From: Leeuwenhoekiella sp.
GTDB taxonomy: Bacteria; Bacteroidota; Bacteroidia; Flavobacteriales; Flavobacteriaceae
DNA: 64,000 nt
Assembly: GCA_002708845.1 (NCBI GenBank)
Contig: PAPI01000027.1
Location: 62,001-126,000 of the forward strand
Direction: 5' to 3'
The position numbers were made by a program, and so were the translations under genes. Below, piece by piece: positions 1-64,000 of the stretch (the first letter of the stretch is position 1; every line of letters starts with the position of its first letter). The notes under the pieces were generated by a model. It did no database searches. It was not told where the DNA came from and saw only the letters and a program-made list of their open reading frames with translations.

Positions 1-1
1 A

Positions 2-493
2 TACAGTGCCTTTGAGGCCGGTACCCGCGTACCCACAATTGTTTACTGGGAAGGAAAGGCTATCCCAGGCGTGAATGAGGCGCTTATTAGTCAGGTAGAT
101 TTTTATGCTTCGTTAGCAAACCTTACCGCATCTCCGTTAAAAAAGGGGGAGGCCATTGATAGTAAGAATCTTTCTGATGTTTTACTGGGGAGATCAATTG
201 ACGGCAGGTCTGTTCTGGTTGAGGAATCTTTTACATTGGCGCTTCGTAATAAAAATTGGAAATTTATTGATGCTCTACCCAGAAAAAAAAACCTACCAAC
301 ATTTATAGCCCGAAAAGGTATTGAAGACGGAGCGAGTTATAAAATGCAATTGTACGATATTAATACCGACCCTTCAGAAAAAGTTAATGTAGCTCAAGAC
401 CATCCGGAGCTGGTAAATAGGTTTAAAAATCAACTCGATTCCATTCGAAATCTTAAATCGATTTTAGCAAGGAAGGTAGCATCCGACAGTTAA
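2..493 (+). CDS. Sulfatase, C-terminal part (5' end outside window)
   Basis: The open frame runs in from the left edge and ends at TAA 491-493. The first residues read YSAFEAGTRVP, the hallmark 'fEGGiRVP'-like segment that lies in the C-terminal half of S1 family sulfatases. It is followed by the typical tail (ISQVDFYASLANL, then LYDINTDPSEKVNVAQDHP). The catalytic CxPSR region lies outside the window, so activity cannot be judged. The closest relative inside the window is the sulfatase at 12371-13939, which has the same YSxFEAGTRVP block; the two look like paralogues. It lies upstream of the hybrid regulator on the same strand, so it is probably part of the same polysaccharide utilization locus. 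A GTG at 71 is internal, not the start. Confidence 0.9.
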   Translation, partial: YSAFEAGTRVPTIVYWEGKAIPGVNEALISQVDFYASLANLTASPLKKGEAIDSKNLSDVLLGRSIDGRSVLVEESFTLALRNKNWKFIDALPRKKNLPTFIARKGIEDGASYKMQLYDINTDPSEKVNVAQDHPELVNRFKNQLDSIRNLKSILARKVASDS

Positions 494-636
494 AATTTAA
501 GATTTTTTCTACCCATACACCTTAATTTTTTAGAGGACTGATCAAAATGATAAAAGCATTTTCGAATGATTGATTTAACATTATTTTTACTATAACGTTT
601 TCATTCTGTATTTTGAATTTAAGATAAAAAACAACT

Positions 637-3600
637 ATGCGCATTCTATTCACATTGGTTATTCTTTTCAAATGTTTTTTATTCTATGGACAATTAGATG
701 AACGCGAGTATATTTTAGAATATATAACTACCAAAGAAGGATTAACCAATAATTACGTGACCTCGGTCGTCAGCGATAGTCTAAATGTAAAATGGTTTGG
801 TACTGAAAATGGTATTACTAAATACAATGGTTATGATTTTAATGCTTTAAAACCGGGAGATACTTATCCTGAACTTAAAAACGAAAACATTGAAACTCTT
901 TTCATCGATAGCGCGAACAATCTTTGGATTGGTACAAAAAGTGGCGGTCTTTCCAAGCTTATCATTGAGACGGACGAAATGGTATCTTACAATGATATTA
1001 TAGATCTAAATAATCAGGTTGACCTGCGTATTACCGCTATTGCCGAAGGAAAAAAGGATGAAATCTGGATAGGTACCTGGGAAAATGGACTGTTTGTCAT
1101 CAATTCTGAAACCAATGAACTTGTAGAGCATCATCCACTTCAGGGAGCCATATATGCCATTAAAAAAGACGCATACGACAATGTCTGGTTTACCAATAAT
1201 CGGGTTTTGTCAAAATACGATGCTACAGAGAAAAAAATTGTAACCTTTAATTTAAATAAAAGTGTTTTTGATATTCTGCCCGATGAACGGCGTAATAAAA
1301 TCTGGGTTACAGTACCAAATTCAAAAAACACAAAACTCTATTTTCTGGACACCAAGAATCAAAAACTGGATTCTATTGAAACTAATGTGACCAGCGACTT
1401 TTCTAAAACACTCCTTTTAGACAACTATCATAGGATCTGGATTGGTACCTGGGGCAACGGTTTATATGTGAGCAATCCCGAGCTTACGCGCTTTGAAAAA
1501 GTAGATCTTGTAAATCAGGATTTAAACAAAAAGGCAATTAACTATGCCACTATACTTGATTTGCATAGGGATGAAAATAATATAACGTGGGTAACCACAG
1601 CCTACGGCGGTGTGGTGAAGTTGGTTGAAAATGAGGGCTTTCAGAGTATGGGTAGAAACGCATCTTTGTATGATATCAAAGCCAATTTAAACGTGCACAG
1701 CTTATATGTAGAAGACTCGTCGTTTTGGTTGGGCACTTTAAGTAGCGGTCTGTATATAGGGGATAACGGAGAGAACTTAATGAATGCAACCGAATTATCA
1801 GATCTAAAAATCAATACCATCTACCGTAAAAACAATCTTATTTACGTAGGCACACAAAAAGGTTTACACATTTACGATAGAAATACTCTAAAACGAATCT
1901 TTGTAGATGAAAATCTGAATAAAATATCTGCCATCTTTATAGATTCTCATGATAACCTCATATTGGGAACCCAGCAACGAGGTTTGATGATTGTAAAAGG
2001 TGGAAAATTTAGAGACAAGACTGCCTATACCTCATATAGAGATTCAGAAGACAAGCAGCACAAATTGGAAAGCGATCGAATAACCAGTATTGTAGAAGAC
2101 AATCAGGGTAATATTTGGATAGGTACTTATAATGGTGTTCACCTTTTTGATCCCCGAAAGGAAATTTTTTACCATCAATCTCAGTTTCTTGAGGGTCAGT
2201 TACCCAGTGTGATTATTAATAATTTGCTACCCGATACAGATTATTTGTGGCTGGGAACCCCGGGAGGTCTTATTAAAACCAAATACCGGGATAAAAGGCT
2301 TCAGATCGTTGAGGAGTATACATCCGATAGAGGTTTAAGCAATGATTTTATAAATGCAATGACCCTTGATGCGCAAGATAATCTCTGGTTTACTAACCAG
2401 CTGGAGATTGTACGCTTAAGTCCAAATGGAGAAATCGTTTCTTTCGGAGAACTTAATGGTGTTACAACTACCTCTTTTAATTTACGCTCTTGCTTTAATT
2501 TTAATAATGAGACCATTTATTTTGGAGGAAGCGATAACGTGGTTTTTTTCAATCCCGAGACCATCGGAAAAATGCAGGCTACCAGCGAGGTTATTCTCAC
2601 TAACCTTAAAGTAAACAATAAGCTAGTAACCGCCGGAGAGGTTGTGAATGGGGAAGTTATACTTGATAAAGACTTTAGTTATGTAGATAAAATTGAATTA
2701 ACCCATAAAGACAAATTGTTTTCGATAGGCTTCGCAAGCAATGATTATCTGGGAAAGTCTAACGTTAAATACCGTTATAAACTAGAAGGGTTTCAATCAG
2801 ACTGGATCGATCTTCAAAGTACAAATGAGTTGTTTTTTACAGGTCTTGATGCAGGTAGTTATCTGTTAAAGGTACAGGCGACGCGCAATAATATAAACTG
2901 GAGCCAACCTAAAACCATTGCGATTAAAATTCTTCCAGCACCCTGGTTTAGTATCTGGGCTTTTATCGCCTATTTTTTAGTGATTCTCGTAATAGCTATA
3001 ATTCTGATCGATTTCTTCCGAAGACAAAACCGGTTGAAAAATAATCTGGAGATTATTCGCATTGAAAAAGAAAAACAACAGGAACTTAATGAGGCAAAAA
3101 TAAGTTTCTTCACAAACATCTCTCACGAGTTACGCACTCCGCTTACCCTCATTCTAAGTCCGCTTACCGAATTGCTTGAAGCCAACGATTTTACACCAAA
3201 AGTTTCGTATCAGTTAAACGCAATTGAAAAAAATGCAAAACGTTTGCTTAATTTAATCAATCAACTACTTGATTTTAGAAAAGCAGACCACGGACTTTTA
3301 AAGCTGCGTGTGGCTCAGGGTAATTTTGTGCGATTTGCAAGTGAGGTTTTTCTTTATTTTAAAGAGTCAGCAGAGCGAAAAGACATTACCTATACTTTTA
3401 AAGCAGAGGCTGAAGAAATAGAATTTCTTTTTGACCGAAACAAGATGGAAATCGTCTTGTGCAATTTGCTTTCTAACGCGATTAAATACTGTGAGCCCAA
3501 AGACAAGCTCACCCTTAAAATCAGTAAGAACGATGGCTTTTGTATCATTCAGGTAAAAGACACGGGGATGGGTATGGATGCCAGGGAACTCAATAACATC

Positions 3601-4665
3601 TTTGATAAATTTTACCAGATTCAGACTGCACAAACGGCCAAAGTTGTGGGTAGCGGTCTGGGATTGTCCTTTTCAAAAAATATCGTAAACCTGCATCACG
3701 GAGAGATTTCGGTTGCCAGTAAGTTGAATGAGGGTACTGTTTTTACTGTAAAACTTCCGTTAGAAAGCCGCTTGCTGCAAAATGATATTGATACGCAGTT
3801 TATGAAGACAGACGATATAGGCGCCTATTCTTCAGACCTTTCAAAGACCTACGTAGATACGCTGCAGGTTAACAGCCAGGAATACACCCTGTTAATTATT
3901 GACGATAATGCAGAGATACGCGAATATTTAAAATCCCTGCTTTCTGAAAGCTATACTATTTTGGAAGCTCGTAATGGAGTAGAGGGACTCGAGATCGCAA
4001 CCAAACAAGTACCAGATCTAATTGTAAGCGACGTAATGATGCCCGAAAAAGATGGGATTTCACTTTGTAAGGAATTAAAATCACAAATCAGTACCTCACA
4101 CATCCCTGTCATTTTACTTACAGCGCGCAGTTCTACTGTTTTTGAAATCAATGGCTTAAACACAGGAGCAGATGATTACATAACAAAACCCTTTAATGCC
4201 AATGTTATTAAAGCCCGTATAAACAGCCTTTTGGAAAACCGAAGAAAACTTCAGGAACATCTGCTTAATAAAGTGCGCTTTGAACCTACAAAGGCAGATG
4301 TAGATGCCACCATAAAAGATCCGGAAGATGATTTTATTGAAAAGGCCATCTTACTAGTTGAAGAGAACATTCAAAATCCTGATTTTGGAATTGAAAATAT
4401 GGTAGATGAGCTGTATATGAGTCAATCTACACTGTATCGAAAAATCAAATCACTCACCGGCTTATCGCTTACTGCTTTCATTCGATCTATACGACTTAAG
4501 AAGGCAGCTCAAATCATACTTACTTCAAACACCAAACTGAGTCATATCGCATACGAAGTGGGATTCAACGATTATAAATATTTTAAGAAATCTTTTGTAG
4601 ATCAGTTTGACTGCCTTCCTTCAGAATACAGGGGTATTAAAAAGCCAAAAATAAAGCAGGGGTAG
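637..4665 (+). CDS. Hybrid two-component system regulator (HTCS) of the utilization locus
   Basis: This 1342-residue protein is a one-polypeptide sensor, kinase and transcription factor. Order: signal peptide (about 1-18); periplasmic two-component beta-propeller repeats (W-I/F-G-T motifs recurring through about residue 690); a Y_Y_Y domain (about 690-770); a membrane segment near 780-800 (FSIWAFIAYFLVILVIAIIL); HisKA with NISHELRTPL, His830; HATPase with GLGLS; a receiver domain with VSDVMMPEKDG, Asp1132; and a C-terminal AraC-type helix-turn-helix (about 1235-1335). Such HTCS proteins sense an oligosaccharide in the periplasm and switch on the adjacent SusC/SusD operon. Position directly upstream of susC fits that role. 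All expected kinase and receiver residues appear present. Confidence 0.97.
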   Translation: MRILFTLVILFKCFLFYGQLDEREYILEYITTKEGLTNNYVTSVVSDSLNVKWFGTENGITKYNGYDFNALKPGDTYPELKNENIETLFIDSANNLWIGTKSGGLSKLIIETDEMVSYNDIIDLNNQVDLRITAIAEGKKDEIWIGTWENGLFVINSETNELVEHHPLQGAIYAIKKDAYDNVWFTNNRVLSKYDATEKKIVTFNLNKSVFDILPDERRNKIWVTVPNSKNTKLYFLDTKNQKLDSIETNVTSDFSKTLLLDNYHRIWIGTWGNGLYVSNPELTRFEKVDLVNQDLNKKAINYATILDLHRDENNITWVTTAYGGVVKLVENEGFQSMGRNASLYDIKANLNVHSLYVEDSSFWLGTLSSGLYIGDNGENLMNATELSDLKINTIYRKNNLIYVGTQKGLHIYDRNTLKRIFVDENLNKISAIFIDSHDNLILGTQQRGLMIVKGGKFRDKTAYTSYRDSEDKQHKLESDRITSIVEDNQGNIWIGTYNGVHLFDPRKEIFYHQSQFLEGQLPSVIINNLLPDTDYLWLGTPGGLIKTKYRDKRLQIVEEYTSDRGLSNDFINAMTLDAQDNLWFTNQLEIVRLSPNGEIVSFGELNGVTTTSFNLRSCFNFNNETIYFGGSDNVVFFNPETIGKMQATSEVILTNLKVNNKLVTAGEVVNGEVILDKDFSYVDKIELTHKDKLFSIGFASNDYLGKSNVKYRYKLEGFQSDWIDLQSTNELFFTGLDAGSYLLKVQATRNNINWSQPKTIAIKILPAPWFSIWAFIAYFLVILVIAIILIDFFRRQNRLKNNLEIIRIEKEKQQELNEAKISFFTNISHELRTPLTLILSPLTELLEANDFTPKVSYQLNAIEKNAKRLLNLINQLLDFRKADHGLLKLRVAQGNFVRFASEVFLYFKESAERKDITYTFKAEAEEIEFLFDRNKMEIVLCNLLSNAIKYCEPKDKLTLKISKNDGFCIIQVKDTGMGMDARELNNIFDKFYQIQTAQTAKVVGSGLGLSFSKNIVNLHHGEISVASKLNEGTVFTVKLPLESRLLQNDIDTQFMKTDDIGAYSSDLSKTYVDTLQVNSQEYTLLIIDDNAEIREYLKSLLSESYTILEARNGVEGLEIATKQVPDLIVSDVMMPEKDGISLCKELKSQISTSHIPVILLTARSSTVFEINGLNTGADDYITKPFNANVIKARINSLLENRRKLQEHLLNKVRFEPTKADVDATIKDPEDDFIEKAILLVEENIQNPDFGIENMVDELYMSQSTLYRKIKSLTGLSLTAFIRSIRLKKAAQIILTSNTKLSHIAYEVGFNDYKYFKKSFVDQFDCLPSEYRGIKKPKIKQG

Positions 4666-4794
4666 ACTGTAAAGTATTGATTTTATTGAGATTGATTGAT
4701 TTGTACCCTCTCTTGAATGATATGCCCTGCCTTCAAAATATGTTAATGGAGAGATTTGATGTCATAACTAACTCTTAAGATTTTTAACAAATTG

Positions 4795-7700
4795 ATGAGA
4801 TTCAAATTTAAGCTTATGAAGTCACGAAAAATTACTAAAAACAGAATGGTCAGTTCCAAATTACTGTTTTTGATTTTGCTGGGTTTTTTAGGAGTCCCCA
4901 ACCTAAGTCAGGCGATTGCACAGGAGCAATTGCGTGTGACGGGTACCATTACCTCAGAAGAAGATGGGATGCCTCTGCCTGGTGTTACAATTATTGACGC
5001 TAAAAATACGACTAATGGTGTCAGTACAGATTTTGATGGTAATTATGAAATCACGGTACCCTCAAACACGTCGCTTATCATAAGTTATGTGGGCTTTCAA
5101 ACGAAAACGATTGAGGTGTCCGGTCGTAACATGATTAATGTGACCTTATCTACCGATGTTGCTGCATTGGATGAGGTGGTAGTTGTGGGCTATGGCACAC
5201 AGAAAAAGGTAAACCTCACCGGCGCCGTAGAGACTGTAACCTTTGATGAGGCGGTAAACCAACCGGTAACTCAATCAGGTCAGCTGCTTTACGGAAGATT
5301 TTCGGGGGTGCAGCTCACGCAAACCTCAGGTAACCCGGGTGCAGACGCTTCTTCTATAAATATTAGGGGTATTGGAACCTTTGGGAATAGTACGCCTCTA
5401 ATAGTTATAGACAATATTCAATATGATAATCTTGCAGCTTTTAATAATCTTAACCCATCAGATATTGCAAGCGTTACAGTCTTAAAAGATGCTTCAGCCG
5501 CTGCAATTTATGGCGCTAGAGGTGCAAATGGGGTGGTTTTGGTGACTACAAAACGTGGGAAGGCAGATACCTTTGAGATTAGGTATAATGGGTATTATGG
5601 AATTCAGGAAGCCACCATTAAACCGGAATTTTTAGGTTCATTAGATTATGCAATTTTAATGAACGAGAAATATAGAAATCAGGATGGTCCCGGTTTTTTA
5701 CCACGCTATACTGATGAACAATTAGAGGCAATACGAACCGGGTCTTTACCAGATCAATTTTCGGAGACCAACTGGGCTGATGTAGTGTTAACTTCAGCAC
5801 CAATTATGAATCACAATTTCTCATTTTCCGGCGGTAGTGAAAAAACCACCTACCGGGTTTCATTTGGGTATCTGGGGCAGGAAGCTATAGTACGCAGTAA
5901 ATTTCGCAGTGACCGCTACAACCTGAGTCTGAATATCAACTCCAAGATGAAGGAGTGGTTTAGCATCAGTAGCGTTACAAATGCTTTCTGGAGACATAAT
6001 GAAGGCCCTACAGGCGGTCAGAACGCCTTGGATGGAGATAACGGTATTATTTATTCCTTCCAGCGTAGTGCACCTACCATTCCACTATATTATAGTAATG
6101 GGGAGTATGGTGTCGTTGATGGTGCATACCTGAATACAAATAATTCCTTTTTAACACAAAACCCGCTGCGAAGAGGCTTTTTAGGGAATAACGAAAGTGA
6201 TAATATAAATATAAGTCAGCGTATAGGGCTTACATTTCAATTTACCGATAACCTCTCGTTTGAAACCAGTGGAAGTGCCAATATTATTTATGGCCTATCA
6301 TCAAATTTCGCTCCTAGACAAACCGTAAATGACTGGGAAGGAAATGTAGTCATTAATAATGAATTGAATAATCTCAACAACTCTACAAACTTTGAATACC
6401 GACTTCTAAACGAAAATATTCTACGCTACGATAAGACATTTAATGAGGTGCATAACTTTGGAGTTTTACTAGGTCATTCTGTTTCCTATTTCAAAGATGA
6501 CGGCTTCTCAGGTCAATTGAGTGGTTTCCCAACTGATAATTTGGAGGAATTCAATGCGGGAGGTGTGGTTGACCCCGCTGTTTCCGGCAGCGCTCTTGAA
6601 GAGGTGTATCAATCCTTTTTTGGAAGAGTAAACTACAATTATAAAGGTAAATACCTGGCAGAATTCAATTTGAGAAGGGATGCCTCTTCAAAATTTGGCC
6701 GGGATTACCGTTACGGAACCTTTCCGTCAGGATCAGTCGGTTGGAGAGTATCTGAAGAAGCATTTATGGAGGATGTTGACTTCATTTCAAACCTGAAACT
6801 AAGAGGAAGTTGGGGTATAAGTGGTAATGACCGCATTGGTAATTACATTTTTTCTCAGACCTATAATCCAGGTATAGATTATGTTCTGGGTAATGATAAT
6901 ACGGTAGTTGGGGTGGCTATAACAAGTTTGGCAAACCCATCTATTAGATGGGAAGAAACCGAACAATACGATATAGGTATAGATTTAGGGCTGTTTAATA
7001 ACAGACTAGAGATTGTTTCTGATTATTTTAAAAGGAATAGTTCAGATATTCTCTACGGCAATTTCCCCATACCCAACACCCTGGGAATTACAAATCTAGC
7101 CGCTCAAAATGCTGCTTCGATGGTAAGTGAGGGAATTGAATTAAATCTTAACTACAGAAACAATATTGGCGGTGTTAAGTTTAGTGTAGGAGGAAACCTG
7201 ACCAAGTTTTTAAATAACGAGGTAACCGGCTTGGGTGACGGAGGAGAAGAAACCATCACTAACATCAATATCATTCGCGTAGGCGAGCCATTTAGAGCTT
7301 ATTATGGTTATCGGGCGATTGGAGTTTTTCAGAGTCTTGAAGAAATAGCAGATGCTCCTGTTCAATTCAATAATGCACTTACAGGGCCTGGAGATTTACG
7401 TTACGCAGATATTTCGGGACCCGATGGAGTTCCTGATGGGGTAGTAGATGCTAATGACCGTACTATTATAGGAAATCCAAATCCAGATTTACTCATCAAT
7501 TTTAATGCTTCTGTGGAATATGGAGGCTTCGATTTTAATATACTTTTTCAGGGAGTGAATGGTGTAGACAGGCTTTTACAAGGAAATGGTAATTTACCTA
7601 TGGAAGACGATCGTAGTAATGTTTTAACCTACTGGTTAGGACGATGGACCCCTGAAAATCCAAGCGCTAACTTACCACGCGTGGGAGGCCAGAATAACGG

Positions 7701-7953
7701 CATCGTATCTTCATTTTACATTCAAGATGCCTCTTACCTAAGACTAAAGAATATCGAATTGGGATATTCATTACCCAACTCTTTAACTAAAAGAATTCTT
7801 ATAGATGATCTCCGCTTCTTTGTAGGGGGACAAAACCTCATAACCTTTACCGGTCTTGAATATTTTGATCCCGAAGGAGCAAATGGTGCTCAAAGCAATA
7901 GAAACGTACCGCTTTACAAAACATTTACGTTCGGCGTTAATTTAAAATTATAA
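4795..7953 (+). CDS. SusC-like TonB-dependent outer membrane transporter
   Basis: About 1050 residues. A signal peptide (hydrophobic LLFLILLGFLGVPNLSQAIAQ) is followed by a carboxypeptidase D regulatory-like domain (GTITSEEDGMPLPGVTI to YVGFQTKTIEV). Then come the SusC family linker LDEVVVVGYGTQKK, the plug (VTVLKDASAAAIYGARGANG) and a large beta-barrel ending in FTFGVNLKL. SusC proteins import oligosaccharides through the outer membrane using TonB energy, with SusD as the lid. The start is ambiguous: ATG 4795 is chosen, and ATG 4816 or 4846 would still leave a signal peptide. The gene follows the HTCS after about 130 bp and precedes susD by 5 bp, so the two are co-transcribed. Confidence 0.96.
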   Translation: MRFKFKLMKSRKITKNRMVSSKLLFLILLGFLGVPNLSQAIAQEQLRVTGTITSEEDGMPLPGVTIIDAKNTTNGVSTDFDGNYEITVPSNTSLIISYVGFQTKTIEVSGRNMINVTLSTDVAALDEVVVVGYGTQKKVNLTGAVETVTFDEAVNQPVTQSGQLLYGRFSGVQLTQTSGNPGADASSINIRGIGTFGNSTPLIVIDNIQYDNLAAFNNLNPSDIASVTVLKDASAAAIYGARGANGVVLVTTKRGKADTFEIRYNGYYGIQEATIKPEFLGSLDYAILMNEKYRNQDGPGFLPRYTDEQLEAIRTGSLPDQFSETNWADVVLTSAPIMNHNFSFSGGSEKTTYRVSFGYLGQEAIVRSKFRSDRYNLSLNINSKMKEWFSISSVTNAFWRHNEGPTGGQNALDGDNGIIYSFQRSAPTIPLYYSNGEYGVVDGAYLNTNNSFLTQNPLRRGFLGNNESDNINISQRIGLTFQFTDNLSFETSGSANIIYGLSSNFAPRQTVNDWEGNVVINNELNNLNNSTNFEYRLLNENILRYDKTFNEVHNFGVLLGHSVSYFKDDGFSGQLSGFPTDNLEEFNAGGVVDPAVSGSALEEVYQSFFGRVNYNYKGKYLAEFNLRRDASSKFGRDYRYGTFPSGSVGWRVSEEAFMEDVDFISNLKLRGSWGISGNDRIGNYIFSQTYNPGIDYVLGNDNTVVGVAITSLANPSIRWEETEQYDIGIDLGLFNNRLEIVSDYFKRNSSDILYGNFPIPNTLGITNLAAQNAASMVSEGIELNLNYRNNIGGVKFSVGGNLTKFLNNEVTGLGDGGEETITNINIIRVGEPFRAYYGYRAIGVFQSLEEIADAPVQFNNALTGPGDLRYADISGPDGVPDGVVDANDRTIIGNPNPDLLINFNASVEYGGFDFNILFQGVNGVDRLLQGNGNLPMEDDRSNVLTYWLGRWTPENPSANLPRVGGQNNGIVSSFYIQDASYLRLKNIELGYSLPNSLTKRILIDDLRFFVGGQNLITFTGLEYFDPEGANGAQSNRNVPLYKTFTFGVNLKL

Positions 7954-7958
7954 CAGCG

Positions 7959-9506
7959 ATGAAAAAGATATTTATAGCATTTATTATAGTTCTCACGACT
8001 ACAAATTGCAGTCAGGATTACCTCCAGCGAGAGTCCCTCACTCAAATAGCCGAAGGTAACTTCTGGCAATCTGAAGCCGATGCTTTCTTGGCACTCAACG
8101 CAGTATATTCAACGCTTCAGTCCAGATCCTTATATGGCGGTAATTTAAATGGATTTCAGGGTATACCTGGCTATGACGGTATTGGGGATAATGCATATAC
8201 GCAATTTGAATACGAGGGCCCCGCCTTATTTATGGAAGGAACACTAGACCCTACTCACGGAATGATACTTAACCTGTGGAATAACAGCTATCAGGGAATT
8301 GCACGAGTAAACTCGGTAATACAAAATGTGGAAATCATTTCTGAAGATTTGGTTCCAGCAGAAACCAAAGAAGGTTTGTTAGGGCAGGCTTATTTTCTAA
8401 GAGCACTATTTTACTTTAATCTCGCTGTCTACTTTGAAGATGTTCCATTGATTACAGCTCCACAAACCTTAGAAGACGCCTATGTTTCAAAAAGCACTTT
8501 TGAAGAAGTAACTGCTCAAATAGTAGAAGATCTTAAACTGGCAGTTAAATATCTTCCGGAGGCTCAGCCTTCAGGACTAGAAGGCTATGCGACTAAAGGT
8601 GCTGCATTAGGCTTATTTTCACGAGTGCAATTATACAATAAAGTATATGAAGGTCCTCTGGGTGTAATTGAGTTGACAGACCAGCTTTTAGGTCTCAATT
8701 ACGACTTACACCCGAATTACGGAGCGCTTTTCACCCCGGAAAATGAACTATCTCAGGAAGTTGTTTTTGCTGTGCGGTTTTTGAGAGGAGATGACACCTC
8801 AAATGGGGAGATTTTTAGCGCCACTTTTGAAGGTACACCTAAAGTAGATCAACGGCCTATGCCAAATTTAGTAAACGATTACTACTGTACAGATGGTCAA
8901 CCTATTTCCACCTCACCTTTATACAGCTCAGCAAACCCAAAGAATAACAGAGATCCGAGAGCTTTAGCAAGTATCTATTTTAGAGGGGATCAGTTTTTAG
9001 ATAGCCCTGCCCGCACATTTACAGGAAATAGTCCCACAGGTTATGGTATGCGTAAGTATATAAGACGTGGTCCTGACGCTGAAGGCAATGCGGTTTTTGG
9101 TGAGGGTTCACAGGATTTCTACGTCATTCGCTTTGCCGATGTGCTGCTTATGCGAGCGGAAGCTTTAGCAGAAACCGGAGATATTGACGGTGCAGCAGCA
9201 CTGGTTGACCGGGTTAGGGCACGTGTAAATATGCCCAGCGTAGCAGATGCAGAAGGTACCGTAAATCAAGCCCAAATAATAGAGATTGTTAGACATGAGC
9301 GCAGAGTAGAATTGGCTCTAGAAGGCCTGCGTTTTATAGATCTTAAGCGGTGGGGAGAAATTGAAGGTGGTATTCAGCGGGCAAGTTCAGATCCTGTAGG
9401 GCCATATGCACCGCAATACTTGGGAAGACGATCAGAGGTATTCCCTATACCACAAACTGAAGTTGATGTAAATAAAAATTTAGTGCAAAATCCTGCATGG
9501 CAATAA
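7959..9506 (+). CDS. SusD-like glycan-binding outer membrane lipoprotein
   Basis: This 515-residue protein starts with a lipoprotein signal peptide with lipobox TTTNC (Cys19 region), so it should be lipid-anchored at the cell surface. The N-terminal half (RESLTQIAEGNFWQSEADAF; GQAYFLRALFYFNLAVYFEDVP) is the SusD-like TPR scaffold. The C-terminal half carries the RagB/SusD signature (YVIRFADVLLMRAEALAETG, ERRVELALEGLRFIDLKRWG) and the usual ending FPIPQTEVDVNKNLVQNP. It binds glycan and closes over the SusC barrel. It lies 5 bp after susC and 17 bp before the glycosidase gene, so it belongs to the operon core. Confidence 0.96.
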   Translation: MKKIFIAFIIVLTTTNCSQDYLQRESLTQIAEGNFWQSEADAFLALNAVYSTLQSRSLYGGNLNGFQGIPGYDGIGDNAYTQFEYEGPALFMEGTLDPTHGMILNLWNNSYQGIARVNSVIQNVEIISEDLVPAETKEGLLGQAYFLRALFYFNLAVYFEDVPLITAPQTLEDAYVSKSTFEEVTAQIVEDLKLAVKYLPEAQPSGLEGYATKGAALGLFSRVQLYNKVYEGPLGVIELTDQLLGLNYDLHPNYGALFTPENELSQEVVFAVRFLRGDDTSNGEIFSATFEGTPKVDQRPMPNLVNDYYCTDGQPISTSPLYSSANPKNNRDPRALASIYFRGDQFLDSPARTFTGNSPTGYGMRKYIRRGPDAEGNAVFGEGSQDFYVIRFADVLLMRAEALAETGDIDGAAALVDRVRARVNMPSVADAEGTVNQAQIIEIVRHERRVELALEGLRFIDLKRWGEIEGGIQRASSDPVGPYAPQYLGRRSEVFPIPQTEVDVNKNLVQNPAWQ

Positions 9507-9523
9507 CATAAAATCTAATAGTT

Positions 9524-10852
9524 ATGAAAAATTATTTAGCAATACTAATAGCAACCGTTTTACTGGTTAGTTGTGAACCAAATGTAATTGGAGATTTTGG
9601 AGATTCAGCAACTGCAGCTCAAGAAACCGATGCGTCTTTAATTACTAAAAAAGGAGTAGCTTATACTAACAGAGCAAAAGCCTGGTCGCATAGAACCAGT
9701 GAGTTAGGAGCGCACTGGATGTATAGCTGGGGTAACGAGTTACGCGAGGAAATACCTGATAATGTAGAGTATGTACCTATGTTTTGGGGGAAAGGCTCTG
9801 TAACTGATGACAATATATCTCGTATTAAAGGCTTGATCGCAGAAGGCAAGGTAAAGTATGTTTTAGGATTTAATGAGCCTGATGGTGCTGATCAGGCAAA
9901 TATGAGTGTTGATGAAGCCATCGCCTTATGGCCCAAAATTGAAGAACTTGGAGTTCCCATCGGATCACCGGCAACAGTAAATCCTGAAAATGCGTGGATG
10001 GTAGAGTTTATGCAAAAAGCCGAAGCCGCAAATTTAAGGGTAGATTTTATTACCGTTCATTCCTATGGGGGTTCTAATGTCCTGAACTTTATTAATAAAT
10101 TGAAAAATACCTACAATGCATACGGTAAGCGACCCATTTGGATTACCGAATTTGCCGTGGCAGACTGGAATGCTACTTCCCCTGAAACAAACCGCTACAG
10201 TCAGGAAGAAGTCATATCATTTATGCAGCAAGCCACACAGGCCATGAACAATATTGAATGGGTGCATCGCTATGCCTGGTTTGATGGTAGACAAGCTCCG
10301 CTTTATTCTTCATCGCTTTTTGATGAAGATTCAAATATTACAACCGTTGGTCAGGTTTATGCAGCCATCAATCGCAATGAAAACATTGGTTCGGGTCAAG
10401 ATACCGAGTACACCCCACCGTTAGACGAAAAAGAATTAATGATTAATGGAGGCTTTGAAAGTGGTGAGATCACTCCTTGGGCTGGTTTTAAGAATGGAAT
10501 CGTTGGAACTGAGGCAGGACCTAGAACAGGTAACTTTGCCGGCAGAATTGAAAATGGAGATGGTTCTCTACTCTATGTTGCAGCTGCTGAACCTGGTAAA
10601 ACCTATATACTCAAATTTTGGACCAAATGGCTTTCAGAACCTGCAAATACCATTTCAGCCAAAATACGAAACGATGCAGGCAATGCCTTGCTATTTTCTG
10701 CACCTGACCTTGCAAAATCTACTGAGTGGACTGAGACTTCGTATGAATTTACAGTACCCGAAGGAGTCACTGCACTACGGTTTGTACTCTTCAAGGCAAA
10801 TGGCTTTCCTCCCTTATTTTTAGATGACGTTTCTTTTAAACTAAAAGAATAA
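9524..10852 (+). CDS. GH128-like glycoside hydrolase lipoprotein with C-terminal carbohydrate-binding domain
   Basis: This 442-residue protein has lipobox LLVSC at Cys17. Residues about 40-280 match the glycosyl hydrolase catalytic-core (Asl1/GH128-type) fold. KYVLGFNEPD carries the presumed acid/base Glu118, and PIWITEFAVADW the presumed nucleophile Glu209, in the spacing expected of a TIM barrel of this clan; aromatic motifs such as WMYSWGNE and WVHRYAWF also fit. Residues about 300-442 (INGGFESGEITPWAG to PLFLDDVSFKLKE) form a CBM4/9-like jelly roll. Characterised GH128 enzymes cleave beta-1,3-glucans. Here the enzyme sits with sulfatases, so the true substrate may be another, sulfated glycan. 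Family assignment is by motif only. Confidence 0.8.
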   Translation: MKNYLAILIATVLLVSCEPNVIGDFGDSATAAQETDASLITKKGVAYTNRAKAWSHRTSELGAHWMYSWGNELREEIPDNVEYVPMFWGKGSVTDDNISRIKGLIAEGKVKYVLGFNEPDGADQANMSVDEAIALWPKIEELGVPIGSPATVNPENAWMVEFMQKAEAANLRVDFITVHSYGGSNVLNFINKLKNTYNAYGKRPIWITEFAVADWNATSPETNRYSQEEVISFMQQATQAMNNIEWVHRYAWFDGRQAPLYSSSLFDEDSNITTVGQVYAAINRNENIGSGQDTEYTPPLDEKELMINGGFESGEITPWAGFKNGIVGTEAGPRTGNFAGRIENGDGSLLYVAAAEPGKTYILKFWTKWLSEPANTISAKIRNDAGNALLFSAPDLAKSTEWTETSYEFTVPEGVTALRFVLFKANGFPPLFLDDVSFKLKE

Positions 10853-10920
10853 ATCAGATCCAAAGGATTTTACTTAAGGTAGAAGCCTTTTTTAATCCGT
10901 TTTAAATGCTTCGTTAGTAT

Positions 10921-12351
10921 ATGCGTAAATCATTCTTTTTTTTAAGTCTAACTGCTTTAGGTCTGTTGCTTTTTACACCTAAACTGATTGCTCAGGATGC
11001 TGAATCTCACTTATTAAAAACGCAGCCTAATATCATCATCATTCTAGCTGATGATTTAGGTTATGCAGATGTGGGTTTTAATGGCAGTACAGATATCCCT
11101 ACACCACATATTGACCGTATAGCAAAAGAAGGTGTACAGTTTACTAATGCCTATGTAAGTTATGCGGTTTGTGGCCCTAGTCGTGCCGGTATTTTAACCG
11201 GTAGGTATCAGGATCGCTTTGGCTTTAGTAGAAACCCATTACTGGCGCCTAATGATTCCACTATGGGTTTGCCATTGAGTGAAGAAACTTTAGCCGATGC
11301 TCTGGGTAGGGCGGGTTACAAATCGATCGCCCTTGGAAAATGGCATATGGGTGCACACGAATCGCTGGTACCCCGCAAAAGAGGTTTTACTGATTTTTTT
11401 GGGTTTTTAAGCGGAGGACATCAATACCTTCCAGAGTTGTGGACGCTTAATGATCTTACTGAGGCCCGTAAACAGTATGATGGATATAATACTAAACTAT
11501 TGCGCAATGAAACCCGTGTTGAAGAAACCGAATATCTTACCGATGCCCTTTCGCGCGAAGCGGTAAATTATATTCAGCACTATAAGGATGCTCCCTTCTT
11601 TATGTATCTCGCATATAATGCACCGCACGCTCCATTACAGGCGACTTCGGAGTATCTGGAACGTTTTGATCAGATCAAAGACCCTAAACGCAAAATTTAT
11701 GCGGCCATGGTAAGCGCAATGGATGATGGCGTGGGCCGCGTTTTGCAAGCTTTAGATTCGCTGAAAATTGCAGACCATACCCTCGTTTTTTTCCTTTCAG
11801 ATAATGGCGGTCCAGAGAACGCTAATGCTTCAGATAACGGCTTATTGAGAGGAGAGAAAGGAGATTTATTTGAAGGTGGAATTCGTGTGCCCTTTGCCCT
11901 GCGCTGGCCGGCTCGCCTTCAAAGTGGAAAAATTTACGAGAAGGCTATAAGTGCTTTAGATATTTTCGCTACGGCAATAAATCAAACCTCAGAAAGAATT
12001 CAAACTAAAAATGAACTTGACGGAGTAGATTTAATACCTTTTTTAACGGAGGAAAATTATGGGGATCCACACCCTTATTTATTTTGGAGGAAATTTGATC
12101 AGGAGGAGTATGCTGTGCGAGCTGCTGACGGTTTGAAGTTTGAGATTCAGAAAGACAAATCCTATCTCTTCGATCTTCAAATTGATTTGGGAGAAACCAC
12201 TTCCATTTTAGAGAAGCGTAATGAAGATTCCCGCTCACTAAAAGAACAGTTCAGCATCTGGAATATGAAGATGAAAGATCCTGCCTTTTTGGGCCTTTTA
12301 CAGGATAAGTTGTATAGCAAACAAAATCCTAACCGGTTCACAACGAATTAA
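10921..12351 (+). CDS. Secreted Cys-type S1 sulfatase
   Basis: This 476-residue protein has an N-terminal signal peptide ending near KLIAQ. It carries the metal-binding start IILADDLGYADVG and the sulfatase signature CGPSRAGILTGR, with Cys84 as the residue converted to formylglycine. Further landmarks are ALGKWHMGAHE, FMYLAYNAPHAPLQA, VFFLSDNGGPEN and EGGIRVPFALRWP. It should remove sulfate esters from glycan fragments in the periplasm after conversion of Cys84 by an FGE or anaerobic maturase. It lies 68 bp after the glycosidase gene and 19 bp before the next sulfatase. The exact S1 subfamily cannot be fixed by eye. Confidence 0.94.
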   Translation: MRKSFFFLSLTALGLLLFTPKLIAQDAESHLLKTQPNIIIILADDLGYADVGFNGSTDIPTPHIDRIAKEGVQFTNAYVSYAVCGPSRAGILTGRYQDRFGFSRNPLLAPNDSTMGLPLSEETLADALGRAGYKSIALGKWHMGAHESLVPRKRGFTDFFGFLSGGHQYLPELWTLNDLTEARKQYDGYNTKLLRNETRVEETEYLTDALSREAVNYIQHYKDAPFFMYLAYNAPHAPLQATSEYLERFDQIKDPKRKIYAAMVSAMDDGVGRVLQALDSLKIADHTLVFFLSDNGGPENANASDNGLLRGEKGDLFEGGIRVPFALRWPARLQSGKIYEKAISALDIFATAINQTSERIQTKNELDGVDLIPFLTEENYGDPHPYLFWRKFDQEEYAVRAADGLKFEIQKDKSYLFDLQIDLGETTSILEKRNEDSRSLKEQFSIWNMKMKDPAFLGLLQDKLYSKQNPNRFTTN

Positions 12352-12370
12352 TAAGATATATTTATTGACT

Positions 12371-13939
12371 ATGAGAATATCAAAATACCCTCTATTTTAT
12401 CTGTCAGCCTTTTTTGTAACACTAACTTTCTTCGGTTGTAAAAATGAAGATAAAAAGCATGAAGTAATGCCGGAAACGGCTGCCAAACCCAATATTGTCA
12501 TCATTTATGCAGATGATTTGGGTTACGGGGATCTTAGTTCTTATGGGGCCAAAGCTCTTCATACTCCTAATATGGATAGATTGGTGAATGGTGGTGTTAA
12601 GTTTACTAATGGCTATGCGTCTTCAGCAACCTGCTCACCAAGTCGTTTTGCCCTGTTGACAGGAATGTATCCCTGGCGAAATGCCAATGCTAAAATTCTT
12701 CCTGGAACTGCTCCTTTACTTATTGATACCACTCAAATGACACTGCCCAAAATTTTGAAGGAGCAGGGCTATCAAACCGGCATTGTAGGGAAGTGGCATT
12801 TGGGATTGGGTAACGGTAATGTTGATTGGAATGGAAAAATAAATCCCGGGCCTAATGAAGTAGGTTTTGACTACAGCTATATCATGGCTGCTACACAGGA
12901 CCGGGTTCCCACTGTTTACATCAAAAATGGAAGGGTAGAAAACCTCGACCCTAATGATCCTATTCAGGTTGATTATGAAAAAAACTTTGAGGGAGAACCC
13001 ACCGGCCTTGACAATCCGGAACTGTTGAAGATGAAATGGCATCATGGCCATAATAACTCTATAGTCAATGGAATTCCTCGCATCGGTTTTATGAAAGGCG
13101 GTGAGCAGGCAAAATGGATAGATGAGCAAATGGCTGAAAATTTCTTATCGAAAGCTCAGAGCTATGTAAAATCTAACAAAGAAAAGCCCTTCTTCTTATA
13201 CTACGCGCTACAGCAACCTCACGTACCCAGGACTCCAGCTCCTGAATTTGCAGGCAAGTCAGGGTTGGGACCCCGGGGAGATGTAATTCTGGAAGCCGAC
13301 TGGTGTGTTGGCGAATTTCTCAAGACGTTAGAAGAAGAAAGACTTTTAGAAAATACACTCATTATTTTGAGCAGCGATAATGGCCCCGTTTTAAATGACG
13401 GGTATTATGATGATGCGGTAGAAAAGTTAGGCGACCATAGGCCTGCAGGTGTTTTGCGCGGCGGTAAATACAGCCTGTTTGAAGCCGGTACACGTGTGCC
13501 GTTTGCGACCTACTGGCAGGGGAAAATTAAGCCTCAAACCAGTGATGCCGTAGTTTCACAGATAGATTTGTTGAGTTCGCTTGCAGATCTGGTGGGCAGT
13601 ATGATTGAGGGAGAAGATAGTCAGGATTTATTGAAGACTTTTTTAGGCGAAAGTCAGAAAGGCAGAGACAATCTTATTCTGGAGGCAACAGGCCGCACCG
13701 CATTAAGATCAGGTGATTGGATATTTATTCCTCCCTATAATGGATCCTCGATTGCTCAGGAAGTAAATATTGAGTTAGGTAATGCTAAACAATATCAATT
13801 GTATAACCTGTCTGAGGATGAAGGGCAGCAAATAAATTTAGCTGAAAGCAATCCTCAAAAGCTGGAAGAGTTGAAAGCGATTCATGAGAGCATACGTGGT
13901 AAAACGACGACTGAAATAGAAGAATTGGAGTTAAAATAA
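12371..13939 (+). CDS. Cys-type S1 sulfatase lipoprotein
   Basis: About 522 residues from ATG 12371; a TTG six bases earlier is in frame but less likely. The signal peptide ends in a lipobox (TFFGC, Cys23), so this sulfatase is probably membrane-anchored, unlike its two neighbours. Catalytic features: IIYADDLGYGDL, then CSPSRFALLTG with the formylglycine precursor Cys88, GIVGKWHLGLG, FFLYYALQQPHVPR, LIILSSDNGPVL and FEAGTRVPFATYW. The last block is shared with the partial sulfatase at the left edge. It lies between two other sulfatases in the same transcription unit. Its length is normal for the family. Confidence 0.94.
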   Translation: MRISKYPLFYLSAFFVTLTFFGCKNEDKKHEVMPETAAKPNIVIIYADDLGYGDLSSYGAKALHTPNMDRLVNGGVKFTNGYASSATCSPSRFALLTGMYPWRNANAKILPGTAPLLIDTTQMTLPKILKEQGYQTGIVGKWHLGLGNGNVDWNGKINPGPNEVGFDYSYIMAATQDRVPTVYIKNGRVENLDPNDPIQVDYEKNFEGEPTGLDNPELLKMKWHHGHNNSIVNGIPRIGFMKGGEQAKWIDEQMAENFLSKAQSYVKSNKEKPFFLYYALQQPHVPRTPAPEFAGKSGLGPRGDVILEADWCVGEFLKTLEEERLLENTLIILSSDNGPVLNDGYYDDAVEKLGDHRPAGVLRGGKYSLFEAGTRVPFATYWQGKIKPQTSDAVVSQIDLLSSLADLVGSMIEGEDSQDLLKTFLGESQKGRDNLILEATGRTALRSGDWIFIPPYNGSSIAQEVNIELGNAKQYQLYNLSEDEGQQINLAESNPQKLEELKAIHESIRGKTTTEIEELELK

Positions 13940-13956
13940 TTAGTTTACACTTACAG

Positions 13957-16044
13957 ATGAAATACGTTCCCAATCTGTATTTTTTAGTTTTGGTTATTCT
14001 TTTTAGCCAAACAATTTATGGTCAGCCAAAGGCCGAAAAACCAAATATCTTATTCATTCTTGTTGATGATTTAGGTTATGGGGATGTCGGAGTTTTTTTT
14101 CAAAATGAACGGAGGAAAAGAGGAGACGATTCAGAACCTTGGATGGCAACACCTCATTTAGACCAAATGGCTTACGAAGGTGCAATGCTTACCAATCACT
14201 ATGTGCCTGCACCGGTTTGTGCGCCATCTCGAGCTTCTCTTCTTAGTGGTTTAAGTCAGGGGCACGCCAATGTCAGAGATAATCAGTTTGATAAGGCACT
14301 GGCCAATAATCATACTTTAGGAAGCGTCTTACGGCAGGCGGGATATGCTACCGCATTAATTGGGAAATACGGGTTGCAAGGCAGCGCTAAATGGTCTGAA
14401 AATGGAGATGCCTGGCCTGCACAGCCCTTAAGAAGAGGCTTTGATTATTTTTATGGGTATATGCGCCACGGCGATGGTCATGAACATTATCCCAACGAAG
14501 GTATTTACAGAGGCCCTAAAACCGTTTATGAAAATACAACAGCAATCAAAACCGGTCTTGATAAATCCTATACTACTGACCTATGGACCGCAAGGGCTAA
14601 AAAATGGATTACAGAGCAGGTGAAGGAGGATGACAAACCCTTTTTTATGTTTTTGTCTTACGACACGCCGCATGCAGTACTTGAATTACCCACTCAAAAA
14701 TATCCTGAAGGAGGTGGACTTGAGGGCGGTTTACAATGGCTGGGCAAAGCGGGTAAAATGATTAATACTGCAAGTGGCACTCCAGATTCGTATATGCACC
14801 CTGACTATAAAAGCGCTACTTACGATAATGATAAGAATAAAGACACTCCTGAAGTAGCCTGGCCTGAAACATATAAGCGTTATGCTACAAGTGTCCGTCG
14901 AATAGACGATGCTGTTGGAGATATCTTCAAACTCTTAGAAGACCTCAATATTGACGAAAATACATTGGTTGTTTTTGCTTCAGACAATGGTCCTTCAAAA
15001 GAATCCTATTTGCCAAAAGGGTATGTTGAAAATACTCCAGATTTCTTTAATAGTTTTGGTCCTTTTGATGGGATTAAACGCGATGTACTTGAAGGAGGCC
15101 TTCGAACACCATTAATTGTTAGATGGCCAGCTAAGGTTGCTAGAAATAGAGTAGTAGAATCACCAAGTATATTTTACGATTGGCTACCTACCTTTACTGA
15201 GGCTGCAGGCTTGATTCCGCCTGCAAATACAGATGGCACTTCACTTATTCCGGCATTAACAGGTTTGGGAAAACAGCAGGAAAGTATAGTTTATGTTGAA
15301 TATTTTCAGGGAGGGATCACTCCGGGATACAAAGAATTTGCAAAAAAGAATCAGAACCGACAGCGCGGCCAAATGCAAATGATACGAAAAGGCAGTTATG
15401 TCGGCTTGCGTTATGACATTCAATCTGCCGATGATGATTTTGAGATTTATAACATTTCAAAAGATAAACAGGAAGAATACAATTTAGCAGAAGTTGAAAC
15501 TTTACGGGAGCTTCAGCAACTTATGAAAGACGAGGTATTGCAATTACGAATGCCGGATACATCTGCCATCAGACCTTATGATGATACACCAATCCCTTCT
15601 GTAAAAGATTTGGACGTATCTAAGGGTTATACTCTTAAACAATTTGAAGGATTGTTTCCCTGGCTTCCCAAATTGGATCTTATGAGACCAGTATCGGAAA
15701 GGAAATTAACAGATGTTAATGAGATGCGCAATTTGGAAGACGGTTTATACCTAATTGAGGCATTTATTCAAGTACCTGAGGATGGAATTTACGTTTTTAA
15801 ATTTACTGCTAAAGATAAAGGACTCGTTAGGCTACACAACGCACTTCTTTATGATGCAGATTATAAGTACAAGACGAATAAAACTCTAGAAAAATCAGTT
15901 CATCTTAAGAAGGGACTACATCCGATTAAAATCTATTTTACTAAATGTAAGGGTGCAGGAGTCCCATATGAATTTAAATGGACGAATGGTAATATTAGAA
16001 AGGAAGATTATAATAATAACATTCTTTATAATAAGCGAATATAA
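13957..16044 (+). CDS. Cys-type S1 sulfatase with extra C-terminal PA14-like domain
   Basis: This 695-residue protein has a signal peptide ending near TIYGQ. The sulfatase domain covers about residues 28-530: FILVDDLGYGDVG, CAPSRASLLSG with Cys88, FFMFLSYDTPHAVLEL, VVFASDNGPSKES and LEGGLRTPLIVRWP. In place of the common GKWH motif it reads LIGKYGLQG, so one usual substrate or metal-side residue differs. Beyond residue 590 there is an additional domain (LYLIEAFIQVPEDGIYVFKF to GVPYEFKWTNG) resembling PA14-type or chitobiase-like beta domains that often bind sugars. It lies 17 bp after the preceding sulfatase, and 125 AT-rich bases separate it from the FGE gene. Confidence 0.92.
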   Translation: MKYVPNLYFLVLVILFSQTIYGQPKAEKPNILFILVDDLGYGDVGVFFQNERRKRGDDSEPWMATPHLDQMAYEGAMLTNHYVPAPVCAPSRASLLSGLSQGHANVRDNQFDKALANNHTLGSVLRQAGYATALIGKYGLQGSAKWSENGDAWPAQPLRRGFDYFYGYMRHGDGHEHYPNEGIYRGPKTVYENTTAIKTGLDKSYTTDLWTARAKKWITEQVKEDDKPFFMFLSYDTPHAVLELPTQKYPEGGGLEGGLQWLGKAGKMINTASGTPDSYMHPDYKSATYDNDKNKDTPEVAWPETYKRYATSVRRIDDAVGDIFKLLEDLNIDENTLVVFASDNGPSKESYLPKGYVENTPDFFNSFGPFDGIKRDVLEGGLRTPLIVRWPAKVARNRVVESPSIFYDWLPTFTEAAGLIPPANTDGTSLIPALTGLGKQQESIVYVEYFQGGITPGYKEFAKKNQNRQRGQMQMIRKGSYVGLRYDIQSADDDFEIYNISKDKQEEYNLAEVETLRELQQLMKDEVLQLRMPDTSAIRPYDDTPIPSVKDLDVSKGYTLKQFEGLFPWLPKLDLMRPVSERKLTDVNEMRNLEDGLYLIEAFIQVPEDGIYVFKFTAKDKGLVRLHNALLYDADYKYKTNKTLEKSVHLKKGLHPIKIYFTKCKGAGVPYEFKWTNGNIRKEDYNNNILYNKRI

Positions 16045-16169
16045 AAATGTTCATAATTTAGGATATCTTATAAATGTTACATTTTAAGTATTTAATTAAC
16101 CAATATTGATTTAAAATCTTCTATAAATGAATTGATCTTTGAATTAAATTCTCAGATAGAAAATATTCC

Positions 16170-17306
16170 ATGAAATTAAAGAATGCATTTGGATTAAAAC
16201 ACTTTATTATAGTCCTATTGCTTTTAGCCGGATCATGTAAGGATAAATCTATCAAGACGAACGAAGTTCCACACGAAATTAAACTGGAACATGCAAAAGA
16301 ACTAAGTGTAGAACAACCTGGAGATATTAAAACACCTGAGGGTATGGTTTGGGTTTCGGGGGTTCGCTTTACACAAGGTGCACTGGAAGGTGATGCATCA
16401 GCCTTACCTCGGGAAAAACCTGAGCATCCCGTTGCAGTTGATGGGTTTTTTATTGATAAGACTGAAGTAACCAATGCTCAGTTCAAGGCTTTTACAGAAG
16501 CGTCTGGATACATCACAGTTGCAGAGCGCCCTGTAGATTGGGAAGAAATGAAAAAAGACTTACCTCCCGCAACGCCAAAACCGGCCGACAGCATGCTGCA
16601 ACCTGGATCTTTAATATTTAACAGAAAGGCTGAAGGAGTAACCGATTTACGAAATTATGCGCAATGGTGGGAGTGGAAAAGCGGAGCAAACTGGAAGCAT
16701 CCACAGGGGCCAGAATCAACAATTGAAGGATAAGATGATTATCCTGTGGTTCACGTTGCTTATGAAGATGCACTGGCCTATTGTGAGTGGGCCAATCGTA
16801 AACTCCCTACCGAAGCGCAATGGGAGGCAGCGGCTCTTGGTAAAATGCACGGGGGAATCTATACTTGGGGAGATGATGAGGGCGAGCTAACTAAAAAGGC
16901 CAATACCTGGCAGGGAGATTTTCCCAACAAAAATCAAGCAGAAGATGGTTTTTCCTATATAGCTCCAGTAGGTGCTTTCGAACCCAACTCGCTTGGCATT
17001 TATGATATGGCAGGAAATGTCTGGGAGCTCACACAAGATTGGTTTTCTGTAAATTATTACGAGAGCCTTGTGGGTAACGAAGTGCGAAATCCAAAAGGCC
17101 CGGCACAGTCCCATAATCCCGTAAATCCGTATCAACAGGAAAAGGTTATTAAAGGAGGCTCGTTTTTATGTGATAAATCCTATTGTGCCAGTTATCGCAT
17201 TTCTGCAAGAATGGGGCAAACCCTTGATTCTTCTTCAGATCATACAGGTTTTAGAACCGTTGCTATGGTCGAAGATTTAAAAAACAGACCGAATAAAGGC
17301 GAGTAG
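16170..17306 (+). pseudogene. Formylglycine-generating enzyme (SUMF1/FGE) lipoprotein gene interrupted by an in-frame TAA
   Basis: The frame opens at ATG 16170 with a lipoprotein signal (LLLAGSC, Cys23) and FGE residues GMVWVSGVRFTQG and IDKTEVTNAQFKAFTEASGY. It reaches GPESTIEG and then meets TAA at 16731-16733 (codon 188). The same frame continues immediately (DDYPVVHVAYEDALAYCEWA, LPTEAQWEAAA, IYDMAGNVWELTQDWF) to a normal stop at 17306. The ending GGSFLCDKSYCASYRISARM retains both cysteines (334 and 339 counting through the stop) that match the catalytic pair of aerobic FGE. Relatives usually read GPxSxIEGK/R-xHPVVHV here, so one A-to-T change in a Lys codon would explain the stop. FGE oxidises the sulfatase Cys to formylglycine. 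Readthrough, restart at GTG 16746 or a base-call error are alternatives. Confidence 0.88.
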
Positions 17307-18077
17307 TTTACGACTAAGTTTTCAATTCCACTTCTATAAAGGTGTACTTTTCATCCTTTCTTCGTTTGCTCACTATATCGCTCATCCCATTTCCCTACAT
17401 TCCGCTAATCTTCATTTCGGCAAATTAGCTTCACTCGAAGTCTTGGACCCATCTGTTGTTTTGACTCTTTCATTCCACTTACCCGCTCGCTGCGCTTATG
17501 GGTGCATTACATTCACTTCCAAAAAACAGATGAGTCCGCTTTTAATTAGGAAAGCCGGCATCCTGATTTTCTTAACCGGATTTTACGGCAGGTTCTTCTT
17601 GAGCCCCTGCTCGTAAATCCTGAAAAATCACGTGCCGTCTTAGTCATTTTAAGGGGTTTTTAATGGCTAAGGCCTTGCTTGTTTTTCGGGACAGCGAAAA
17701 ACAGGCAGAACCTAACCAATTCTAGAATAAACCCGACTGCTCCCCTCGCTTAACTTCCCGTACGCTTACTGCGCATCCGGTTTTAAAAGAATTGCTAAGG
17801 TCCTTATGGAACTTGTCAAGGATATACGGAGTTTCCAGGAAAAATAAGGTTTCTACTTCCTTGAATCCCGATGACTATCGGGATTACTACGTCGCAGACA
17901 CTCCTGATTTGTTCCCGGAAAGCCTTGACAAAACCCACCTGATCCATTGTGCTACGCACGTAAGAAGGCAAACAAACACCCCTTAAAGTTTAAGTTCAGT
18001 TCCTAAAATCAGGAAGCTTAAAAAACAAAAGGGGGATTTATTAACCGCCTAATTACGGGCATTTAACTCTTTCAATT
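17307..18077. other. Non-coding, hairpin-rich 770-bp block between FGE gene and ssb
   Basis: No convincing gene is seen on either strand; the only open frame, 17792-17986, is short and has no recognisable motif. The segment is richer in GC and in inverted repeats than the flanking genes. A strong imperfect hairpin has arms 17578-17592 and 17606-17620. Others pair 17680-17688 with 17695-17703 and 17864-17872 with 17877-17885 (arms of AATCCCGAT and its complement around GACT). It directly precedes the mobile-element genes ssb, DUF6876 and radC, so it probably belongs to the element as a transfer origin, a structured RNA or degenerate repeat DNA. The choice among these is inference. Confidence 0.5.
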
Positions 18078-18365
18078 ATGGGAACTTTAAGAAACCATGT
18101 ACAGTTAATCGGAAATGTTGGTCAGGAGCCAACAATCACCAATCTGGAAAGCGGCCGCAAAGTCGCACGCTTTTCTCTCGCCACCAATGAATTTTATAAG
18201 AAGGATAAAGGCGAAAAAGTACAGACTACCGAGTGGCACACCGTTGTCGCCTGGGGCAAAACGGCAGACCTCATTGAAAACTACGTGACCAAAGGCAAAG
18301 AACTGGCCTTAAGCGGAAAACTCAAATACGAATTTAGTTCAAGACCTGATGCAATTCTACGGTAG
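18078..18365 (+). pseudogene. ssb: Single-stranded DNA-binding protein, C-terminally truncated by deletion
   Basis: The first 84 or so residues are a clear OB-fold SSB: NHVQLIGNVGQEPTITNLES, ARFSLATNEFY, TEWHTVVAWGKTADLIENYV, KGKELALSGKLKYE. After KLKYE the sequence switches to nine unrelated residues and a stop, because the frame enters the body of the next gene. The missing part would be the final beta strands (usually ...YITEIVxNELLLL) and the acidic tail, so single-stranded DNA binding is probably lost. SSB paralogues of this kind are normal cargo of flavobacterial plasmids and integrative elements. The chromosomal ssb must be elsewhere. Confidence 0.85.
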
Positions 18366-18693
18366 CGAAGTAGTCTATACCTTACCCTTGTTTAATTACA
18401 AGTATACCGAAGGGATACACTTTTTGGCGGAGCAGGCTACCTGTTACTGGATGCTTACCGATATCGGAGCCGTGGTAAGACGCCTTCGAGCCAAACACGG
18501 ATTTATTGTGGTTCTTTTCAAACGCTATAACGAAGCCGAACAACAACGGACCCATCACGAGGCTGTTATCAACTATGGTGACGGAAACGGAATTACTCTT
18601 TTTGAGCAGCAGTACACCATCACCGATTTTCCCTTAGATGAACTGCACCTGTTTTTTGTAGACGATACCCTGATGTTACCGAATGAATACTAA
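18331..18693 (+). pseudogene. DUF6876-type protein, N-terminally truncated and fused out of frame to ssb
   Basis: The frame reads LVQDLMQFYGSEVVYTLP, then FNYKYTEGIHFLAEQATCYW, MLTDIGAVVRRL, and ends LHLFFVDDTLMLPNEY. I recognise this as the DUF6876 family carried by Bacteroidota mobile elements; its function is unknown. The coding sequence is open upstream of ATG 18349 to about 18330, but the expected N-terminal 15 or so residues are replaced by ssb sequence in another frame. Translation could begin at ATG 18349 and yield 114 residues, so a near-complete product is possible. The stop overlaps the start of the RadC-like gene by 11 bp. Confidence 0.7.
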
Positions 18694-19153
18694 GTCGATT
18701 GCTATGGAGACACAACTCAACGAAATCAAGCTTCGGTATTCCACCAGACAGAAAGCAGCAGATTGGATTAAAATCAGTTCTTCTGCCAATGCTGCCGAGG
18801 CGATTTTTAAGAACTGGGATAAAGACCATATCGCCACTTTTGAATGCTTCAAAATTGTATTGCTCAACAACAGCAACCAGATCAAAGGGGTATTTCAGGT
18901 TTCTCAGGGGGGGATTACCGGAACGGTTGTAGATGTTCGGTTAATATTTGCCGTTGCTTTAAAATCACTGACGGTGGGGATGATCTTAACTCACAACCAC
19001 CCCAGCGGAACTTTAAAGCCCAGTGAAGCCGATAAGAGCATCACCCGTAAGATCAAAAGTGCAGGAGCGATTCTGGACATCAAAGTTCTAGATCACATCA
19101 TTTTAACGCCAACAGGTCAATACTTCAGTTTTGCAGATGAAGGACTGCTTTAA
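18683..19153 (+). CDS. RadC-like JAB/MPN domain protein of the mobile element
   Basis: This 156-residue protein is the C-terminal JAB (MPN+) domain found in short RadC-like proteins. VVDVRLIFAVALKSLTVGMI is followed by LTHNHPSGTLKPSEAD, which supplies the H-x-H...S...D zinc ligands of the JAMM motif, and then DIKVLDHIILTPTGQYFSFADEGLL. It lacks the N-terminal helix-hairpin-helix domain of chromosomal RadC. The family is common next to ssb and DUF6876 in integrative elements; its role, possibly peptidase or nuclease-related anti-defence, is not settled. ATG 18683 overlaps the upstream frame, and ATG 18704 is an alternative start. Confidence 0.88.
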   Translation: MNTKSIAMETQLNEIKLRYSTRQKAADWIKISSSANAAEAIFKNWDKDHIATFECFKIVLLNNSNQIKGVFQVSQGGITGTVVDVRLIFAVALKSLTVGMILTHNHPSGTLKPSEADKSITRKIKSAGAILDIKVLDHIILTPTGQYFSFADEGLL

Positions 19154-19164
19154 ATTTTAAGACT

Positions 19165-19362
19165 ATGATTTATTTAAATTTTACCGATTTAAATGAGGAA
19201 GCACAAGAACGGGTTTTGGCAAATTCCAAAGAAGATGTCAAGAAAAAATACGGCAGGGAGCTGATGAATTACGCTTTAAAGCATCATATCGAAATTGACC
19301 AGATGCTGGATGAAGAAGAGATGCGGAATTTATATTCTTATACTTATGTATTCAACATTTAA
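19165..19362 (+). CDS. Small hypothetical protein of the mobile element (65 aa)
   Basis: It begins 11 bp after the radC-like stop and reads MIYLNFTDLNEEAQERVLAN, then a charged helical middle (KEDVKKKYGRELMNYALKHH) and an acidic end (DEEEMRNLYSYTYVFNI). I do not recognise a named family. Spacing, good codon use, and a hairpin terminator 20 bp downstream support a real last gene of the ssb-DUF6876-radC operon. It has no signal peptide or membrane segment. The acidic helical make-up would fit a small DNA-mimic or accessory protein, which is speculation. Confidence 0.65.
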   Translation: MIYLNFTDLNEEAQERVLANSKEDVKKKYGRELMNYALKHHIEIDQMLDEEEMRNLYSYTYVFNI

Positions 19363-19381
19363 TCACTCAAAATTAAAACCG

Positions 19382-19410
19382 AAAAACGCTCTAAAAAATG
19401 GGGCGTTTTT
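19382..19410 (+). terminator. Intrinsic terminator after the radC-like operon
   Basis: Arms AAAAACGC (19382-19389) and GCGTTTTT (19403-19410), extended by a T-G and a C-G pair, surround an A-rich loop. A T-rich run follows (to 19418). It lies 20 bp after the 65-residue gene. Confidence 0.75.
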
Positions 19411-19429
19411 TGTTTTTCATAAGTCCTAA

Positions 19430-19878
19430 ATTTTAAAAATAACGTATCTTTAAAATGCTGAAAAACAGCACACATTTTTAAAGTAGGGGTATCCAATTTT
19501 TTGACTTTCGCTGATAAACCTACCCGGCAAATACTAACATATCGGAAATTTTTCCCGATAAAAAGCAATGGGTTCAGATGATAATCTGGTAATCAAATTG
19601 TAGGGATTTTTGTTCGCCTGCGGCGAACGAAAAGGAATAGCAAGAGGGTAACACGCTGCGCGATGTTACGTATTCCTTTTCGTTTTCAACGTATTGAAAA
19701 TCAACGCTTTAAAATGCAATTAATATGTTGATTTTCAATAATTTGCGACAAATGCCCAGAAAGCGCCCATTTTTCGGGAAGGATTTGCGACAAAGCATCA
19801 GAATGACGAACCAATCAGGTTATTGAGAGTGAGTGATTAATCAAAGTAATTTTTAATGTTATTAAAAGGTACAATACT
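19430..19878. repeat. Palindrome- and repeat-rich intergenic control segment
   Basis: No gene is seen. Nested structures cover 19612-19794: a 7-bp hairpin GTTCGCC/GGCGAAC (19612-19618 and 19622-19628); a perfect 14-bp inverted repeat AACGAAAAGGAATA (19626-19639) with 19671-19684; a second perfect 14-bp pair TATTGAAAATCAAC (19692-19705) with 19727-19740; and the 12-bp direct repeat ATTTGCGACAAA at 19741-19752 and 19783-19794. This sits just upstream of the helix-turn-helix-type gene of the element, as expected for an operator, replication origin or transfer origin. Which of these it is cannot be told from sequence alone. Confidence 0.7.
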
Positions 19879-20544
19879 GTGGAGAAAGTGAATTACATTA
19901 CGCATCTCAATATCGTATTTGAGCAATTCAATATGGATGACCGTATCAAGCAAGGTCACATCACATTATATCTGGCGTTCTTTCAAAAATGGAATCGGAA
20001 GTTTTTTAAAAAAACCATAACCATAAATAGAGAAAGGATTATGGAGAGAGCAAAATTCAAATCTAAAACAACCTATCATAGCTATATAAAAGACCTTAAT
20101 GACTGGGGCTACTTAAGATACTTTCCATCATATAGTCCTGCAAAGGGTTCAAAAGTACAGATGACCATTTTTTTTGCCTTAGATGGTCAGAAATTGGTTA
20201 ACAGCGTCCCGGAACAAGGCCAAAATTTGGTACATTATAAAAAACATAAAACAACAGAGAAATTATATAAACTGACAAGGCCAAAAAATGAACAAGTTGT
20301 TTTAGAATTTTTTGAAGAAAATAAGTGGCCAGCGTTTGAAGGAAAAAAATTCTATGCGTATTACAAAGCTAGAAACTGGGAACTTAGTAGAGGTCTCAAA
20401 ATTAAAAACTGGAAGACAGCTGCGACTAATTACATTGATAAAGGCCTCAACATAAAGGAGGAAAAAGCTTTTACAGATTCTGGACTGGAAGATAATTTAA
20501 GAAAATACGATAATAAAAATAAAGATTATACGATACCTCTATAA
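19879..20544 (+). CDS. Element-encoded winged-helix/replication-type regulator next to integrase
   Basis: This 221-residue protein reads NYITHLNIVFEQFNMDDRIK, HITLYLAFFQKWNRKFF and then FKSKTTYHSYIKDLNDWGYL, a helix-turn-helix-like core. I have seen this pattern repeatedly beside tyrosine integrases in flavobacterial integrative elements, where it is annotated as a transcriptional regulator or replication-initiator-like protein. The second half is Lys-rich and variable. The start is GTG 19879, the only plausible start before the conserved NYITHLN block. It converges with the integrase gene, with 7 bp between stops. The palindromes just upstream are probable binding sites. Confidence 0.7.
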   Translation: MEKVNYITHLNIVFEQFNMDDRIKQGHITLYLAFFQKWNRKFFKKTITINRERIMERAKFKSKTTYHSYIKDLNDWGYLRYFPSYSPAKGSKVQMTIFFALDGQKLVNSVPEQGQNLVHYKKHKTTEKLYKLTRPKNEQVVLEFFEENKWPAFEGKKFYAYYKARNWELSRGLKIKNWKTAATNYIDKGLNIKEEKAFTDSGLEDNLRKYDNKNKDYTIPL

Positions 20545-20551
20545 ATCACAA

Positions 20552-21760
20552 CTAAAATTTATTTCTCAGAATTGCCATATCCCTACTCACTTTCATATCT
20601 AAAATCTTTGCATAATGCTGAGTCGTTTTAAGATTAGTATGACCAAGCATTTTGCTTACAGATTCAATGGGGACACCATTAGTGAGGGTAACCGTAGTTG
20701 CGAACGTGTGGCGCGCCAAATGAAAAGTTAGATTTTTTGTTATCCCAGCTAATGTCGCGATCTCCTTGATGTACGCATTCATTTTTTGATTACTTAAAAC
20801 GGGGAGCACAAGATCTTTTTCTTTCAACAGCTCGTTGTCTTTGTTCTTATCAATAATCGTTTTGGCAATAGGTAAAATTGGGATATTACTTCTGGTATCG
20901 GTTTTAGAACGTTTTGTCTTGATCCATTCCTCACCATCTGCACCAACACTAATATCACTTCTATTTAATTTTTTAACATCGGCGTAGGCTAGACCCGTAA
21001 AACAGCAAAAGATGAAAATATCGCGGACCTGATTAAGCCGTTCCATTTTCAAATCAAGATTAATGATTTTTTGAATTTCATCTTCAGTTAAAAATTCACG
21101 TTCTACAATTTTGAGCTTCGCTTTCCAGTGTAAAAAAGGGTCTTTGTCAATCCAATCATTAGCATGTGCAATGCGAATGATCTTTTTAAAATTGGTGATA
21201 TATTTAACGGCTGAGTTGTGCGCACATTTACGTGTGGTTTTCAGATAGTATTCAAGACCCGTTATGAATTTATGATCTACTTCCTGAACGGGAATATCAT
21301 TTCTCTTATATTTCTGTTTTATGAAAGCCTCCACATGTTTTTTACAGGTGCGATAGCGCTCTGCAGTTCCTGCGGCAAAATCTTTACCTATGAGACTTTC
21401 TACCTTGTCATTGTGCTCCTGGAAGATCTCGAGCAACATTTTTTGTGTTTTGTCCTTACCTAAGTACGCATCTCGAAGATTCAAAGCAGTATAAGATTTT
21501 CCTTCACGCTGAAACTGATGCTGAATAGCATATATTTTGTCTGTAATTATACTTATTTCTCTATTAATTTCTTGTGAGTTTTGAGAATTACCTAAAGCCC
21601 GTTGAGTTTTGGAATGCCAATCGTCAACTTTGACTTTTCTATGAATACTGCATTCAGCCCTCCGGCCATCGAGCGTAATACGAAGGTAAATAACAGCTTT
21701 GCCGTATTCATCGGCTTTACTTTTTTTAATGTAGAACAGAAGAGAAAGAGAATGTGACAC
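20552..21760 (-). CDS. Tyrosine recombinase/integrase of the tRNA-Ser element
   Basis: This 402-residue protein has three parts: an arm-type DNA-binding domain (LSLLFYIKKSKADEYGKAVI), a SAM-like core-binding domain (about 105-205) and the catalytic domain. The catalytic residues are HLARHTFAT (His347, Arg350), LGHTNLKTTQHY (His374) and nucleophile Tyr383. The position of the first catalytic arginine reads TGLAYADV (Ala258), a feature shared with IntDOT-like integrases of Bacteroidota. The start is GTG 21760, supported by the conserved N-terminal motif and an upstream in-frame stop. It lies 240 bp from the 3' end of tRNA-Ser, the classic position for integration into a tRNA gene. Confidence 0.93.
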   Translation of the reverse strand: MSHSLSLLFYIKKSKADEYGKAVIYLRITLDGRRAECSIHRKVKVDDWHSKTQRALGNSQNSQEINREISIITDKIYAIQHQFQREGKSYTALNLRDAYLGKDKTQKMLLEIFQEHNDKVESLIGKDFAAGTAERYRTCKKHVEAFIKQKYKRNDIPVQEVDHKFITGLEYYLKTTRKCAHNSAVKYITNFKKIIRIAHANDWIDKDPFLHWKAKLKIVEREFLTEDEIQKIINLDLKMERLNQVRDIFIFCCFTGLAYADVKKLNRSDISVGADGEEWIKTKRSKTDTRSNIPILPIAKTIIDKNKDNELLKEKDLVLPVLSNQKMNAYIKEIATLAGITKNLTFHLARHTFATTVTLTNGVPIESVSKMLGHTNLKTTQHYAKILDMKVSRDMAILRNKF

Positions 21761-21890
21761 CGAATAGTTTTTTTAATTCTCTTCAAGGTAATCAAAAAAT
21801 CCTAATCAAATATGAAATTAAAACACTGAAATACAATATATTAACTCTAATTCGGTGTCAGTTGGTGGAGGTAAAAAAGTGACACCGAAT
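21754..21890. repeat. Three copies of GACACCGAAT around the integrase start: probable arm-type sites
   Basis: GTGACACCGAAT occurs at 21754-21765, overlapping the integrase start codon, and again at 21879-21890. An inverted copy ATTCGGTGTCA lies at 21850-21860, forming an 11-bp inverted repeat with 21880-21890. Repeated short sites between an integrase gene and its tRNA target usually bind the integrase N-terminal arm domain or a directionality factor. The role is inferred from position. Confidence 0.6.
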
Positions 21891-21942
21891 TGGCCACCTT
21901 TTCTTTGCATTTATTTGATATCAAATGAAATCAATAAAAATA

Positions 21943-21977
21943 AAAAACCCTGTAAATCAACGATTTACAGGGTTTTT
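21943..21977 (-). terminator. Strong hairpin terminator after tRNA-Ser
   Basis: Perfect 16-bp arms AAAAACCCTGTAAATC (21943-21958) and its complement (21962-21977) enclose a 3-base loop. Both ends give T runs, so it can act in both directions. It lies 23 bp beyond the 3' end of the leftward tRNA gene and also insulates the integrase region. Confidence 0.85.
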
Positions 21978-22000
21978 ATTGCCTATTTTAGGGCTTTCCG

Positions 22001-22085
22001 CGGAGAAAGAGGGATTCGAACCCCCGGAGGTGTGACCCTCAACAGTTTTCAAGACTGCCGCATTCGACCACTCTGCCATTTCTCC
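22001..22085 (-). tRNA. tRNA-Ser (anticodon TGA)
   Basis: On the minus strand the 85-nt sequence starts GGAGAAATGGCAGAGTGG and ends with the T-loop GGTTCGAATCC, the acceptor complement TTTCTCC and a G discriminator. The anticodon loop reads CTTGAAA, giving TGA, and the long variable arm (GAGGGTCACACCTC) identifies a class II serine tRNA. No CCA is encoded. The 3' half is the likely attachment site of the neighbouring integrase. Confidence 0.95.
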
Positions 22086-22174
22086 TGAGTGTCTCATCAA
22101 CTATTTGCTGATTGCGGGTGCAAATATAGAAAGTTTTTTCAATTTACTACTAAAAAATCAAACGGATTTTTAGA

Positions 22175-22837
22175 CTAATTATTCTTTCCGGTTATAGGAA
22201 TCTTATCTCCTTTAAAATGAGGCTCTTTGTTGATGAGTAATTCACCCCAGGCCTTTAAATTAGCTGCAATTTCGCGATAGCGGTTACGCGATTCCAGTTC
22301 ATAAGCTCTTCGGTCTCCGATGTAACCGTAGTAATCGAGACCCATACTGCGGGCGATGTAAATGGCTCTGGGCAGGTGAAAATGTTGCGTGACCACTATC
22401 GCTTTATCCACATCAAAGATGTACGACGCTCTGTACACCGAGTCATAGGTGTCAAAGCCGGCAAAATCCATAAAAATAGCCTCTTCAGGTACACCGCGCT
22501 CGCGCAGGTATTTTTTCATAGCAACCGGTTCGTTATACTGTGTAGTACCATTATCCCCGGAGAGTAAAAAGCGCTTTACTTTTCCCTGCGAATAGAGCAG
22601 GAGGGCAGATTCAACGCGGTCGCGCAATATTGTTGAGAGTTGGCCATTACTGCGTACGCTGGCTCCCAATACCAAAACAGTATAGGCCTCGGGCAGCGCT
22701 TCCGTGCGTTCAAAAATATAATCTTTAGTGGTGTGTTTAATGTAAAGTGACAATCCGGAAGTAACCAGCAAAACAAGAAGAAACGCAACGACCAGCCAAC
22801 GCAGCAGTTTTAAGAATACCAGATTGTTTTTAAACAT
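22175..22837 (-). CDS. SanA/YdcF-like DUF218 inner membrane protein
   Basis: This 220-residue protein has one N-terminal membrane anchor (LLRWLVVAFLLVLLVTSGLSLYI). A DUF218 domain follows: VLVLGASVRSNGQLSTILRD, RVESALLLYSQGKVKRFLLSG, VAMKKYLRERGVPEEAIFMD, then TQHFHLPRAIYIARSMGLD. E. coli SanA of the same size is involved in envelope barrier function under stress; the biochemical activity is unknown. The gene is transcribed toward tRNA-Ser and stands alone. It is the first core gene outside the integrative element. Confidence 0.85.
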   Translation of the reverse strand: MFKNNLVFLKLLRWLVVAFLLVLLVTSGLSLYIKHTTKDYIFERTEALPEAYTVLVLGASVRSNGQLSTILRDRVESALLLYSQGKVKRFLLSGDNGTTQYNEPVAMKKYLRERGVPEEAIFMDFAGFDTYDSVYRASYIFDVDKAIVVTQHFHLPRAIYIARSMGLDYYGYIGDRRAYELESRNRYREIAANLKAWGELLINKEPHFKGDKIPITGKNN

Positions 22838-23010
22838 AAATGGATCAAGGTTTTGGTAGGTTTGATAGGTCTTTTGGTGCTAACGCTTTTTGCATACTTA
22901 TTGGTATCAGGACGTGCCTTAAAATTACTAAGCTTTTTGCAATAAAAGATTATAAAGAACATTTAAAAGGCATTTTAAAAGAATATAACTGCATAATCCC
23001 GCGAAGGTCT

Positions 23011-23018
23011 TAACTTTG
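23011..23018 (+). promoter_or_regulatory. Putative -7 box for the nitroreductase gene
   Basis: TAACTTTG is an exact match to the Bacteroidota -7 consensus TAnnTTTG, 15 bp before ATG 23034. It overlaps an in-frame TTG at 23016 and so argues against that codon as start. No clear -33 element is visible. Confidence 0.5.
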
Positions 23019-23033
23019 GAAAAAATCTGTCTT

Positions 23034-23663
23034 ATGAATGTTCTCAAAAGCCTCAACTGGCGCTATGCCGTAAAAAAGTTTGATCCAAATCAAAAACTTA
23101 CCGCATCCAAGCTTGAGGTACTTACGGAAGCATTTAATCTTACCGCGACTTCATATGGTCTTCAGCCTTTGCGACTGGTGGTGGTTTCAGATAAAGATAT
23201 GCAGGAACAACTGGTAGAAGCTTCTATGAATCAAACTCAGGTGCGAGACGCTTCTCATGTTTTGGTTATTTGTGTAGAAAAGGAGGTTAGGGCTCCCTAT
23301 GTAGATACGTATTTTGACCGGGTACGCGAGGTGAGGGACACACCCGAAACAATACTGAAACCTTTTCGCGAGACTTTAAAAAAGCAATTTCATACTCAGG
23401 ATGCTGAAAAAACCCGGCAGTGGGCGATCAATCAGGCTTATCTGGCTTTGGGGAATTTGCTCACCGTTTGCGCGCTTGAAGCAATTGATGCCTGCCCAAT
23501 GGAAGGTTTTGTGCCTGAAAAATATGATGAATTGCTCAAGCTGGATAAATTGGGAATCACAAGTACCTTGGTTTTACCTGTAGGTTACCGCGCTGCAGAC
23601 GATATGTTTGCCGATTTTGAAAAGGTACGCCGTTCGACCGAAGACACGATAATCAGACTTTAA
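23034..23663 (+). CDS. NfsB-like NAD(P)H-dependent nitroreductase family oxidoreductase
   Basis: About 209 residues from ATG 23034. It begins LNWRYAVKKFDPNQKLTA, the FMN-binding start of the nitroreductase family. Further landmarks are LTATSYGLQPLRLVVVSDKD, ASHVLVICVEKE, WAINQAYLALGNLLTVCALE and DACPMEGFVPEKYDELLKLD, the last being the region binding flavin phosphate. Such enzymes are FMN-containing homodimers that reduce nitroaromatics or quinones with NAD(P)H. The gene is monocistronic with its own promoter box. Its stop lies 1 bp from the stop of a convergent gene. Confidence 0.92.
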   Translation: MNVLKSLNWRYAVKKFDPNQKLTASKLEVLTEAFNLTATSYGLQPLRLVVVSDKDMQEQLVEASMNQTQVRDASHVLVICVEKEVRAPYVDTYFDRVREVRDTPETILKPFRETLKKQFHTQDAEKTRQWAINQAYLALGNLLTVCALEAIDACPMEGFVPEKYDELLKLDKLGITSTLVLPVGYRAADDMFADFEKVRRSTEDTIIRL

Positions 23664-23664
23664 T

Positions 23665-24018
23665 CTAGGATTGATCACGTTGCGAGTTCTGAACCGGCTG
23701 ATCGATGATACGCATTTTATATTCGTAAGCTTTGCTTGGTTTTAAGATGCGCATAGAATGATTGTAGATCTCATCAGGCCTATAGATAGGCATGGAGTAT
23801 TCAATAGCAGGTGCTACAACACTATTTTCTTTAAAGTTTAAAAGCTCAGGATCTAATGGAAAAGCCTTAAAAGGTTTATTGATCGAAGGAAAACCGGGCT
23901 GCTGCAATTTTTGTAAAATGCTGTCCTGCTGTTTTTGCGGAAGAATTTGATTTTTTTGAGCAAGTACCGATACTGATCCGCTAAGAAGCAGAAGGCCTAA
24001 GAAGTATATTTGTTTCAT
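23665..24018 (-). CDS. Small secreted protein of unknown function (117 aa)
   Basis: A clear signal peptide (QIYFLGLLLLSGSVSVLAQ) precedes a mature part of about 97 residues rich in Gln, Pro and Lys: LPQKQQDSILQKLQQPGFPS, FKAFPLDPELLNFKENSVVA, IYNHSMRILKPSKAYEYKMR. No family is recognised. There are no cysteines, lipobox or transmembrane segments, so it is probably soluble in the periplasm or secreted. It is followed 70 bp later on the same strand by ribB, which appears to have its own terminator-free spacing, so no operon is claimed. Confidence 0.7.
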   Translation of the reverse strand: MKQIYFLGLLLLSGSVSVLAQKNQILPQKQQDSILQKLQQPGFPSINKPFKAFPLDPELLNFKENSVVAPAIEYSMPIYRPDEIYNHSMRILKPSKAYEYKMRIIDQPVQNSQRDQS

Positions 24019-24089
24019 AATGCGATGGATATATGTCTAATTACTTCAAAATAAGACCTTTGTTGCAGCCGGAAGCGAAAAAGATTTAC

Positions 24090-25235
24090 TTAGTAGGTCA
24101 CGCGCTCCATAATTTCAAGGCCATATCCTATCATCCCCACACGTTTATGGTCTTCGCTATTTGAAAGCAATCTTATTTTTGAAATTCCCAAATCGTGTAG
24201 GATTTGCGCTCCAATACCAAAATCTTTTAAATCCATTTTTGGCGAAGAATCCGCAGGTCTTCCGGTGGTTTGACGCTCTTTGAGATCTGATAAACGCGAA
24301 AGCAATTTGCTGGCAATATTTTCCTGATTGATAAAGACTACAGCTCCTTTTTCGGTTTTATTGATGAGCTCAAAGATTTTTTCCAACTTTTTATCGCTTT
24401 CCTGAGTAAGTGTGCTGAGGATGTCATTATTTACAAAAGACGAATTCACGCGTACCAAAACCGGCTCATCTATACCCCAGGTTCCTTTAGTGAGCGCGAT
24501 ATGCACCTGGTTATTGGTAGTTTGTTGGTAAGCCCTAATCCTAAAACTGCCATAACGGGTTTGCAGCTCAAAATCTTCTTTTTTGATAATCAGCGAGTCG
24601 TGTTGCATACGGTAAGCCACCAGATCTGCAATGGAAACGATCTTTAAATCAAACTTTTTAGCGACTTCTAAAAGTTGGGGCAGGCGAGCCATCGTGCCGT
24701 CTTCATTCATAATCTCAACGATCACACCTGCAGGAGCAAAGCCCGCAAGTCTTGCAAAATCTATAGCAGCCTCGGTGTGCCCGGTACGACGTAGAACACC
24801 ACCTTCTTTCGCTTTAAGTGGAAAAATGTGACCCGGTTTTGAAAAATCCCAGGGTTTTATATCGGGATTGATGAGTGCACGCACCGCTTTTGCACGATCT
24901 GAAGCACTAATTCCCGTTGTAACCCCATGTCCCTTAAGATCTACTGAAACCGTAAAAGCAGTTTCCATGGGATCACTATTGGTACCCACCATCATCTCCA
25001 GTTTCAGCTCTTTACAACGATCTTCGGTTATGGGAGCGCAGATGAGTCCACGGCCGTGTTTGGCCATAAAATTGATGGTTTCGGGAGTAACCGTTTCTGA
25101 AGCGGCCAAAAAATCACCTTCATTTTCCCGGTCTTCGTCATCTACCACAATGATTACTTTGCCATTTTTAATGTCTTCAATGGCTTCTTCAATGGTATTC
25201 AGCTGAATATTTTGTGGACGGGTTTGCACGTGCAT
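24090..25235 (-). CDS. ribB: 3,4-dihydroxy-2-butanone 4-phosphate synthase with degenerate GTP cyclohydrolase II domain
   Basis: This 381-residue protein has the RibBA layout. Residues about 10-208 are the RibB domain, which makes the four-carbon riboflavin precursor from ribulose 5-phosphate. VVDDEDRENEGDFLAA gives the acidic metal site, and FSKPGHIFPLKAKEGGVLRR and GHTEAAIDFARLAG follow. Residues about 215-381 are GCHII-like (FRIRAYQQTT, DLKDFGIGAQILHDLGISKI). However, the three zinc cysteines of active GCHII are missing: the segment reads NSSFVNNDILSTLTQES. The second activity is therefore probably absent, and another GCHII is needed elsewhere. A promoter box precedes it after the lptF-like stop. 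Confidence 0.93.
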   Translation of the reverse strand: MHVQTRPQNIQLNTIEEAIEDIKNGKVIIVVDDEDRENEGDFLAASETVTPETINFMAKHGRGLICAPITEDRCKELKLEMMVGTNSDPMETAFTVSVDLKGHGVTTGISASDRAKAVRALINPDIKPWDFSKPGHIFPLKAKEGGVLRRTGHTEAAIDFARLAGFAPAGVIVEIMNEDGTMARLPQLLEVAKKFDLKIVSIADLVAYRMQHDSLIIKKEDFELQTRYGSFRIRAYQQTTNNQVHIALTKGTWGIDEPVLVRVNSSFVNNDILSTLTQESDKKLEKIFELINKTEKGAVVFINQENIASKLLSRLSDLKERQTTGRPADSSPKMDLKDFGIGAQILHDLGISKIRLLSNSEDHKRVGMIGYGLEIMERVTY

Positions 25236-25253
25236 AAATTATCTTTAGGGAAA

Positions 25254-25261
25254 CAAAGGTA
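25254..25261 (-). promoter_or_regulatory. Putative -7 box for ribB
   Basis: On the minus strand this reads TACCTTTG, an exact TAnnTTTG match, 18 bp before the ribB ATG and after the stop of the upstream gene. It suggests ribB can be transcribed separately. A -33 element is not obvious, and no FMN riboswitch fits in the short leader. Confidence 0.45.
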
Positions 25262-25310
25262 CAATTTAGCCTTCTTATTAAACTTTCAGCTTTGTAAAAA
25301 ACAGGAATTG

Positions 25311-26924
25311 TTACTTAAAGGTTTTAAGCAGGGTTTCTGCTGCTTCTTTAAATTTTTCAGAATAACCATACTGCTCGTAATTGGCAACAATATCCTCAAG
25401 TTCCCGCTGGTTTTTAGTCTTAAGAATAGCTTTTTCCGAATTGGTAAGGTCAAAATCAGCAAGGGGCTGCTCAGGGTCAACGGCGTCCGGGTCTTTTTTA
25501 TTAAATAATTTTTTGATGGGATCAAGAAATCCTTCAAGATCAAATAAGCCCTGATCTGTGGTAGCACGATAGGTTAAATAAACACCTAACGGAAATAAAA
25601 TCAAAGTACTGAGCCAGCTTGCAAGCCAGGCCGAAACACTCCCGTCTTCGGCACTGTTTTTAGCAAAAATCCCGATGAAGTGATAGGTTAGGAATAGCGC
25701 CACCCCAATAACGATAGGTAGTCCTAATCCACCTTTGCGAATAATAGCACCCAAAGGTGCTCCTACAAAGAAAAGGATGACGCAGCCAAAGGCCAATACA
25801 AATTTTTCGTGAAGAGCAATTTCGTATTTACTGAGGGTTTTAATCTTTACCTGATTGTTGGTTTTTTGTCCTTTTATAGCCGTAATGTTGTTTTTTACAC
25901 TGGTTTCTGCACCGCGTAAAACCTGAGCCTGAGACGAGAGGCTGAAGTTTTTAATAAGTTCGTCTTCTACTACTCGGGTTGTGTCTACCGGAATATTTGA
26001 CAAATATGAAGTGTCTAGCGGGCGCAATTGCATCTCCCGGAGTTCTGTAGTACCACGTGACTTCAGGTAATTGCTGTAGTTTTTTGAAATATCTACCAGC
26101 GTATCGTTAAGTTGCGCTACCGTGAGCATGGTATACGCATTGTCGATACTCTTCTCATCCATATCTACATTGTCGAGTTCGCTAAGGTCAATATTGATGG
26201 TATAGGTCTCAAAATAACTTTTGACAAAAGGTTCACGGCGTTGCTTGCTGTAATCCTTTTGCTCAACTTCATCATAGTAGTTTCCATCTATGAGTTTCAG
26301 GGAGAGTACATTATCCCCTTCTGCACTAATCAGTTCGGCTTCACGTGCTTTTATTACCGTAAAATTCCCGGTGCGTGAAGGGTCTTTCTGGTAGATGATT
26401 ACGTCTTTTAAAAACTGACCGTTTTCTCCTTCCTTATCGGCGATTTTCATCACATAGCTTTCACCAATGGTATTATACTGTCCTTTGGTAATCGCCATTG
26501 CAGGTTTTACCTGAGCGATATTTCGTCTTAAATTTAGGGATTCAAATTCTGCCGCCGGAATCACATAATTGGCAAAAAGAAAAGAGGTGCCGGCTAAGAT
26601 TAAAATGAAAACGGTAAGGCTTCGCATAGCGCGTTGCAGCGAAATACCGGTTGATTTCATTGCGGCAAACTCGTAGTTTTCGGCGAAATTACCGAAGGTC
26701 ATAATGCTCGTAAGCAACACGGTTAACGGCAGCACCAGAGTAACCAGGCGGGGCGAAAAATACAATAGGAATTTTACAATAATAACCAGATCAAGATCTT
26801 TCCCAGCAAGCTCTTTAATATAGAGCCATACCGTTTGCAGTACGAATATGAACATCAAAATGATGAACGTACTGAGAAAGTTCTTGATAAAGGTTATTAG
26901 TATATAACGATCCAGTATTTTCAA
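25311..26924 (-). CDS. LptF/LptG family lipopolysaccharide export permease
   Basis: This 537-residue protein has the YjgP/YjgQ architecture. Helices near 12-35, 55-85 and 98-120 (FLSTFIILMFIFVLQTVWLY, LVTLVLPLTVLLTSIMTFGN, TVFILILAGTSFLFANYVIP) are followed by a periplasmic beta-jellyroll domain. A C-terminal group of three helices then follows (LAFGCVILFFVGAPLGAIIR, LPIVIGVALFLTYHFIGIFA, WLASWLSTLILFPLGVYLTY). LptF and LptG form the inner membrane core that pushes lipopolysaccharide onto the Lpt bridge. The periplasmic part is longer than in E. coli, and there is a 70-residue charged C-terminal tail. It follows lolA by 7 bp in the ftsK-lolA-lptF run. Confidence 0.9.
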   Translation of the reverse strand: MKILDRYILITFIKNFLSTFIILMFIFVLQTVWLYIKELAGKDLDLVIIVKFLLYFSPRLVTLVLPLTVLLTSIMTFGNFAENYEFAAMKSTGISLQRAMRSLTVFILILAGTSFLFANYVIPAAEFESLNLRRNIAQVKPAMAITKGQYNTIGESYVMKIADKEGENGQFLKDVIIYQKDPSRTGNFTVIKAREAELISAEGDNVLSLKLIDGNYYDEVEQKDYSKQRREPFVKSYFETYTINIDLSELDNVDMDEKSIDNAYTMLTVAQLNDTLVDISKNYSNYLKSRGTTELREMQLRPLDTSYLSNIPVDTTRVVEDELIKNFSLSSQAQVLRGAETSVKNNITAIKGQKTNNQVKIKTLSKYEIALHEKFVLAFGCVILFFVGAPLGAIIRKGGLGLPIVIGVALFLTYHFIGIFAKNSAEDGSVSAWLASWLSTLILFPLGVYLTYRATTDQGLFDLEGFLDPIKKLFNKKDPDAVDPEQPLADFDLTNSEKAILKTKNQRELEDIVANYEQYGYSEKFKEAAETLLKTFK

Positions 26925-26931
26925 TACCTGT

Positions 26932-27597
26932 CTAGTCTAAGCGGTTGATGTAATAATCGCCGTATTTTGATTCATCAAAGACAAAAAGATTGCCGGGAAG
27001 CGGCTGATTGGTCTTAAATGAATTTACGGTAATAGTAATTTTACTTCCATTTTTCTGAGTCATAATCAAACGGTAGATGTGCTTGGTTTGTACATCAACG
27101 CCCAGTAGCGCAGACTTCAGTTCGCTGTTAGAGTCAATAGGAGTAAGCTTGATGTACTGAATTTTACGACCGCTTACATTTTGCTCAATATCCCATTTAT
27201 ACGAATATCCCTTATTGAAAAAGGTCAGCATTTTTGAAGGGGTAATGGCATCATCATCCCCGGGGTCCTGAGTAGAAATGGTGATTTCTTCATCTTCGGG
27301 CACAATGGTATATAATTTTTTACCGTCATACATCTGGGTAGTACCCATCAGATTCAGCTTATATTTATCTCCATCTAAAGTGACATCTCCACGAGTTTCC
27401 TGGTTTATTCCGGCAGCATCGTTAGACAATCCATATTTGAAATCGATAAACATATTATCATAGCTTTTCACTTTAGCCGAAACCTGGTCTAAAAGTGTTT
27501 TTGCTTTGGTATCCTGAGCAAAACCCGTTGAAAAGGCTGCAAAACAAAATAGAAGGGCAGCGATTAAAGGTTTTTTATAAAAATTCATATTATTCAT
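26932..27597 (-). CDS. LolA-like outer membrane lipoprotein carrier protein
   Basis: This 221-residue protein has a signal peptide (LIAALLFCFAAFSTGFAQ) followed by a LolA-like beta-barrel: LLDQVSAKVKSYDNMFIDFK, GDVTLDGDKYKLNLMGTTQM, DGKKLYTIVPEDEEITIS, PSKMLTFFNKGYSYKWD, with the end FVFDESKYGDYYINRLD. LolA shuttles lipoproteins across the periplasm; Bacteroidota homologues diverge strongly but keep size and fold. The start overlaps the ftsK stop by 8 bp and its stop is 7 bp from the lptF-like gene, so three envelope and division genes are translationally linked. Confidence 0.88.
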   Translation of the reverse strand: MNNMNFYKKPLIAALLFCFAAFSTGFAQDTKAKTLLDQVSAKVKSYDNMFIDFKYGLSNDAAGINQETRGDVTLDGDKYKLNLMGTTQMYDGKKLYTIVPEDEEITISTQDPGDDDAITPSKMLTFFNKGYSYKWDIEQNVSGRKIQYIKLTPIDSNSELKSALLGVDVQTKHIYRLIMTQKNGSKITITVNSFKTNQPLPGNLFVFDESKYGDYYINRLD

Positions 27598-29965
27598 TAT
27601 TTAGTTGTTGATGTAATGCATTTAAATCTGAAACGAGAACCTGTCTGGCTTTACTACCTTCAAAAGGACCTACAATACCTGCAGCCTCCAGTTGATCGAT
27701 TATTCGGCCTGCACGATTATAGCCCAGTTTGAGTTTGCGTTGCAATAAAGACGCGCTTCCCTGTTGTGCGGTCACTATAACTTCAGCAGCTTCCATAAAC
27801 AAAGCATCTCGGTCGCTTGCATCTATATCAAGACTTGTGCCACCTTCTTCCCCTACATATTCTGGCAGCAGGTGAGCGTCAGGATAAGCTTTTTGCGAAC
27901 CAATGAAGTCCGTTATCTTTTCGACCTCGGGAGTGTCAACAAAGGCACATTGTACACGCACCAGTTCGTTACCCTGTGTAAAAAGCATATCTCCACGTCC
28001 TATAAGCTGATCTGCCCCCTGACTGTCAAGAATGGTACGGGAGTCAATTTTTGAGGTAACCCTAAAGGCAATACGAGCCGGGAAGTTGGCTTTAATAATA
28101 CCGGTAATTACGTTAACCGAAGGTCTTTGCGTGGCCACAATAAGGTGAATTCCGATAGCACGTGCCAGCTGTGCCAGTCGCGCAATAGGAGTTTCCACCT
28201 CTTTTCCTGCGGTCATAATCAAATCTGCAAACTCATCAATTACCAGTACGATGTAGGGTAAAAACTTATGGCCATCATTGGGATTCAGCTTGCGCTTTTT
28301 AAATTTTGCGTTGTATTCTTTAATGTTACGTGCCATCGCATCTTTTAGCAGATCGTAGCGGTTGTCCATCTCAATACACAGGGAATTCAAGGTGTTAATC
28401 ACCTTGGCATTATCGGTAATGATGGCTTCTTCTGTATCGGGAAGCTTAGCCAGATAGTGCCTTTCGATTTTATTAAAAAGCGTAAGCTCAACTTTTTTGG
28501 GGTCTACCAGAACAAACTTAACTTCAGCAGGATGTTTCTTGTATAACAGGGAAGTAAGGATCGCATTTAGCCCAACCGATTTACCCTGTCCGGTCGCACC
28601 GGCCATAAGCAGGTGGGGCATTTTGGCGAGGTCTACTACAAATGTTTCATTTGAGATGGTTTTTCCTAAAGTCAGTGGGAGTTCCATCTCGGCATTTTGA
28701 AATTTTGGCGAGGCAATTGCCGAGCGCATCGAGACAATGCGGGCATTTTTATTGGGTACTTCAATACCAATGGTTCCCTTTCCGGGAATGGGGGCAATGA
28801 TACGTATTCCCAAAGCTGAAAGCGAAAGCGCAATATCATCTTCCAGGTTTTTGATTTTAGAGATACGAACCCCAGCTTCGGGCACAATCTCATAAAGCGT
28901 TACTGTAGGACCTACCGTTGCTTTGATATGCGCAATATCGATCTTGTAGTTTTTTAAGGTGTCTACAATTCGATTCTTATTTTCTTCGAGTTCTTCCTGG
29001 TCTATGGTTATGCTTTGACCCTGGGTGTAGTCTTTAAGCAACTCTATTGACGGAAATTTGTAATTGCTGAGTTCAAGAGTAGGGTCAAACTCACCAAAAT
29101 CCTGAACCAGTTTGGTACTCAGGTTTTCTTCGACTTCCTCTTCTTCAATAGTTTCCTCAATTTCAATCTCAAAATTTTCATCTGAAGCCGGTTTTACGGC
29201 TTCAGTCTCAACAGGTTTGGGTGGGGTAGAAGTGGGGGCAGTTTTGAGAACAGGCTCTTCAACAGCTTCTTCCTCGACTTCAACCGGAAGTTCGATATTG
29301 TCTTTCTCAAAGGCGGTATCTTCAAAAGAAACTTCGTCGTCTGAATCCTCAAATTCAGTTTTAAAATCATTACGCTTTCGCGAAAGATATTGTCCTACCA
29401 GCTCTGGAGTAAGCTTGAGCCTTACGACCAGATAAACGATGGCTACAAAAGCAAGAACAAGTATTGTACCTATCAGACCCAGATAATCCTGAAGGAAATC
29501 ATTGAGTTCAAAACCTACCATACCACCCAACAGCGCATTGCTTTCTGAGAAAAAACCAAAGAAAACCGAAAACCAGAGCATTACAATGATTCCCCAAAAC
29601 CAATAGGCCTGAAGGCTTTTTTTAGGCCGGTCAAAAAAGTAGTAAAACCCGGTAAGGGTTACCAAGACTGCCAGCGCAAAGGCTGCAACACCAAATCCCT
29701 GATAGATGAAAAAATCACCCAGAGTTGCTCCAAATTTGTTAAGCCAGTTTTGAGCTTCTATACTGCGGTCGTCCAGACTGTTTAAGGTACTTTGATCTGC
29801 TTGCCAGGTAAAAAAATAGGATATAAACGAAAACATCAGCGCGATCCCGAGGAGGAATAGAAAACTGCCCAATACAATCTTCTGCTGCTTGGTCAGTTTA
29901 AAACTGATTTTTACAGGCTGTTTCTTGGAGGTAGTAGATTTTGTTTTCGCTTTTTTTCGGGCCAT
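27590..29965 (-). CDS. ftsK: DNA translocase FtsK/SpoIIIE
   Basis: This 791-residue protein has four N-terminal membrane segments within about 25-190, a low-complexity acidic linker (about 200-290, runs of Glu, Val and Pro), the alpha-beta motor and the gamma winged-helix domain. The Walker A motif is LMAGATGQGKSVGLNA, and Walker B is in FLPYIVLVIDEFADLI. LIVATQRPSVNVITGIIKAN follows, and the gamma domain reads SLLQRKLKLGYNRAGRIIDQ. FtsK pumps DNA at the septum and activates dimer resolution. The linker is short compared with E. coli, as is usual in Bacteroidota. It is the first gene of the leftward ftsK-lolA-lptF unit. Confidence 0.97.
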   Translation of the reverse strand: MARKKAKTKSTTSKKQPVKISFKLTKQQKIVLGSFLFLLGIALMFSFISYFFTWQADQSTLNSLDDRSIEAQNWLNKFGATLGDFFIYQGFGVAAFALAVLVTLTGFYYFFDRPKKSLQAYWFWGIIVMLWFSVFFGFFSESNALLGGMVGFELNDFLQDYLGLIGTILVLAFVAIVYLVVRLKLTPELVGQYLSRKRNDFKTEFEDSDDEVSFEDTAFEKDNIELPVEVEEEAVEEPVLKTAPTSTPPKPVETEAVKPASDENFEIEIEETIEEEEVEENLSTKLVQDFGEFDPTLELSNYKFPSIELLKDYTQGQSITIDQEELEENKNRIVDTLKNYKIDIAHIKATVGPTVTLYEIVPEAGVRISKIKNLEDDIALSLSALGIRIIAPIPGKGTIGIEVPNKNARIVSMRSAIASPKFQNAEMELPLTLGKTISNETFVVDLAKMPHLLMAGATGQGKSVGLNAILTSLLYKKHPAEVKFVLVDPKKVELTLFNKIERHYLAKLPDTEEAIITDNAKVINTLNSLCIEMDNRYDLLKDAMARNIKEYNAKFKKRKLNPNDGHKFLPYIVLVIDEFADLIMTAGKEVETPIARLAQLARAIGIHLIVATQRPSVNVITGIIKANFPARIAFRVTSKIDSRTILDSQGADQLIGRGDMLFTQGNELVRVQCAFVDTPEVEKITDFIGSQKAYPDAHLLPEYVGEEGGTSLDIDASDRDALFMEAAEVIVTAQQGSASLLQRKLKLGYNRAGRIIDQLEAAGIVGPFEGSKARQVLVSDLNALHQQLNNE

Positions 29966-30086
29966 TAGTAAAACTAAGCTTAGTAGGTCTGCTTAAAATA
30001 GAGCTCACACAGGAGCTATTGTTAAATGAGTATTTTTATTCGGGCGTAAAAATACAAATATCAAACGGTACTCTGCCGATAAAATT

Positions 30087-30458
30087 TTAGAAGAGGTAAG
30101 GTATATAAATTAGCAAACCGATTATACCTGCAATCACCGCGGCAAAGGTCACCGCACCTGCCGATACATCTTTGATAATGCCTATTTTTTTATGGTAATC
30201 GGGATGCACAAAATCCGCTATTTTTTCAATGGCGCTGTTGAGCCCCTCAACTGCAAGCACTAAAGCGATTGCCAGCAATTGTATGCACCACTCGATAGTT
30301 GTGATTTCAAAATAAAACCCCAGTATACAAACTACTAAAGCACAGAAGACCTGCACTTTAATGCTGGCTTCTGTGCGTAAAAGATAAAAGGCCCCTTTAA
30401 AAGCATACTTAAATGCTTTAAGGCGATTAATGATGAATGGTTCTTTGGGTTGTTGCAT
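30087..30458 (-). CDS. dgkA: Diacylglycerol kinase family protein
   Basis: This 123-residue small membrane enzyme starts INRLKAFKYAFKGAFYLLRT, followed by TEASIKVQVFCALVVCILGF. The signature ALVLAVEGLNSAIEKIADFV carries the ExxNxAIE core, followed by HPDYHKKIGIIKDVSAGAV. Three transmembrane helices are evident. Enzymes of this family phosphorylate diacylglycerol or undecaprenol at the inner membrane. The ATG overlaps the stop of the tpx gene by one base (TGATG), so the two are translationally coupled although functionally unrelated. Confidence 0.92.
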   Translation of the reverse strand: MQQPKEPFIINRLKAFKYAFKGAFYLLRTEASIKVQVFCALVVCILGFYFEITTIEWCIQLLAIALVLAVEGLNSAIEKIADFVHPDYHKKIGIIKDVSAGAVTFAAVIAGIIGLLIYIPYLF

Positions 30459-30958
30459 CAGGCAATAGCGCTAAGAGCCGCTTCATAATCAGGTTCCTGG
30501 CCTATTTCGGGCACCTGCTCGGTATAAATAATTTTATGATCTTCATCAAGTACGATTACCACTCGACTGTGTAAGCCGGCAAAAGCCCCATCAGCTATTA
30601 AGAGTCCGTAGTCTTTACCAAATTTTCCTTCCTTAAAATCAGAAAGCACCTGAACCTGTTCTAAACCTTCCGCTCCACAAAAACGGGCCTGCGCAAAGGG
30701 AAGATCGCGGGAGATACACAATACCACAGTATTTTCAAGATCAGAGGCTTTTTCATTAAACTTGCGTACGGAAGCGGCACAGACCCCGGTATCTACACTG
30801 GGAAATATATTCATCACCACTTTCTTGCCTTTAAAATCTTCAAGTGTACTTTCCTGAAGATCGGTTCTTGAAAGTTTAAAATCTGGTGCCTGCGTCCCGT
30901 TTTCAGGAAGCTCGCCAAGGGTATGCGTAGGGTTTCCACCCAGAGTTATATTTGCCAT
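30458..30958 (-). CDS. tpx: Thiol peroxidase (atypical 2-Cys peroxiredoxin)
   Basis: From ATG 30958 the protein has 166 residues beginning MANITLGGNPTHTLGELP; the upstream in-frame extension is not conserved. The peroxidatic site is NIFPSVDTGVCAASVRKFNE, and the resolving cysteine is in FAQARFCGAEGLEQV, the spacing of bacterial Tpx. It reduces hydroperoxides with thioredoxin as electron donor in the cytoplasm. It is coupled to dgkA downstream and lies near a second thioredoxin-dependent peroxidase operon, so this stretch is an oxidative stress neighbourhood. Confidence 0.95.
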   Translation of the reverse strand: MANITLGGNPTHTLGELPENGTQAPDFKLSRTDLQESTLEDFKGKKVVMNIFPSVDTGVCAASVRKFNEKASDLENTVVLCISRDLPFAQARFCGAEGLEQVQVLSDFKEGKFGKDYGLLIADGAFAGLHSRVVIVLDEDHKIIYTEQVPEIGQEPDYEAALSAIA

Positions 30959-31055
30959 GATTTTCGGTTTTGTTAGTGGTAAAAGTAGGTATATAAACAA
31001 CTAACGCCAATTAAAGGAATGCCAATTTCTAGTACAAGGATCAACCAGTACTAAA

Positions 31056-31082
31056 AAAGCTTCCGCGATATGCGGAAGCTTT
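31056..31082 (-). terminator. Intrinsic terminator of the ahpC-thioredoxin-DUF6952 operon
   Basis: Perfect 11-bp arms AAAGCTTCCGC (31056-31066) and GCGGAAGCTTT (31072-31082) have a 5-base loop. On the minus strand the stem is followed by a T run (complement of 31053-31058). It lies about 47 bp after the DUF6952 gene stop. Confidence 0.85.
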
Positions 31083-31128
31083 AGAGATATTAACTTTATT
31101 TAGCGAGATCTTGTCTGGAGAAACATCC

Positions 31129-31377
31129 TTAGCGATCAATGGAGCCCAAAACCTTTTGGGCAAAACCATTAGCAGCATCGCGCTCAGACATTCCGCTGGC
31201 AATCATCTCGTGCATTTCAACAGCACCACACAGATTGGTAATCAGTTCGCCTACCACATCCATATCGGCATCAGTTACAGAACGGTGTTCGGTAAATGAT
31301 TCAAGTACTTCAATCGTGTTCTGAAGCGCCTCAGGGCTGTTGTTCTTTTGTAAATGCTTAATTACTGGTAATTTCAT
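31129..31377 (-). CDS. DUF6952 family protein
   Basis: From ATG 31377 the protein has 82 residues, starting MKLPVIKHLQKNN and containing ALQNTIEVLESFTEHRSV, DMDVVGELITNLCGAVEMH and the C-terminal AANGFAQKVLGSIDR. I recognise this as DUF6952, a small all-helical family that sits next to thioredoxin and peroxiredoxin genes in flavobacteria. Its function is unknown. The start lies inside the last 20 bp of the thioredoxin gene, so translation is coupled. One cysteine (NLCGA) is present. A role as adaptor of the peroxidase system is inference from context. Confidence 0.85.
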   Translation of the reverse strand: MKLPVIKHLQKNNSPEALQNTIEVLESFTEHRSVTDADMDVVGELITNLCGAVEMHEMIASGMSERDAANGFAQKVLGSIDR

Positions 31378-31672
31378 CAACGAGTTCTTTTAGATTATCA
31401 AACTTATTTGTCTGTACCTGATTTACAAAGTTTCCGTTTTTAAAAGTCGCAAAAGTAGGCAGATTATCTACGGTTGCCAGCTTTCGGCTTTCCGGAAACT
31501 TTTCGGCATCAACCAGTAAGAATGCAGTATCCTCGTGTTCTGTAGCCAGTTTTTTAAACTTCGGCTTCATCACACGGCAGTTACCACACCAGCTGGCCAT
31601 ATATTGCACCACCACAGTGTCGTTAGACGATACCCATTCTGCCAGATTATCCTGATCGAGTTGCTTTAACAT
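31358..31672 (-). CDS. Thioredoxin family protein
   Basis: This 104-residue protein is a single thioredoxin fold with active site ASWCGNCRVMKPKF (Cys29 and Cys32; CGNC instead of the classic CGPC). FLLVDAEKFPESRKLATVDN and LPTFATFKNG follow, the latter holding the cis-proline. There is no signal peptide, so it is cytoplasmic. It lies 27 bp after ahpC and overlaps DUF6952, which points to a role as dedicated reductant for the peroxiredoxin. The Asn in the active site may tune its redox potential. Confidence 0.93.
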   Translation of the reverse strand: MLKQLDQDNLAEWVSSNDTVVVQYMASWCGNCRVMKPKFKKLATEHEDTAFLLVDAEKFPESRKLATVDNLPTFATFKNGNFVNQVQTNKFDNLKELVDEITSN

Positions 31673-31699
31673 AGCTATAGATTTTAAGGATTATACAAT

Positions 31700-32338
31700 T
31701 TAGTTAGTAGCGAGGTAAGAAGCTACTCCGTCACGGTTGGCATGCATTGCCTGTTTACCTTCTTCCCAGTTTGCCGGGCATACTTCACCGTTTTTCTGCA
31801 CGTGCGCGTAAGCATCGATAAGGCGTAAAAATTCATTTACATTACGGCCTACCGGCATATGATTTACACCTTCGTGAAATACAGTACCTTCTTCATCAAT
31901 AAGATAGGTTGCACGATAGGTTACATTATCACCGTCTACAGTTAGCATACCGGTTTCTTCATCATAACGCTCGTTTGTAATATCAAGGATACCCAAACGA
32001 TTGGCCAGATTACGGTTGGTGTCTGCAAGAATGGGATAGGTAACACCTTCTATACCACCATCATCTTTTGGTGTATTTAACCAGGCAAAGTGTACTTCAG
32101 GAGTGTCGCACGAAGCACCAATTACTATTGTATTGCGTTTTTCAAATTCGGCCATTGCCGCTTCAAATGCGTGAAGTTCGGTTGGGCAAACAAAGGTGAA
32201 ATCTTTTGGATACCAGAATAAAACTACTTTCTTATTGTTCTTTTTGGCTTCTTCTAAAACGTTTAGTTTAAAAGTATCGCCCATTTCATTCATAGCATCT
32301 ACTGCAAGATTTGGAAATTGTTTTCCTACTAATGTCAT
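31700..32338 (-). CDS. ahpC: Typical 2-Cys peroxiredoxin (AhpC/TSA)
   Basis: This 212-residue protein has the peroxidatic site FWYPKDFTFVCPTELHAFE (Cys51) and the resolving cysteine in the C-terminal GEVCPANWEEGKQAM. Between them are GASCDTPEVHFAWLNTP and YPILADTNRNLANRLGIL. It reduces hydrogen peroxide and organic peroxides in the cytoplasm, forming an intersubunit disulfide that the downstream thioredoxin may reduce. A consensus -7 box lies 24 bp upstream. It is the first gene of a three-gene operon closed by a strong terminator. Confidence 0.96.
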   Translation of the reverse strand: MTLVGKQFPNLAVDAMNEMGDTFKLNVLEEAKKNNKKVVLFWYPKDFTFVCPTELHAFEAAMAEFEKRNTIVIGASCDTPEVHFAWLNTPKDDGGIEGVTYPILADTNRNLANRLGILDITNERYDEETGMLTVDGDNVTYRATYLIDEEGTVFHEGVNHMPVGRNVNEFLRLIDAYAHVQKNGEVCPANWEEGKQAMHANRDGVASYLATN

Positions 32339-32661
32339 TGTTGTTTGTTTTTAAATTTGGTGCAAAGCTAACCTGCTACCTGTGCAAAAAAAACATTCAG
32401 AAATGTGTAGATGTTATTAGGGTATAAGCATTGTCTATAAGGCAATCTGCTGCTTAAGAGGATTGATGTATTGTCAATTTACACCCGAAAAACCTTAGGA
32501 ATTATAAGTAAAGCAATCGGTATTTTAGCAGTTTCTCAGGGTGAAACTAGAAGCGTAAAAAGTGTTAAGGTAATTTTAACAACTTTAAAAAGAAACTTAT
32601 GCACAGCTATACCGTTTTCGCCGGGCTTTGGGTAAAACTACAGACTCGTAATATAATTAAG
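32339..32661. other. Intergenic stretch between nhaC and ahpC
   Basis: The 323 bp hold the ahpC promoter at the left end. An open frame 32599-33051 on the plus strand is antisense to nhaC and not credible. No terminator or RNA is recognised in the rest. Confidence 0.5.
32363..32370 (-). promoter_or_regulatory. ahpC: Putative -7 box of the ahpC operon
   Basis: On the minus strand it reads TAGCTTTG, an exact TAnnTTTG match, 24 bp before the ATG. A T-rich element ending TTTTTGC lies a short distance upstream, but at less than the usual 19-bp spacing, so the -33 box is uncertain. Confidence 0.5.
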
Positions 32662-34143
32662 TTACTGCTTTCCGGCCTCGGCAAGACTGCGAATTTTAAT
32701 GCGGAAGGCTGCAAAAATCAGTGTCATAAAAGGACTAAGCCAGTTAAAAATAGCGTACACAAAATAATCTGCAACCGATACCCCGAGGACGCCGCTCTGA
32801 TAAGCACCGCAGGTATTGTAGGGCACAAGTACCGAAGTTACCGTACCGCTATCTTCAAGCGTGCGACTCAGATTTTCTGGTGCAAGACCCTTGTCGCGGT
32901 AGGCTTTGGCATACATTTTACCGGGGACTACAATGGCCAGGTATTGATCACTTGCGGTTGCATTGAGACCTATACAGGTAGCAACCGTGCTGGCAAACAG
33001 ACCAAAAACACTGTCAAAAAGCCCCAACATAAAACGGCTGATACGCGCTAAAGCTCCTATAGCATCCATAACACCTCCAAAGGTCATAGCGCAAATGATT
33101 AACCAGATGGTGCCCAGCATACCTGCCATTCCACTTGAAGCAAACAGGTCGTTAAGGTTTGTATTGGTCGTTTCAATCGCAGTATCTACGGTGATGGCAT
33201 TCATAATCCCCTTATAGCCACTTTCAAGACTTAAAACAGAGCTTCCGCCTAATCCTGCAACAATTTCGGGTTGTACGATCAGGGCCGCAATGCCTCCCAG
33301 CAATGTTCCGGCTAATAAGGCGATAAGTGGCGGTGTTTTTTTGATAATTAGGAAGATTACAAGTGCCGGAACGATAAACAACCAGGGTGTAATTGTAAAG
33401 GCTTCATCAATTGAAGCTAAAATGGCACTGCTGTCTGCCGGGCCGGTCGTTTCAATATTGAGTCCAATAATGATAAAAACGATAAGTGTAACAGTTATGG
33501 AGGGCACGGTAGTGTATAACATATATTGAATGTGCGTAAACAAATCGGTTCCTGCCATAGCAGGCGCCAGGTTTGTCGTGTCACTTAACGGCGAAAGTTT
33601 ATCTCCAAAATAGGCCCCTGATAATATGGCACCGGCGGTCATTCCCAACGAAATTCCCAAGGCATTGGCAATGCCTATCAGTGCTATTCCCACCGTTGCA
33701 GAGGTTGTCCAGCTACTTCCGGTAGCTACCGAAATAACCGCACAGATTACAACACAGGCAGCCAGAAATATTGATGGACTTAGGATTTGCATACCGTAAT
33801 AAATCATCGTGGGTATGATACCACTCACAAGCCAGGTTCCGGCCAATGCTCCTACCAGCAAAAGAATGAGTATAGCACCTGCTGTAGATTTGATATTTTG
33901 CGCAACTTCTTCCATCATAAGCTCAAAAGAAGTCTTATTGAAAAAGCCTACTATGGCAGCAACTGCTGCTCCCAGTAAAAGAATAAACTGGTTGGAGCCG
34001 CTAAGCGCATCGTCTCCAAAGACAAAAACATTATAGGCCAGCATGCCTATCAACGCAATTATAGGTATGAGAGCCTCAAAAATGTTGAGTTCTCTGTTTT
34101 CTACAATTTGCTCATTTTTCTCTTCGGCTTCCTTTTCGGTCAT
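32662..34143 (-). CDS. NhaC-like Na+/H+ antiporter
   Basis: This 493-residue membrane protein has about a dozen hydrophobic segments. Landmarks of the NhaC family are ILILLLVGALAGTWLVSGII, ISVATGSSWTTSATVGIALI, GAILSGAYFGDKLSPLSDTT and APENLSRTLEDSGTVTSVLV with YNTCGAYQSGVLGV. The charged GDKLSPLSDTTNLAP loop is the presumed ion path. Such antiporters exchange sodium for protons, fitting a marine lifestyle. The N-terminal 20 residues are charged (TEKEAEEKNEQIVENRE). The gene is monocistronic. Confidence 0.93.
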   Translation of the reverse strand: MTEKEAEEKNEQIVENRELNIFEALIPIIALIGMLAYNVFVFGDDALSGSNQFILLLGAAVAAIVGFFNKTSFELMMEEVAQNIKSTAGAILILLLVGALAGTWLVSGIIPTMIYYGMQILSPSIFLAACVVICAVISVATGSSWTTSATVGIALIGIANALGISLGMTAGAILSGAYFGDKLSPLSDTTNLAPAMAGTDLFTHIQYMLYTTVPSITVTLIVFIIIGLNIETTGPADSSAILASIDEAFTITPWLFIVPALVIFLIIKKTPPLIALLAGTLLGGIAALIVQPEIVAGLGGSSVLSLESGYKGIMNAITVDTAIETTNTNLNDLFASSGMAGMLGTIWLIICAMTFGGVMDAIGALARISRFMLGLFDSVFGLFASTVATCIGLNATASDQYLAIVVPGKMYAKAYRDKGLAPENLSRTLEDSGTVTSVLVPYNTCGAYQSGVLGVSVADYFVYAIFNWLSPFMTLIFAAFRIKIRSLAEAGKQ

Positions 34144-34781
34144 GATAGTTTATATAACGTTGCTACAAGTTTAAGGATTATGGATGAATTAAAAACAGGC
34201 TGCTGCTGAATAGCTTACTTTTTCCTTATCCACCGTCTTCTTAATAGACTCTTTTCTGTGGTCGGAGCCGGAGTTTGGTTTCGATTTCAGTGTCCCTACG
34301 AGTGACTTTTGAGGGCGGGGCTTGAAAAGATAGTATCGAGAAGACCGGCAAAGCAGAAAGCTCTTACTAAGAAGACTTCTCGATACACTGGTCTCTACTG
34401 AGGTTGCGACCGTCACTCGCTTTTCGACTGCACTTCGACTGCGCTTGGTGTAGCGCTTGATGCGACAGTTATAGCAATATAGAAACTATAATTTCTATTC
34501 ACATTCCTGTTCATTTTTTCCATCGATGAAAAAACGAACCAACCCGTCTATCCAGCCGGGCAGGAAGATCAAGGCTCACAAGACGGTATCTAAATTTATC
34601 ATTCGCTGAGCTACTTGCGCTTAACTCGGCCGCTCTGGCGGCCTCAAACAGAACCGCCTGCCACGCTCCGCTCACGTCAAATTTCACGAGAACCTCCTGA
34701 TAGGCCGGTACTTTCCCATTAATTGACTTTTCTGCACTTAATTATATAAGGTCATAAAATTTATAAAGGAACATAAAAAAA
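34144..34781. repeat. Gene-free stretch with REP-like dispersed repeat sequence
   Basis: No supported gene; the open frame 34189-34416 is low in coding character. The sequence contains an 11-bp inverted repeat GTATCGAGAAG (34333-34343) with 34376-34386. CACTCGCTTTTCGACTGCAC-like text follows, resembling intergenic REP families of flavobacteria related to the one near 63085. Around 34514-34535 a T-run, CATCGATG and an A-run form a terminator-like palindrome that could end the leftward gene at 34782. Confidence 0.5.
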
Positions 34782-35519
34782 TTAAGTCCTAAAAACCTTT
34801 AGCACCTGTGTAGGATTAAAAGCTTTTGAATTCATACATACTTTCCCCAGACGAATATCTATCGTATAGTATAGTACTCCCGCAGTAACCAAAAGCAGGG
34901 CCTCTGCAGGCAATGCAGTTGCGGTATAACGGGTAGCAGGGATAGTTTGCGTTTTATGGGGAATGGGAATACTAAAGAATTCGTGTCGCAGCACCTGGTA
35001 GGTTTTGGAATCGTAAACGCTGATCCAATACCCCAGTTCGGCTTCACTAGCCTTTACCGGCCAGTATAGATGGATATCGGCTTTAAATTCAGGTATGCTG
35101 ATTTCCAAAGTTCCCGCTTCGAGGCTGAGTTGCAGCCCGGGCATTTGCACGTACTGCGGATACTGATGTTTCAGGTCGGTTTCCAGACCTTCCAATACAG
35201 TGGGCTCGCCCTGCCAGAGATCCAGACTTCCCTGGGGGAGGGTATCATTCATTTTCATCCCCTGATACACCGCCGTGCGAAAGCGGTTAAAAAACTGGGA
35301 ATCATACATGTTGCCTATAAAAGGGCGCAATCCTATGGTGATGCTTCTGGTGGTTTGTGAGGCGCGGCCAAAATCGGTAGCCGTCTGTTTGCCCCGGCCC
35401 TTACGGCGTCTGCGTACGGTATCAGGCCGGGACTGTACGATGGTTTTTCCATTCACATTTCTAAATACGAGATTGCCGATGTTGCCCTTAAGGCCGGTCT
35501 TAGGATTGAGTTCTGCCAT
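34782..35519 (-). CDS. Hypothetical protein, basic N-terminus (245 aa)
   Basis: Not recognised with certainty. It begins MAELNPKTGLKGNIGNLVFR and VNGKTIVQSRPDTVRRRRKGRGKQT. That pattern, a Gly-rich start followed by NGKTIVQSRP and a basic stretch, occurs in uncharacterised flavobacterial proteins of similar size. The middle (LRPFIGNMYDSQFFNRFRTA) looks helical, while the end (LQLSLEAGTLEISIPEFKAD, HLYWPVKASEAELGYWISVY) is beta-rich, perhaps an immunoglobulin-like domain. There is no signal peptide or membrane segment. The gene is isolated, flanked by repeats on both sides, with an 11-bp tandem repeat about 70 bp upstream of its ATG. Horizontal acquisition is plausible. Confidence 0.65.
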   Translation of the reverse strand: MAELNPKTGLKGNIGNLVFRNVNGKTIVQSRPDTVRRRRKGRGKQTATDFGRASQTTRSITIGLRPFIGNMYDSQFFNRFRTAVYQGMKMNDTLPQGSLDLWQGEPTVLEGLETDLKHQYPQYVQMPGLQLSLEAGTLEISIPEFKADIHLYWPVKASEAELGYWISVYDSKTYQVLRHEFFSIPIPHKTQTIPATRYTATALPAEALLLVTAGVLYYTIDIRLGKVCMNSKAFNPTQVLKVFRT

Positions 35520-36831
35520 AGCTTAGACGTGTTAAGTTATACATGCTACAAGAATGCTACCGTATTCTAACCAATCTCACCCACATAAAATGTGGTAAAC
35601 TGTGGTTGCAGTGTGGTAGGAGTGTGGTTGCAGTGTGGTAGCAGTGTGGTAGCACCTGCACTATGACTAAAGTAATACAATAATCAATATGCCAGCTGGT
35701 TAGGGTTATTTTTATGCTTAATAAAGTACCTGTTCGAGTCAAAATTTTGCAAATACAGGTGGTAGGGTGCTGTTCTATCGCAGTTATTCTGTTTAAGAAA
35801 ATAGTATTGAAAATAGAGCGTACTCGTATTATCCTCCAGTCCTAAGGATGAGGTATTTAACGGCCGGGACGGAATATTAGGCTGTTAATAGTTCAGAATC
35901 TAACTATTAAGCTTCGTCACAGACCAGTTTTTTAGAAAATTTCTACTGACACTCTTTTGCAATGCCTAAAGATTCAGACAAAACATAAAGCGGAGGTGGG
36001 ATGCAGCTTTGAAAATTTAAGTTATAAATAAGCTATAATGCAGAAATGCTAAAGCAAAGGTTGGTGATTTACGACATTTAAAAAAGGTTAAGCTGAAAAA
36101 GCGATGATTTCAAACAGTATTTAATAGATATAAGACTGTATTTAACTAAAAAAAATACGAATACTGTAATTTTTGCGATAATCATGATATTTAATTGCTA
36201 ATTCTGCGTTTTCCTAAATCAAACAGGTATTGTGTTAAACATTATTAGTAAAAGTGAGTTTTTCTTATAATTTTTTGGATAGCTAAAGTACATGTATTGA
36301 AGGCTTTAGGGGTTTGCTTTAACGATTTAGTTAGAGCATATAGCGATTTAGTTGTATAATTGCATTTGTTAAAACATAACCTAAGGTAGGAAATCTACTT
36401 AGTTCCCCAAACCAACCCTCTATGAGAACGTATCTATTCCTTAAAGATAGTCGTTTAAGAAGTCTATTCGGTTTTTACAATGCCGAAAAGAAGCTTATTC
36501 CTAATCTTATCCATCCGGCAGAAGCCTTTGTTGTACTAATCCTTTCAAGTTTTAAGCATTTCGTTTCTCACGAGAAGCTCAATTCCTTTATACCCCAGCG
36601 TATACCTATTATAAATTTTTAAATGACTGGAATACTTACAACGTGCTTAAGATTTAAGACGTTGGAGCTGCTTTAATTTTTTATAAGGGCTTTGCAGCTG
36701 TAGGATTTGTTGATTCCTGAACATACTAAACGTTTATGAAGTCAGTACAGATCCGCCCAAGCTGAAATGCCTATGCATTTCAGCCTAATACAATTATAAA
36801 GAAATCCTTAAAGTCCCTAAACCCTTTTTAT
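35520..36831. other. 1.3-kb stretch without a convincing gene
   Basis: Apart from the tandem repeat at 35588-35653, nothing with clear coding character is seen. A 66-codon frame at 36422-36622 has a start but no recognisable motif; its leader (CCCCAAACC...CCTCTATGAG) vaguely resembles that of the gene at 36832. The segment is AT-rich from 36000 on. It may be a decayed gene or a long regulatory region for the surface protein genes downstream. Confidence 0.4.
35588..35653. repeat. 11-bp tandem repeat, about six copies (AGTGTGGTAGC)
   Basis: Five clear units run from 35599 to 35653: ACTGTGGTTGC, AGTGTGGTAGG, AGTGTGGTTGC, AGTGTGGTAGC, AGTGTGGTAGC. A degenerate unit lies at 35588-35598. A small palindrome CCACAT-AAA-ATGTGG (35581-35595) abuts the left end. 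It lies upstream of the leftward gene starting at 35519, in operator-like or iteron-like position. Confidence 0.85.
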
Positions 36832-39108
36832 ATGATGAAAAAATTACTTTTTGTATGCATTGCTTTTTTGATGTCTTTGGTTCTTCATGCCCAGGTAGGT
36901 ATTGGTACCACCGCTCCTGATCCGGCGGCCATTTTAGATATACAATCTGATCATGGCGGATTGCTTATACCTCGTATTGCGCTTACCGGAGCAGACGATG
37001 CTGCTACAATTGTAAACCCGGTAAAAGGACTCATCATTTACAATACAGCTGCTACCGGTACCATCTCTGAAGGTTTTGTATTTTATGACGGTTCAGCCTG
37101 GGTTGATCTGGGTTGGCAATTGCAGGGCAACTATGCAGGAACAACTAGTTTTATAGGGACCCTAAATGATGTACCCCTCGTATTTAAAGCAGAAAACAGA
37201 ACCGTAGCTACTCTCAGGCCTAATGGAGCTGTGGGCTTTGGGCTGAACAACACGGCTGTAGCAGCAAATGCTTTTGCTTTGGGTAATGGGGCAAATGCAG
37301 GTGGGGCACGAAGTTTTGCCTTAGGCTTCGATTCCAATGCCAATGCTGCAGATGCTTTCGCAATAGGGACTAATGCCCTGGCTAACAGGTCAAACACCAT
37401 CATTTTGGGTGGTGCCAGTCAAAACGTGGGTATAGGCACAAGCGATCCCCTTGCTAAATTTCATCTTTCCGGTAGTTTTCGATTTGAAGACGGGAATCAG
37501 GCAGCCGGTAGGGTTTTGACCTCAGATGCTAATGGTAATGTGAGCTGGCAAACACCGGCCGCAACTTCCGGTTCGGGATGGGAACTGACTGGTAATTCAA
37601 TTGCTAGTAGCGCATTTTTGGGAACAACAAATTATCAGTCATTAAATTTAAGAGTAAATAATACTCAAATAGGTCGGTTTCATCCGCAAGGCGGAGTGGG
37701 ATTAGGATTTCAATCTGTTGCCACTGCAAATAACTCGGTAGCTTTGGGCTATAGCGCGAACGCGATCGGAAATCAGTCATTAGCATTGGGATATAATTCA
37801 GAAGCAAATCAGGATGCAGTTGCTCTGGGGTATAATGCCGATGCCAACGGTAATGAATCTATTGCCATAGGTAAAAATGCGATTTCCAGTTTTCAGAATA
37901 TAGCGGTTGGTTTTGCAGCACAAAGCTCAGCAAACAATGCTATTGCTTTAGGTAATAATACGACTGCGACAAGTCAGAACTCCGTAGCTATTGGCAATAA
38001 TGCGGGTACGCAGCAAAATGAGTCGATAGCAGTTGGTGCAGATTCTGATGCCACGGGTTATCGAAGTTTAGCTGTTGGGTATAATGCACAGGCAACTAAT
38101 AACGAAAGCAGTGCTTTTGGCAGTGGATCAACAGCCAGTGCTGCGAGTAGTTTAGCTCTAGGAACCGGAGCCAATGCCCGGGGAAATTCGTCTGTAGCCA
38201 TTGGTGTGAATGCCGCTGCGCGAAATCAGAGCTCCATTGCTTTTGGGGTTGGTGCTGACTCAAATGGAGATAATTCGATTGCGATAGGGGTATCAGCAAC
38301 TATTGCTGCTGGAAGGCGCAATGCTATCGCTATAGGTAACACGGCCAGTGTAAACAACAACTCTGCAACAGCTATTGGTCAAAATTCAACCGCAACTGGA
38401 GAGCGATCTATGGCTCTGGGGAACGGGGCAAGAGCTTCAGGTTTAAATGCAACTGCTGTAGGTTATAATAGTAATGCCACTCAAGACAATACTGTTATAC
38501 TTGGTAATAACGCCAACGTGGGCGTTGGAACCAGTACCCCTACTGCAAAACTTCAAGTAAATGGAACTTTCAGATATGTAGATGCAAGTCCTGGAGATGA
38601 TAATGGTAAAGTGCTTACTTCAGATGCCAATGGGAATGCAAGTTGGCAGGCTCCTAGTACCGCCGTTGAGGCATATGGAGAAATGTATGGTGATGTTTTG
38701 GGAGGAGTTAGCGAATCGGGTACTTTTACCAGGAGTTTAAATGCATCTACAGTTTTGAAGAACGTCACACATGATGATACTGATTATTATTTACAGGTAG
38801 CTATTGCAGGAAACTACAGGATTAGTTATTCAGTTAGCGTAACTGCTGGAAGTAATACCGATCGCGATTTCGAATTTTTTGTAGAGAGAGCACCAAATAA
38901 TAACACGTATACCAAAATTGATCAAAGTTCAAGTGAGGTTTCCCATGAAAACAATGGTCAAAAAGTTAATACCGCCAAGACGTTTTATATTTCGCTTAAT
39001 GTTAATGATAGGTTGCGGTTGAGATATAATGTTACTGCTAACAATGGCGATTCTGATTTTCCTGCCAATACCTGTAACCTTTCAGTATATAGACTCGGAT
39101 CTAACTAG
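36832..39108 (+). CDS. Secreted YadA-head-like repeat protein (paralogue 1)
   Basis: This 758-residue protein has a signal peptide (KLLFVCIAFLMSLVLHAQ). A conserved N-terminal module VGIGTTAPDPAAILDIQSDH and GGLLIPRIALTGAD follows, typical of Bacteroidota secreted and tail-fibre-like proteins. From about residue 130 to 575 there are many 14-residue YadA-head/Hep_Hag type repeats (NSVALGYSANAIGNQSLALG, ESIAIGKNAISSF, RSLAVGYNAQATNNESSAFG). These are interrupted twice by VGIGTSxPxAKxxxxGxFRY modules. The C-terminal 140 residues (DVYGE-like start, SLNASTVLKNVTHDDTDYYL) resemble a C1q/TNF-like jelly roll. No coiled coil, membrane anchor or T9SS sorting domain is seen. Confidence 0.82.
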   Translation: MMKKLLFVCIAFLMSLVLHAQVGIGTTAPDPAAILDIQSDHGGLLIPRIALTGADDAATIVNPVKGLIIYNTAATGTISEGFVFYDGSAWVDLGWQLQGNYAGTTSFIGTLNDVPLVFKAENRTVATLRPNGAVGFGLNNTAVAANAFALGNGANAGGARSFALGFDSNANAADAFAIGTNALANRSNTIILGGASQNVGIGTSDPLAKFHLSGSFRFEDGNQAAGRVLTSDANGNVSWQTPAATSGSGWELTGNSIASSAFLGTTNYQSLNLRVNNTQIGRFHPQGGVGLGFQSVATANNSVALGYSANAIGNQSLALGYNSEANQDAVALGYNADANGNESIAIGKNAISSFQNIAVGFAAQSSANNAIALGNNTTATSQNSVAIGNNAGTQQNESIAVGADSDATGYRSLAVGYNAQATNNESSAFGSGSTASAASSLALGTGANARGNSSVAIGVNAAARNQSSIAFGVGADSNGDNSIAIGVSATIAAGRRNAIAIGNTASVNNNSATAIGQNSTATGERSMALGNGARASGLNATAVGYNSNATQDNTVILGNNANVGVGTSTPTAKLQVNGTFRYVDASPGDDNGKVLTSDANGNASWQAPSTAVEAYGEMYGDVLGGVSESGTFTRSLNASTVLKNVTHDDTDYYLQVAIAGNYRISYSVSVTAGSNTDRDFEFFVERAPNNNTYTKIDQSSSEVSHENNGQKVNTAKTFYISLNVNDRLRLRYNVTANNGDSDFPANTCNLSVYRLGSN

Positions 39109-39359
39109 CATATTTTTTGATTAAGCCTGAGCTTTTCAAATGTTTTAATATGAACTATTTCTATAGAATAATACAATTTATAAAATTTGAAAGTTGGATC
39201 CTAATATCCTGAATGGTCTTTATTATTTTAAAAAATATACAGTGTTAAATAAAGCTTAAATTATATTTATTTTTAATCCGCACCCGGGGTTACTACGTAG
39301 GTACGCGCGGAGTGTCTTTTCAGGCACCGCTAACACAATCAAACTTAGAACCCCAAAAC

Positions 39360-40898
39360 ATGATTAAAAAATTACAAGGCTTAAGTATTTTCTTAGTATT
39401 CCTTTTTCCAATCTTTTCATTCTCACAGGTAGGTATAGGTACCACCTCTCCGAATAATTCCAGTATCCTGGATTTATCTTCCTCAAATCGTGGATTATTA
39501 ATTCCACGATTAAATTTGACTGCCACAACAAATCCTAATCCGGTTGATAACCCGGCAGAAGGTTTAATGATTTACAACCTGGCCACCGCCAACGACGTGA
39601 CTCCCGGTTTATACTATTGGAACGGTAGTCTTTGGGTTAGTGCAAAGGCAAATTCAGGTACAGGTAGTACCGCGGGTTGGGCTCTAACAGGAAATACCAT
39701 TAATGGAGGAAATTTTTTAGGAACGCTCAATTATCAGGCTCTTAATTTTCGCGTAAATAACAGCCCAATCGGAAGTTTTCATCCAAATGGAGGTGTTACT
39801 TTGGGATTAGGAGCATCAGCTAGTGTCAATCAGGCTTTTGCTTTTGGTGAAAATGCCTCGGCCGGTAATACGAGTAATTATGCTTTGGGTAAAGCAGCCA
39901 ATGCATCAGGCAGTAATGCCTATGCCCTGGGGGAAAGCGCTGTTTCTTCTCAGAATAAAAGTTATGCTATAGGACAAAGTTCGAACGCTTCAGGTACCAG
40001 CGCCTACGCCATCGGTGAATCTTCCCGAGCCCAGGGAACCAATTCGTATGCAATAGGTGCTGCCGCAAGATCTGCAGCCACAGGCTCATTTGCTTTAGGT
40101 AATGGCGCTGTATCTACTTCCAATAATACCCTGGCTTTAGGGAACCAGAGTCAGGCGACCAGTAATAATTCGACAGCCCTGGGTTATCAGGCGGTATCCA
40201 ATCATCAGAATGCAGTAGCCATAGGTCCTGCTCAAACCGCAGTTGATAACACCATCATCTTAGGAAATACCATCAATACGGCGACTAACGCTTATGCAGC
40301 TACTAAAGTAGGAATTGGGACTTCTAGTCCAACTGCAAAGCTTCAGGTTAACGGGAGTTTACGATACGTTGATGGCAGTCAGGATACGGGTAAAGTTTTA
40401 ACCTCAGATGCTAATGGTAACGCTACCTGGCAAACGCCATCCGGTAGCTCAGGAGGAATAGATGTTTATGGTGAAGTTTATAGAAGTAATTCTTACGAGC
40501 CTTCAGATATTGATGTTAAGGGTCGCATTATAACTTTCAATCAAATAAGTCCAAATAATGGATTAAATTCCCTTAACACAACAGGTTTTCAAACAGCGAA
40601 TGCTACAGGTGTATATAAATTCACTTATACTGTGAATATACAGCGAACCTCAGGTACTAGATTTCTTAAGTTTACGGTAAGAGAAAATAGCAGTACACTC
40701 GCTAATAGCGCGTCTTTTGTAGATCAAAATGGCGATTCAGATTATGTTACCATTACAAAATCATTTTTGGTGAATATTACGGGTACTTTTAGAGGTTTTG
40801 ATCTATATATGGAAACCCTTGATAATAGTGACAACGACGAATGGGATAATCTTAGAATTCTTGAAGGTACCTCATTGCGTATTGAATTAATTGATTAA
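39360..40898 (+). CDS. Secreted YadA-head-like repeat protein (paralogue 2)
   Basis: From ATG 39360 the protein has 512 residues; an upstream in-frame GTG at 39312 would precede the signal peptide MIKKLQGLSIFLVFLFPIFS and is rejected. The layout copies the previous gene. The VGIGTTSPNNSSILDLSSSN module comes first, then a shorter set of YadA-head-like repeats (SYAIGQSSNASGTSAYAIGE), VGIGTSSPTAKLQVNGSLRY, and a beta-rich C-terminal domain starting IDVYGEVYRSNSYEPSD. It is a tandem duplicate 250 bp downstream whose repeat number has diverged. Trimeric beta-roll formation is expected from the repeats. How the protein crosses or attaches to the outer membrane is not visible. Confidence 0.82.
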   Translation: MIKKLQGLSIFLVFLFPIFSFSQVGIGTTSPNNSSILDLSSSNRGLLIPRLNLTATTNPNPVDNPAEGLMIYNLATANDVTPGLYYWNGSLWVSAKANSGTGSTAGWALTGNTINGGNFLGTLNYQALNFRVNNSPIGSFHPNGGVTLGLGASASVNQAFAFGENASAGNTSNYALGKAANASGSNAYALGESAVSSQNKSYAIGQSSNASGTSAYAIGESSRAQGTNSYAIGAAARSAATGSFALGNGAVSTSNNTLALGNQSQATSNNSTALGYQAVSNHQNAVAIGPAQTAVDNTIILGNTINTATNAYAATKVGIGTSSPTAKLQVNGSLRYVDGSQDTGKVLTSDANGNATWQTPSGSSGGIDVYGEVYRSNSYEPSDIDVKGRIITFNQISPNNGLNSLNTTGFQTANATGVYKFTYTVNIQRTSGTRFLKFTVRENSSTLANSASFVDQNGDSDYVTITKSFLVNITGTFRGFDLYMETLDNSDNDEWDNLRILEGTSLRIELID

Positions 40899-40929
40899 AG
40901 AAATTATTTCTCAAAGCATTTCTACATCG

Positions 40930-40937
40930 TACCTTTG
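40930..40937 (+). promoter_or_regulatory. lpdA: Putative -7 box of lpdA
   Basis: TACCTTTG matches TAnnTTTG exactly, 25 bp before ATG 40963. It lies right after the surface protein gene stop and separates lpdA from it transcriptionally. No clear -33 box is seen. Confidence 0.5.
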
Positions 40938-40962
40938 ATACTCAAATTTTGAAATTAAAATT

Positions 40963-42369
40963 ATGAGTACATACGACGTTGCAGTCATCGGTTCCGGTCC
41001 CGGAGGTTATGTGGCTGCTATTCGCTGCGCGCAATTGGGCCTTAAGACAGCAATAATCGAAAAATACGCCACTATGGGCGGTACCTGTCTTAATGTAGGT
41101 TGTATTCCTTCAAAAGCACTATTAGATTCTTCACACCACTATGAAGATGCGATTAAGCATTTTGAAGAACACGGTATAGAAATTCCGGGTGAGGTAAAAA
41201 TCAATCTCGAGAAAATGATGTCCCGTAAAGCTTCAGTAGTGGAGCAAACTACTAAAGGGATCGAATTTTTGATGAGCAAGAACGAAATTGACACCTTTCA
41301 GGGTGTTGGTTCCTTTAAAGATAAAACCCATATAAATATAGCTATAGAAGACGGTGATGATGTGGAAATTGAAGCAAAGAACATCATTATAGCTACCGGA
41401 AGTAAGCCTTCAAGCCTTCCGTTTATTGAAATTGATAAAGAACGCATCATTACGTCCACCGAAGCGCTTAAACTTACTGAAATACCTAAGCATATGATTA
41501 TCATAGGTGGTGGGGTTATCGGTTTGGAATTAGGTCAGGTTTACAAACGCCTTGGTGCCGATGTGACTGTAGTGGAGTATATGGATCGTATTATTCCTAC
41601 AATGGATTCGGCTCAAAGTAAAGAGTTGATGAAGGTGATGAAAAAACAGGGTGTTAAGTTTAATCTTTCACACAAAGTAAATGGAGTTTCCCGCAATGGA
41701 GATGAAGTAACCGTAACAGCAACCGATAAAAAAGATCAGGAGGTTGAATTTAAAGGAGACTACGTGTTGGTTTCTGTAGGACGTAAAGCTTTTACCGAAG
41801 GTCTTAATCTCGAAGCAGCCGGACTTAAAACCGACGATCGCGGCAGAGTGGCCGTTAATGATCATTTGCAAACCGAAGTATCCAATATCTACGCCATTGG
41901 TGATGTGGTGCGCGGTGCTATGCTTGCCCACAAAGCGGAAGAAGAAGGGGTGTTTGTAGCCGAAACGATTGCCGGTCAAAAACCACATATCGATTATAAT
42001 CTAATCCCGGGTGTGGTGTATACCTGGCCCGAGGTTGCATCTGTAGGTAAAACCGAAGAGCAACTTAAAGAAGAAGGGGTAGCTTACAAATCAGGCCAAT
42101 TCCCAATGCGTGCGCTGGGACGTTCCAGAGCTTCAGGGGATATTGACGGCTTTGTAAAAATTCTTGCCGATAAAGAAACCGATGAGGTTTTGGGTGTACA
42201 TATGGTTGGTGCACGTGTGGCCGATTTAATTGCAGAAGCGGTAACCGCGATGGAATTCCGAGCCAGTGCCGAAGATATCGCACGTATGTCGCATTCGCAT
42301 CCTACCTATGCCGAAGCGGTTAAGGAGGCAGCCCTTGCTGCAACCGCAGACCGGGCCCTACACGTTTAG
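40963..42369 (+). CDS. lpdA: Dihydrolipoyl dehydrogenase
   Basis: This 468-residue flavoprotein has an FAD-binding start YDVAVIGSGPGGYVAAIRCA, a redox-active disulfide MGGTCLNVGCIPSKALLDSS, an NAD-binding MIIIGGGVIGLELGQVYKRL and a second FAD segment IYAIGDVVRGAMLAHKAEEE. The C-terminal catalytic His is in MSHSHPTYAEAVKEAAL. It re-oxidises dihydrolipoamide in the E3 role of pyruvate or 2-oxoglutarate dehydrogenase, branched-chain complexes or glycine cleavage. It is monocistronic, with a promoter box upstream and a strong terminator 18 bp after the stop. Confidence 0.97.
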   Translation: MSTYDVAVIGSGPGGYVAAIRCAQLGLKTAIIEKYATMGGTCLNVGCIPSKALLDSSHHYEDAIKHFEEHGIEIPGEVKINLEKMMSRKASVVEQTTKGIEFLMSKNEIDTFQGVGSFKDKTHINIAIEDGDDVEIEAKNIIIATGSKPSSLPFIEIDKERIITSTEALKLTEIPKHMIIIGGGVIGLELGQVYKRLGADVTVVEYMDRIIPTMDSAQSKELMKVMKKQGVKFNLSHKVNGVSRNGDEVTVTATDKKDQEVEFKGDYVLVSVGRKAFTEGLNLEAAGLKTDDRGRVAVNDHLQTEVSNIYAIGDVVRGAMLAHKAEEEGVFVAETIAGQKPHIDYNLIPGVVYTWPEVASVGKTEEQLKEEGVAYKSGQFPMRALGRSRASGDIDGFVKILADKETDEVLGVHMVGARVADLIAEAVTAMEFRASAEDIARMSHSHPTYAEAVKEAALAATADRALHV

Positions 42370-42387
42370 AGAGCCTAAATAAATATT

Positions 42388-42423
42388 AAAAAGCCCTTCT
42401 TCAATCCTGATTAAGGGCTTTTT
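42388..42423 (+). terminator. lpdA: Intrinsic terminator of lpdA
   Basis: Arms AAAAAGCCCTT (42388-42398) and AAGGGCTTTTT (42413-42423) are perfect 11-bp complements around a 14-base loop, followed by more T residues. Confidence 0.9.
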
Positions 42424-42518
42424 TTATAATCGCGAATCTTTTAGTAATGGTTTTTTCAGCACTGCAGGAAGGCCCTTTAAAAATGTTGAAGTTCCAAAGT
42501 ATATTTATGAGCTTCAAA

Positions 42519-42578
42519 TAGCAATACTAATAGCAATACTAATAGCAATACTAATAGCAATACTAATAGCAATAGCAA
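42519..42578. repeat. 12-bp tandem repeat TAGCAATACTAA (four copies plus remnants)
   Basis: Identical units lie at 42519-42530, 42531-42542, 42543-42554 and 42555-42566, followed by two 6-bp half units TAGCAA. The array ends only about 15 bp before the TTG start of the quinone reductase-like gene, so it occupies the promoter and leader. Copy number could change by slippage. Confidence 0.92.
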
Positions 42579-42593
42579 TAAAAATAAACCAAT

Positions 42594-43565
42594 TTGAAAG
42601 CCATTCACATCACCAAAGCCGGAGGCCCCGAAGTACTAGAACTCAAAGAAGCCGACTCAGAACCCCTTAAACCGGGTCAGGTACGTATTGCAATAAAAGC
42701 AGCAGGGGTAAACCGAAGCGACCTATTAACCCGTAAAAACCCAGATGCTTATGGGGCTGATGCTGCGAAAGCAGTTATCCCTGGCTTAGAAGTTTCGGGA
42801 GAGATTATCGAAGTAGCTTCAGATGTAACACAATTTCAGCTGAATGATAAGGTTTGTGCTCTGGTTGCTGGTGGTGGCTATGCTACCGAAATAGCTGTTG
42901 ATGCGCGCTTATGTCTTCCTATTCCTAATGAATTGACTTTTATAGAGGCGGCTTCCTTACCAGAGGTCCTGTTTACGGTGTGGTTTAATGTATTTATGCA
43001 GGCAGATGCTAAGCGAGGCGAGGGGCTGCTTATACACGGAGGTACCAGTGGGATAGGGATTATGGGTTTGCAAATGGCAAAAGCTTTGGGCTTAATGACC
43101 TATACAACTGTAGGTTCTGAGGAAAAAGTCCATTTCATTAAGGAACATAACCTGGCTCAGGTCATTAATTATAAGAAAAAGGATTTTGAAGAAGTTTTTA
43201 AGGAGGAAAAGATCGATGTGATCCTAGATATGATTGGCGGCGATTATACCCTTAAAAATATGAACCTCCTTGCTCCTAAAGGGCGTTTGGCACACATAAA
43301 CGGAATGAATGGCTTAAAGCCGCAAATTGATTTATGGATGCTCATGAGTAAACAATTAACCCTTATCGGAAGCCTGCTAAAGCCACAATCGGTTGAAGTT
43401 AAACATCAAATCGCAAAAGATTTACAGCAGCATATATGGCCTTTACTGGAATCTGGCTCCATACGGGTGTTTATCGATAAGACCTTCGCTTTGGCAGATG
43501 CTGCCGAGGCGCATCGTTTAATGGAGAGCAGTGAACACATCGGTAAAATTGTATTAGAAGTATAA
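42594..43565 (+). CDS. NAD(P)H quinone oxidoreductase, PIG3-like zinc-independent MDR
   Basis: This 323-residue protein begins MKAIHITKAGGPEVLELKEA, with LKPGQVRIAIKAAGVNRSDL, then GLEVSGEIIEVASDVTQFQL and a Rossmann segment LLIHGGTSGIGIMGLQMAKA. It matches the PIG3/QOR group of medium-chain dehydrogenases, which reduce quinones with NADPH. No zinc-ligand cysteines are present. The start codon is TTG 42594; no in-frame ATG is available before the conserved KAIHI, so TTG is accepted. The gene is followed after 6 bp by the ABC protein gene. Confidence 0.88.
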   Translation: MKAIHITKAGGPEVLELKEADSEPLKPGQVRIAIKAAGVNRSDLLTRKNPDAYGADAAKAVIPGLEVSGEIIEVASDVTQFQLNDKVCALVAGGGYATEIAVDARLCLPIPNELTFIEAASLPEVLFTVWFNVFMQADAKRGEGLLIHGGTSGIGIMGLQMAKALGLMTYTTVGSEEKVHFIKEHNLAQVINYKKKDFEEVFKEEKIDVILDMIGGDYTLKNMNLLAPKGRLAHINGMNGLKPQIDLWMLMSKQLTLIGSLLKPQSVEVKHQIAKDLQQHIWPLLESGSIRVFIDKTFALADAAEAHRLMESSEHIGKIVLEV

Positions 43566-43571
43566 ATAATA

Positions 43572-44810
43572 ATGATTGTAAAAAACCATTACGCATTTGA
43601 TAGCACTAAACAAAACCTTAAACAAGCAGAGCTGGTTCGGCTTTTGGAAGAAGAATGGCTACTCCGGGAAGCAGGTAAGTCGGGATATTTGTTTTCAGAA
43701 TATACCTTAAAAAAATATCTGGATTTAGAATTTCGACTAGGCGAAAAAGTCCTGACTTCTGGTGAGGATAGCCTGCTTACCAAATCTACCGGCGAGCGCA
43801 AGAAGTTACTTTTAAACTATCAGTTGGCTCAGAAACCTGATTTTCTGATACTCGATCATCCTTTTGACGGCCTGGATTCTGATACTGTGGCCCGGTTTAA
43901 AGAGCAATTTAAAGCTTTGGCTGAGACCACCACTTTTATTCAGTTTTTCACCAGAAGCGAAGATAGGTTGGCCTTTTGCAATACGGCTCTCGATTTTCAG
44001 GACGGTCATTTTGTGAAAAGTGGTGCTTTAGAACTAGCAGACGCCACTCAAAACACCATTACCGAACAAAAAATCCCAAGGACCCTAGTAACCTATCCTG
44101 ATGTACCTGAAGTGCTTATTGATTTTCGCGATGTTTCAGTTGCATTTGGAGACAAACCGGTTTTGCAAAATATTGTCTGGCAGATACGAAAATCAGAGTC
44201 CTGGCAACTTACCGGAGTTAACGGTTCCGGCAAAACGACTTTGTTATCTATGATAACCGGTGATAGTGTAAAAGGCTATGGCAAAGAGCTTTATATTTTT
44301 GGTTCTAAAAAGGGGAGTGGAGAAAGCGTTTGGGAAATCAAAAAGAGAATCGGCTACGTTACTCCGGTTCTTACCGAACGTTTTGACGGGATGCATAGCG
44401 TTTCTGATATGATTACCGGCGGTATCTACGATAGTGTAGGTCTATATAGGCGCCCCACAACTCTGGAGCGTAAAATCGCTGAGGAATGGATACAACTTAT
44501 AGGCCTTGAGGATAAGGCTCAAATGCGATTCAGAGATTTGAGTGAAGTAGATAAGCGTCTGGTGCTCATTGCCAGAGCGATGATTAAAAATCCACCGCTT
44601 CTTATTTTAGATGAACCTACATTTGCTCTGGGTGACGCTGATGCCGCTTTGGTGGTAAGTCTTATCAACACCCTAAGTAAAGGATCTGATGTGGCTATAA
44701 TTTTTGTGTCGCATCGCAGAGAACCAGGTCTTCAGGTATCTAAAGTGTATCGCCTTCTAAAAGGCGATGAGGGATCATTAGGTACAGAATACGATCAGGA
44801 AGTACGTTGA
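43572..44810 (+). CDS. Two-half ABC ATPase (ModF-like), first half without Walker A
   Basis: This 412-residue protein lacks membrane segments. The N-terminal half (about 1-175) shows a C-loop and Walker B (STGERKKLLLNYQLAQKPDF, LILDHPFDGLDSD) but no P-loop. The C-terminal half (about 185-405) has Walker A LTGVNGSGKTTLLSMITGD, a divergent signature LSEVDKRLVLIARAMI and Walker B LLILDEPTFALGDAD. The arrangement resembles ModF/PhrA proteins, shortened at the N-terminus. Because only one half can bind ATP canonically, a regulatory or structural role is possible. The gene is probably co-transcribed with the reductase gene 6 bp upstream. Substrate and partner are unknown. Confidence 0.75.
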   Translation: MIVKNHYAFDSTKQNLKQAELVRLLEEEWLLREAGKSGYLFSEYTLKKYLDLEFRLGEKVLTSGEDSLLTKSTGERKKLLLNYQLAQKPDFLILDHPFDGLDSDTVARFKEQFKALAETTTFIQFFTRSEDRLAFCNTALDFQDGHFVKSGALELADATQNTITEQKIPRTLVTYPDVPEVLIDFRDVSVAFGDKPVLQNIVWQIRKSESWQLTGVNGSGKTTLLSMITGDSVKGYGKELYIFGSKKGSGESVWEIKKRIGYVTPVLTERFDGMHSVSDMITGGIYDSVGLYRRPTTLERKIAEEWIQLIGLEDKAQMRFRDLSEVDKRLVLIARAMIKNPPLLILDEPTFALGDADAALVVSLINTLSKGSDVAIIFVSHRREPGLQVSKVYRLLKGDEGSLGTEYDQEVR

Positions 44811-44921
44811 AATGGTAAATATTCCGCTTAAGAGTGTTAAAATATCCGTATAATCGATGAAATGCATTTTTTTATGGATTAAATGTTTATCTTCGTGAAT
44901 CCCAACTTTAAGAGTTTAGCG

Positions 44922-47900
44922 ATGTCTAAAATCACCCTTAGGAAATCATTTCAAAGCCTTATAGGTTCTGACGAAACGGTTTTTCAATGGCTTAACGATA
45001 CTCCTTATCACGGCATTTATTACTGCCGCTTAGATGATCCCGGTGATTTTTATATTACCCAAAGTCTTTTTTCCATTCTTAAATACGATTCTGTTTCTGA
45101 TGATGAACTAGCTGGTAAATGGAGTACCATTCTGGGCGTACCCGGGCGACATACCCTAACAGAAATCATCACGACCATAAAAGAAGGTGGGAAACTTAAA
45201 AAGAGGTATTTGTTTTCTTTTTTAAGGGCAGATGGTACACTTCTGGTAGTCAGGGGCAAAGCTCTGGTAGTTAAGGTTGAGAACGAATCTCCTCATCTCC
45301 TACTGAAATTCACGCGTAAGTTTAGTAAAAATGCACAGATTGATCTTTATGAAGGCAAAATCAAGCGTTTGCGTTCATTTTCTGAAATTTATGAGGAAAG
45401 CAACGATTTGGCCCGTGTGGGAGGCTGGGAAGTAGACTTAATCAAACAAAAAATTACCTGGACTCCATACATCAATAAGATCCACGGGATGCCTGCAGAT
45501 TATAAGCCAAAACTCGACGAAGCAATTAATTTTTATAAAGAGGGCTGGAGCAGAGATAAAATTACCCGGTGTTTTCAGAATGCAGTTGAGAAAGGAGAGC
45601 CTTATGATGATGAGTTTCTCATTGTGGCTGCAGACGGTTCGGAAAAATGGGTGCGTGGTGTCGCTAAGTCTGAAATGAGAGCTGGCAATTGTCTAAGGGT
45701 TTATGGCGCTCTACAGGATATAACGGAGGCAAAGACTCAGGAATTTGCAAGACGTGATGCAGAGCACCGTTTTAAAGAGATCTTTGATAACTCGGCTGTT
45801 GGGATTATTCTGGTCAAAAATGCTACCGAAGTTTTTATGGTTAACAAAGCAGCAGTTAACATATTCGGTTTACAGAATCGTACCCAGGAAGAAATGCTTA
45901 ATATCACTTTTTCAGAGGTTATTAAACCGGAATATTTGGATGAGGCCAGAGAAAAGCGTAGAGCGCTTATTGCCGGGGAGATAGAAAGCTATAAAATGGA
46001 GGCAGAATTCTATCATTCTTCAGGGCGTGTCATTTGGTGCAGCATGTCAAGTTCCAGCGTAAGAGATACCCATTTAGAAACTGATTTTGTTATTACCCAG
46101 GTTGAAGATATTACCCAGCAGAAAAAATTAGAGATTCTGGCCCAGAAAAGTGCCGCCCGGTTTAAGCGTGTTTTTGAAAATTCACCGAACGGAATGGCTG
46201 TGGTGGATCTACATGGGGATTGGGTTTTGGTAAATAATAATTTGGCCCAGATGGTGGGCTACACCCAGGATGAATTACTGGATTTAAGTTTAGCTCAAAT
46301 CACACATAAAGAAGATCGTGAGAATGATATTTTACTTTTCTCAGAGATTCTCAATAAAAAGATAGACTCGTATCAGATCGAGAAACGCTATGTGCATAAA
46401 GATGGACGATTAGTACACTGTTTTCTTACAGTTTCGGCTTTGTATGATGAAAATGGGCACATCTCTTCACTAATAGGTCAGGTGGTTGATATAACCGAAA
46501 ACATCAAGGCCAAGAAAGAATTGCAGCGTAGTTTAAACGATATGCAGGTTTTACTTGATGCTACTACCGAAGTGATTATTATTGAAACCGACAGTAATCA
46601 CGTCATTAGAAAGTTCAATAAAGGGGCTGAGAATCTCCTGGGATATTCCGCAGAAGAGGTAGTGGGTAAGCAGACGCCTAAGCTCTTTCATCTTGAAGAA
46701 GAAGTTGTTAATTATAAGAAAAGCCTGGAAAGCAGGTATAATACCCATCTGAATACCAATCAGATATTTACCTACGCTTACCGAATGGGAGATCGCAATC
46801 CAACTGAATGGACTTATGTAGGCAAGGATGGCAGGAAGTTTACCGGACAACTTATAACTTCAGGTGTTTATGATGAAAATGGGCGTTTGAAAGGATATCT
46901 GGGGATAACCACAGATATTACTGGTCTCAAAGAGATGGAAGAGTCCCTAAGACATTCAAAACTCAAAGCGGAAGCAGCAAGTAAATCAAAATCCGAGTTT
47001 TTGGCTAATATGAGCCATGAAATACGCACTCCACTCAATGGGGTAATTGGTTTTACAGATTTGCTTCTCAAAACCCCATTAAATGAAAGTCAGGCACAGT
47101 ATGCGGAAACAGCTTACTCTTCTGCTGTATCGTTATTGGATCTGATTAACGATATACTCGATTTCTCAAAAATTGAAGCGGGTAAATTGGAGCTAAGCCT
47201 TGAACGCATTGACATCATCGATATATGTGGGCGTACGGTAGAAATGGTTAAACAGGCAGCGCATCAAAAAGGCCTTGAAATACTACTCAACCTGCCCAAT
47301 GCGTTTGATAATTATGTAATTGCAGATGGTCTTCGTCTCCGTCAAATTCTCATAAACCTGATCAGTAATGCAGTGAAATTCACCCACAAAGGTGAGATTG
47401 AACTCCGGGTAAAACAGTTGGGAAAAATAGATAAGACGGGCAAAATGCGGTATTTATTTTCGCTTCGCGATACTGGTATTGGTATTGCACCACAAAACCT
47501 TAAAAAGATTTTTAAGGCCTTTGGTCAGGAAGATTCCTCGACCACACGAAAATACGGAGGTACCGGTTTGGGACTTACCATAAGCAATAAACTGCTTGGG
47601 TTGATGAATAGCAATCTTAGGGTTACAAGTGAACTGGGCGTGGGTACAACTTTCTCTTTTGAAGTTGATTTCGATTCGGTGGAGAATGTTGAGATTAAGC
47701 CTGCGGTTAAACGTTCGCTCAAGCGGGTGTTAGTGGTAGATGATAATAAAAACAACCGCATCATTCTTGAAGAAATGCTTAAAGATCGGGATATTGAAAC
47801 CACACTGATCTCAAATGGAATCGACGCCATAGAAATACTGGAGCGCGATACGCAATTTGACCTGGCAATTGTTGATTTTAATATGCCGTATCTGAATGGT

Positions 47901-48563
47901 CTTGATCTGATAAATCATTTGCGCAATGATTTGAAAATAAGTAAATCACAACTATCTATTATTGTAATGCACAGCTCAGAACATGACCAGGAACTGGCAG
48001 AGAAAAGTAAAGACCTGGATATTGATCATAAAATTGTTAAGCCCGTGTTGCGAGATCAGCTCATGGAATATTTGGATTCTTTGGAGCAGGTTGAGAAAAC
48101 CATACCTGCTGTCAGGGAGGAGCAACTGGAAGAAGTTGATCTAACCACTTTAGATATAACAGTGCTTTTTGCAGAAGACAATCCGGTTAACAAGTTTTTA
48201 ACCCGCACCATTCTTGCTAAAGTCATCCCTTTGGCAAAAATAATAGAGGCCAATAATGGTCAGGAAGCTGTAGAAGCTTTTAAAGAAAATACAATAGATT
48301 TTATACTTATGGATATTCAGATGCCGGTTATGAGCGGTTTTGAGGCTACTGCAGAAATACGAAAATTAGAGCAGGATACCCACCGTACCCCAATTATTGC
48401 GCTTACGGCGCGGGCGATTAAAGGAGAACGGGAACGATGCCTGGATCAGGATATGGACGATTATATCGCAAAGCCCATTATACTTGATGATCTTAAAAAA
48501 TGTCTGGTAAAAGCCGTATCAACAAAGAAGCCGGAGGGGCAAAAAAGTATTCCATCAACTTAA
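44922..48563 (+). CDS. PAS-rich hybrid sensor histidine kinase with two receiver domains
   Basis: About 1213 residues from ATG 44922; ATG 44883 is in frame, but a promoter-like TATCTTCG overlaps that region. There are no membrane segments, so it is cytosolic. Several PAS/PAC units cover about 20-670 ([73 protein letters not shown]). HisKA follows, with [19 protein letters not shown] (His712 counted from 44883), then HATPase with [14 protein letters not shown] and two receivers: REC1 ([16 protein letters not shown]) and REC2 ([16 protein letters not shown]). The phosphate would pass to the Hpt protein encoded next. It opens the exopolysaccharide cluster. Confidence 0.94.
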
Positions 48564-48610
48564 CAGGCTTAATTTATTTTAAAGCCGCTAAAAACTTAAT
48601 CGAAACCAAC

Positions 48611-49330
48611 TTGAATTCAAATCACAAACATATACTTTTTGTTGATGCAGACCGGGAAGCCCAAATCAGGTTCAATGCGTATTTTGACCGGGATAATTTT
48701 TTGGTATTCAACTTCAATTCGGCTATTGGAGCCATTCAACATATAAAAGAAAGCAAGCCGGTAGATGTACTGGTGATCGATGAGCAGATTAAACCTATGG
48801 GAGCGGCTCAAACGCTTCATTATTTAATTGACGAATTGCAGTTTAAAGGCAAGGTATTTGTATGTTCTGAAGCTAAAGAGCATTTTGAAACCGATTACGG
48901 TATTTGTGAAGTGTTAAAAAAGCCTTTCGATAAAAGGGAATTTCAAAAATTAGAAGCCCTTTTAATAGAAAAAAATGCAGCTGAAGCGTCTTTGTATGCC
49001 CTTGACTATTTGAAAGAACTTTCAGACGGAGATATGGTTTTTATCGCGCAGAGTATTCAGATTTTTATGGATACGGTTGCAGAAAGGATTCAGGAGATGA
49101 AAAAATTACTTGCTTCCAGAGATTATCAGAGTATTGCAGCTGTTGCACACAACATAAAGCCATCTTTTGAAATGATTTTAAATAAACGCGGTGTAGCACT
49201 TTGTGATTTTTTAGCTCATCATGCCAGCGCCTCAGATTTTAAGAGCTATGTAGAAGATTTGGAAGAAGAATACCTTCAGGTTGAGAATCAACTTAAAACG
49301 GATTTTTCACAGGAACAGAATTTATCATGA
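48611..49330 (+). CDS. Receiver-like plus Hpt phosphotransfer protein
   Basis: The open frame begins at 48500 inside the kinase gene, but the domain starts at NSNHKHILFVDADREAQIRF. TTG 48611 is therefore the more natural start (about 239 residues) and avoids overlap; this choice is uncertain. Residues 1-125 resemble a receiver (VDVLVIDEQIKPMGAAQTLH, then CEVLKKPFDKREF). Residues about 140-235 are a helical Hpt domain with the presumed phospho-His in IAAVAHNIKPSFEMILNKRG (HNIKPS in place of HxLKGS). It probably relays phosphate from the hybrid kinase to the response regulator that follows with a 4-bp ATGA overlap. Confidence 0.8.
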   Translation: MNSNHKHILFVDADREAQIRFNAYFDRDNFLVFNFNSAIGAIQHIKESKPVDVLVIDEQIKPMGAAQTLHYLIDELQFKGKVFVCSEAKEHFETDYGICEVLKKPFDKREFQKLEALLIEKNAAEASLYALDYLKELSDGDMVFIAQSIQIFMDTVAERIQEMKKLLASRDYQSIAAVAHNIKPSFEMILNKRGVALCDFLAHHASASDFKSYVEDLEEEYLQVENQLKTDFSQEQNLS

Positions 49331-49692
49331 AAAGCAAAATACTTGTAATTGAAGATAATCCTATGGTAGTTAAGTCTCTTGAGTTTAAGCTTAAGAAAGA
49401 CGGATATGAAGTTGTGGTAGCTCAGGACGGCCGAACGGCTATGAAGTTATTGGGCGAAACTCACTTTGATTTGATTCTTACAGATTTAATGCTTCCGTTT
49501 ATTTCGGGAAATGAGATTATTGAGTTTATTAAAACGGAGTATCCTCTTATTCCTGTAATCGTTTTATCTACTTCAACTCAGGAAGATATCATCACTGAAG
49601 CATTTACGCTGGGAGTAGACGATTTTATAACCAAACCTTTTAGTCCCAATGAATTATCCCTACGCGTAAAGCGTACCCTGGCCAAAGTTTAA
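49327..49692 (+). CDS. Single-domain response regulator (CheY-like)
   Basis: This 121-residue protein is only a receiver domain. ILVIEDNPMVVKSLEFKLKK supplies the acidic pair, DLILTDLMLPFISGNEII the phospho-acceptor Asp, IVLSTSTQ the switch Ser/Thr, and DFITKPFSPNELS the conserved Lys. There is no DNA-binding or enzymatic output, so it must act through protein contact. It overlaps the Hpt gene by ATGA and lies 80 bp before the HEAT-repeat gene. The response regulator at 57257-57622, at the other end of the cluster, is clearly similar. Confidence 0.93.
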   Translation: MKSKILVIEDNPMVVKSLEFKLKKDGYEVVVAQDGRTAMKLLGETHFDLILTDLMLPFISGNEIIEFIKTEYPLIPVIVLSTSTQEDIITEAFTLGVDDFITKPFSPNELSLRVKRTLAKV

Positions 49693-49772
49693 TTTAAAAA
49701 TTTGAAATAAGTAGATACAAACGAATTCTAGAAATAAAACCGACTTCCCCCAAGTCTTAATGTATTACAATT

Positions 49773-50870
49773 ATGCAACTTAACTCACTCAACGAGTTAG
49801 AGAACTGGCCTTATATCTTAAAGGTTAATCTCATACTCAGTATATTCTTTTTAATCCTTACATTTTTATTTGTAGGGCTTGTAATTGCTTTACGCATTCT
49901 AAAGAATCGAAGAGAGGCGCACCGGGCAAAGTTTGATGCCAAACTCATCGATTTTTTTAATCACTTTATGTTTGATGACGATTTCGAGAAGGCGCCAGAA
50001 CTGGGTGATTTTAAATTTAATCACTTAAGGTCCTCTTATGATCACAAGCTTGCCATTAAGCAGGTATTGATTTTTGACGAAAATTTAAAAGGGGAATCCT
50101 CTGCGGCTTTACGGGAATTATTTTACGGTCTGGGCCTGTACACCTTTTTAGTGGGGGATTTAAAGAAAAAAGCATGGTTTAAAAAAGCCCGGGCGCTGTA
50201 TGCATTTTCCAGACTAGGTATTAGCGTACCCCAGGAACTTGTATTACCACTTATAAAATCAAAGAAAGCAGAGGTAAGACAACAGGCCATGTTGTATTTT
50301 CTCAATACCTCTAAAGAAAATCCGCTTAGTTTTTTGGATGAGCTGGATGTTGAGCTCAGCTTATGGCAGCAGGTTTTTATTGAAAACAGTCTCGTTAATT
50401 TTGATTTGGAAGTTCCTGATTTTGCAAGATGGTTTAACCACGATAAAAGCAGTGTGGTAATTTTCTGTGCAAAAATGGTGGTAAGTTTTAATCAGTTCCA
50501 AAACATTCCGTTGTTGATTGATGCGCTAGATCACACCGATGCAGCAGTACGAGAGCAGGCTATAAACTCGCTTAAAATTATGGAAGTCCCGGATGCGCTT
50601 CAACTGATGTCTGCCAATTTTCCTTATGAAAGTCCTTCAAACAAACGAGCGATTCTTTATGCTATAAAAAAGATTGGCACAGTCAAAGACTTGCGTACCC
50701 TGGCAGGTTATATACATAAAGAGGAAGAAAACCTGCAAATTGATTATTACAAGGTCGCATCGGGCTTTGATAGTGAGATACCGGTACATAAACTTTTAAA
50801 TCTAGACACCATTACTCAAGACTGGCCTGATTACCAGAATTATGCACAGCGCCTGCTTCAGGGTGCCTAA
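49773..50870 (+). CDS. Membrane-anchored HEAT-repeat protein
   Basis: This 365-residue protein has one N-terminal transmembrane helix (LILSIFFLILTFLFVGLVIALRIL) followed by a cytoplasmic helical solenoid. Repeats such as LVLPLIKSKKAEVRQQAMLY, IPLLIDALDHTDAAVREQAI, NSLKIMEVPDALQLM and RAILYAIKKIGTVKDLRTLA have the HEAT pattern. No enzyme motif is seen. Proteins of this kind are often encoded next to a family 2 glycosyltransferase and a YaiO-type barrel in Bacteroidota; the role is unknown. As an anchored solenoid it could be the docking partner of the stand-alone response regulators and of the synthase. That is inference. Confidence 0.82.
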   Translation: MQLNSLNELENWPYILKVNLILSIFFLILTFLFVGLVIALRILKNRREAHRAKFDAKLIDFFNHFMFDDDFEKAPELGDFKFNHLRSSYDHKLAIKQVLIFDENLKGESSAALRELFYGLGLYTFLVGDLKKKAWFKKARALYAFSRLGISVPQELVLPLIKSKKAEVRQQAMLYFLNTSKENPLSFLDELDVELSLWQQVFIENSLVNFDLEVPDFARWFNHDKSSVVIFCAKMVVSFNQFQNIPLLIDALDHTDAAVREQAINSLKIMEVPDALQLMSANFPYESPSNKRAILYAIKKIGTVKDLRTLAGYIHKEEENLQIDYYKVASGFDSEIPVHKLLNLDTITQDWPDYQNYAQRLLQGA

Positions 50871-51010
50871 AATAGGTGGGTGCATTTAAGGTTTTACACC
50901 GTATGGTTATAGCAGCGACTTATGTTAAATCTTGATCTTATACCAAGCTTAGCGAAGCTAGGAACCTGGTTTTTCACTGGAGTTAGTTATCTTTCTTTTT
51001 AAAAAAGCGA

Positions 51011-52444
51011 TTGGAGTTGAGTATAAACATTCAGGATATCATACATGTTTTAAGTGTTTTGTTTCTGGTCTACGGATTGGTCATCATCTCGGGCTATATC
51101 TTTTCGGCTTTTTTTTCCATTATTGAGATTCGGGATTACAAACGGAAGAACAACTTTCAGGATGAAGTCGCGCTTTTACAATCGGCTAATCTGCCTTCCA
51201 TCTCGGTTCTTGCGCCGGCATACAATGAAGAAGCTAATGTGGTTGAAAACATTAGATCGCTACTCACCTTAAACTATCCTTCTTTTGAAATTGTAATCAT
51301 AAACGACGGGAGTAAAGATGGATCGCTACAGAAAATGATAGATACCTTTAAGCTGGAGCCCGAAGAATTGGTGCATTACCATCACATTCCCACACAAAAA
51401 GTTAGGGGCATCTATAGATCAAAAGTTAAGGCTTACCGTAATCTTAGGGTTATAGATAAGGAGAATGGAGGCAAGGCCGATGCGCTAAACACCGGGATAA
51501 ACTGCTGCAATCATGATCTTATTTGTTGCATAGATGTAGACTGTATTTTAGAACGAAACGCACTTTTAAAACTCATCAGGCCTTTTTTAAACGACACCAA
51601 ACGCGTTATTGCCAGCGGTGGTATTATACGGGTTGCAAATAACTGCGTAATTGAAGACGGGCGTATTCTTGAAGTACGACTTCCCGGAACCTTTATCGCT
51701 CGCGCGCAGATTCTCGAATATTTTAGGGCTTTTTTAATGGGCAGGATGGCCTGGTCCCGGGTTGATGGACTGTTGTTGATCTCAGGCGCTTTTGGGATGT
51801 TTGATAAGGAAACGGTAATTGAGGCCGGGGGTTACGATCATTCAACCGTGGGAGAAGATATGGAACTGCTGGTGCGTATGCGACGCATAATGCGGGAGCA
51901 AAATATTCCCTACAGCGTAGGTTTTGTGCCCGATCCGCTTTGCTGGACCGAAGTGCCCGAAAATAAAGAAATTTTACTGCGCCAGCGCAACCGCTGGGCG
52001 CGAGGGACCGTAGAAACCCTGATGAAGCACAAAAAAATGCTTTTCAACCCCAGGTATGGTGTCCTTGGTTTACTCAGCACACCGTATTGGATGTTTTTTG
52101 AATGGCTGGCGCCTATTTTTGAATTTATAGGAATCCTGTTCTTTGCTTTGCTTTTAGTATTGGGGTTGGTAAACCTTCAGGTATTTGCGATTTTTTTTAT
52201 GGTCATATATTCTTTCTCGGTTTTATTTTCTATAACCGCCATATTCTTTGAAGAATATTCATTTCAGCAGTATAAAAAACCAAAATATATGTTTCAACTC
52301 ATGCGAACCGCTTTACTGGAACCTTTGCTTTATCATCCTATTGTAATGTGGGCCGCTGTAAAAGGTAATATAGATCTGTTACGCGGCAAAAAATCCTGGG
52401 GTCAGATGACGCGTACCGGCCTTGGAAGTACAACAAAAAAATAA
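51011..52444 (+). CDS. Family 2 glycosyltransferase, PgaC/hyaluronan-synthase-like
   Basis: This 477-residue processive-type synthase has an N-terminal membrane helix (VLFLVYGLVIISGYIFSAFF). The GT-A domain carries LAPAYNEEANVVENIRSLLT, VIINDGSKDGSLQ, GGKADALNTGINC, CIDVDCILE, STVGEDMELLVRMR (catalytic Asp region) and RQRNRWARGTVETL, the Q/RxxRW motif of polysaccharide synthases. Three C-terminal membrane helices follow. The substrate is not readable from sequence; relatives make poly-GlcNAc or similar polymers. The start is TTG 51011, as no ATG precedes the first helix in frame. It ends 2 bp before the YaiO-type gene. Confidence 0.9.
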   Translation: MELSINIQDIIHVLSVLFLVYGLVIISGYIFSAFFSIIEIRDYKRKNNFQDEVALLQSANLPSISVLAPAYNEEANVVENIRSLLTLNYPSFEIVIINDGSKDGSLQKMIDTFKLEPEELVHYHHIPTQKVRGIYRSKVKAYRNLRVIDKENGGKADALNTGINCCNHDLICCIDVDCILERNALLKLIRPFLNDTKRVIASGGIIRVANNCVIEDGRILEVRLPGTFIARAQILEYFRAFLMGRMAWSRVDGLLLISGAFGMFDKETVIEAGGYDHSTVGEDMELLVRMRRIMREQNIPYSVGFVPDPLCWTEVPENKEILLRQRNRWARGTVETLMKHKKMLFNPRYGVLGLLSTPYWMFFEWLAPIFEFIGILFFALLLVLGLVNLQVFAIFFMVIYSFSVLFSITAIFFEEYSFQQYKKPKYMFQLMRTALLEPLLYHPIVMWAAVKGNIDLLRGKKSWGQMTRTGLGSTTKK

Positions 52445-52446
52445 TT

Positions 52447-53709
52447 ATGCTCATGACTTCTAAATTTCGTACACGATTAGTTTTCCTGGTATTCATGCTC
52501 TTCACTTCCTTGAACTATGGGCAAAATGAAAATCTTACCTCGGACGAACTCTATACTTTGGGACGTAACGCGGCTTTTGAAGAAGATGATTATCCCAAGG
52601 CGATAGACCTATTGAAAAGGGCTATTGCCAAAAGTCCCGATTATCTGGAAATACAGGTGTTTTTAGGGCGTATTTATACATTCTCAGACAGTTTAAGTCT
52701 GGCCCGAACCACATTTAAACATGTGTTAGAAAAGGATCCATCCCGTGAGGATGCCAGTTTCGCTTATGGAAATCTGGAGTACTGGAATGACAACCCTAAC
52801 GCATCTCTTAAAATTGTAAATGCCGGTCTGGAGTATAGCCCGGATTCTGAAGATCTTGGTCTCTTAAAGGCTAAGGTTTTAAAAGATCTACAAAACTACA
52901 AGGAGTCAGCACAAGTACTGGAGCGTCTCTTAGACCAAAATCCTAAACTTACTCAGGCCAGAAGCCTCTTGCGAGCATTGAATACGGTATCTGCCCGAAA
53001 TAGTGTTGGGATTAGTTACGAGTATGTTTACTTTGATAAGCGTTTTGATGATCCCTGGCATTTGGCTGGTATTGATTATACACGTCAAACCGGCATAGGC
53101 TCTGTAGCCGCAAGAATTAATTATGCCAATCGCTTTAGAAATGATGCGCTTCAGGCAGAGCTTGATGCCTATCCGCGCATTTCTGATCTGTTTTATACCT
53201 ATGTAAATATAGGGATCTCCAATAACAGTGGTATTTTCCCCAAACTGAGAGGTGGCTTTTCGTTATTTGCAAACCTTCCTGCTGCCTTTGAAGCCGATGC
53301 AGGTTTCCGGTATCTCAGTTTTGACGAAGACACCTTTATCTATACACTGGGAGTAGGGAAGTATTATAAAAATTACTGGTTTAACCTGCGTACCTACCTT
53401 ACCCCAACAGATGACGAACTTTCGAGGTCACTTGCTCTGACTGTGCGGTATTATCTGGGTGGAGCCGATGATTTTATAGGTGTTCGTGCCGGGGTTGGGA
53501 TCTCACCCGATAGCAATGCAAACAGTGTTCTTTTTGCAGGTAACGGGCAAAACCGATTGCGGTCAAACAATCTGTTTCTCACTTACAGAAAATTGCTGGG
53601 AGGTACTAATGTAGTGCTTTTTGAGACCGGAATCGAGGATCAGGAATACGCAACAGATACACGGGGAATTCAGTTCTCGGCCGGTATATCCTATATAAAA
53701 CGCTTTTAA
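52447..53709 (+). CDS. TPR plus YaiO-family outer membrane beta-barrel protein
   Basis: This 420-residue protein has a signal peptide (RLVFLVFMLFTSLNYGQ). TPR-like repeats follow in about 30-175 (YTLGRNAAFEEDDYPKAIDL, LEIQVFLGRIYTFSDSLSLA, SAQVLERLLDQNPKLTQA). The rest is a predicted 16-strand-like barrel (VGISYEYVYFDKRFDDPWHL, LSRSLALTVRYYLGGADDF), ending in an aromatic residue (FSAGISYIKRF) as expected for outer membrane insertion. The TPR-then-barrel plan is that of PgaA and AlgK/AlgE-type exporters. With the adjoining synthase it would form an export route across the envelope. The stop codon overlaps the start of the next gene by one base. Confidence 0.87.
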   Translation: MLMTSKFRTRLVFLVFMLFTSLNYGQNENLTSDELYTLGRNAAFEEDDYPKAIDLLKRAIAKSPDYLEIQVFLGRIYTFSDSLSLARTTFKHVLEKDPSREDASFAYGNLEYWNDNPNASLKIVNAGLEYSPDSEDLGLLKAKVLKDLQNYKESAQVLERLLDQNPKLTQARSLLRALNTVSARNSVGISYEYVYFDKRFDDPWHLAGIDYTRQTGIGSVAARINYANRFRNDALQAELDAYPRISDLFYTYVNIGISNNSGIFPKLRGGFSLFANLPAAFEADAGFRYLSFDEDTFIYTLGVGKYYKNYWFNLRTYLTPTDDELSRSLALTVRYYLGGADDFIGVRAGVGISPDSNANSVLFAGNGQNRLRSNNLFLTYRKLLGGTNVVLFETGIEDQEYATDTRGIQFSAGISYIKRF

Positions 53710-54872
53710 TGATGTGGAGAAAACTAGCTTATGGATTACTTCTAACGATTGTAATGGCTCCGCTTTTATCATTTGCGGCGTGGTACTTTTCAACAAAAAA
53801 GCAGTATACGGTTGCAATTGTAGACAAAACCGTTTTAAATACCGAAGGGCAGGAGCACAGTTCGCTACATTGGGTTTTGAATCACAATCGTTTTGTAAAA
53901 ACAGCAGATTCCCGCTATCAAATTGACCGGGATTATTTTGGTTTTTTTCCGAAAGAAGATACCCTTTACGACCTCAAAGGTCTGGAGCGTTTTTCTTCTG
54001 AAGGCCTAAATGCTTTAAGTGATGATGCAGATTTATTGTACCTCACCGATGCTTACGGAATATACAAACAGGAGTGGTACGCGCAATATACCGCTGAGCG
54101 AAAAGGAATTCTCTATGGTGGACTAAGTGAGCAGGATATGGCGTTTGTCAAACTGATGAAGCGCAAACATAAGCCAGTAATCACCGAGTTTAATTGCCTG
54201 GCAAGTCCTACCCCTCAGACTATTCGCACCGAGTTTGAATTCTTGTACAAGATTAGATTTACAGGCTGGACGGGCAGATATTTTGATTCGCTTGATGAAA
54301 CAAAAAATAAAGAATTACCAAAATGGATGCTTAGTAATTATAAAGCGCAAAATAACGGGGAGTGGGATTTTAAGCAGGATGGTTTGGTTTTGGTTCACGA
54401 ATCTGGAACCATAGTGATTCTCGAAAACGGTCGTGATCTTAATGAGGTTTTACCCGTTATAACCGCTTCAGAAAAAGGCATTGAAGAACTTAATTTGCCC
54501 AAAAAAGAGGTCTACCCGTTTTGGTTTGAAGTTATTGAAAACGATTCTCAGGTAAATAGAAATTATGCCTCATTTAACCTTGATGTTAATCCGTCTGGTA
54601 AAAGCAAACTTGAGACATATCAGATTCCATCAGTATTTCCTGCAGTAGTAGGACACCACGGACCCGATTATACGTTTTATTATATGGCAGGTGATTTTAG
54701 CGATAACCCGATAGGTTTTACAACTTCCTATTTTAGGGGTGTAAGTTTAATTAAGGGCTATTTCTACAATGCAGATGAACCCTCAGACCGGGGTGGTTTT
54801 TTCTTCAATTTTTACAAACCCATGCTCACTAAAATCCTGAAGAAAGCCTATCATTCTTCCGCAGTCAACTAA
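53709..54872 (+). CDS. Unrecognised membrane-anchored envelope protein (387 aa)
   Basis: I do not recognise the family. An N-terminal signal anchor (LAYGLLLTIVMAPLLSFAAW) is followed by a periplasmic domain. Motif-like blocks include HWVLNHNRFVKTADSRYQID, DADLLYLTDAYGIYKQEW, KGILYGGLSEQDMAFVKLMK, VITEFNCLASPTPQTIRTEF, RFTGWTGRYFDSLDETKNKE and PAVVGHHGPDYTFYYMAGDF. The many acidic and aromatic residues (TDAYG, ITEFN, GRYFDSLD) would suit a carbohydrate-active enzyme. The gene position corresponds to that of PgaB-like modifying enzymes in other exopolysaccharide operons. It overlaps the YaiO gene by one base, so it is clearly in the same operon. Confidence 0.8.
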   Translation: MMWRKLAYGLLLTIVMAPLLSFAAWYFSTKKQYTVAIVDKTVLNTEGQEHSSLHWVLNHNRFVKTADSRYQIDRDYFGFFPKEDTLYDLKGLERFSSEGLNALSDDADLLYLTDAYGIYKQEWYAQYTAERKGILYGGLSEQDMAFVKLMKRKHKPVITEFNCLASPTPQTIRTEFEFLYKIRFTGWTGRYFDSLDETKNKELPKWMLSNYKAQNNGEWDFKQDGLVLVHESGTIVILENGRDLNEVLPVITASEKGIEELNLPKKEVYPFWFEVIENDSQVNRNYASFNLDVNPSGKSKLETYQIPSVFPAVVGHHGPDYTFYYMAGDFSDNPIGFTTSYFRGVSLIKGYFYNADEPSDRGGFFFNFYKPMLTKILKKAYHSSAVN

Positions 54873-54882
54873 TTATTTTCGA

Positions 54883-56925
54883 CTACTGGGCGTATTTCAG
54901 TACAAGACTGTCAGGAACCAGCTTTTGACCCTCAGCAATTTCCCGGTTTCGGCGTTTAAATGCATTGAAAGCGGCCTTTAACTCGTCCTTTTTAATCTCA
55001 TCAGTGATGAGTTCTTCATAAAGATTGGGATAAATCTGAAAGAGCTGATCACCGTTAAGGTGGTAATTGCCCATCACAAAGTCAACAAAATCTGTTTTGG
55101 TTTGCATCAGCGGAATTTGATGCGTATTTCTAAAAGACTCCACCGTATCCAGACCTTTACCTAAGAATGCATTTTGTTTGGGCAGAGCAAGGTTATAAGA
55201 ATGGTTTAAATAGTTTAAAACACTCGGGGCAACGTCCATATGAGAAGAAATAGCCTGAACTTCTTTGGTGCGGGTCAGCATTGGTGAATATACGATAAGC
55301 GGTACATGATAGCGGTCAATCTTTGTGCTTAAGGGGATTTCAGGAATACGGTGATCACCAGTAATAAAAAAGATGGTGTTTTGATAGTCAGAACGCTTCT
55401 GATACTCTTTAAAAAAACGCTGTAGCGCATCATCAGCATATAATACCGTTGCAAACTGGTCTGCAAACTTTTTGCGTTGGGCGCTTTCTTCAGGCTTTAA
55501 ATTCAGGCTTTCGAGATACGTATCAAAGCGTTTTAAATAGGCTTCCTGCTGGTTAAACCTAAAGGGGCTGTGTGTAGTCACGGTAAGCAAAACATCAAGT
55601 CTTGGGGCCTGCGTGGTATCGCTTACAGTACTTTCAAGATAGTAGTCGTATAATTCTTTATCGCCATAGCCCCAGGTGTACCCCGCATATTCAGGAAGTT
55701 TTGAATATCCCGAAGGAAATGAGGGCTCATCTGCAATGCGATCTATCTTGTTGAGTTTCAGATAAGCATCCATATTATCAAAAGAGGCATTACCGCCATA
55801 ATAAAAACGGGTGGTGTATCCATTCTTCTCCAGAATATTTAGTAGCGATAATTGTGCGGGCATTTTATCCTGCAGTGCTAAAAAGCCGTTTTCAGCAAAG
55901 GGTTGTGAACCCAATAATGAAGGCAGTACCGCAAAGGTGCGTCCACCATTACTAAGCATATTTTTAAAATAGAGACTTTGCCTGCTAAGACTGTCTAAAA
56001 ATGGAGTGAAGTTTCCTAAAATAGCTCCCTCATTAGTAAATCCTCTTCCCAAACCTTCTACTACAATAAAGACCAGATTAGGTGGTGAAGCCTTTTTCTT
56101 AAAAAAGCTACTCAGTACATCGGTAGTGTCTGCTGCGTGTAAAAAAGGATATTCAGGATAAGTGTATTCAAAAGTATTTTGCTGTGCCAATCTTCTTTCT
56201 AAAATGGCTAAATAGTTATTAGCGTAAATATCGGGCCTTACGTCTTCTTCAAAATAATAATCGAGCGCTGCGGCATAAAAATGCCGGGATTTGTTAGTTA
56301 CCAGATTGTTGCCAAAATCATCGGAATATACCCTTGTTGTTGAATCGGTTACCCGAAATAAGCTTAGAACAAAAGCAAGAAGGAGTATTCCGGTAGTATA
56401 AGTCCATTTTAATCGTAGTTTGGGCAATACGTAAATAACACCTGAAACTAAAAGTCCGAGGCCAATAAGAAACATGGCTAGACTTGTTAAGGACAGGACT
56501 CCAGAGGCTCCCACGGTTTGAGCCACATCATCATAGCTGTACCCAAAAACATCAGAACCCAGGAGTAGCAAAGACTCTTTATGGTAGTATATAAACAGGA
56601 CGTGTAGGGCAAAGAATACGATTAGGAGGATTGCATAGAGTACTTTAGCAAATCGGGAACTAAAAAGGCTTAATGCCAAAAAAAGAATCCCGGTAGCTGG
56701 TAGCAGCGAGAGCCAGAATAGTAAATCTTGTTTTAGCGCTTGAAACAGTAAAATCCAGAACCCGTGGGGTAGTCCTAAATTAACCTGAACGAGTATCAAT
56801 TCCACCAGGCGGAATACAAAAAGGCTCAATAAAAAGAATAGGGCATAACCCGAAAAGTTTCTTAAACCTGTATGAAGTTTAACAACAAACGGGTTTTGAG
56901 CTTTGAGATTAGGATCGTCATTCAT
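54883..56925 (-). CDS. LTA-synthase-like sulfatase-fold membrane transferase
   Basis: From ATG 56925 the protein has 680 residues; an upstream TTG-started extension is not supported. Five transmembrane helices cover about 20-205. The extracytoplasmic alkaline phosphatase/sulfatase-fold domain has FIVVEGLGRGFTNEGAILGN (metal site). NGGRTFAVLPSLLGSQPF holds the presumed Thr nucleophile of LtaS- and phosphoethanolamine-transferase-like enzymes; WGYGDKELYDYYLES and TIFFITGDHRIPEIPL follow. Such proteins transfer phosphoglycerol or phosphoethanolamine to glycans or lipids. It is convergent with the exopolysaccharide operon (10 bp between stops), so it may decorate the same polymer or an envelope lipid. 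Substrate unknown. Confidence 0.88.
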   Translation of the reverse strand: MNDDPNLKAQNPFVVKLHTGLRNFSGYALFFLLSLFVFRLVELILVQVNLGLPHGFWILLFQALKQDLLFWLSLLPATGILFLALSLFSSRFAKVLYAILLIVFFALHVLFIYYHKESLLLLGSDVFGYSYDDVAQTVGASGVLSLTSLAMFLIGLGLLVSGVIYVLPKLRLKWTYTTGILLLAFVLSLFRVTDSTTRVYSDDFGNNLVTNKSRHFYAAALDYYFEEDVRPDIYANNYLAILERRLAQQNTFEYTYPEYPFLHAADTTDVLSSFFKKKASPPNLVFIVVEGLGRGFTNEGAILGNFTPFLDSLSRQSLYFKNMLSNGGRTFAVLPSLLGSQPFAENGFLALQDKMPAQLSLLNILEKNGYTTRFYYGGNASFDNMDAYLKLNKIDRIADEPSFPSGYSKLPEYAGYTWGYGDKELYDYYLESTVSDTTQAPRLDVLLTVTTHSPFRFNQQEAYLKRFDTYLESLNLKPEESAQRKKFADQFATVLYADDALQRFFKEYQKRSDYQNTIFFITGDHRIPEIPLSTKIDRYHVPLIVYSPMLTRTKEVQAISSHMDVAPSVLNYLNHSYNLALPKQNAFLGKGLDTVESFRNTHQIPLMQTKTDFVDFVMGNYHLNGDQLFQIYPNLYEELITDEIKKDELKAAFNAFKRRNREIAEGQKLVPDSLVLKYAQ

Positions 56926-57256
56926 AATCAAAATGTATTCAACTGATTTGGGCTGCAATTTAACTCTAAAATACAACAATCAATCTTAAGCAAAGTAAGG
57001 GTGCTATTTGAAAATGAAACGCCGATTTTAGCAGTGCTTTACCCTAATTTCTAATCATTAGGTGAACATGGCAACGCTTTATCCCAACTTAGACAACTCT
57101 TTAAAGCTATCGAATTGTGAAACAACGAGAATATAGGTCATTTGTAGATGTTACGGGTTAATAATCAGAAATAAAAATTACCTTCGAATACTAATGCAGT
57201 GAACTTGTTTTTAAGGTTTACGCTCCCCCCTGATCATAGTGCTAATACCAGATTTT

Positions 57257-57622
57257 ATGAAAGAGCGAATATTAGTGATCGAGGATAATCCTCAGGTAGC
57301 AAATTCCTTGCGCTATTTGCTCAAAAAGGAAGGGTATAGCGTTACGACCTGTTTTGACGGTTTATCAGCTCTTAATCTGATGGAGCAGGAAGAGTATGAT
57401 CTTATTATTACTGATCTTTTAATTCCTTTTGTATCTGGACTTAAAATCATAAGACATATTCGCCTAAAAAAACCTTTATTGCCTGTTTTTGTAATTTCTT
57501 CAGTGATTGAAGATAAAGTTATTGAACACATCAGATTGTTGGGTGTTCAGGATTTCCTCCAAAAACCGTTTAATGCACAGACCTTATGCTCAAGTATTAA
57601 GAAGCGTTTGCTCGCAGCCTAA
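57257..57622 (+). CDS. Single-domain response regulator, paralogue of the one at 49327
   Basis: From ATG 57257 the protein has 121 residues (a GTG at 57239 is less likely). The receiver motifs are intact: ILVIEDNPQVANSLRYLLKK, DLIITDLLIPFVSGLKIIRH, VFVISSVIEDK and DFLQKPFNAQTLCSS. There is no output domain. The sequence is clearly similar to the regulator at 49327-49692, particularly in VIEDNPxV, LLKKEGY and TDLxxPFxSG. It stands on the far side of the exopolysaccharide genes, separated from the LTA-synthase-like gene by a divergent intergenic region. Phosphorylation by the same Hpt protein is a reasonable guess. Confidence 0.92.
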   Translation: MKERILVIEDNPQVANSLRYLLKKEGYSVTTCFDGLSALNLMEQEEYDLIITDLLIPFVSGLKIIRHIRLKKPLLPVFVISSVIEDKVIEHIRLLGVQDFLQKPFNAQTLCSSIKKRLLAA

Positions 57623-57678
57623 TTAGGCTTTAAGAAAAGCTTACCACAAGGTTACAAACAAATACCAGTTTTAACTCC

Positions 57679-57686
57679 TAATTTTG
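57679..57686 (+). promoter_or_regulatory. Putative -7 box of the MDR oxidoreductase gene
   Basis: TAATTTTG matches TAnnTTTG exactly, 15 bp before ATG 57702. It overlaps an in-frame TTG at 57684, which argues that ATG 57702 is the true start. Confidence 0.5.
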
Positions 57687-57701
57687 AATAAAACCGGAGT
57701 T

Positions 57702-58697
57702 ATGAATACTGCAATACACTTACAAAACCGACCAACAGGAAGACCAGATCTTTCAGATTTTAAATTTGTAGAAGAAGAAAAACCTTCTCCTAGCGATGGG
57801 GAAGTTCTACTGGAGACCAAATACATTTCGGTTGACCCGTATTTACGGGGACGTATGGTTGATGCAAAATCCTATATTCCTCCATTTAAACTTAATGAGC
57901 CCATAACTTCCGGCATCATTGCTGAGGTCAAAGAATCGATGCACCCTGATTTTAAGGAAGGGGATTTTGTAAACGGTATGCTGGCCTGGAAAGAATTTCA
58001 GGTTTCTGATGGAAAAGGCCTTACCAAAGTAGACCCTGATCAGGCTCCACTTTCGGCTTATTTGGGAATTCTAGGAATGACCGGTTTAACGGCTTACTTT
58101 GGCCTGACAGATATTGGCAAACCCAAAGCCGGAGAAACGATTCTGGTTACGGGTGCCGCCGGCGCCGTAGGCAGTGTTGTGGGGCAGCTGGGTAAAATCT
58201 TCGAATGTAAAGTTGTGGGTATTGCCGGAAGCGATGATAAGATAGACTTAATTACTTCAAATTTTGGCTTTGATGCCGGTATCAACTACAAAACGACAGA
58301 TGATATGAAAACTGCCGTTGCAAAGGCTTGCTCAGATGGAGTAGATGTATTTTTCGACAATGTGGGCGGAAGTATTTTTGATGCCGTAATGGCCAATACC
58401 AATCGCGGAGCCCGCGTGGTACTATGCGGTGCAATCGCAGACTATAACAAAACGGAAACGCCTACAGGACCACGGGTAAATACTACTTTAATCAAAAACA
58501 GTATTTTAATGCAGGGTTTTACCGTAGGAAATTATCAAAGTGAATTTCAGACAGGCATTAAAAAACTTGCTGGTTGGTTGCAGGAAGGTAAACTGGAATA
58601 TGAAGAAACCATGGTTGAAGGTTTTAAGAATACTCCGCAAGCCTTTCTAGATCTTTTTGACGGTAAAAATACCGGTAAAATGGTGGTTAGAGTATGA
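57702..58697 (+). CDS. NADP-dependent MDR oxidoreductase (leukotriene B4 dehydrogenase/CurA-like)
   Basis: 331 residues. The start NTAIHLQNRPTGRPDLSDFK is followed by VLLETKYISVDPYLRGRMVD, the hallmark of the PTGR/CurA group, then LGMTGLTAYFGLTDIGKPKA and the NADP-binding ILVTGAAGAVGSVVGQLGKI. DVFFDNVGGSIFDAVMANTN and ALVL-type closing residues (NTGKMVVRV) complete the domain. These zinc-free enzymes reduce alpha,beta-unsaturated carbonyls with NADPH, for example in detoxification of lipid aldehydes. The gene has its own promoter box and no operon partner. Confidence 0.93.
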   Translation: MNTAIHLQNRPTGRPDLSDFKFVEEEKPSPSDGEVLLETKYISVDPYLRGRMVDAKSYIPPFKLNEPITSGIIAEVKESMHPDFKEGDFVNGMLAWKEFQVSDGKGLTKVDPDQAPLSAYLGILGMTGLTAYFGLTDIGKPKAGETILVTGAAGAVGSVVGQLGKIFECKVVGIAGSDDKIDLITSNFGFDAGINYKTTDDMKTAVAKACSDGVDVFFDNVGGSIFDAVMANTNRGARVVLCGAIADYNKTETPTGPRVNTTLIKNSILMQGFTVGNYQSEFQTGIKKLAGWLQEGKLEYEETMVEGFKNTPQAFLDLFDGKNTGKMVVRV

Positions 58698-58738
58698 TCT
58701 TTTTTAGCTTACTCAAAAAATCATAAAGCATGGACTCA

Positions 58739-58769
58739 TTTGGTATAAAACAGATTTGATGTAACTTTA
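58739..58769 (+). promoter_or_regulatory. Bacteroidota-type promoter of the HYC-CC-PP gene
   Basis: The -33 element TTTG (58739-58742), a 19-bp spacer and the -7 element TAACTTTA (58762-58769) fit the Bacteroidota consensus TTTG-N19-TAnnTTTG, with one mismatch at the last base. The ATG is 7 bp further on. This is the best-formed promoter in the window. Confidence 0.7.
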
Positions 58770-58776
58770 CAACTTT

Positions 58777-59190
58777 ATGAAACAGAAGTCTTTCCAAATA
58801 TTTGTAATTCTGATGGCGGTTGTCGTGATGTTCTCGACGATGTCCTTCAACGTGAGTATGCATTATTGTGGAGAGCAGTTTGTGGATTATTCGCTTACCC
58901 AAACCGCAAAAACCTGCGGGATGGAAATCCAAAAACAGAGCGATTGTGATACAGGCATTACTCAAAAATCCTGTTGCTCTGATAAAACATTAAGCGCAAA
59001 AGGTCACGACGATCTTAAACCGGCTTTTCATTCAGTAGATCTGGATCAACAGCTTTTTATAACTTCGTTTATTTATACCTACGCGCTGCTTTTTGAACCT
59101 CAGGAAGCAGACTCCAATGCATTTTTGGCCTATTCGCCACCACCACTGATACGGGACGTGCAAACACTCGATCAGGTCTTTCGTATTTGA
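58777..59190 (+). CDS. HYC-CC-PP family small envelope protein
   Basis: This 137-residue protein starts with a signal peptide-like segment (FQIFVILMAVVVMFSTMSFN). It contains the three name-giving motifs of the flavobacterial HYC-CC-PP family: SMHYCGEQFVDYS (about residue 29), QKSCCSDKTLS (about 66) and LAYSPPPLIRD near the end. The Cys and His pattern (HYC, KTCG, SDCD, SCC) suggests metal or thiol chemistry in the periplasm. The family is often found beside heavy-metal RND pumps, as here, where the pump starts 116 bp downstream. Function is not established. Confidence 0.85.
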   Translation: MKQKSFQIFVILMAVVVMFSTMSFNVSMHYCGEQFVDYSLTQTAKTCGMEIQKQSDCDTGITQKSCCSDKTLSAKGHDDLKPAFHSVDLDQQLFITSFIYTYALLFEPQEADSNAFLAYSPPPLIRDVQTLDQVFRI

Positions 59191-59306
59191 TTCTTTTTTT
59201 GAACTGAAACCAGTTTTGGTTTTAGCTTGTTTTCGCATACGCGAAAGCATTCCGGCATTGTTTTATACGGTGCTTATTTCAATCAAAGTAATCAATACAT
59301 CAATTT

Positions 59307-62300
59307 ATGCCCAATAAAAGCATCAAATTTTTTATCGAAAACAAGTTGGTCGCTTTCCTGCTTCTCGCCCTTTTTGTAGGCTGGGGGGTTGCCAATGCAC
59401 CTTTTGACTGGGATACTGGCCTTATCCCCAGAGATCCTGTTGCTGTAGACGCCATCCCTGATATTGGAGAAAATCAGCAAATCGTTTTCACCAAATGGCC
59501 CGGCCGTTCCCCGCAGGATATGGAAGACCAGGTGAGCTATCCGCTTACCACCGCGCTTTTGGGAATTCCCGGAGTAAAAACCATACGCTCTTCTTCGATG
59601 TTTGGTTTTTCCAGTATCTATATCATCTTTGAAGAAGATGTGGAATTCTACTGGAGTCGTAGCCGCATTCTCGAAAAACTCAATTCGCTGCCTGCGGGCT
59701 TGCTTCCCGATGGCGTGAATCCTACTTTGGGACCTGATGCCACCGGTCTGGGACAGATTTTTTGGTATACCCTTGAAGGGCGTGATCCTCAGGGCAAAGT
59801 AACCGGGGGTTGGGATTTGCAGGAGTTGCGCAGCATTCAGGATTACTATGTGAAATATGGACTTTCTGCTGCAAGTGGAGTTTCGGAAGTTGCTTCCATT
59901 GGCGGCTACGTGCAGGAATACCAGATTGATGTAAACCCAGAACTGCTCCGGCAATACAATATAGGTCTTGACGCTTTGGTAAAAGCAGTAATGGAAAGCA
60001 ACAAGGAGATTGGAGCCCAAACCCTCGAAATCAACAAAGCCGAATATCTGGTACGCGGTCTTGGCTATATCAAATCGGTAGCTGATCTTGAAAATGCCGT
60101 GGTCGCGTCTTCAGATTTTACTTCAATCCGAATCAAAGATATTGCGACGGTTTCCCTGGGTCCTGCGCCCCGTCGGGGCATACTCGATAAAGAAGGAGCT
60201 GAGGTGGTTGGTGGCGTGGTAGTGGCACGTTACGGAGCCAACCCGATGGAGGTGATTACAAACGTAAAAGAAAAAATTGCCGAACTCAGCAGCGGTCTAC
60301 CCTCAAAAACTCTCGCCGAAGGTACAAAATCCCAGCTAACAATCGTTCCGTTTTACGATCGTACACAACTCATTCAGGAAACACTGGGCACCCTGGATGA
60401 AGCCCTAACGATGGAAATACTCATCACTATTCTCGTGATCATTGTGATGGTGTTTAACCTCAGGGCCTCGGCTTTGATTTCCGGTTTATTACCGGTTGCG
60501 GTGTTGATGGTATTTATTGCGATGAAATTATTTGAGGTAGATGCTAATATTGTGGCACTATCGGGTATTGCCATCGCTATTGGGACTATGGTCGATGTGG
60601 GAGTCATTCTTACCGAAAATATGATCAGGCATCTGGATGAGCAGAAAAATCAGTCGGAAAAACTCCAGCTGAACACGCTGATTTACAATGCCACCGTAGA
60701 AGTTTCGGGTGCGATTGTGACGGCCGTACTTACGACCATCATCAGTTTTATTCCGGTGTTTACGCTTATTGGTGCCGAAGGTAAACTCTTCCGGCCGCTC
60801 GCGTTTACTAAAACCGTAGCCTTGGCTGCTTCGCTTGTGATTGCGTTATTTCTCATTCCGCCTTTTGCGGCTTTGATATTCCGTAGAAAACAACTTCGAA
60901 GACCGCTTGCAAACGCGGTTCAGGTGCTTTTAATCGCATTAGGAGTACTGGCGTTGGTGTTGGGGTATGGGTTAGGACTGGTCTTGATTGCTTTTGGCGT
61001 GCTTTATTTTTTACGCAAAGCGAAAAAGCTGCCTTACAACGGACTTCCAAAAGCGGAAGTCATAATAATTAGTACAGCTATAGTGTTTTTGCTGGCAACC
61101 TACTGGCGTCCTCTGGGTTTTGACCGAAGCATTGGGATCAACCTGATCTTTGTTATTTTTATCTGTACCGTGTTTTTTGGAGCTTTCTGGCTCTTGCGGC
61201 ATTTTTACGAGCGTATCCTGCGCTGGGCTCTTGCAAATCGCTTGTTGTTTCTGTGTATTCCGGTGACATTATTGATTTGTGGTGGCTTTATTTTATCAAA
61301 TACCGGTAAAGAATTTATGCCTTCGCTTAATGAAGGAACATTTTTACTGATGCCCACATCGCTGCCTCATGCCGGAGTTGAAGAAAACAAGCGCGTACTG
61401 CAACAACTGGATATGGCGGTGGCCAGTATTCCTGAAATTGAAACCGTGGTAGGCAAAGCCGGGCGAACCGAATCAGCTCTTGATCCGGCTCCGCTGTCTA
61501 TGTATGAAAACATCATTCAGTACAAACCTGAATATATGCTTAATGAGGCCGGGAAACGCCAGCGTTATCGGGTAGATGAAGACGGTTTTTTTGTACTTAA
61601 GAATGGCGGAAGGACATTCAACCCCAATTATACGGAAGAAGAAGCCGAAGATGCGGTTTCTTTCCCGGTTAAAGCAGAGCAACTGGTAGCCGATGAGGAT
61701 GGAGAATACTACCGCAACTGGCGGCCTGAGATTGAATCGCCAGACGATATCTGGAATGAAATCGCACGGGTCACAAAACTGCCCGGAGTGACTTCGGCCC
61801 CAAAACTACAGCCTATTGAAACAAGGCTCGTGATGCTGCAAACCGGTATGCGCGCCCCGATGGGAATCAAAGTCAAAGGACCCGATTTACGACAGATTGA
61901 AGATTTTGGCCTGCAACTGGAATCCATTTTGAAAAAGGCTGAAGGTGTCAAGGAAGAAGCTGTTTTTGCAGACCGTATTGTTGGCAAACCTTATTTACTC
62001 ATCGACATTGACCGGGAGCATCTGGTACGTTACGGCATCAGTATCGGGCAGGTGCAGCAGGTGCTTGAAGTAGCCGTTGGCGGAATGCCCATTACCCAAA
62101 CCGTAGAAGGCCGCGAGCGTTATGCGGTACGCGTACGCTATCCCCGAGAACTCCGTGATACCCCTGAAGATTTAAAGTCGATTTACGTTCCCGTTGAAAA
62201 AGGGAGTCCGGTACCGCTAAGTGAACTCGTTACGATCAAGTATGAGCAGGGACCGCAGGTAATTAAAAGTGAAGATACCTTTCTGGTAGGTTATGTGTTG

Positions 62301-63047
62301 TTTGACAAACAGGACGGTTATGCCGAGGTTGATGTGGTCGAAAATGGCCAGCGCCTCATTCAGTCTAAAATTGATTCCGGCGAACTCGTCGTACCCCAGG
62401 GAATCAGCTATCAGTTCACGGGAACCTATGAAAATCAACTTCGGGCAGAAAAAACACTAAGCTTTGTGGTGCCACTCTGTTTGCTCATCATTTTCCTGAT
62501 TTTGTATTTCCAATTCCGGTCGGTTTCTACCTCACTAATGGTATTTACGGGAATTGCGGTGGCTTTTGCCGGAGGCTTTATTATGATCTGGCTCTACGGG
62601 CAGGATTGGTTTTTAAATTTCAGTTTTTTGGGCGAAAACGTCCGCGATCTGTTCCATATGAAAACCATTAATCTGAGTGTTGCAGTCTGGGTAGGCTTTA
62701 TCGCCCTCTTTGGGATTGCCACAGATGACGGTGTGGTGATGGCAACCTATCTGACGCAAACTTTTAAAAAGGAAACTCCTGCAGATCGTAAGGAAATTCA
62801 GGAGGCTACGCTTTTGGCAGCCGGGAAACGTATCAGACCCTGTTTAATGACGACGGTAACAACCATTCTGGCCTTGTTGCCGATATTGACTTCAACGGGG
62901 CGGGGGAGTGATATTATGATCCCGATGGCCATCCCGGTTTTCGGTGGAATGATCATAGACGTGACTTCTTATTTTATCGTGCCAGTGTTGTACAGCTGGA
63001 AGAAAGAACGGGAGCTGGCGAGTTTAGAGGTAAAAAGTTTTAAGTGA
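59307..63047 (+). CDS. CusA/CzcA heavy-metal RND efflux pump
   Basis: This 1246-residue inner membrane protein matches heavy-metal RND permeases: FTKWPGRSPQDMEDQVSYPL, TTALLGIPGVKTIRSSSMFG, GGYVQEYQIDVNPELLRQYN, DVGVILTENMIRHLDE, VGKAGRTESALDPAPLSMYE and GLxxATDDGVVMA-like FGIATDDGVVMATYLTQTF. It pumps Cu/Ag or Zn/Co/Cd using the proton gradient, together with a membrane fusion protein and a TolC partner. It is about 200 residues longer than E. coli CusA. Extra hydrophobic helices sit near residues 525-620, and there is a charged insertion near 755-800 (FNPNYTEEEAEDAVSFPVKA). Both appear to be additions in the central part. Confidence 0.95.
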   Translation: MPNKSIKFFIENKLVAFLLLALFVGWGVANAPFDWDTGLIPRDPVAVDAIPDIGENQQIVFTKWPGRSPQDMEDQVSYPLTTALLGIPGVKTIRSSSMFGFSSIYIIFEEDVEFYWSRSRILEKLNSLPAGLLPDGVNPTLGPDATGLGQIFWYTLEGRDPQGKVTGGWDLQELRSIQDYYVKYGLSAASGVSEVASIGGYVQEYQIDVNPELLRQYNIGLDALVKAVMESNKEIGAQTLEINKAEYLVRGLGYIKSVADLENAVVASSDFTSIRIKDIATVSLGPAPRRGILDKEGAEVVGGVVVARYGANPMEVITNVKEKIAELSSGLPSKTLAEGTKSQLTIVPFYDRTQLIQETLGTLDEALTMEILITILVIIVMVFNLRASALISGLLPVAVLMVFIAMKLFEVDANIVALSGIAIAIGTMVDVGVILTENMIRHLDEQKNQSEKLQLNTLIYNATVEVSGAIVTAVLTTIISFIPVFTLIGAEGKLFRPLAFTKTVALAASLVIALFLIPPFAALIFRRKQLRRPLANAVQVLLIALGVLALVLGYGLGLVLIAFGVLYFLRKAKKLPYNGLPKAEVIIISTAIVFLLATYWRPLGFDRSIGINLIFVIFICTVFFGAFWLLRHFYERILRWALANRLLFLCIPVTLLICGGFILSNTGKEFMPSLNEGTFLLMPTSLPHAGVEENKRVLQQLDMAVASIPEIETVVGKAGRTESALDPAPLSMYENIIQYKPEYMLNEAGKRQRYRVDEDGFFVLKNGGRTFNPNYTEEEAEDAVSFPVKAEQLVADEDGEYYRNWRPEIESPDDIWNEIARVTKLPGVTSAPKLQPIETRLVMLQTGMRAPMGIKVKGPDLRQIEDFGLQLESILKKAEGVKEEAVFADRIVGKPYLLIDIDREHLVRYGISIGQVQQVLEVAVGGMPITQTVEGRERYAVRVRYPRELRDTPEDLKSIYVPVEKGSPVPLSELVTIKYEQGPQVIKSEDTFLVGYVLFDKQDGYAEVDVVENGQRLIQSKIDSGELVVPQGISYQFTGTYENQLRAEKTLSFVVPLCLLIIFLILYFQFRSVSTSLMVFTGIAVAFAGGFIMIWLYGQDWFLNFSFLGENVRDLFHMKTINLSVAVWVGFIALFGIATDDGVVMATYLTQTFKKETPADRKEIQEATLLAAGKRIRPCLMTTVTTILALLPILTSTGRGSDIMIPMAIPVFGGMIIDVTSYFIVPVLYSWKKERELASLEVKSFK

Positions 63048-63084
63048 AAAGTTAAACGTAAAAACTATGATGTAGTTTGAGAAT

Positions 63085-63106
63085 GTCACGCTGAGCCTGT
63101 CGAAGC
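63085..63106. repeat. REP-like dispersed repeat (GTCACGCTGAGCCTGTCGAA-type)
   Basis: The text between the pump and TolC genes matches a short intergenic repeat common in flavobacteria, usually seen as GTCATGCTGAGCTTGTCGAA. It sits in the only sizeable spacer of the efflux cluster, in a spot suited to tuning expression of the downstream gene. Confidence 0.6.
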
Positions 63107-63200
63107 GCAATTGATGCGGAATTAGTATCGAAGCCAGAGGTTTTAAATATTGAAAATATTAAACAAATAACAAATAACGAACAACGAATAACACAGAATA

Positions 63201-64000
63201 ATGAACAGCCTTAAAACATACAAGATTATCCTGTCTTTAAGTGTACTACCGGCCATAGCAGGGATTAACAACACAACTGCCCAGGAACTAAGTACTTATC
63301 TCGAGCAGGCTGTAGCAAACAACCCCGAGATTAAAGCCTACGAACTGCGGTATAATTTGGCTCAGGAAAAGTCAGCTGAGGTCAATACGTTTCCGGATAC
63401 CGAGTTTGCAGCGGGTTATTTTGTGAGTACGCCCGAGACCCGTACCGGTGCGCAGCGTGCTCGATTTTCGGTGAAGCAAATGTTGCCCTGGTTTGGTACG
63501 GTTGACGCGCGAATCGCCGCTCAAAATGCAATGGCGGAGGCAGAATATGCAGATTATGTGATCGCGAAGCGCAAGCTGGAACTCAAGGTCGCTCAAAGTT
63601 ATTATGTGATGTATGGACTAAAAGCGAAGATGATCGTACTACAGCAAAACAAAGAACTTTTAAAGTCGTACGAAGAATTGGCTTTGAGCGCTGTTGAAGT
63701 AGGGAAAGCTTCGGCGGTAGATTTTTTGAAAATCCAGATCAGGCAGAACGAACTTGAGGCACAACGCCAGATGCTTGATCAGGAACTCACGGCTGCAGAG
63801 ATTCAGTTTTACACTTTGTTGAATACCGAAGAGTCAGCGCCCATACGTATTGTTGACAGTCTAATAATCCCATTTTCAGATCCTGAAGTTTCTTTGGAGG
63901 CGTTGTTACAAAATCCCGAGTTGCTCAAGTACGACCGAATCTACGAAAGCATTGCCAGCGCCGAAGCGCTCAATCAGCGTGAGGCGGCTCCAAAATTTGG
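63201..64000 (+). CDS. TolC-family outer membrane efflux protein (3' end outside window)
   Basis: ATG 63201 opens a frame that runs to the right edge (266 codons). A signal peptide (ILSLSVLPAIAGINNTTAQ) is followed by LSTYLEQAVANNPEIKAYEL and KQMLPWFGTVDARIAAQNAM. Then come a coiled-coil-rich section (KLELKVAQSYYVMYGLKAKM, SALEVGKASAVDFLKIQIRQ-like) and the second repeat start VSLEALLQNPELLKYDRIYE. This is the outer membrane factor (CusC/TolC-type) pairing with the RND pump 150 bp upstream. A membrane fusion protein gene is expected just beyond the window. AT-rich text (AATAACGAACAACGAATAAC) precedes the start. Confidence 0.9.
   Translation, partial: MNSLKTYKIILSLSVLPAIAGINNTTAQELSTYLEQAVANNPEIKAYELRYNLAQEKSAEVNTFPDTEFAAGYFVSTPETRTGAQRARFSVKQMLPWFGTVDARIAAQNAMAEAEYADYVIAKRKLELKVAQSYYVMYGLKAKMIVLQQNKELLKSYEELALSAVEVGKASAVDFLKIQIRQNELEAQRQMLDQELTAAEIQFYTLLNTEESAPIRIVDSLIIPFSDPEVSLEALLQNPELLKYDRIYESIASAEALNQREAAPKF

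Follow-up and report, generated by a model that had tools for sequence, protein, structure and literature searches.

A probably redundant and recently interrupted FGE gene between a sulfatase locus and an integrative element remnant in Leeuwenhoekiella

The gene for a sulfatase-activating formylglycine-generating enzyme (FGE) in the analysed stretch of Leeuwenhoekiella DNA (64,000 nucleotides, hereafter the window) was read as a recently inactivated, redundant second copy carried as cargo of a mobile element, with a probability of roughly three in four. On one side of the gene is a polysaccharide locus rich in sulfatases, and on the other what remains of an integrative (ICE/IME-type) element at a tRNA-Ser (Table 1). 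Observed directly were the stop codon, an intact second copy in the same genome, the adjoining element genes, the truncation of two of these, and a different lesion in a second copy of genome G001. From these we infer an order of events in which the island would have arrived with both its sulfatases and an activator of its own in a host already equipped with an FGE; the additional copy would have come under weaker selection, a nonsense mutation in it would have been tolerated, and the module of the element would be partly decaying too. The simplest account is a redundant gene in which a nonsense mutation was tolerated. The apparent paradox of many Cys-type sulfatases beside a dead activator is explained by this redundancy, and one locus read alone misleads on whether its sulfatases can mature.

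Table 1. Features around the interrupted FGE gene (window coordinates)
Feature	Position	Strand	Remark
SusC, SusD and glycoside hydrolase, same polysaccharide locus as the sulfatases	4792..10852	+	domain matches
Cys-type sulfatase (CGPSR)	10921..12351	+	domain match and motif
Cys-type sulfatase (CSPSR)	12365..13939	+	domain match and motif
Cys-type sulfatase with PA14 domain (CAPSR)	13957..16044	+	domain match and motif
FGE frame, first part	16170..16730	+	187 aa; lipoprotein-type signal (by eye) and start of FGE domain
In-frame TAA stop	16731..16733	+	sequence, translation
FGE frame, later part with both motif cysteines, then natural stop	16734..17306	+	190 aa
Truncated single-strand-binding protein (SSB) gene, element type	18078..18365	+	ends inside next frame
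DUF6876-like frame	18349..18693	+	without first residues of its G001 relative
RadC-like gene	18683..19153	+	domain complete
98-bp hairpin element, common to conjugation-type modules; candidate transfer origin	19596..19693	+	
221-aa protein without Pfam match	19879..20544	+	57% identical to protein beside G036 FGE
Tyrosine integrase	20552..21760	-	three domains matched
tRNA-Ser, likely integration site	22000..22085	-	

The interrupted frame (16170-17306) comprises 379 codons in translation up to the natural stop at 17304-17306. The TAA is its sole interruption, with no other stop or shift within the gene, which confirmed the claim of an earlier sequence-only reading that the frame runs unshifted across this codon. 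That reading had also taken both halves for FGE with a cysteine pair at the end, and profile searches against PF03781 (cut-off 23.3 bits) agreed: the first part matched positions 3-85 with 63.8 bits and the later part positions 90-254 with 163.3 bits, the two matches meeting within a few profile positions. Near the end, the later part carries the GGSxxCxxSYC motif as GGSFLCDKSYC, whose paired cysteines we take to be the catalytic pair of FGE. The motif in the first part that is presumably a lipoprotein-type signal was recognised by eye in the translation. In domain matches and two-cysteine motif the halves resemble FGE (SUMF1 family; PF03781); the window copy differs by its internal stop, which leaves it without one uninterrupted frame, and by standing beside an intact copy. 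The FGE-fold relatives GldK/PorK and EgtB gave weak profile matches to the window gene, and neither name fits because all scores were far under the curated cut-offs (GldK, 91.8 against 350 bits).

A functional stop, either by readthrough or through a split enzyme of two fragments with a restart at GTG 16746, is scarcely credible. The later half holds both cysteines and is conserved (0 of 106 invariant columns changed), but recency of the stop explains this conservation equally. GTG 16746 does start a frame of 186 aa, as had been claimed; its product would have neither the signal sequence nor the first third of the domain profile, which makes a split enzyme unlikely, and without the lipoprotein-type signal of the first part it would probably stay in the cytoplasm. 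Readthrough found no support, since TAA is the main stop in the window (20 of the 30 frames counted, chosen out of 47) and no examined relative has an internal stop there. Genome-wide recoding of TAA was rejected on the same count. The fragments of the window FGE would be inactive.

The genome was available as a draft assembly of 4.35 Mb in 39 contigs, the window being part of contig C27. A PF03781 search of the genome gave 8 places, among them an intact FGE of 374 aa on contig C18 (114059-115180). This copy is 88% identical to the window copy over the later half (DNA, 83.3% over 935 bases), matches solved FGE structures (e.g. 1y1e, E = 4.5e-62) and aligns at the two-cysteine motif. A further place (L003) looks like a GldK-type protein, and the remaining places are partial or weaker matches. 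The suspicion that the sulfatases had been left without an activator was not borne out: given the intact C18 FGE, those of the island can be independent of the broken gene if the C18 copy is expressed. This copy most likely activates the sulfatases of the island and may serve all those of the genome. The search proposed earlier for another activator in the rest of the genome succeeded for a second FGE and failed for an anaerobic maturase, as TIGR03942, the sole maturase model searched, had no match in the genome at E ≤ 0.001; an anaerobic maturase as substitute activator was therefore rejected. PMC6388578 states, citing others, that in Bacteroides thetaiotaomicron several sulfatases could be modified by one anaerobic maturase, and that Rhodopirellula baltica expressed only one of its six FGEs when grown on sulfated polysaccharides. 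As given there, both cases make a single working activator plausible here.

The four Cys-type sulfatases that had been noted around the FGE were found again, three of them complete and upstream with C-x-P-S-R motifs, the fourth being the first frame of the window (2-493), cut by its left edge and with its motif left of it (C27:61021-62127, L072). Across the genome, 16 PF00884 matches were obtained, 13 of which have the cysteine motif (12 C-x-P-S-R, one C-x-P-A-R). Elsewhere in the window (54883-56979), a PF00884-type protein of 698 aa lacks this motif and so is unlikely to be a sulfatase of the formylglycine kind. G003 and G004 share the core of the polysaccharide locus (window approximately 8660-15684) at 87% identity; both genomes carry the same locus without an adjoining FGE, and their only FGE (E < 1e-40) lies elsewhere.

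On the other side of the FGE, the integrase adjoins the tRNA-Ser, an arrangement by which ICE/IME elements are recognised. Just 85 of 112 residues are matched by the window SSB, and its gene and that of DUF6876 are truncated where they meet, with RadC and integrase seemingly complete. A scan of three frames between FGE and tRNA found neither relaxase nor coupling protein. The tRNA was the sole Rfam match at gathering score in the window. For the repeat at the tRNA-Ser end, no second copy was detected on C27:1-126000 within 5 mismatches in 22, nor in the genome within 3 mismatches in 33; the far border of the island was located neither by this repeat nor by the flanks of relatives. In G004, the match to the tRNA-Ser region of the window is on the same contig as the polysaccharide locus, and just beyond the last sulfatase 31 bases resemble the tRNA-Ser end at 93.5% identity. 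After this stretch come an integrase and an MmeI-type restriction-modification gene, accompanied by a helicase (L060 1-12092). This arrangement would fit the entry of another element at this tRNA site, which looks like an integration hotspot. According to PMC8845570, porphyran, agarose and lambda-carrageenan loci of gut Bacteroides are carried on integrative conjugative elements. The likeness to these is a polysaccharide locus adjoining an integrase and conjugation-type genes; here, in contrast, the host is a marine Leeuwenhoekiella, the module is partial and partly decayed, and the cargo includes an FGE.

The 98-bp hairpin element of the remnant, a candidate transfer origin, matched fully or partly in 42 of 60 loci examined, among the matches listed. 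These loci were 58 SSB loci together with L197 and L050, leaving out the window's own L162; L050 and L138 hold the same copy. In 29 aligned copies, 98.4% of the cells of the first stem (drawn by eye) were paired, with 44 double-changed cells against a shuffled mean of 17.6 (0 of 500 shuffles as high); pairs with a double change numbered 4, no more than in shuffles (487 of 500).

Within the genus, 15 FGE places (E < 1e-40) were counted in 13 genomes, with two copies only in the present genome (G000) and in G001, and both broken genes are the element-side copies of these two genomes. The G001 gene is broken by a frameshift, a lesion unlike that of the window, into frames of 155 and 216 aa; sulfatases precede it, and genes for SSB, DUF6876, DUF5712 and a coupling-type protein follow. 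The other G001 copy is open. An MtfA-type gene, the sole neighbour compared, is common to the intact FGEs of G000, G003 and G004. These observations bear on a base-call or assembly error, by which the gene would be intact in the living strain and which we consider unlikely. Such an error would agree with the single lesion, with the lack of an excess of damaged invariant residues and with the draft state of the assembly (39 contigs). It would leave aside the truncated element genes downstream, the raised omega on the window branch (see below) and the different lesion of G001, which has short A and T runs close by and could itself be an error. By hand calculation, two random lesions or errors among 15 places would fall on just these two copies about once in 105, a grouping chosen after the lesions were seen. 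The raised omega, the truncated element genes and the G001 lesion make a real lesion likelier.

In a sample of the family, 94 places matching the intact FGE were found in 91 of 199 genomes (the present one included), with two places each in three genomes (G000, G036, G081), that of the second G081 copy being at a contig end. Three of the 94 rows were flagged with a stop, the family and genus searches flagging stops and not frameshifts; since the stops in G172 and G102 are the natural protein ends, the window copy has the sole internal stop among the 94 places. Similarly, the flagged stops of L012, L024, L030, L032 and L033 are frame ends, as their frames are open for 266, 375, 366, 382 and 370 codons, respectively. 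The alignment with related FGEs that had been proposed as a check showed no relative with an internal stop at that column: all 29 other loci (L010-L038), the own intact copy included, are open across it, as judged for L025 from frame length and place and as seen for L037 in the codon alignment. The disabling lesion is therefore absent from relatives. No relative was found in viral contigs, and FGE-like places (E ≤ 1e-20) occurred in 280 of 72,556 plasmid records, all below 60% identity. Bacterial FGE pseudogenes or element-borne FGEs were not found in the titles and abstract openings of the open-licence literature.

A protein tree of 30 rows placed the window copy beside the intact G000, G003 and G004 genes (95/93). 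The broken copies of the window and G001 as sister genes were rejected, marginally and with one row partial, by the AU test (p 0.042); a sister relation between the window copy and the intact one of its own genome gave p 0.09. Codon models were fitted to 363 codons in 10 rows. Omega on the window branch was 0.17, compared with 0.07 for the rest of the tree (2dlnL 7.7); for the later half alone it was 0.14 against 0.044 (2dlnL 5.4), and the first half alone gave no clear difference (0.13 against 0.10; 2dlnL 0.4). The test is not specific, because a departure, here downwards, also appears with the own intact copy as foreground (omega 0.04, 2dlnL about 5.4). When the window branch was split, the best fit was at about 10% neutral, with lnL 3.3 above none and 5.7 above all neutral, and at 30% neutral the lnL was about 2 units below the best. 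These rates fit, weakly, constraint over most of the branch followed by a short neutral stretch.

An old pseudogene or long-neutral duplicate is very unlikely. For it speak the end branch of the window copy in the protein tree, longer than in its intact kin (0.24 against 0.12, 0.08 and 0.03 for G000, G003 and G004), and the later half alone, in which the best split-branch fit is 2.6 lnL above none and merely 2.1 above full neutrality; the frame otherwise open over 379 codons and the fully neutral fit to all codons speak against it. Private changes at otherwise invariant columns numbered 4 of 83 before the stop and 0 of 106 after it, against 1-5 of 84-88 and 0-5 of 106-111 in the nine other full rows. 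These counts are like those of intact copies, so that decay of the protein is not visible, and the gene shows no further stop or shift. The lesion data fit recent loss, with a base error nearly as good on the gene alone; recent loss was preferred because the surroundings tip the balance. Among the options offered earlier, recent inactivation is best supported, with the redundant intact FGE and the element-side setting in its favour. The lack of a second lesion, the complete RadC and integrase and the intact element-side copy of G036 count against it.

The biology of such a loss is ordinary, and the recurrent layout of an FGE next to a mobile module is the more interesting part. In G036, from another genus of the family, the second FGE is intact (352 aa). 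After it come a 132-aa frame that matches no Pfam family and is 73% identical to a frame of the G001 element, a relative of the window 221-aa protein (57%), an integrase (25% identical to that of the window) and a tRNA-Leu; 40 bases of the hairpin element match beside this FGE. Element genes are thus found beside all three second copies whose surroundings could be read (window, G001, G036), two of them broken and one intact. We tentatively suggest, at somewhat less than even odds, that in Flavobacteriaceae conjugative-type elements integrated at tRNA genes recurrently carry an FGE as cargo, at the point where cargo and transfer module meet. A sulfated-polysaccharide locus could then travel with its own activator, which would be dispensable and breakable in a host that holds an FGE. 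Against recurrent cargo, a scan of 10 frames around the G036 copy found no sulfatase (one sulfatase-like match lies beyond the integrase and tRNA), and an FGE within approximately 1.5 kb of an element-type SSB was seen at just 2 of 59 SSB loci among the matches listed (those of the window and G001); FGE as a standard part beside the SSB of such elements was rejected on this count. If this recurrence is real, the activator that travels with mobile sulfatase loci is disposable, and its state could indicate the time an island has spent in its host. Near this third element-side FGE, another broken gene was observed in G036, a GH106 rhamnosidase split into two frames (L197 5761-8979; profile 21-343 and 363-742).
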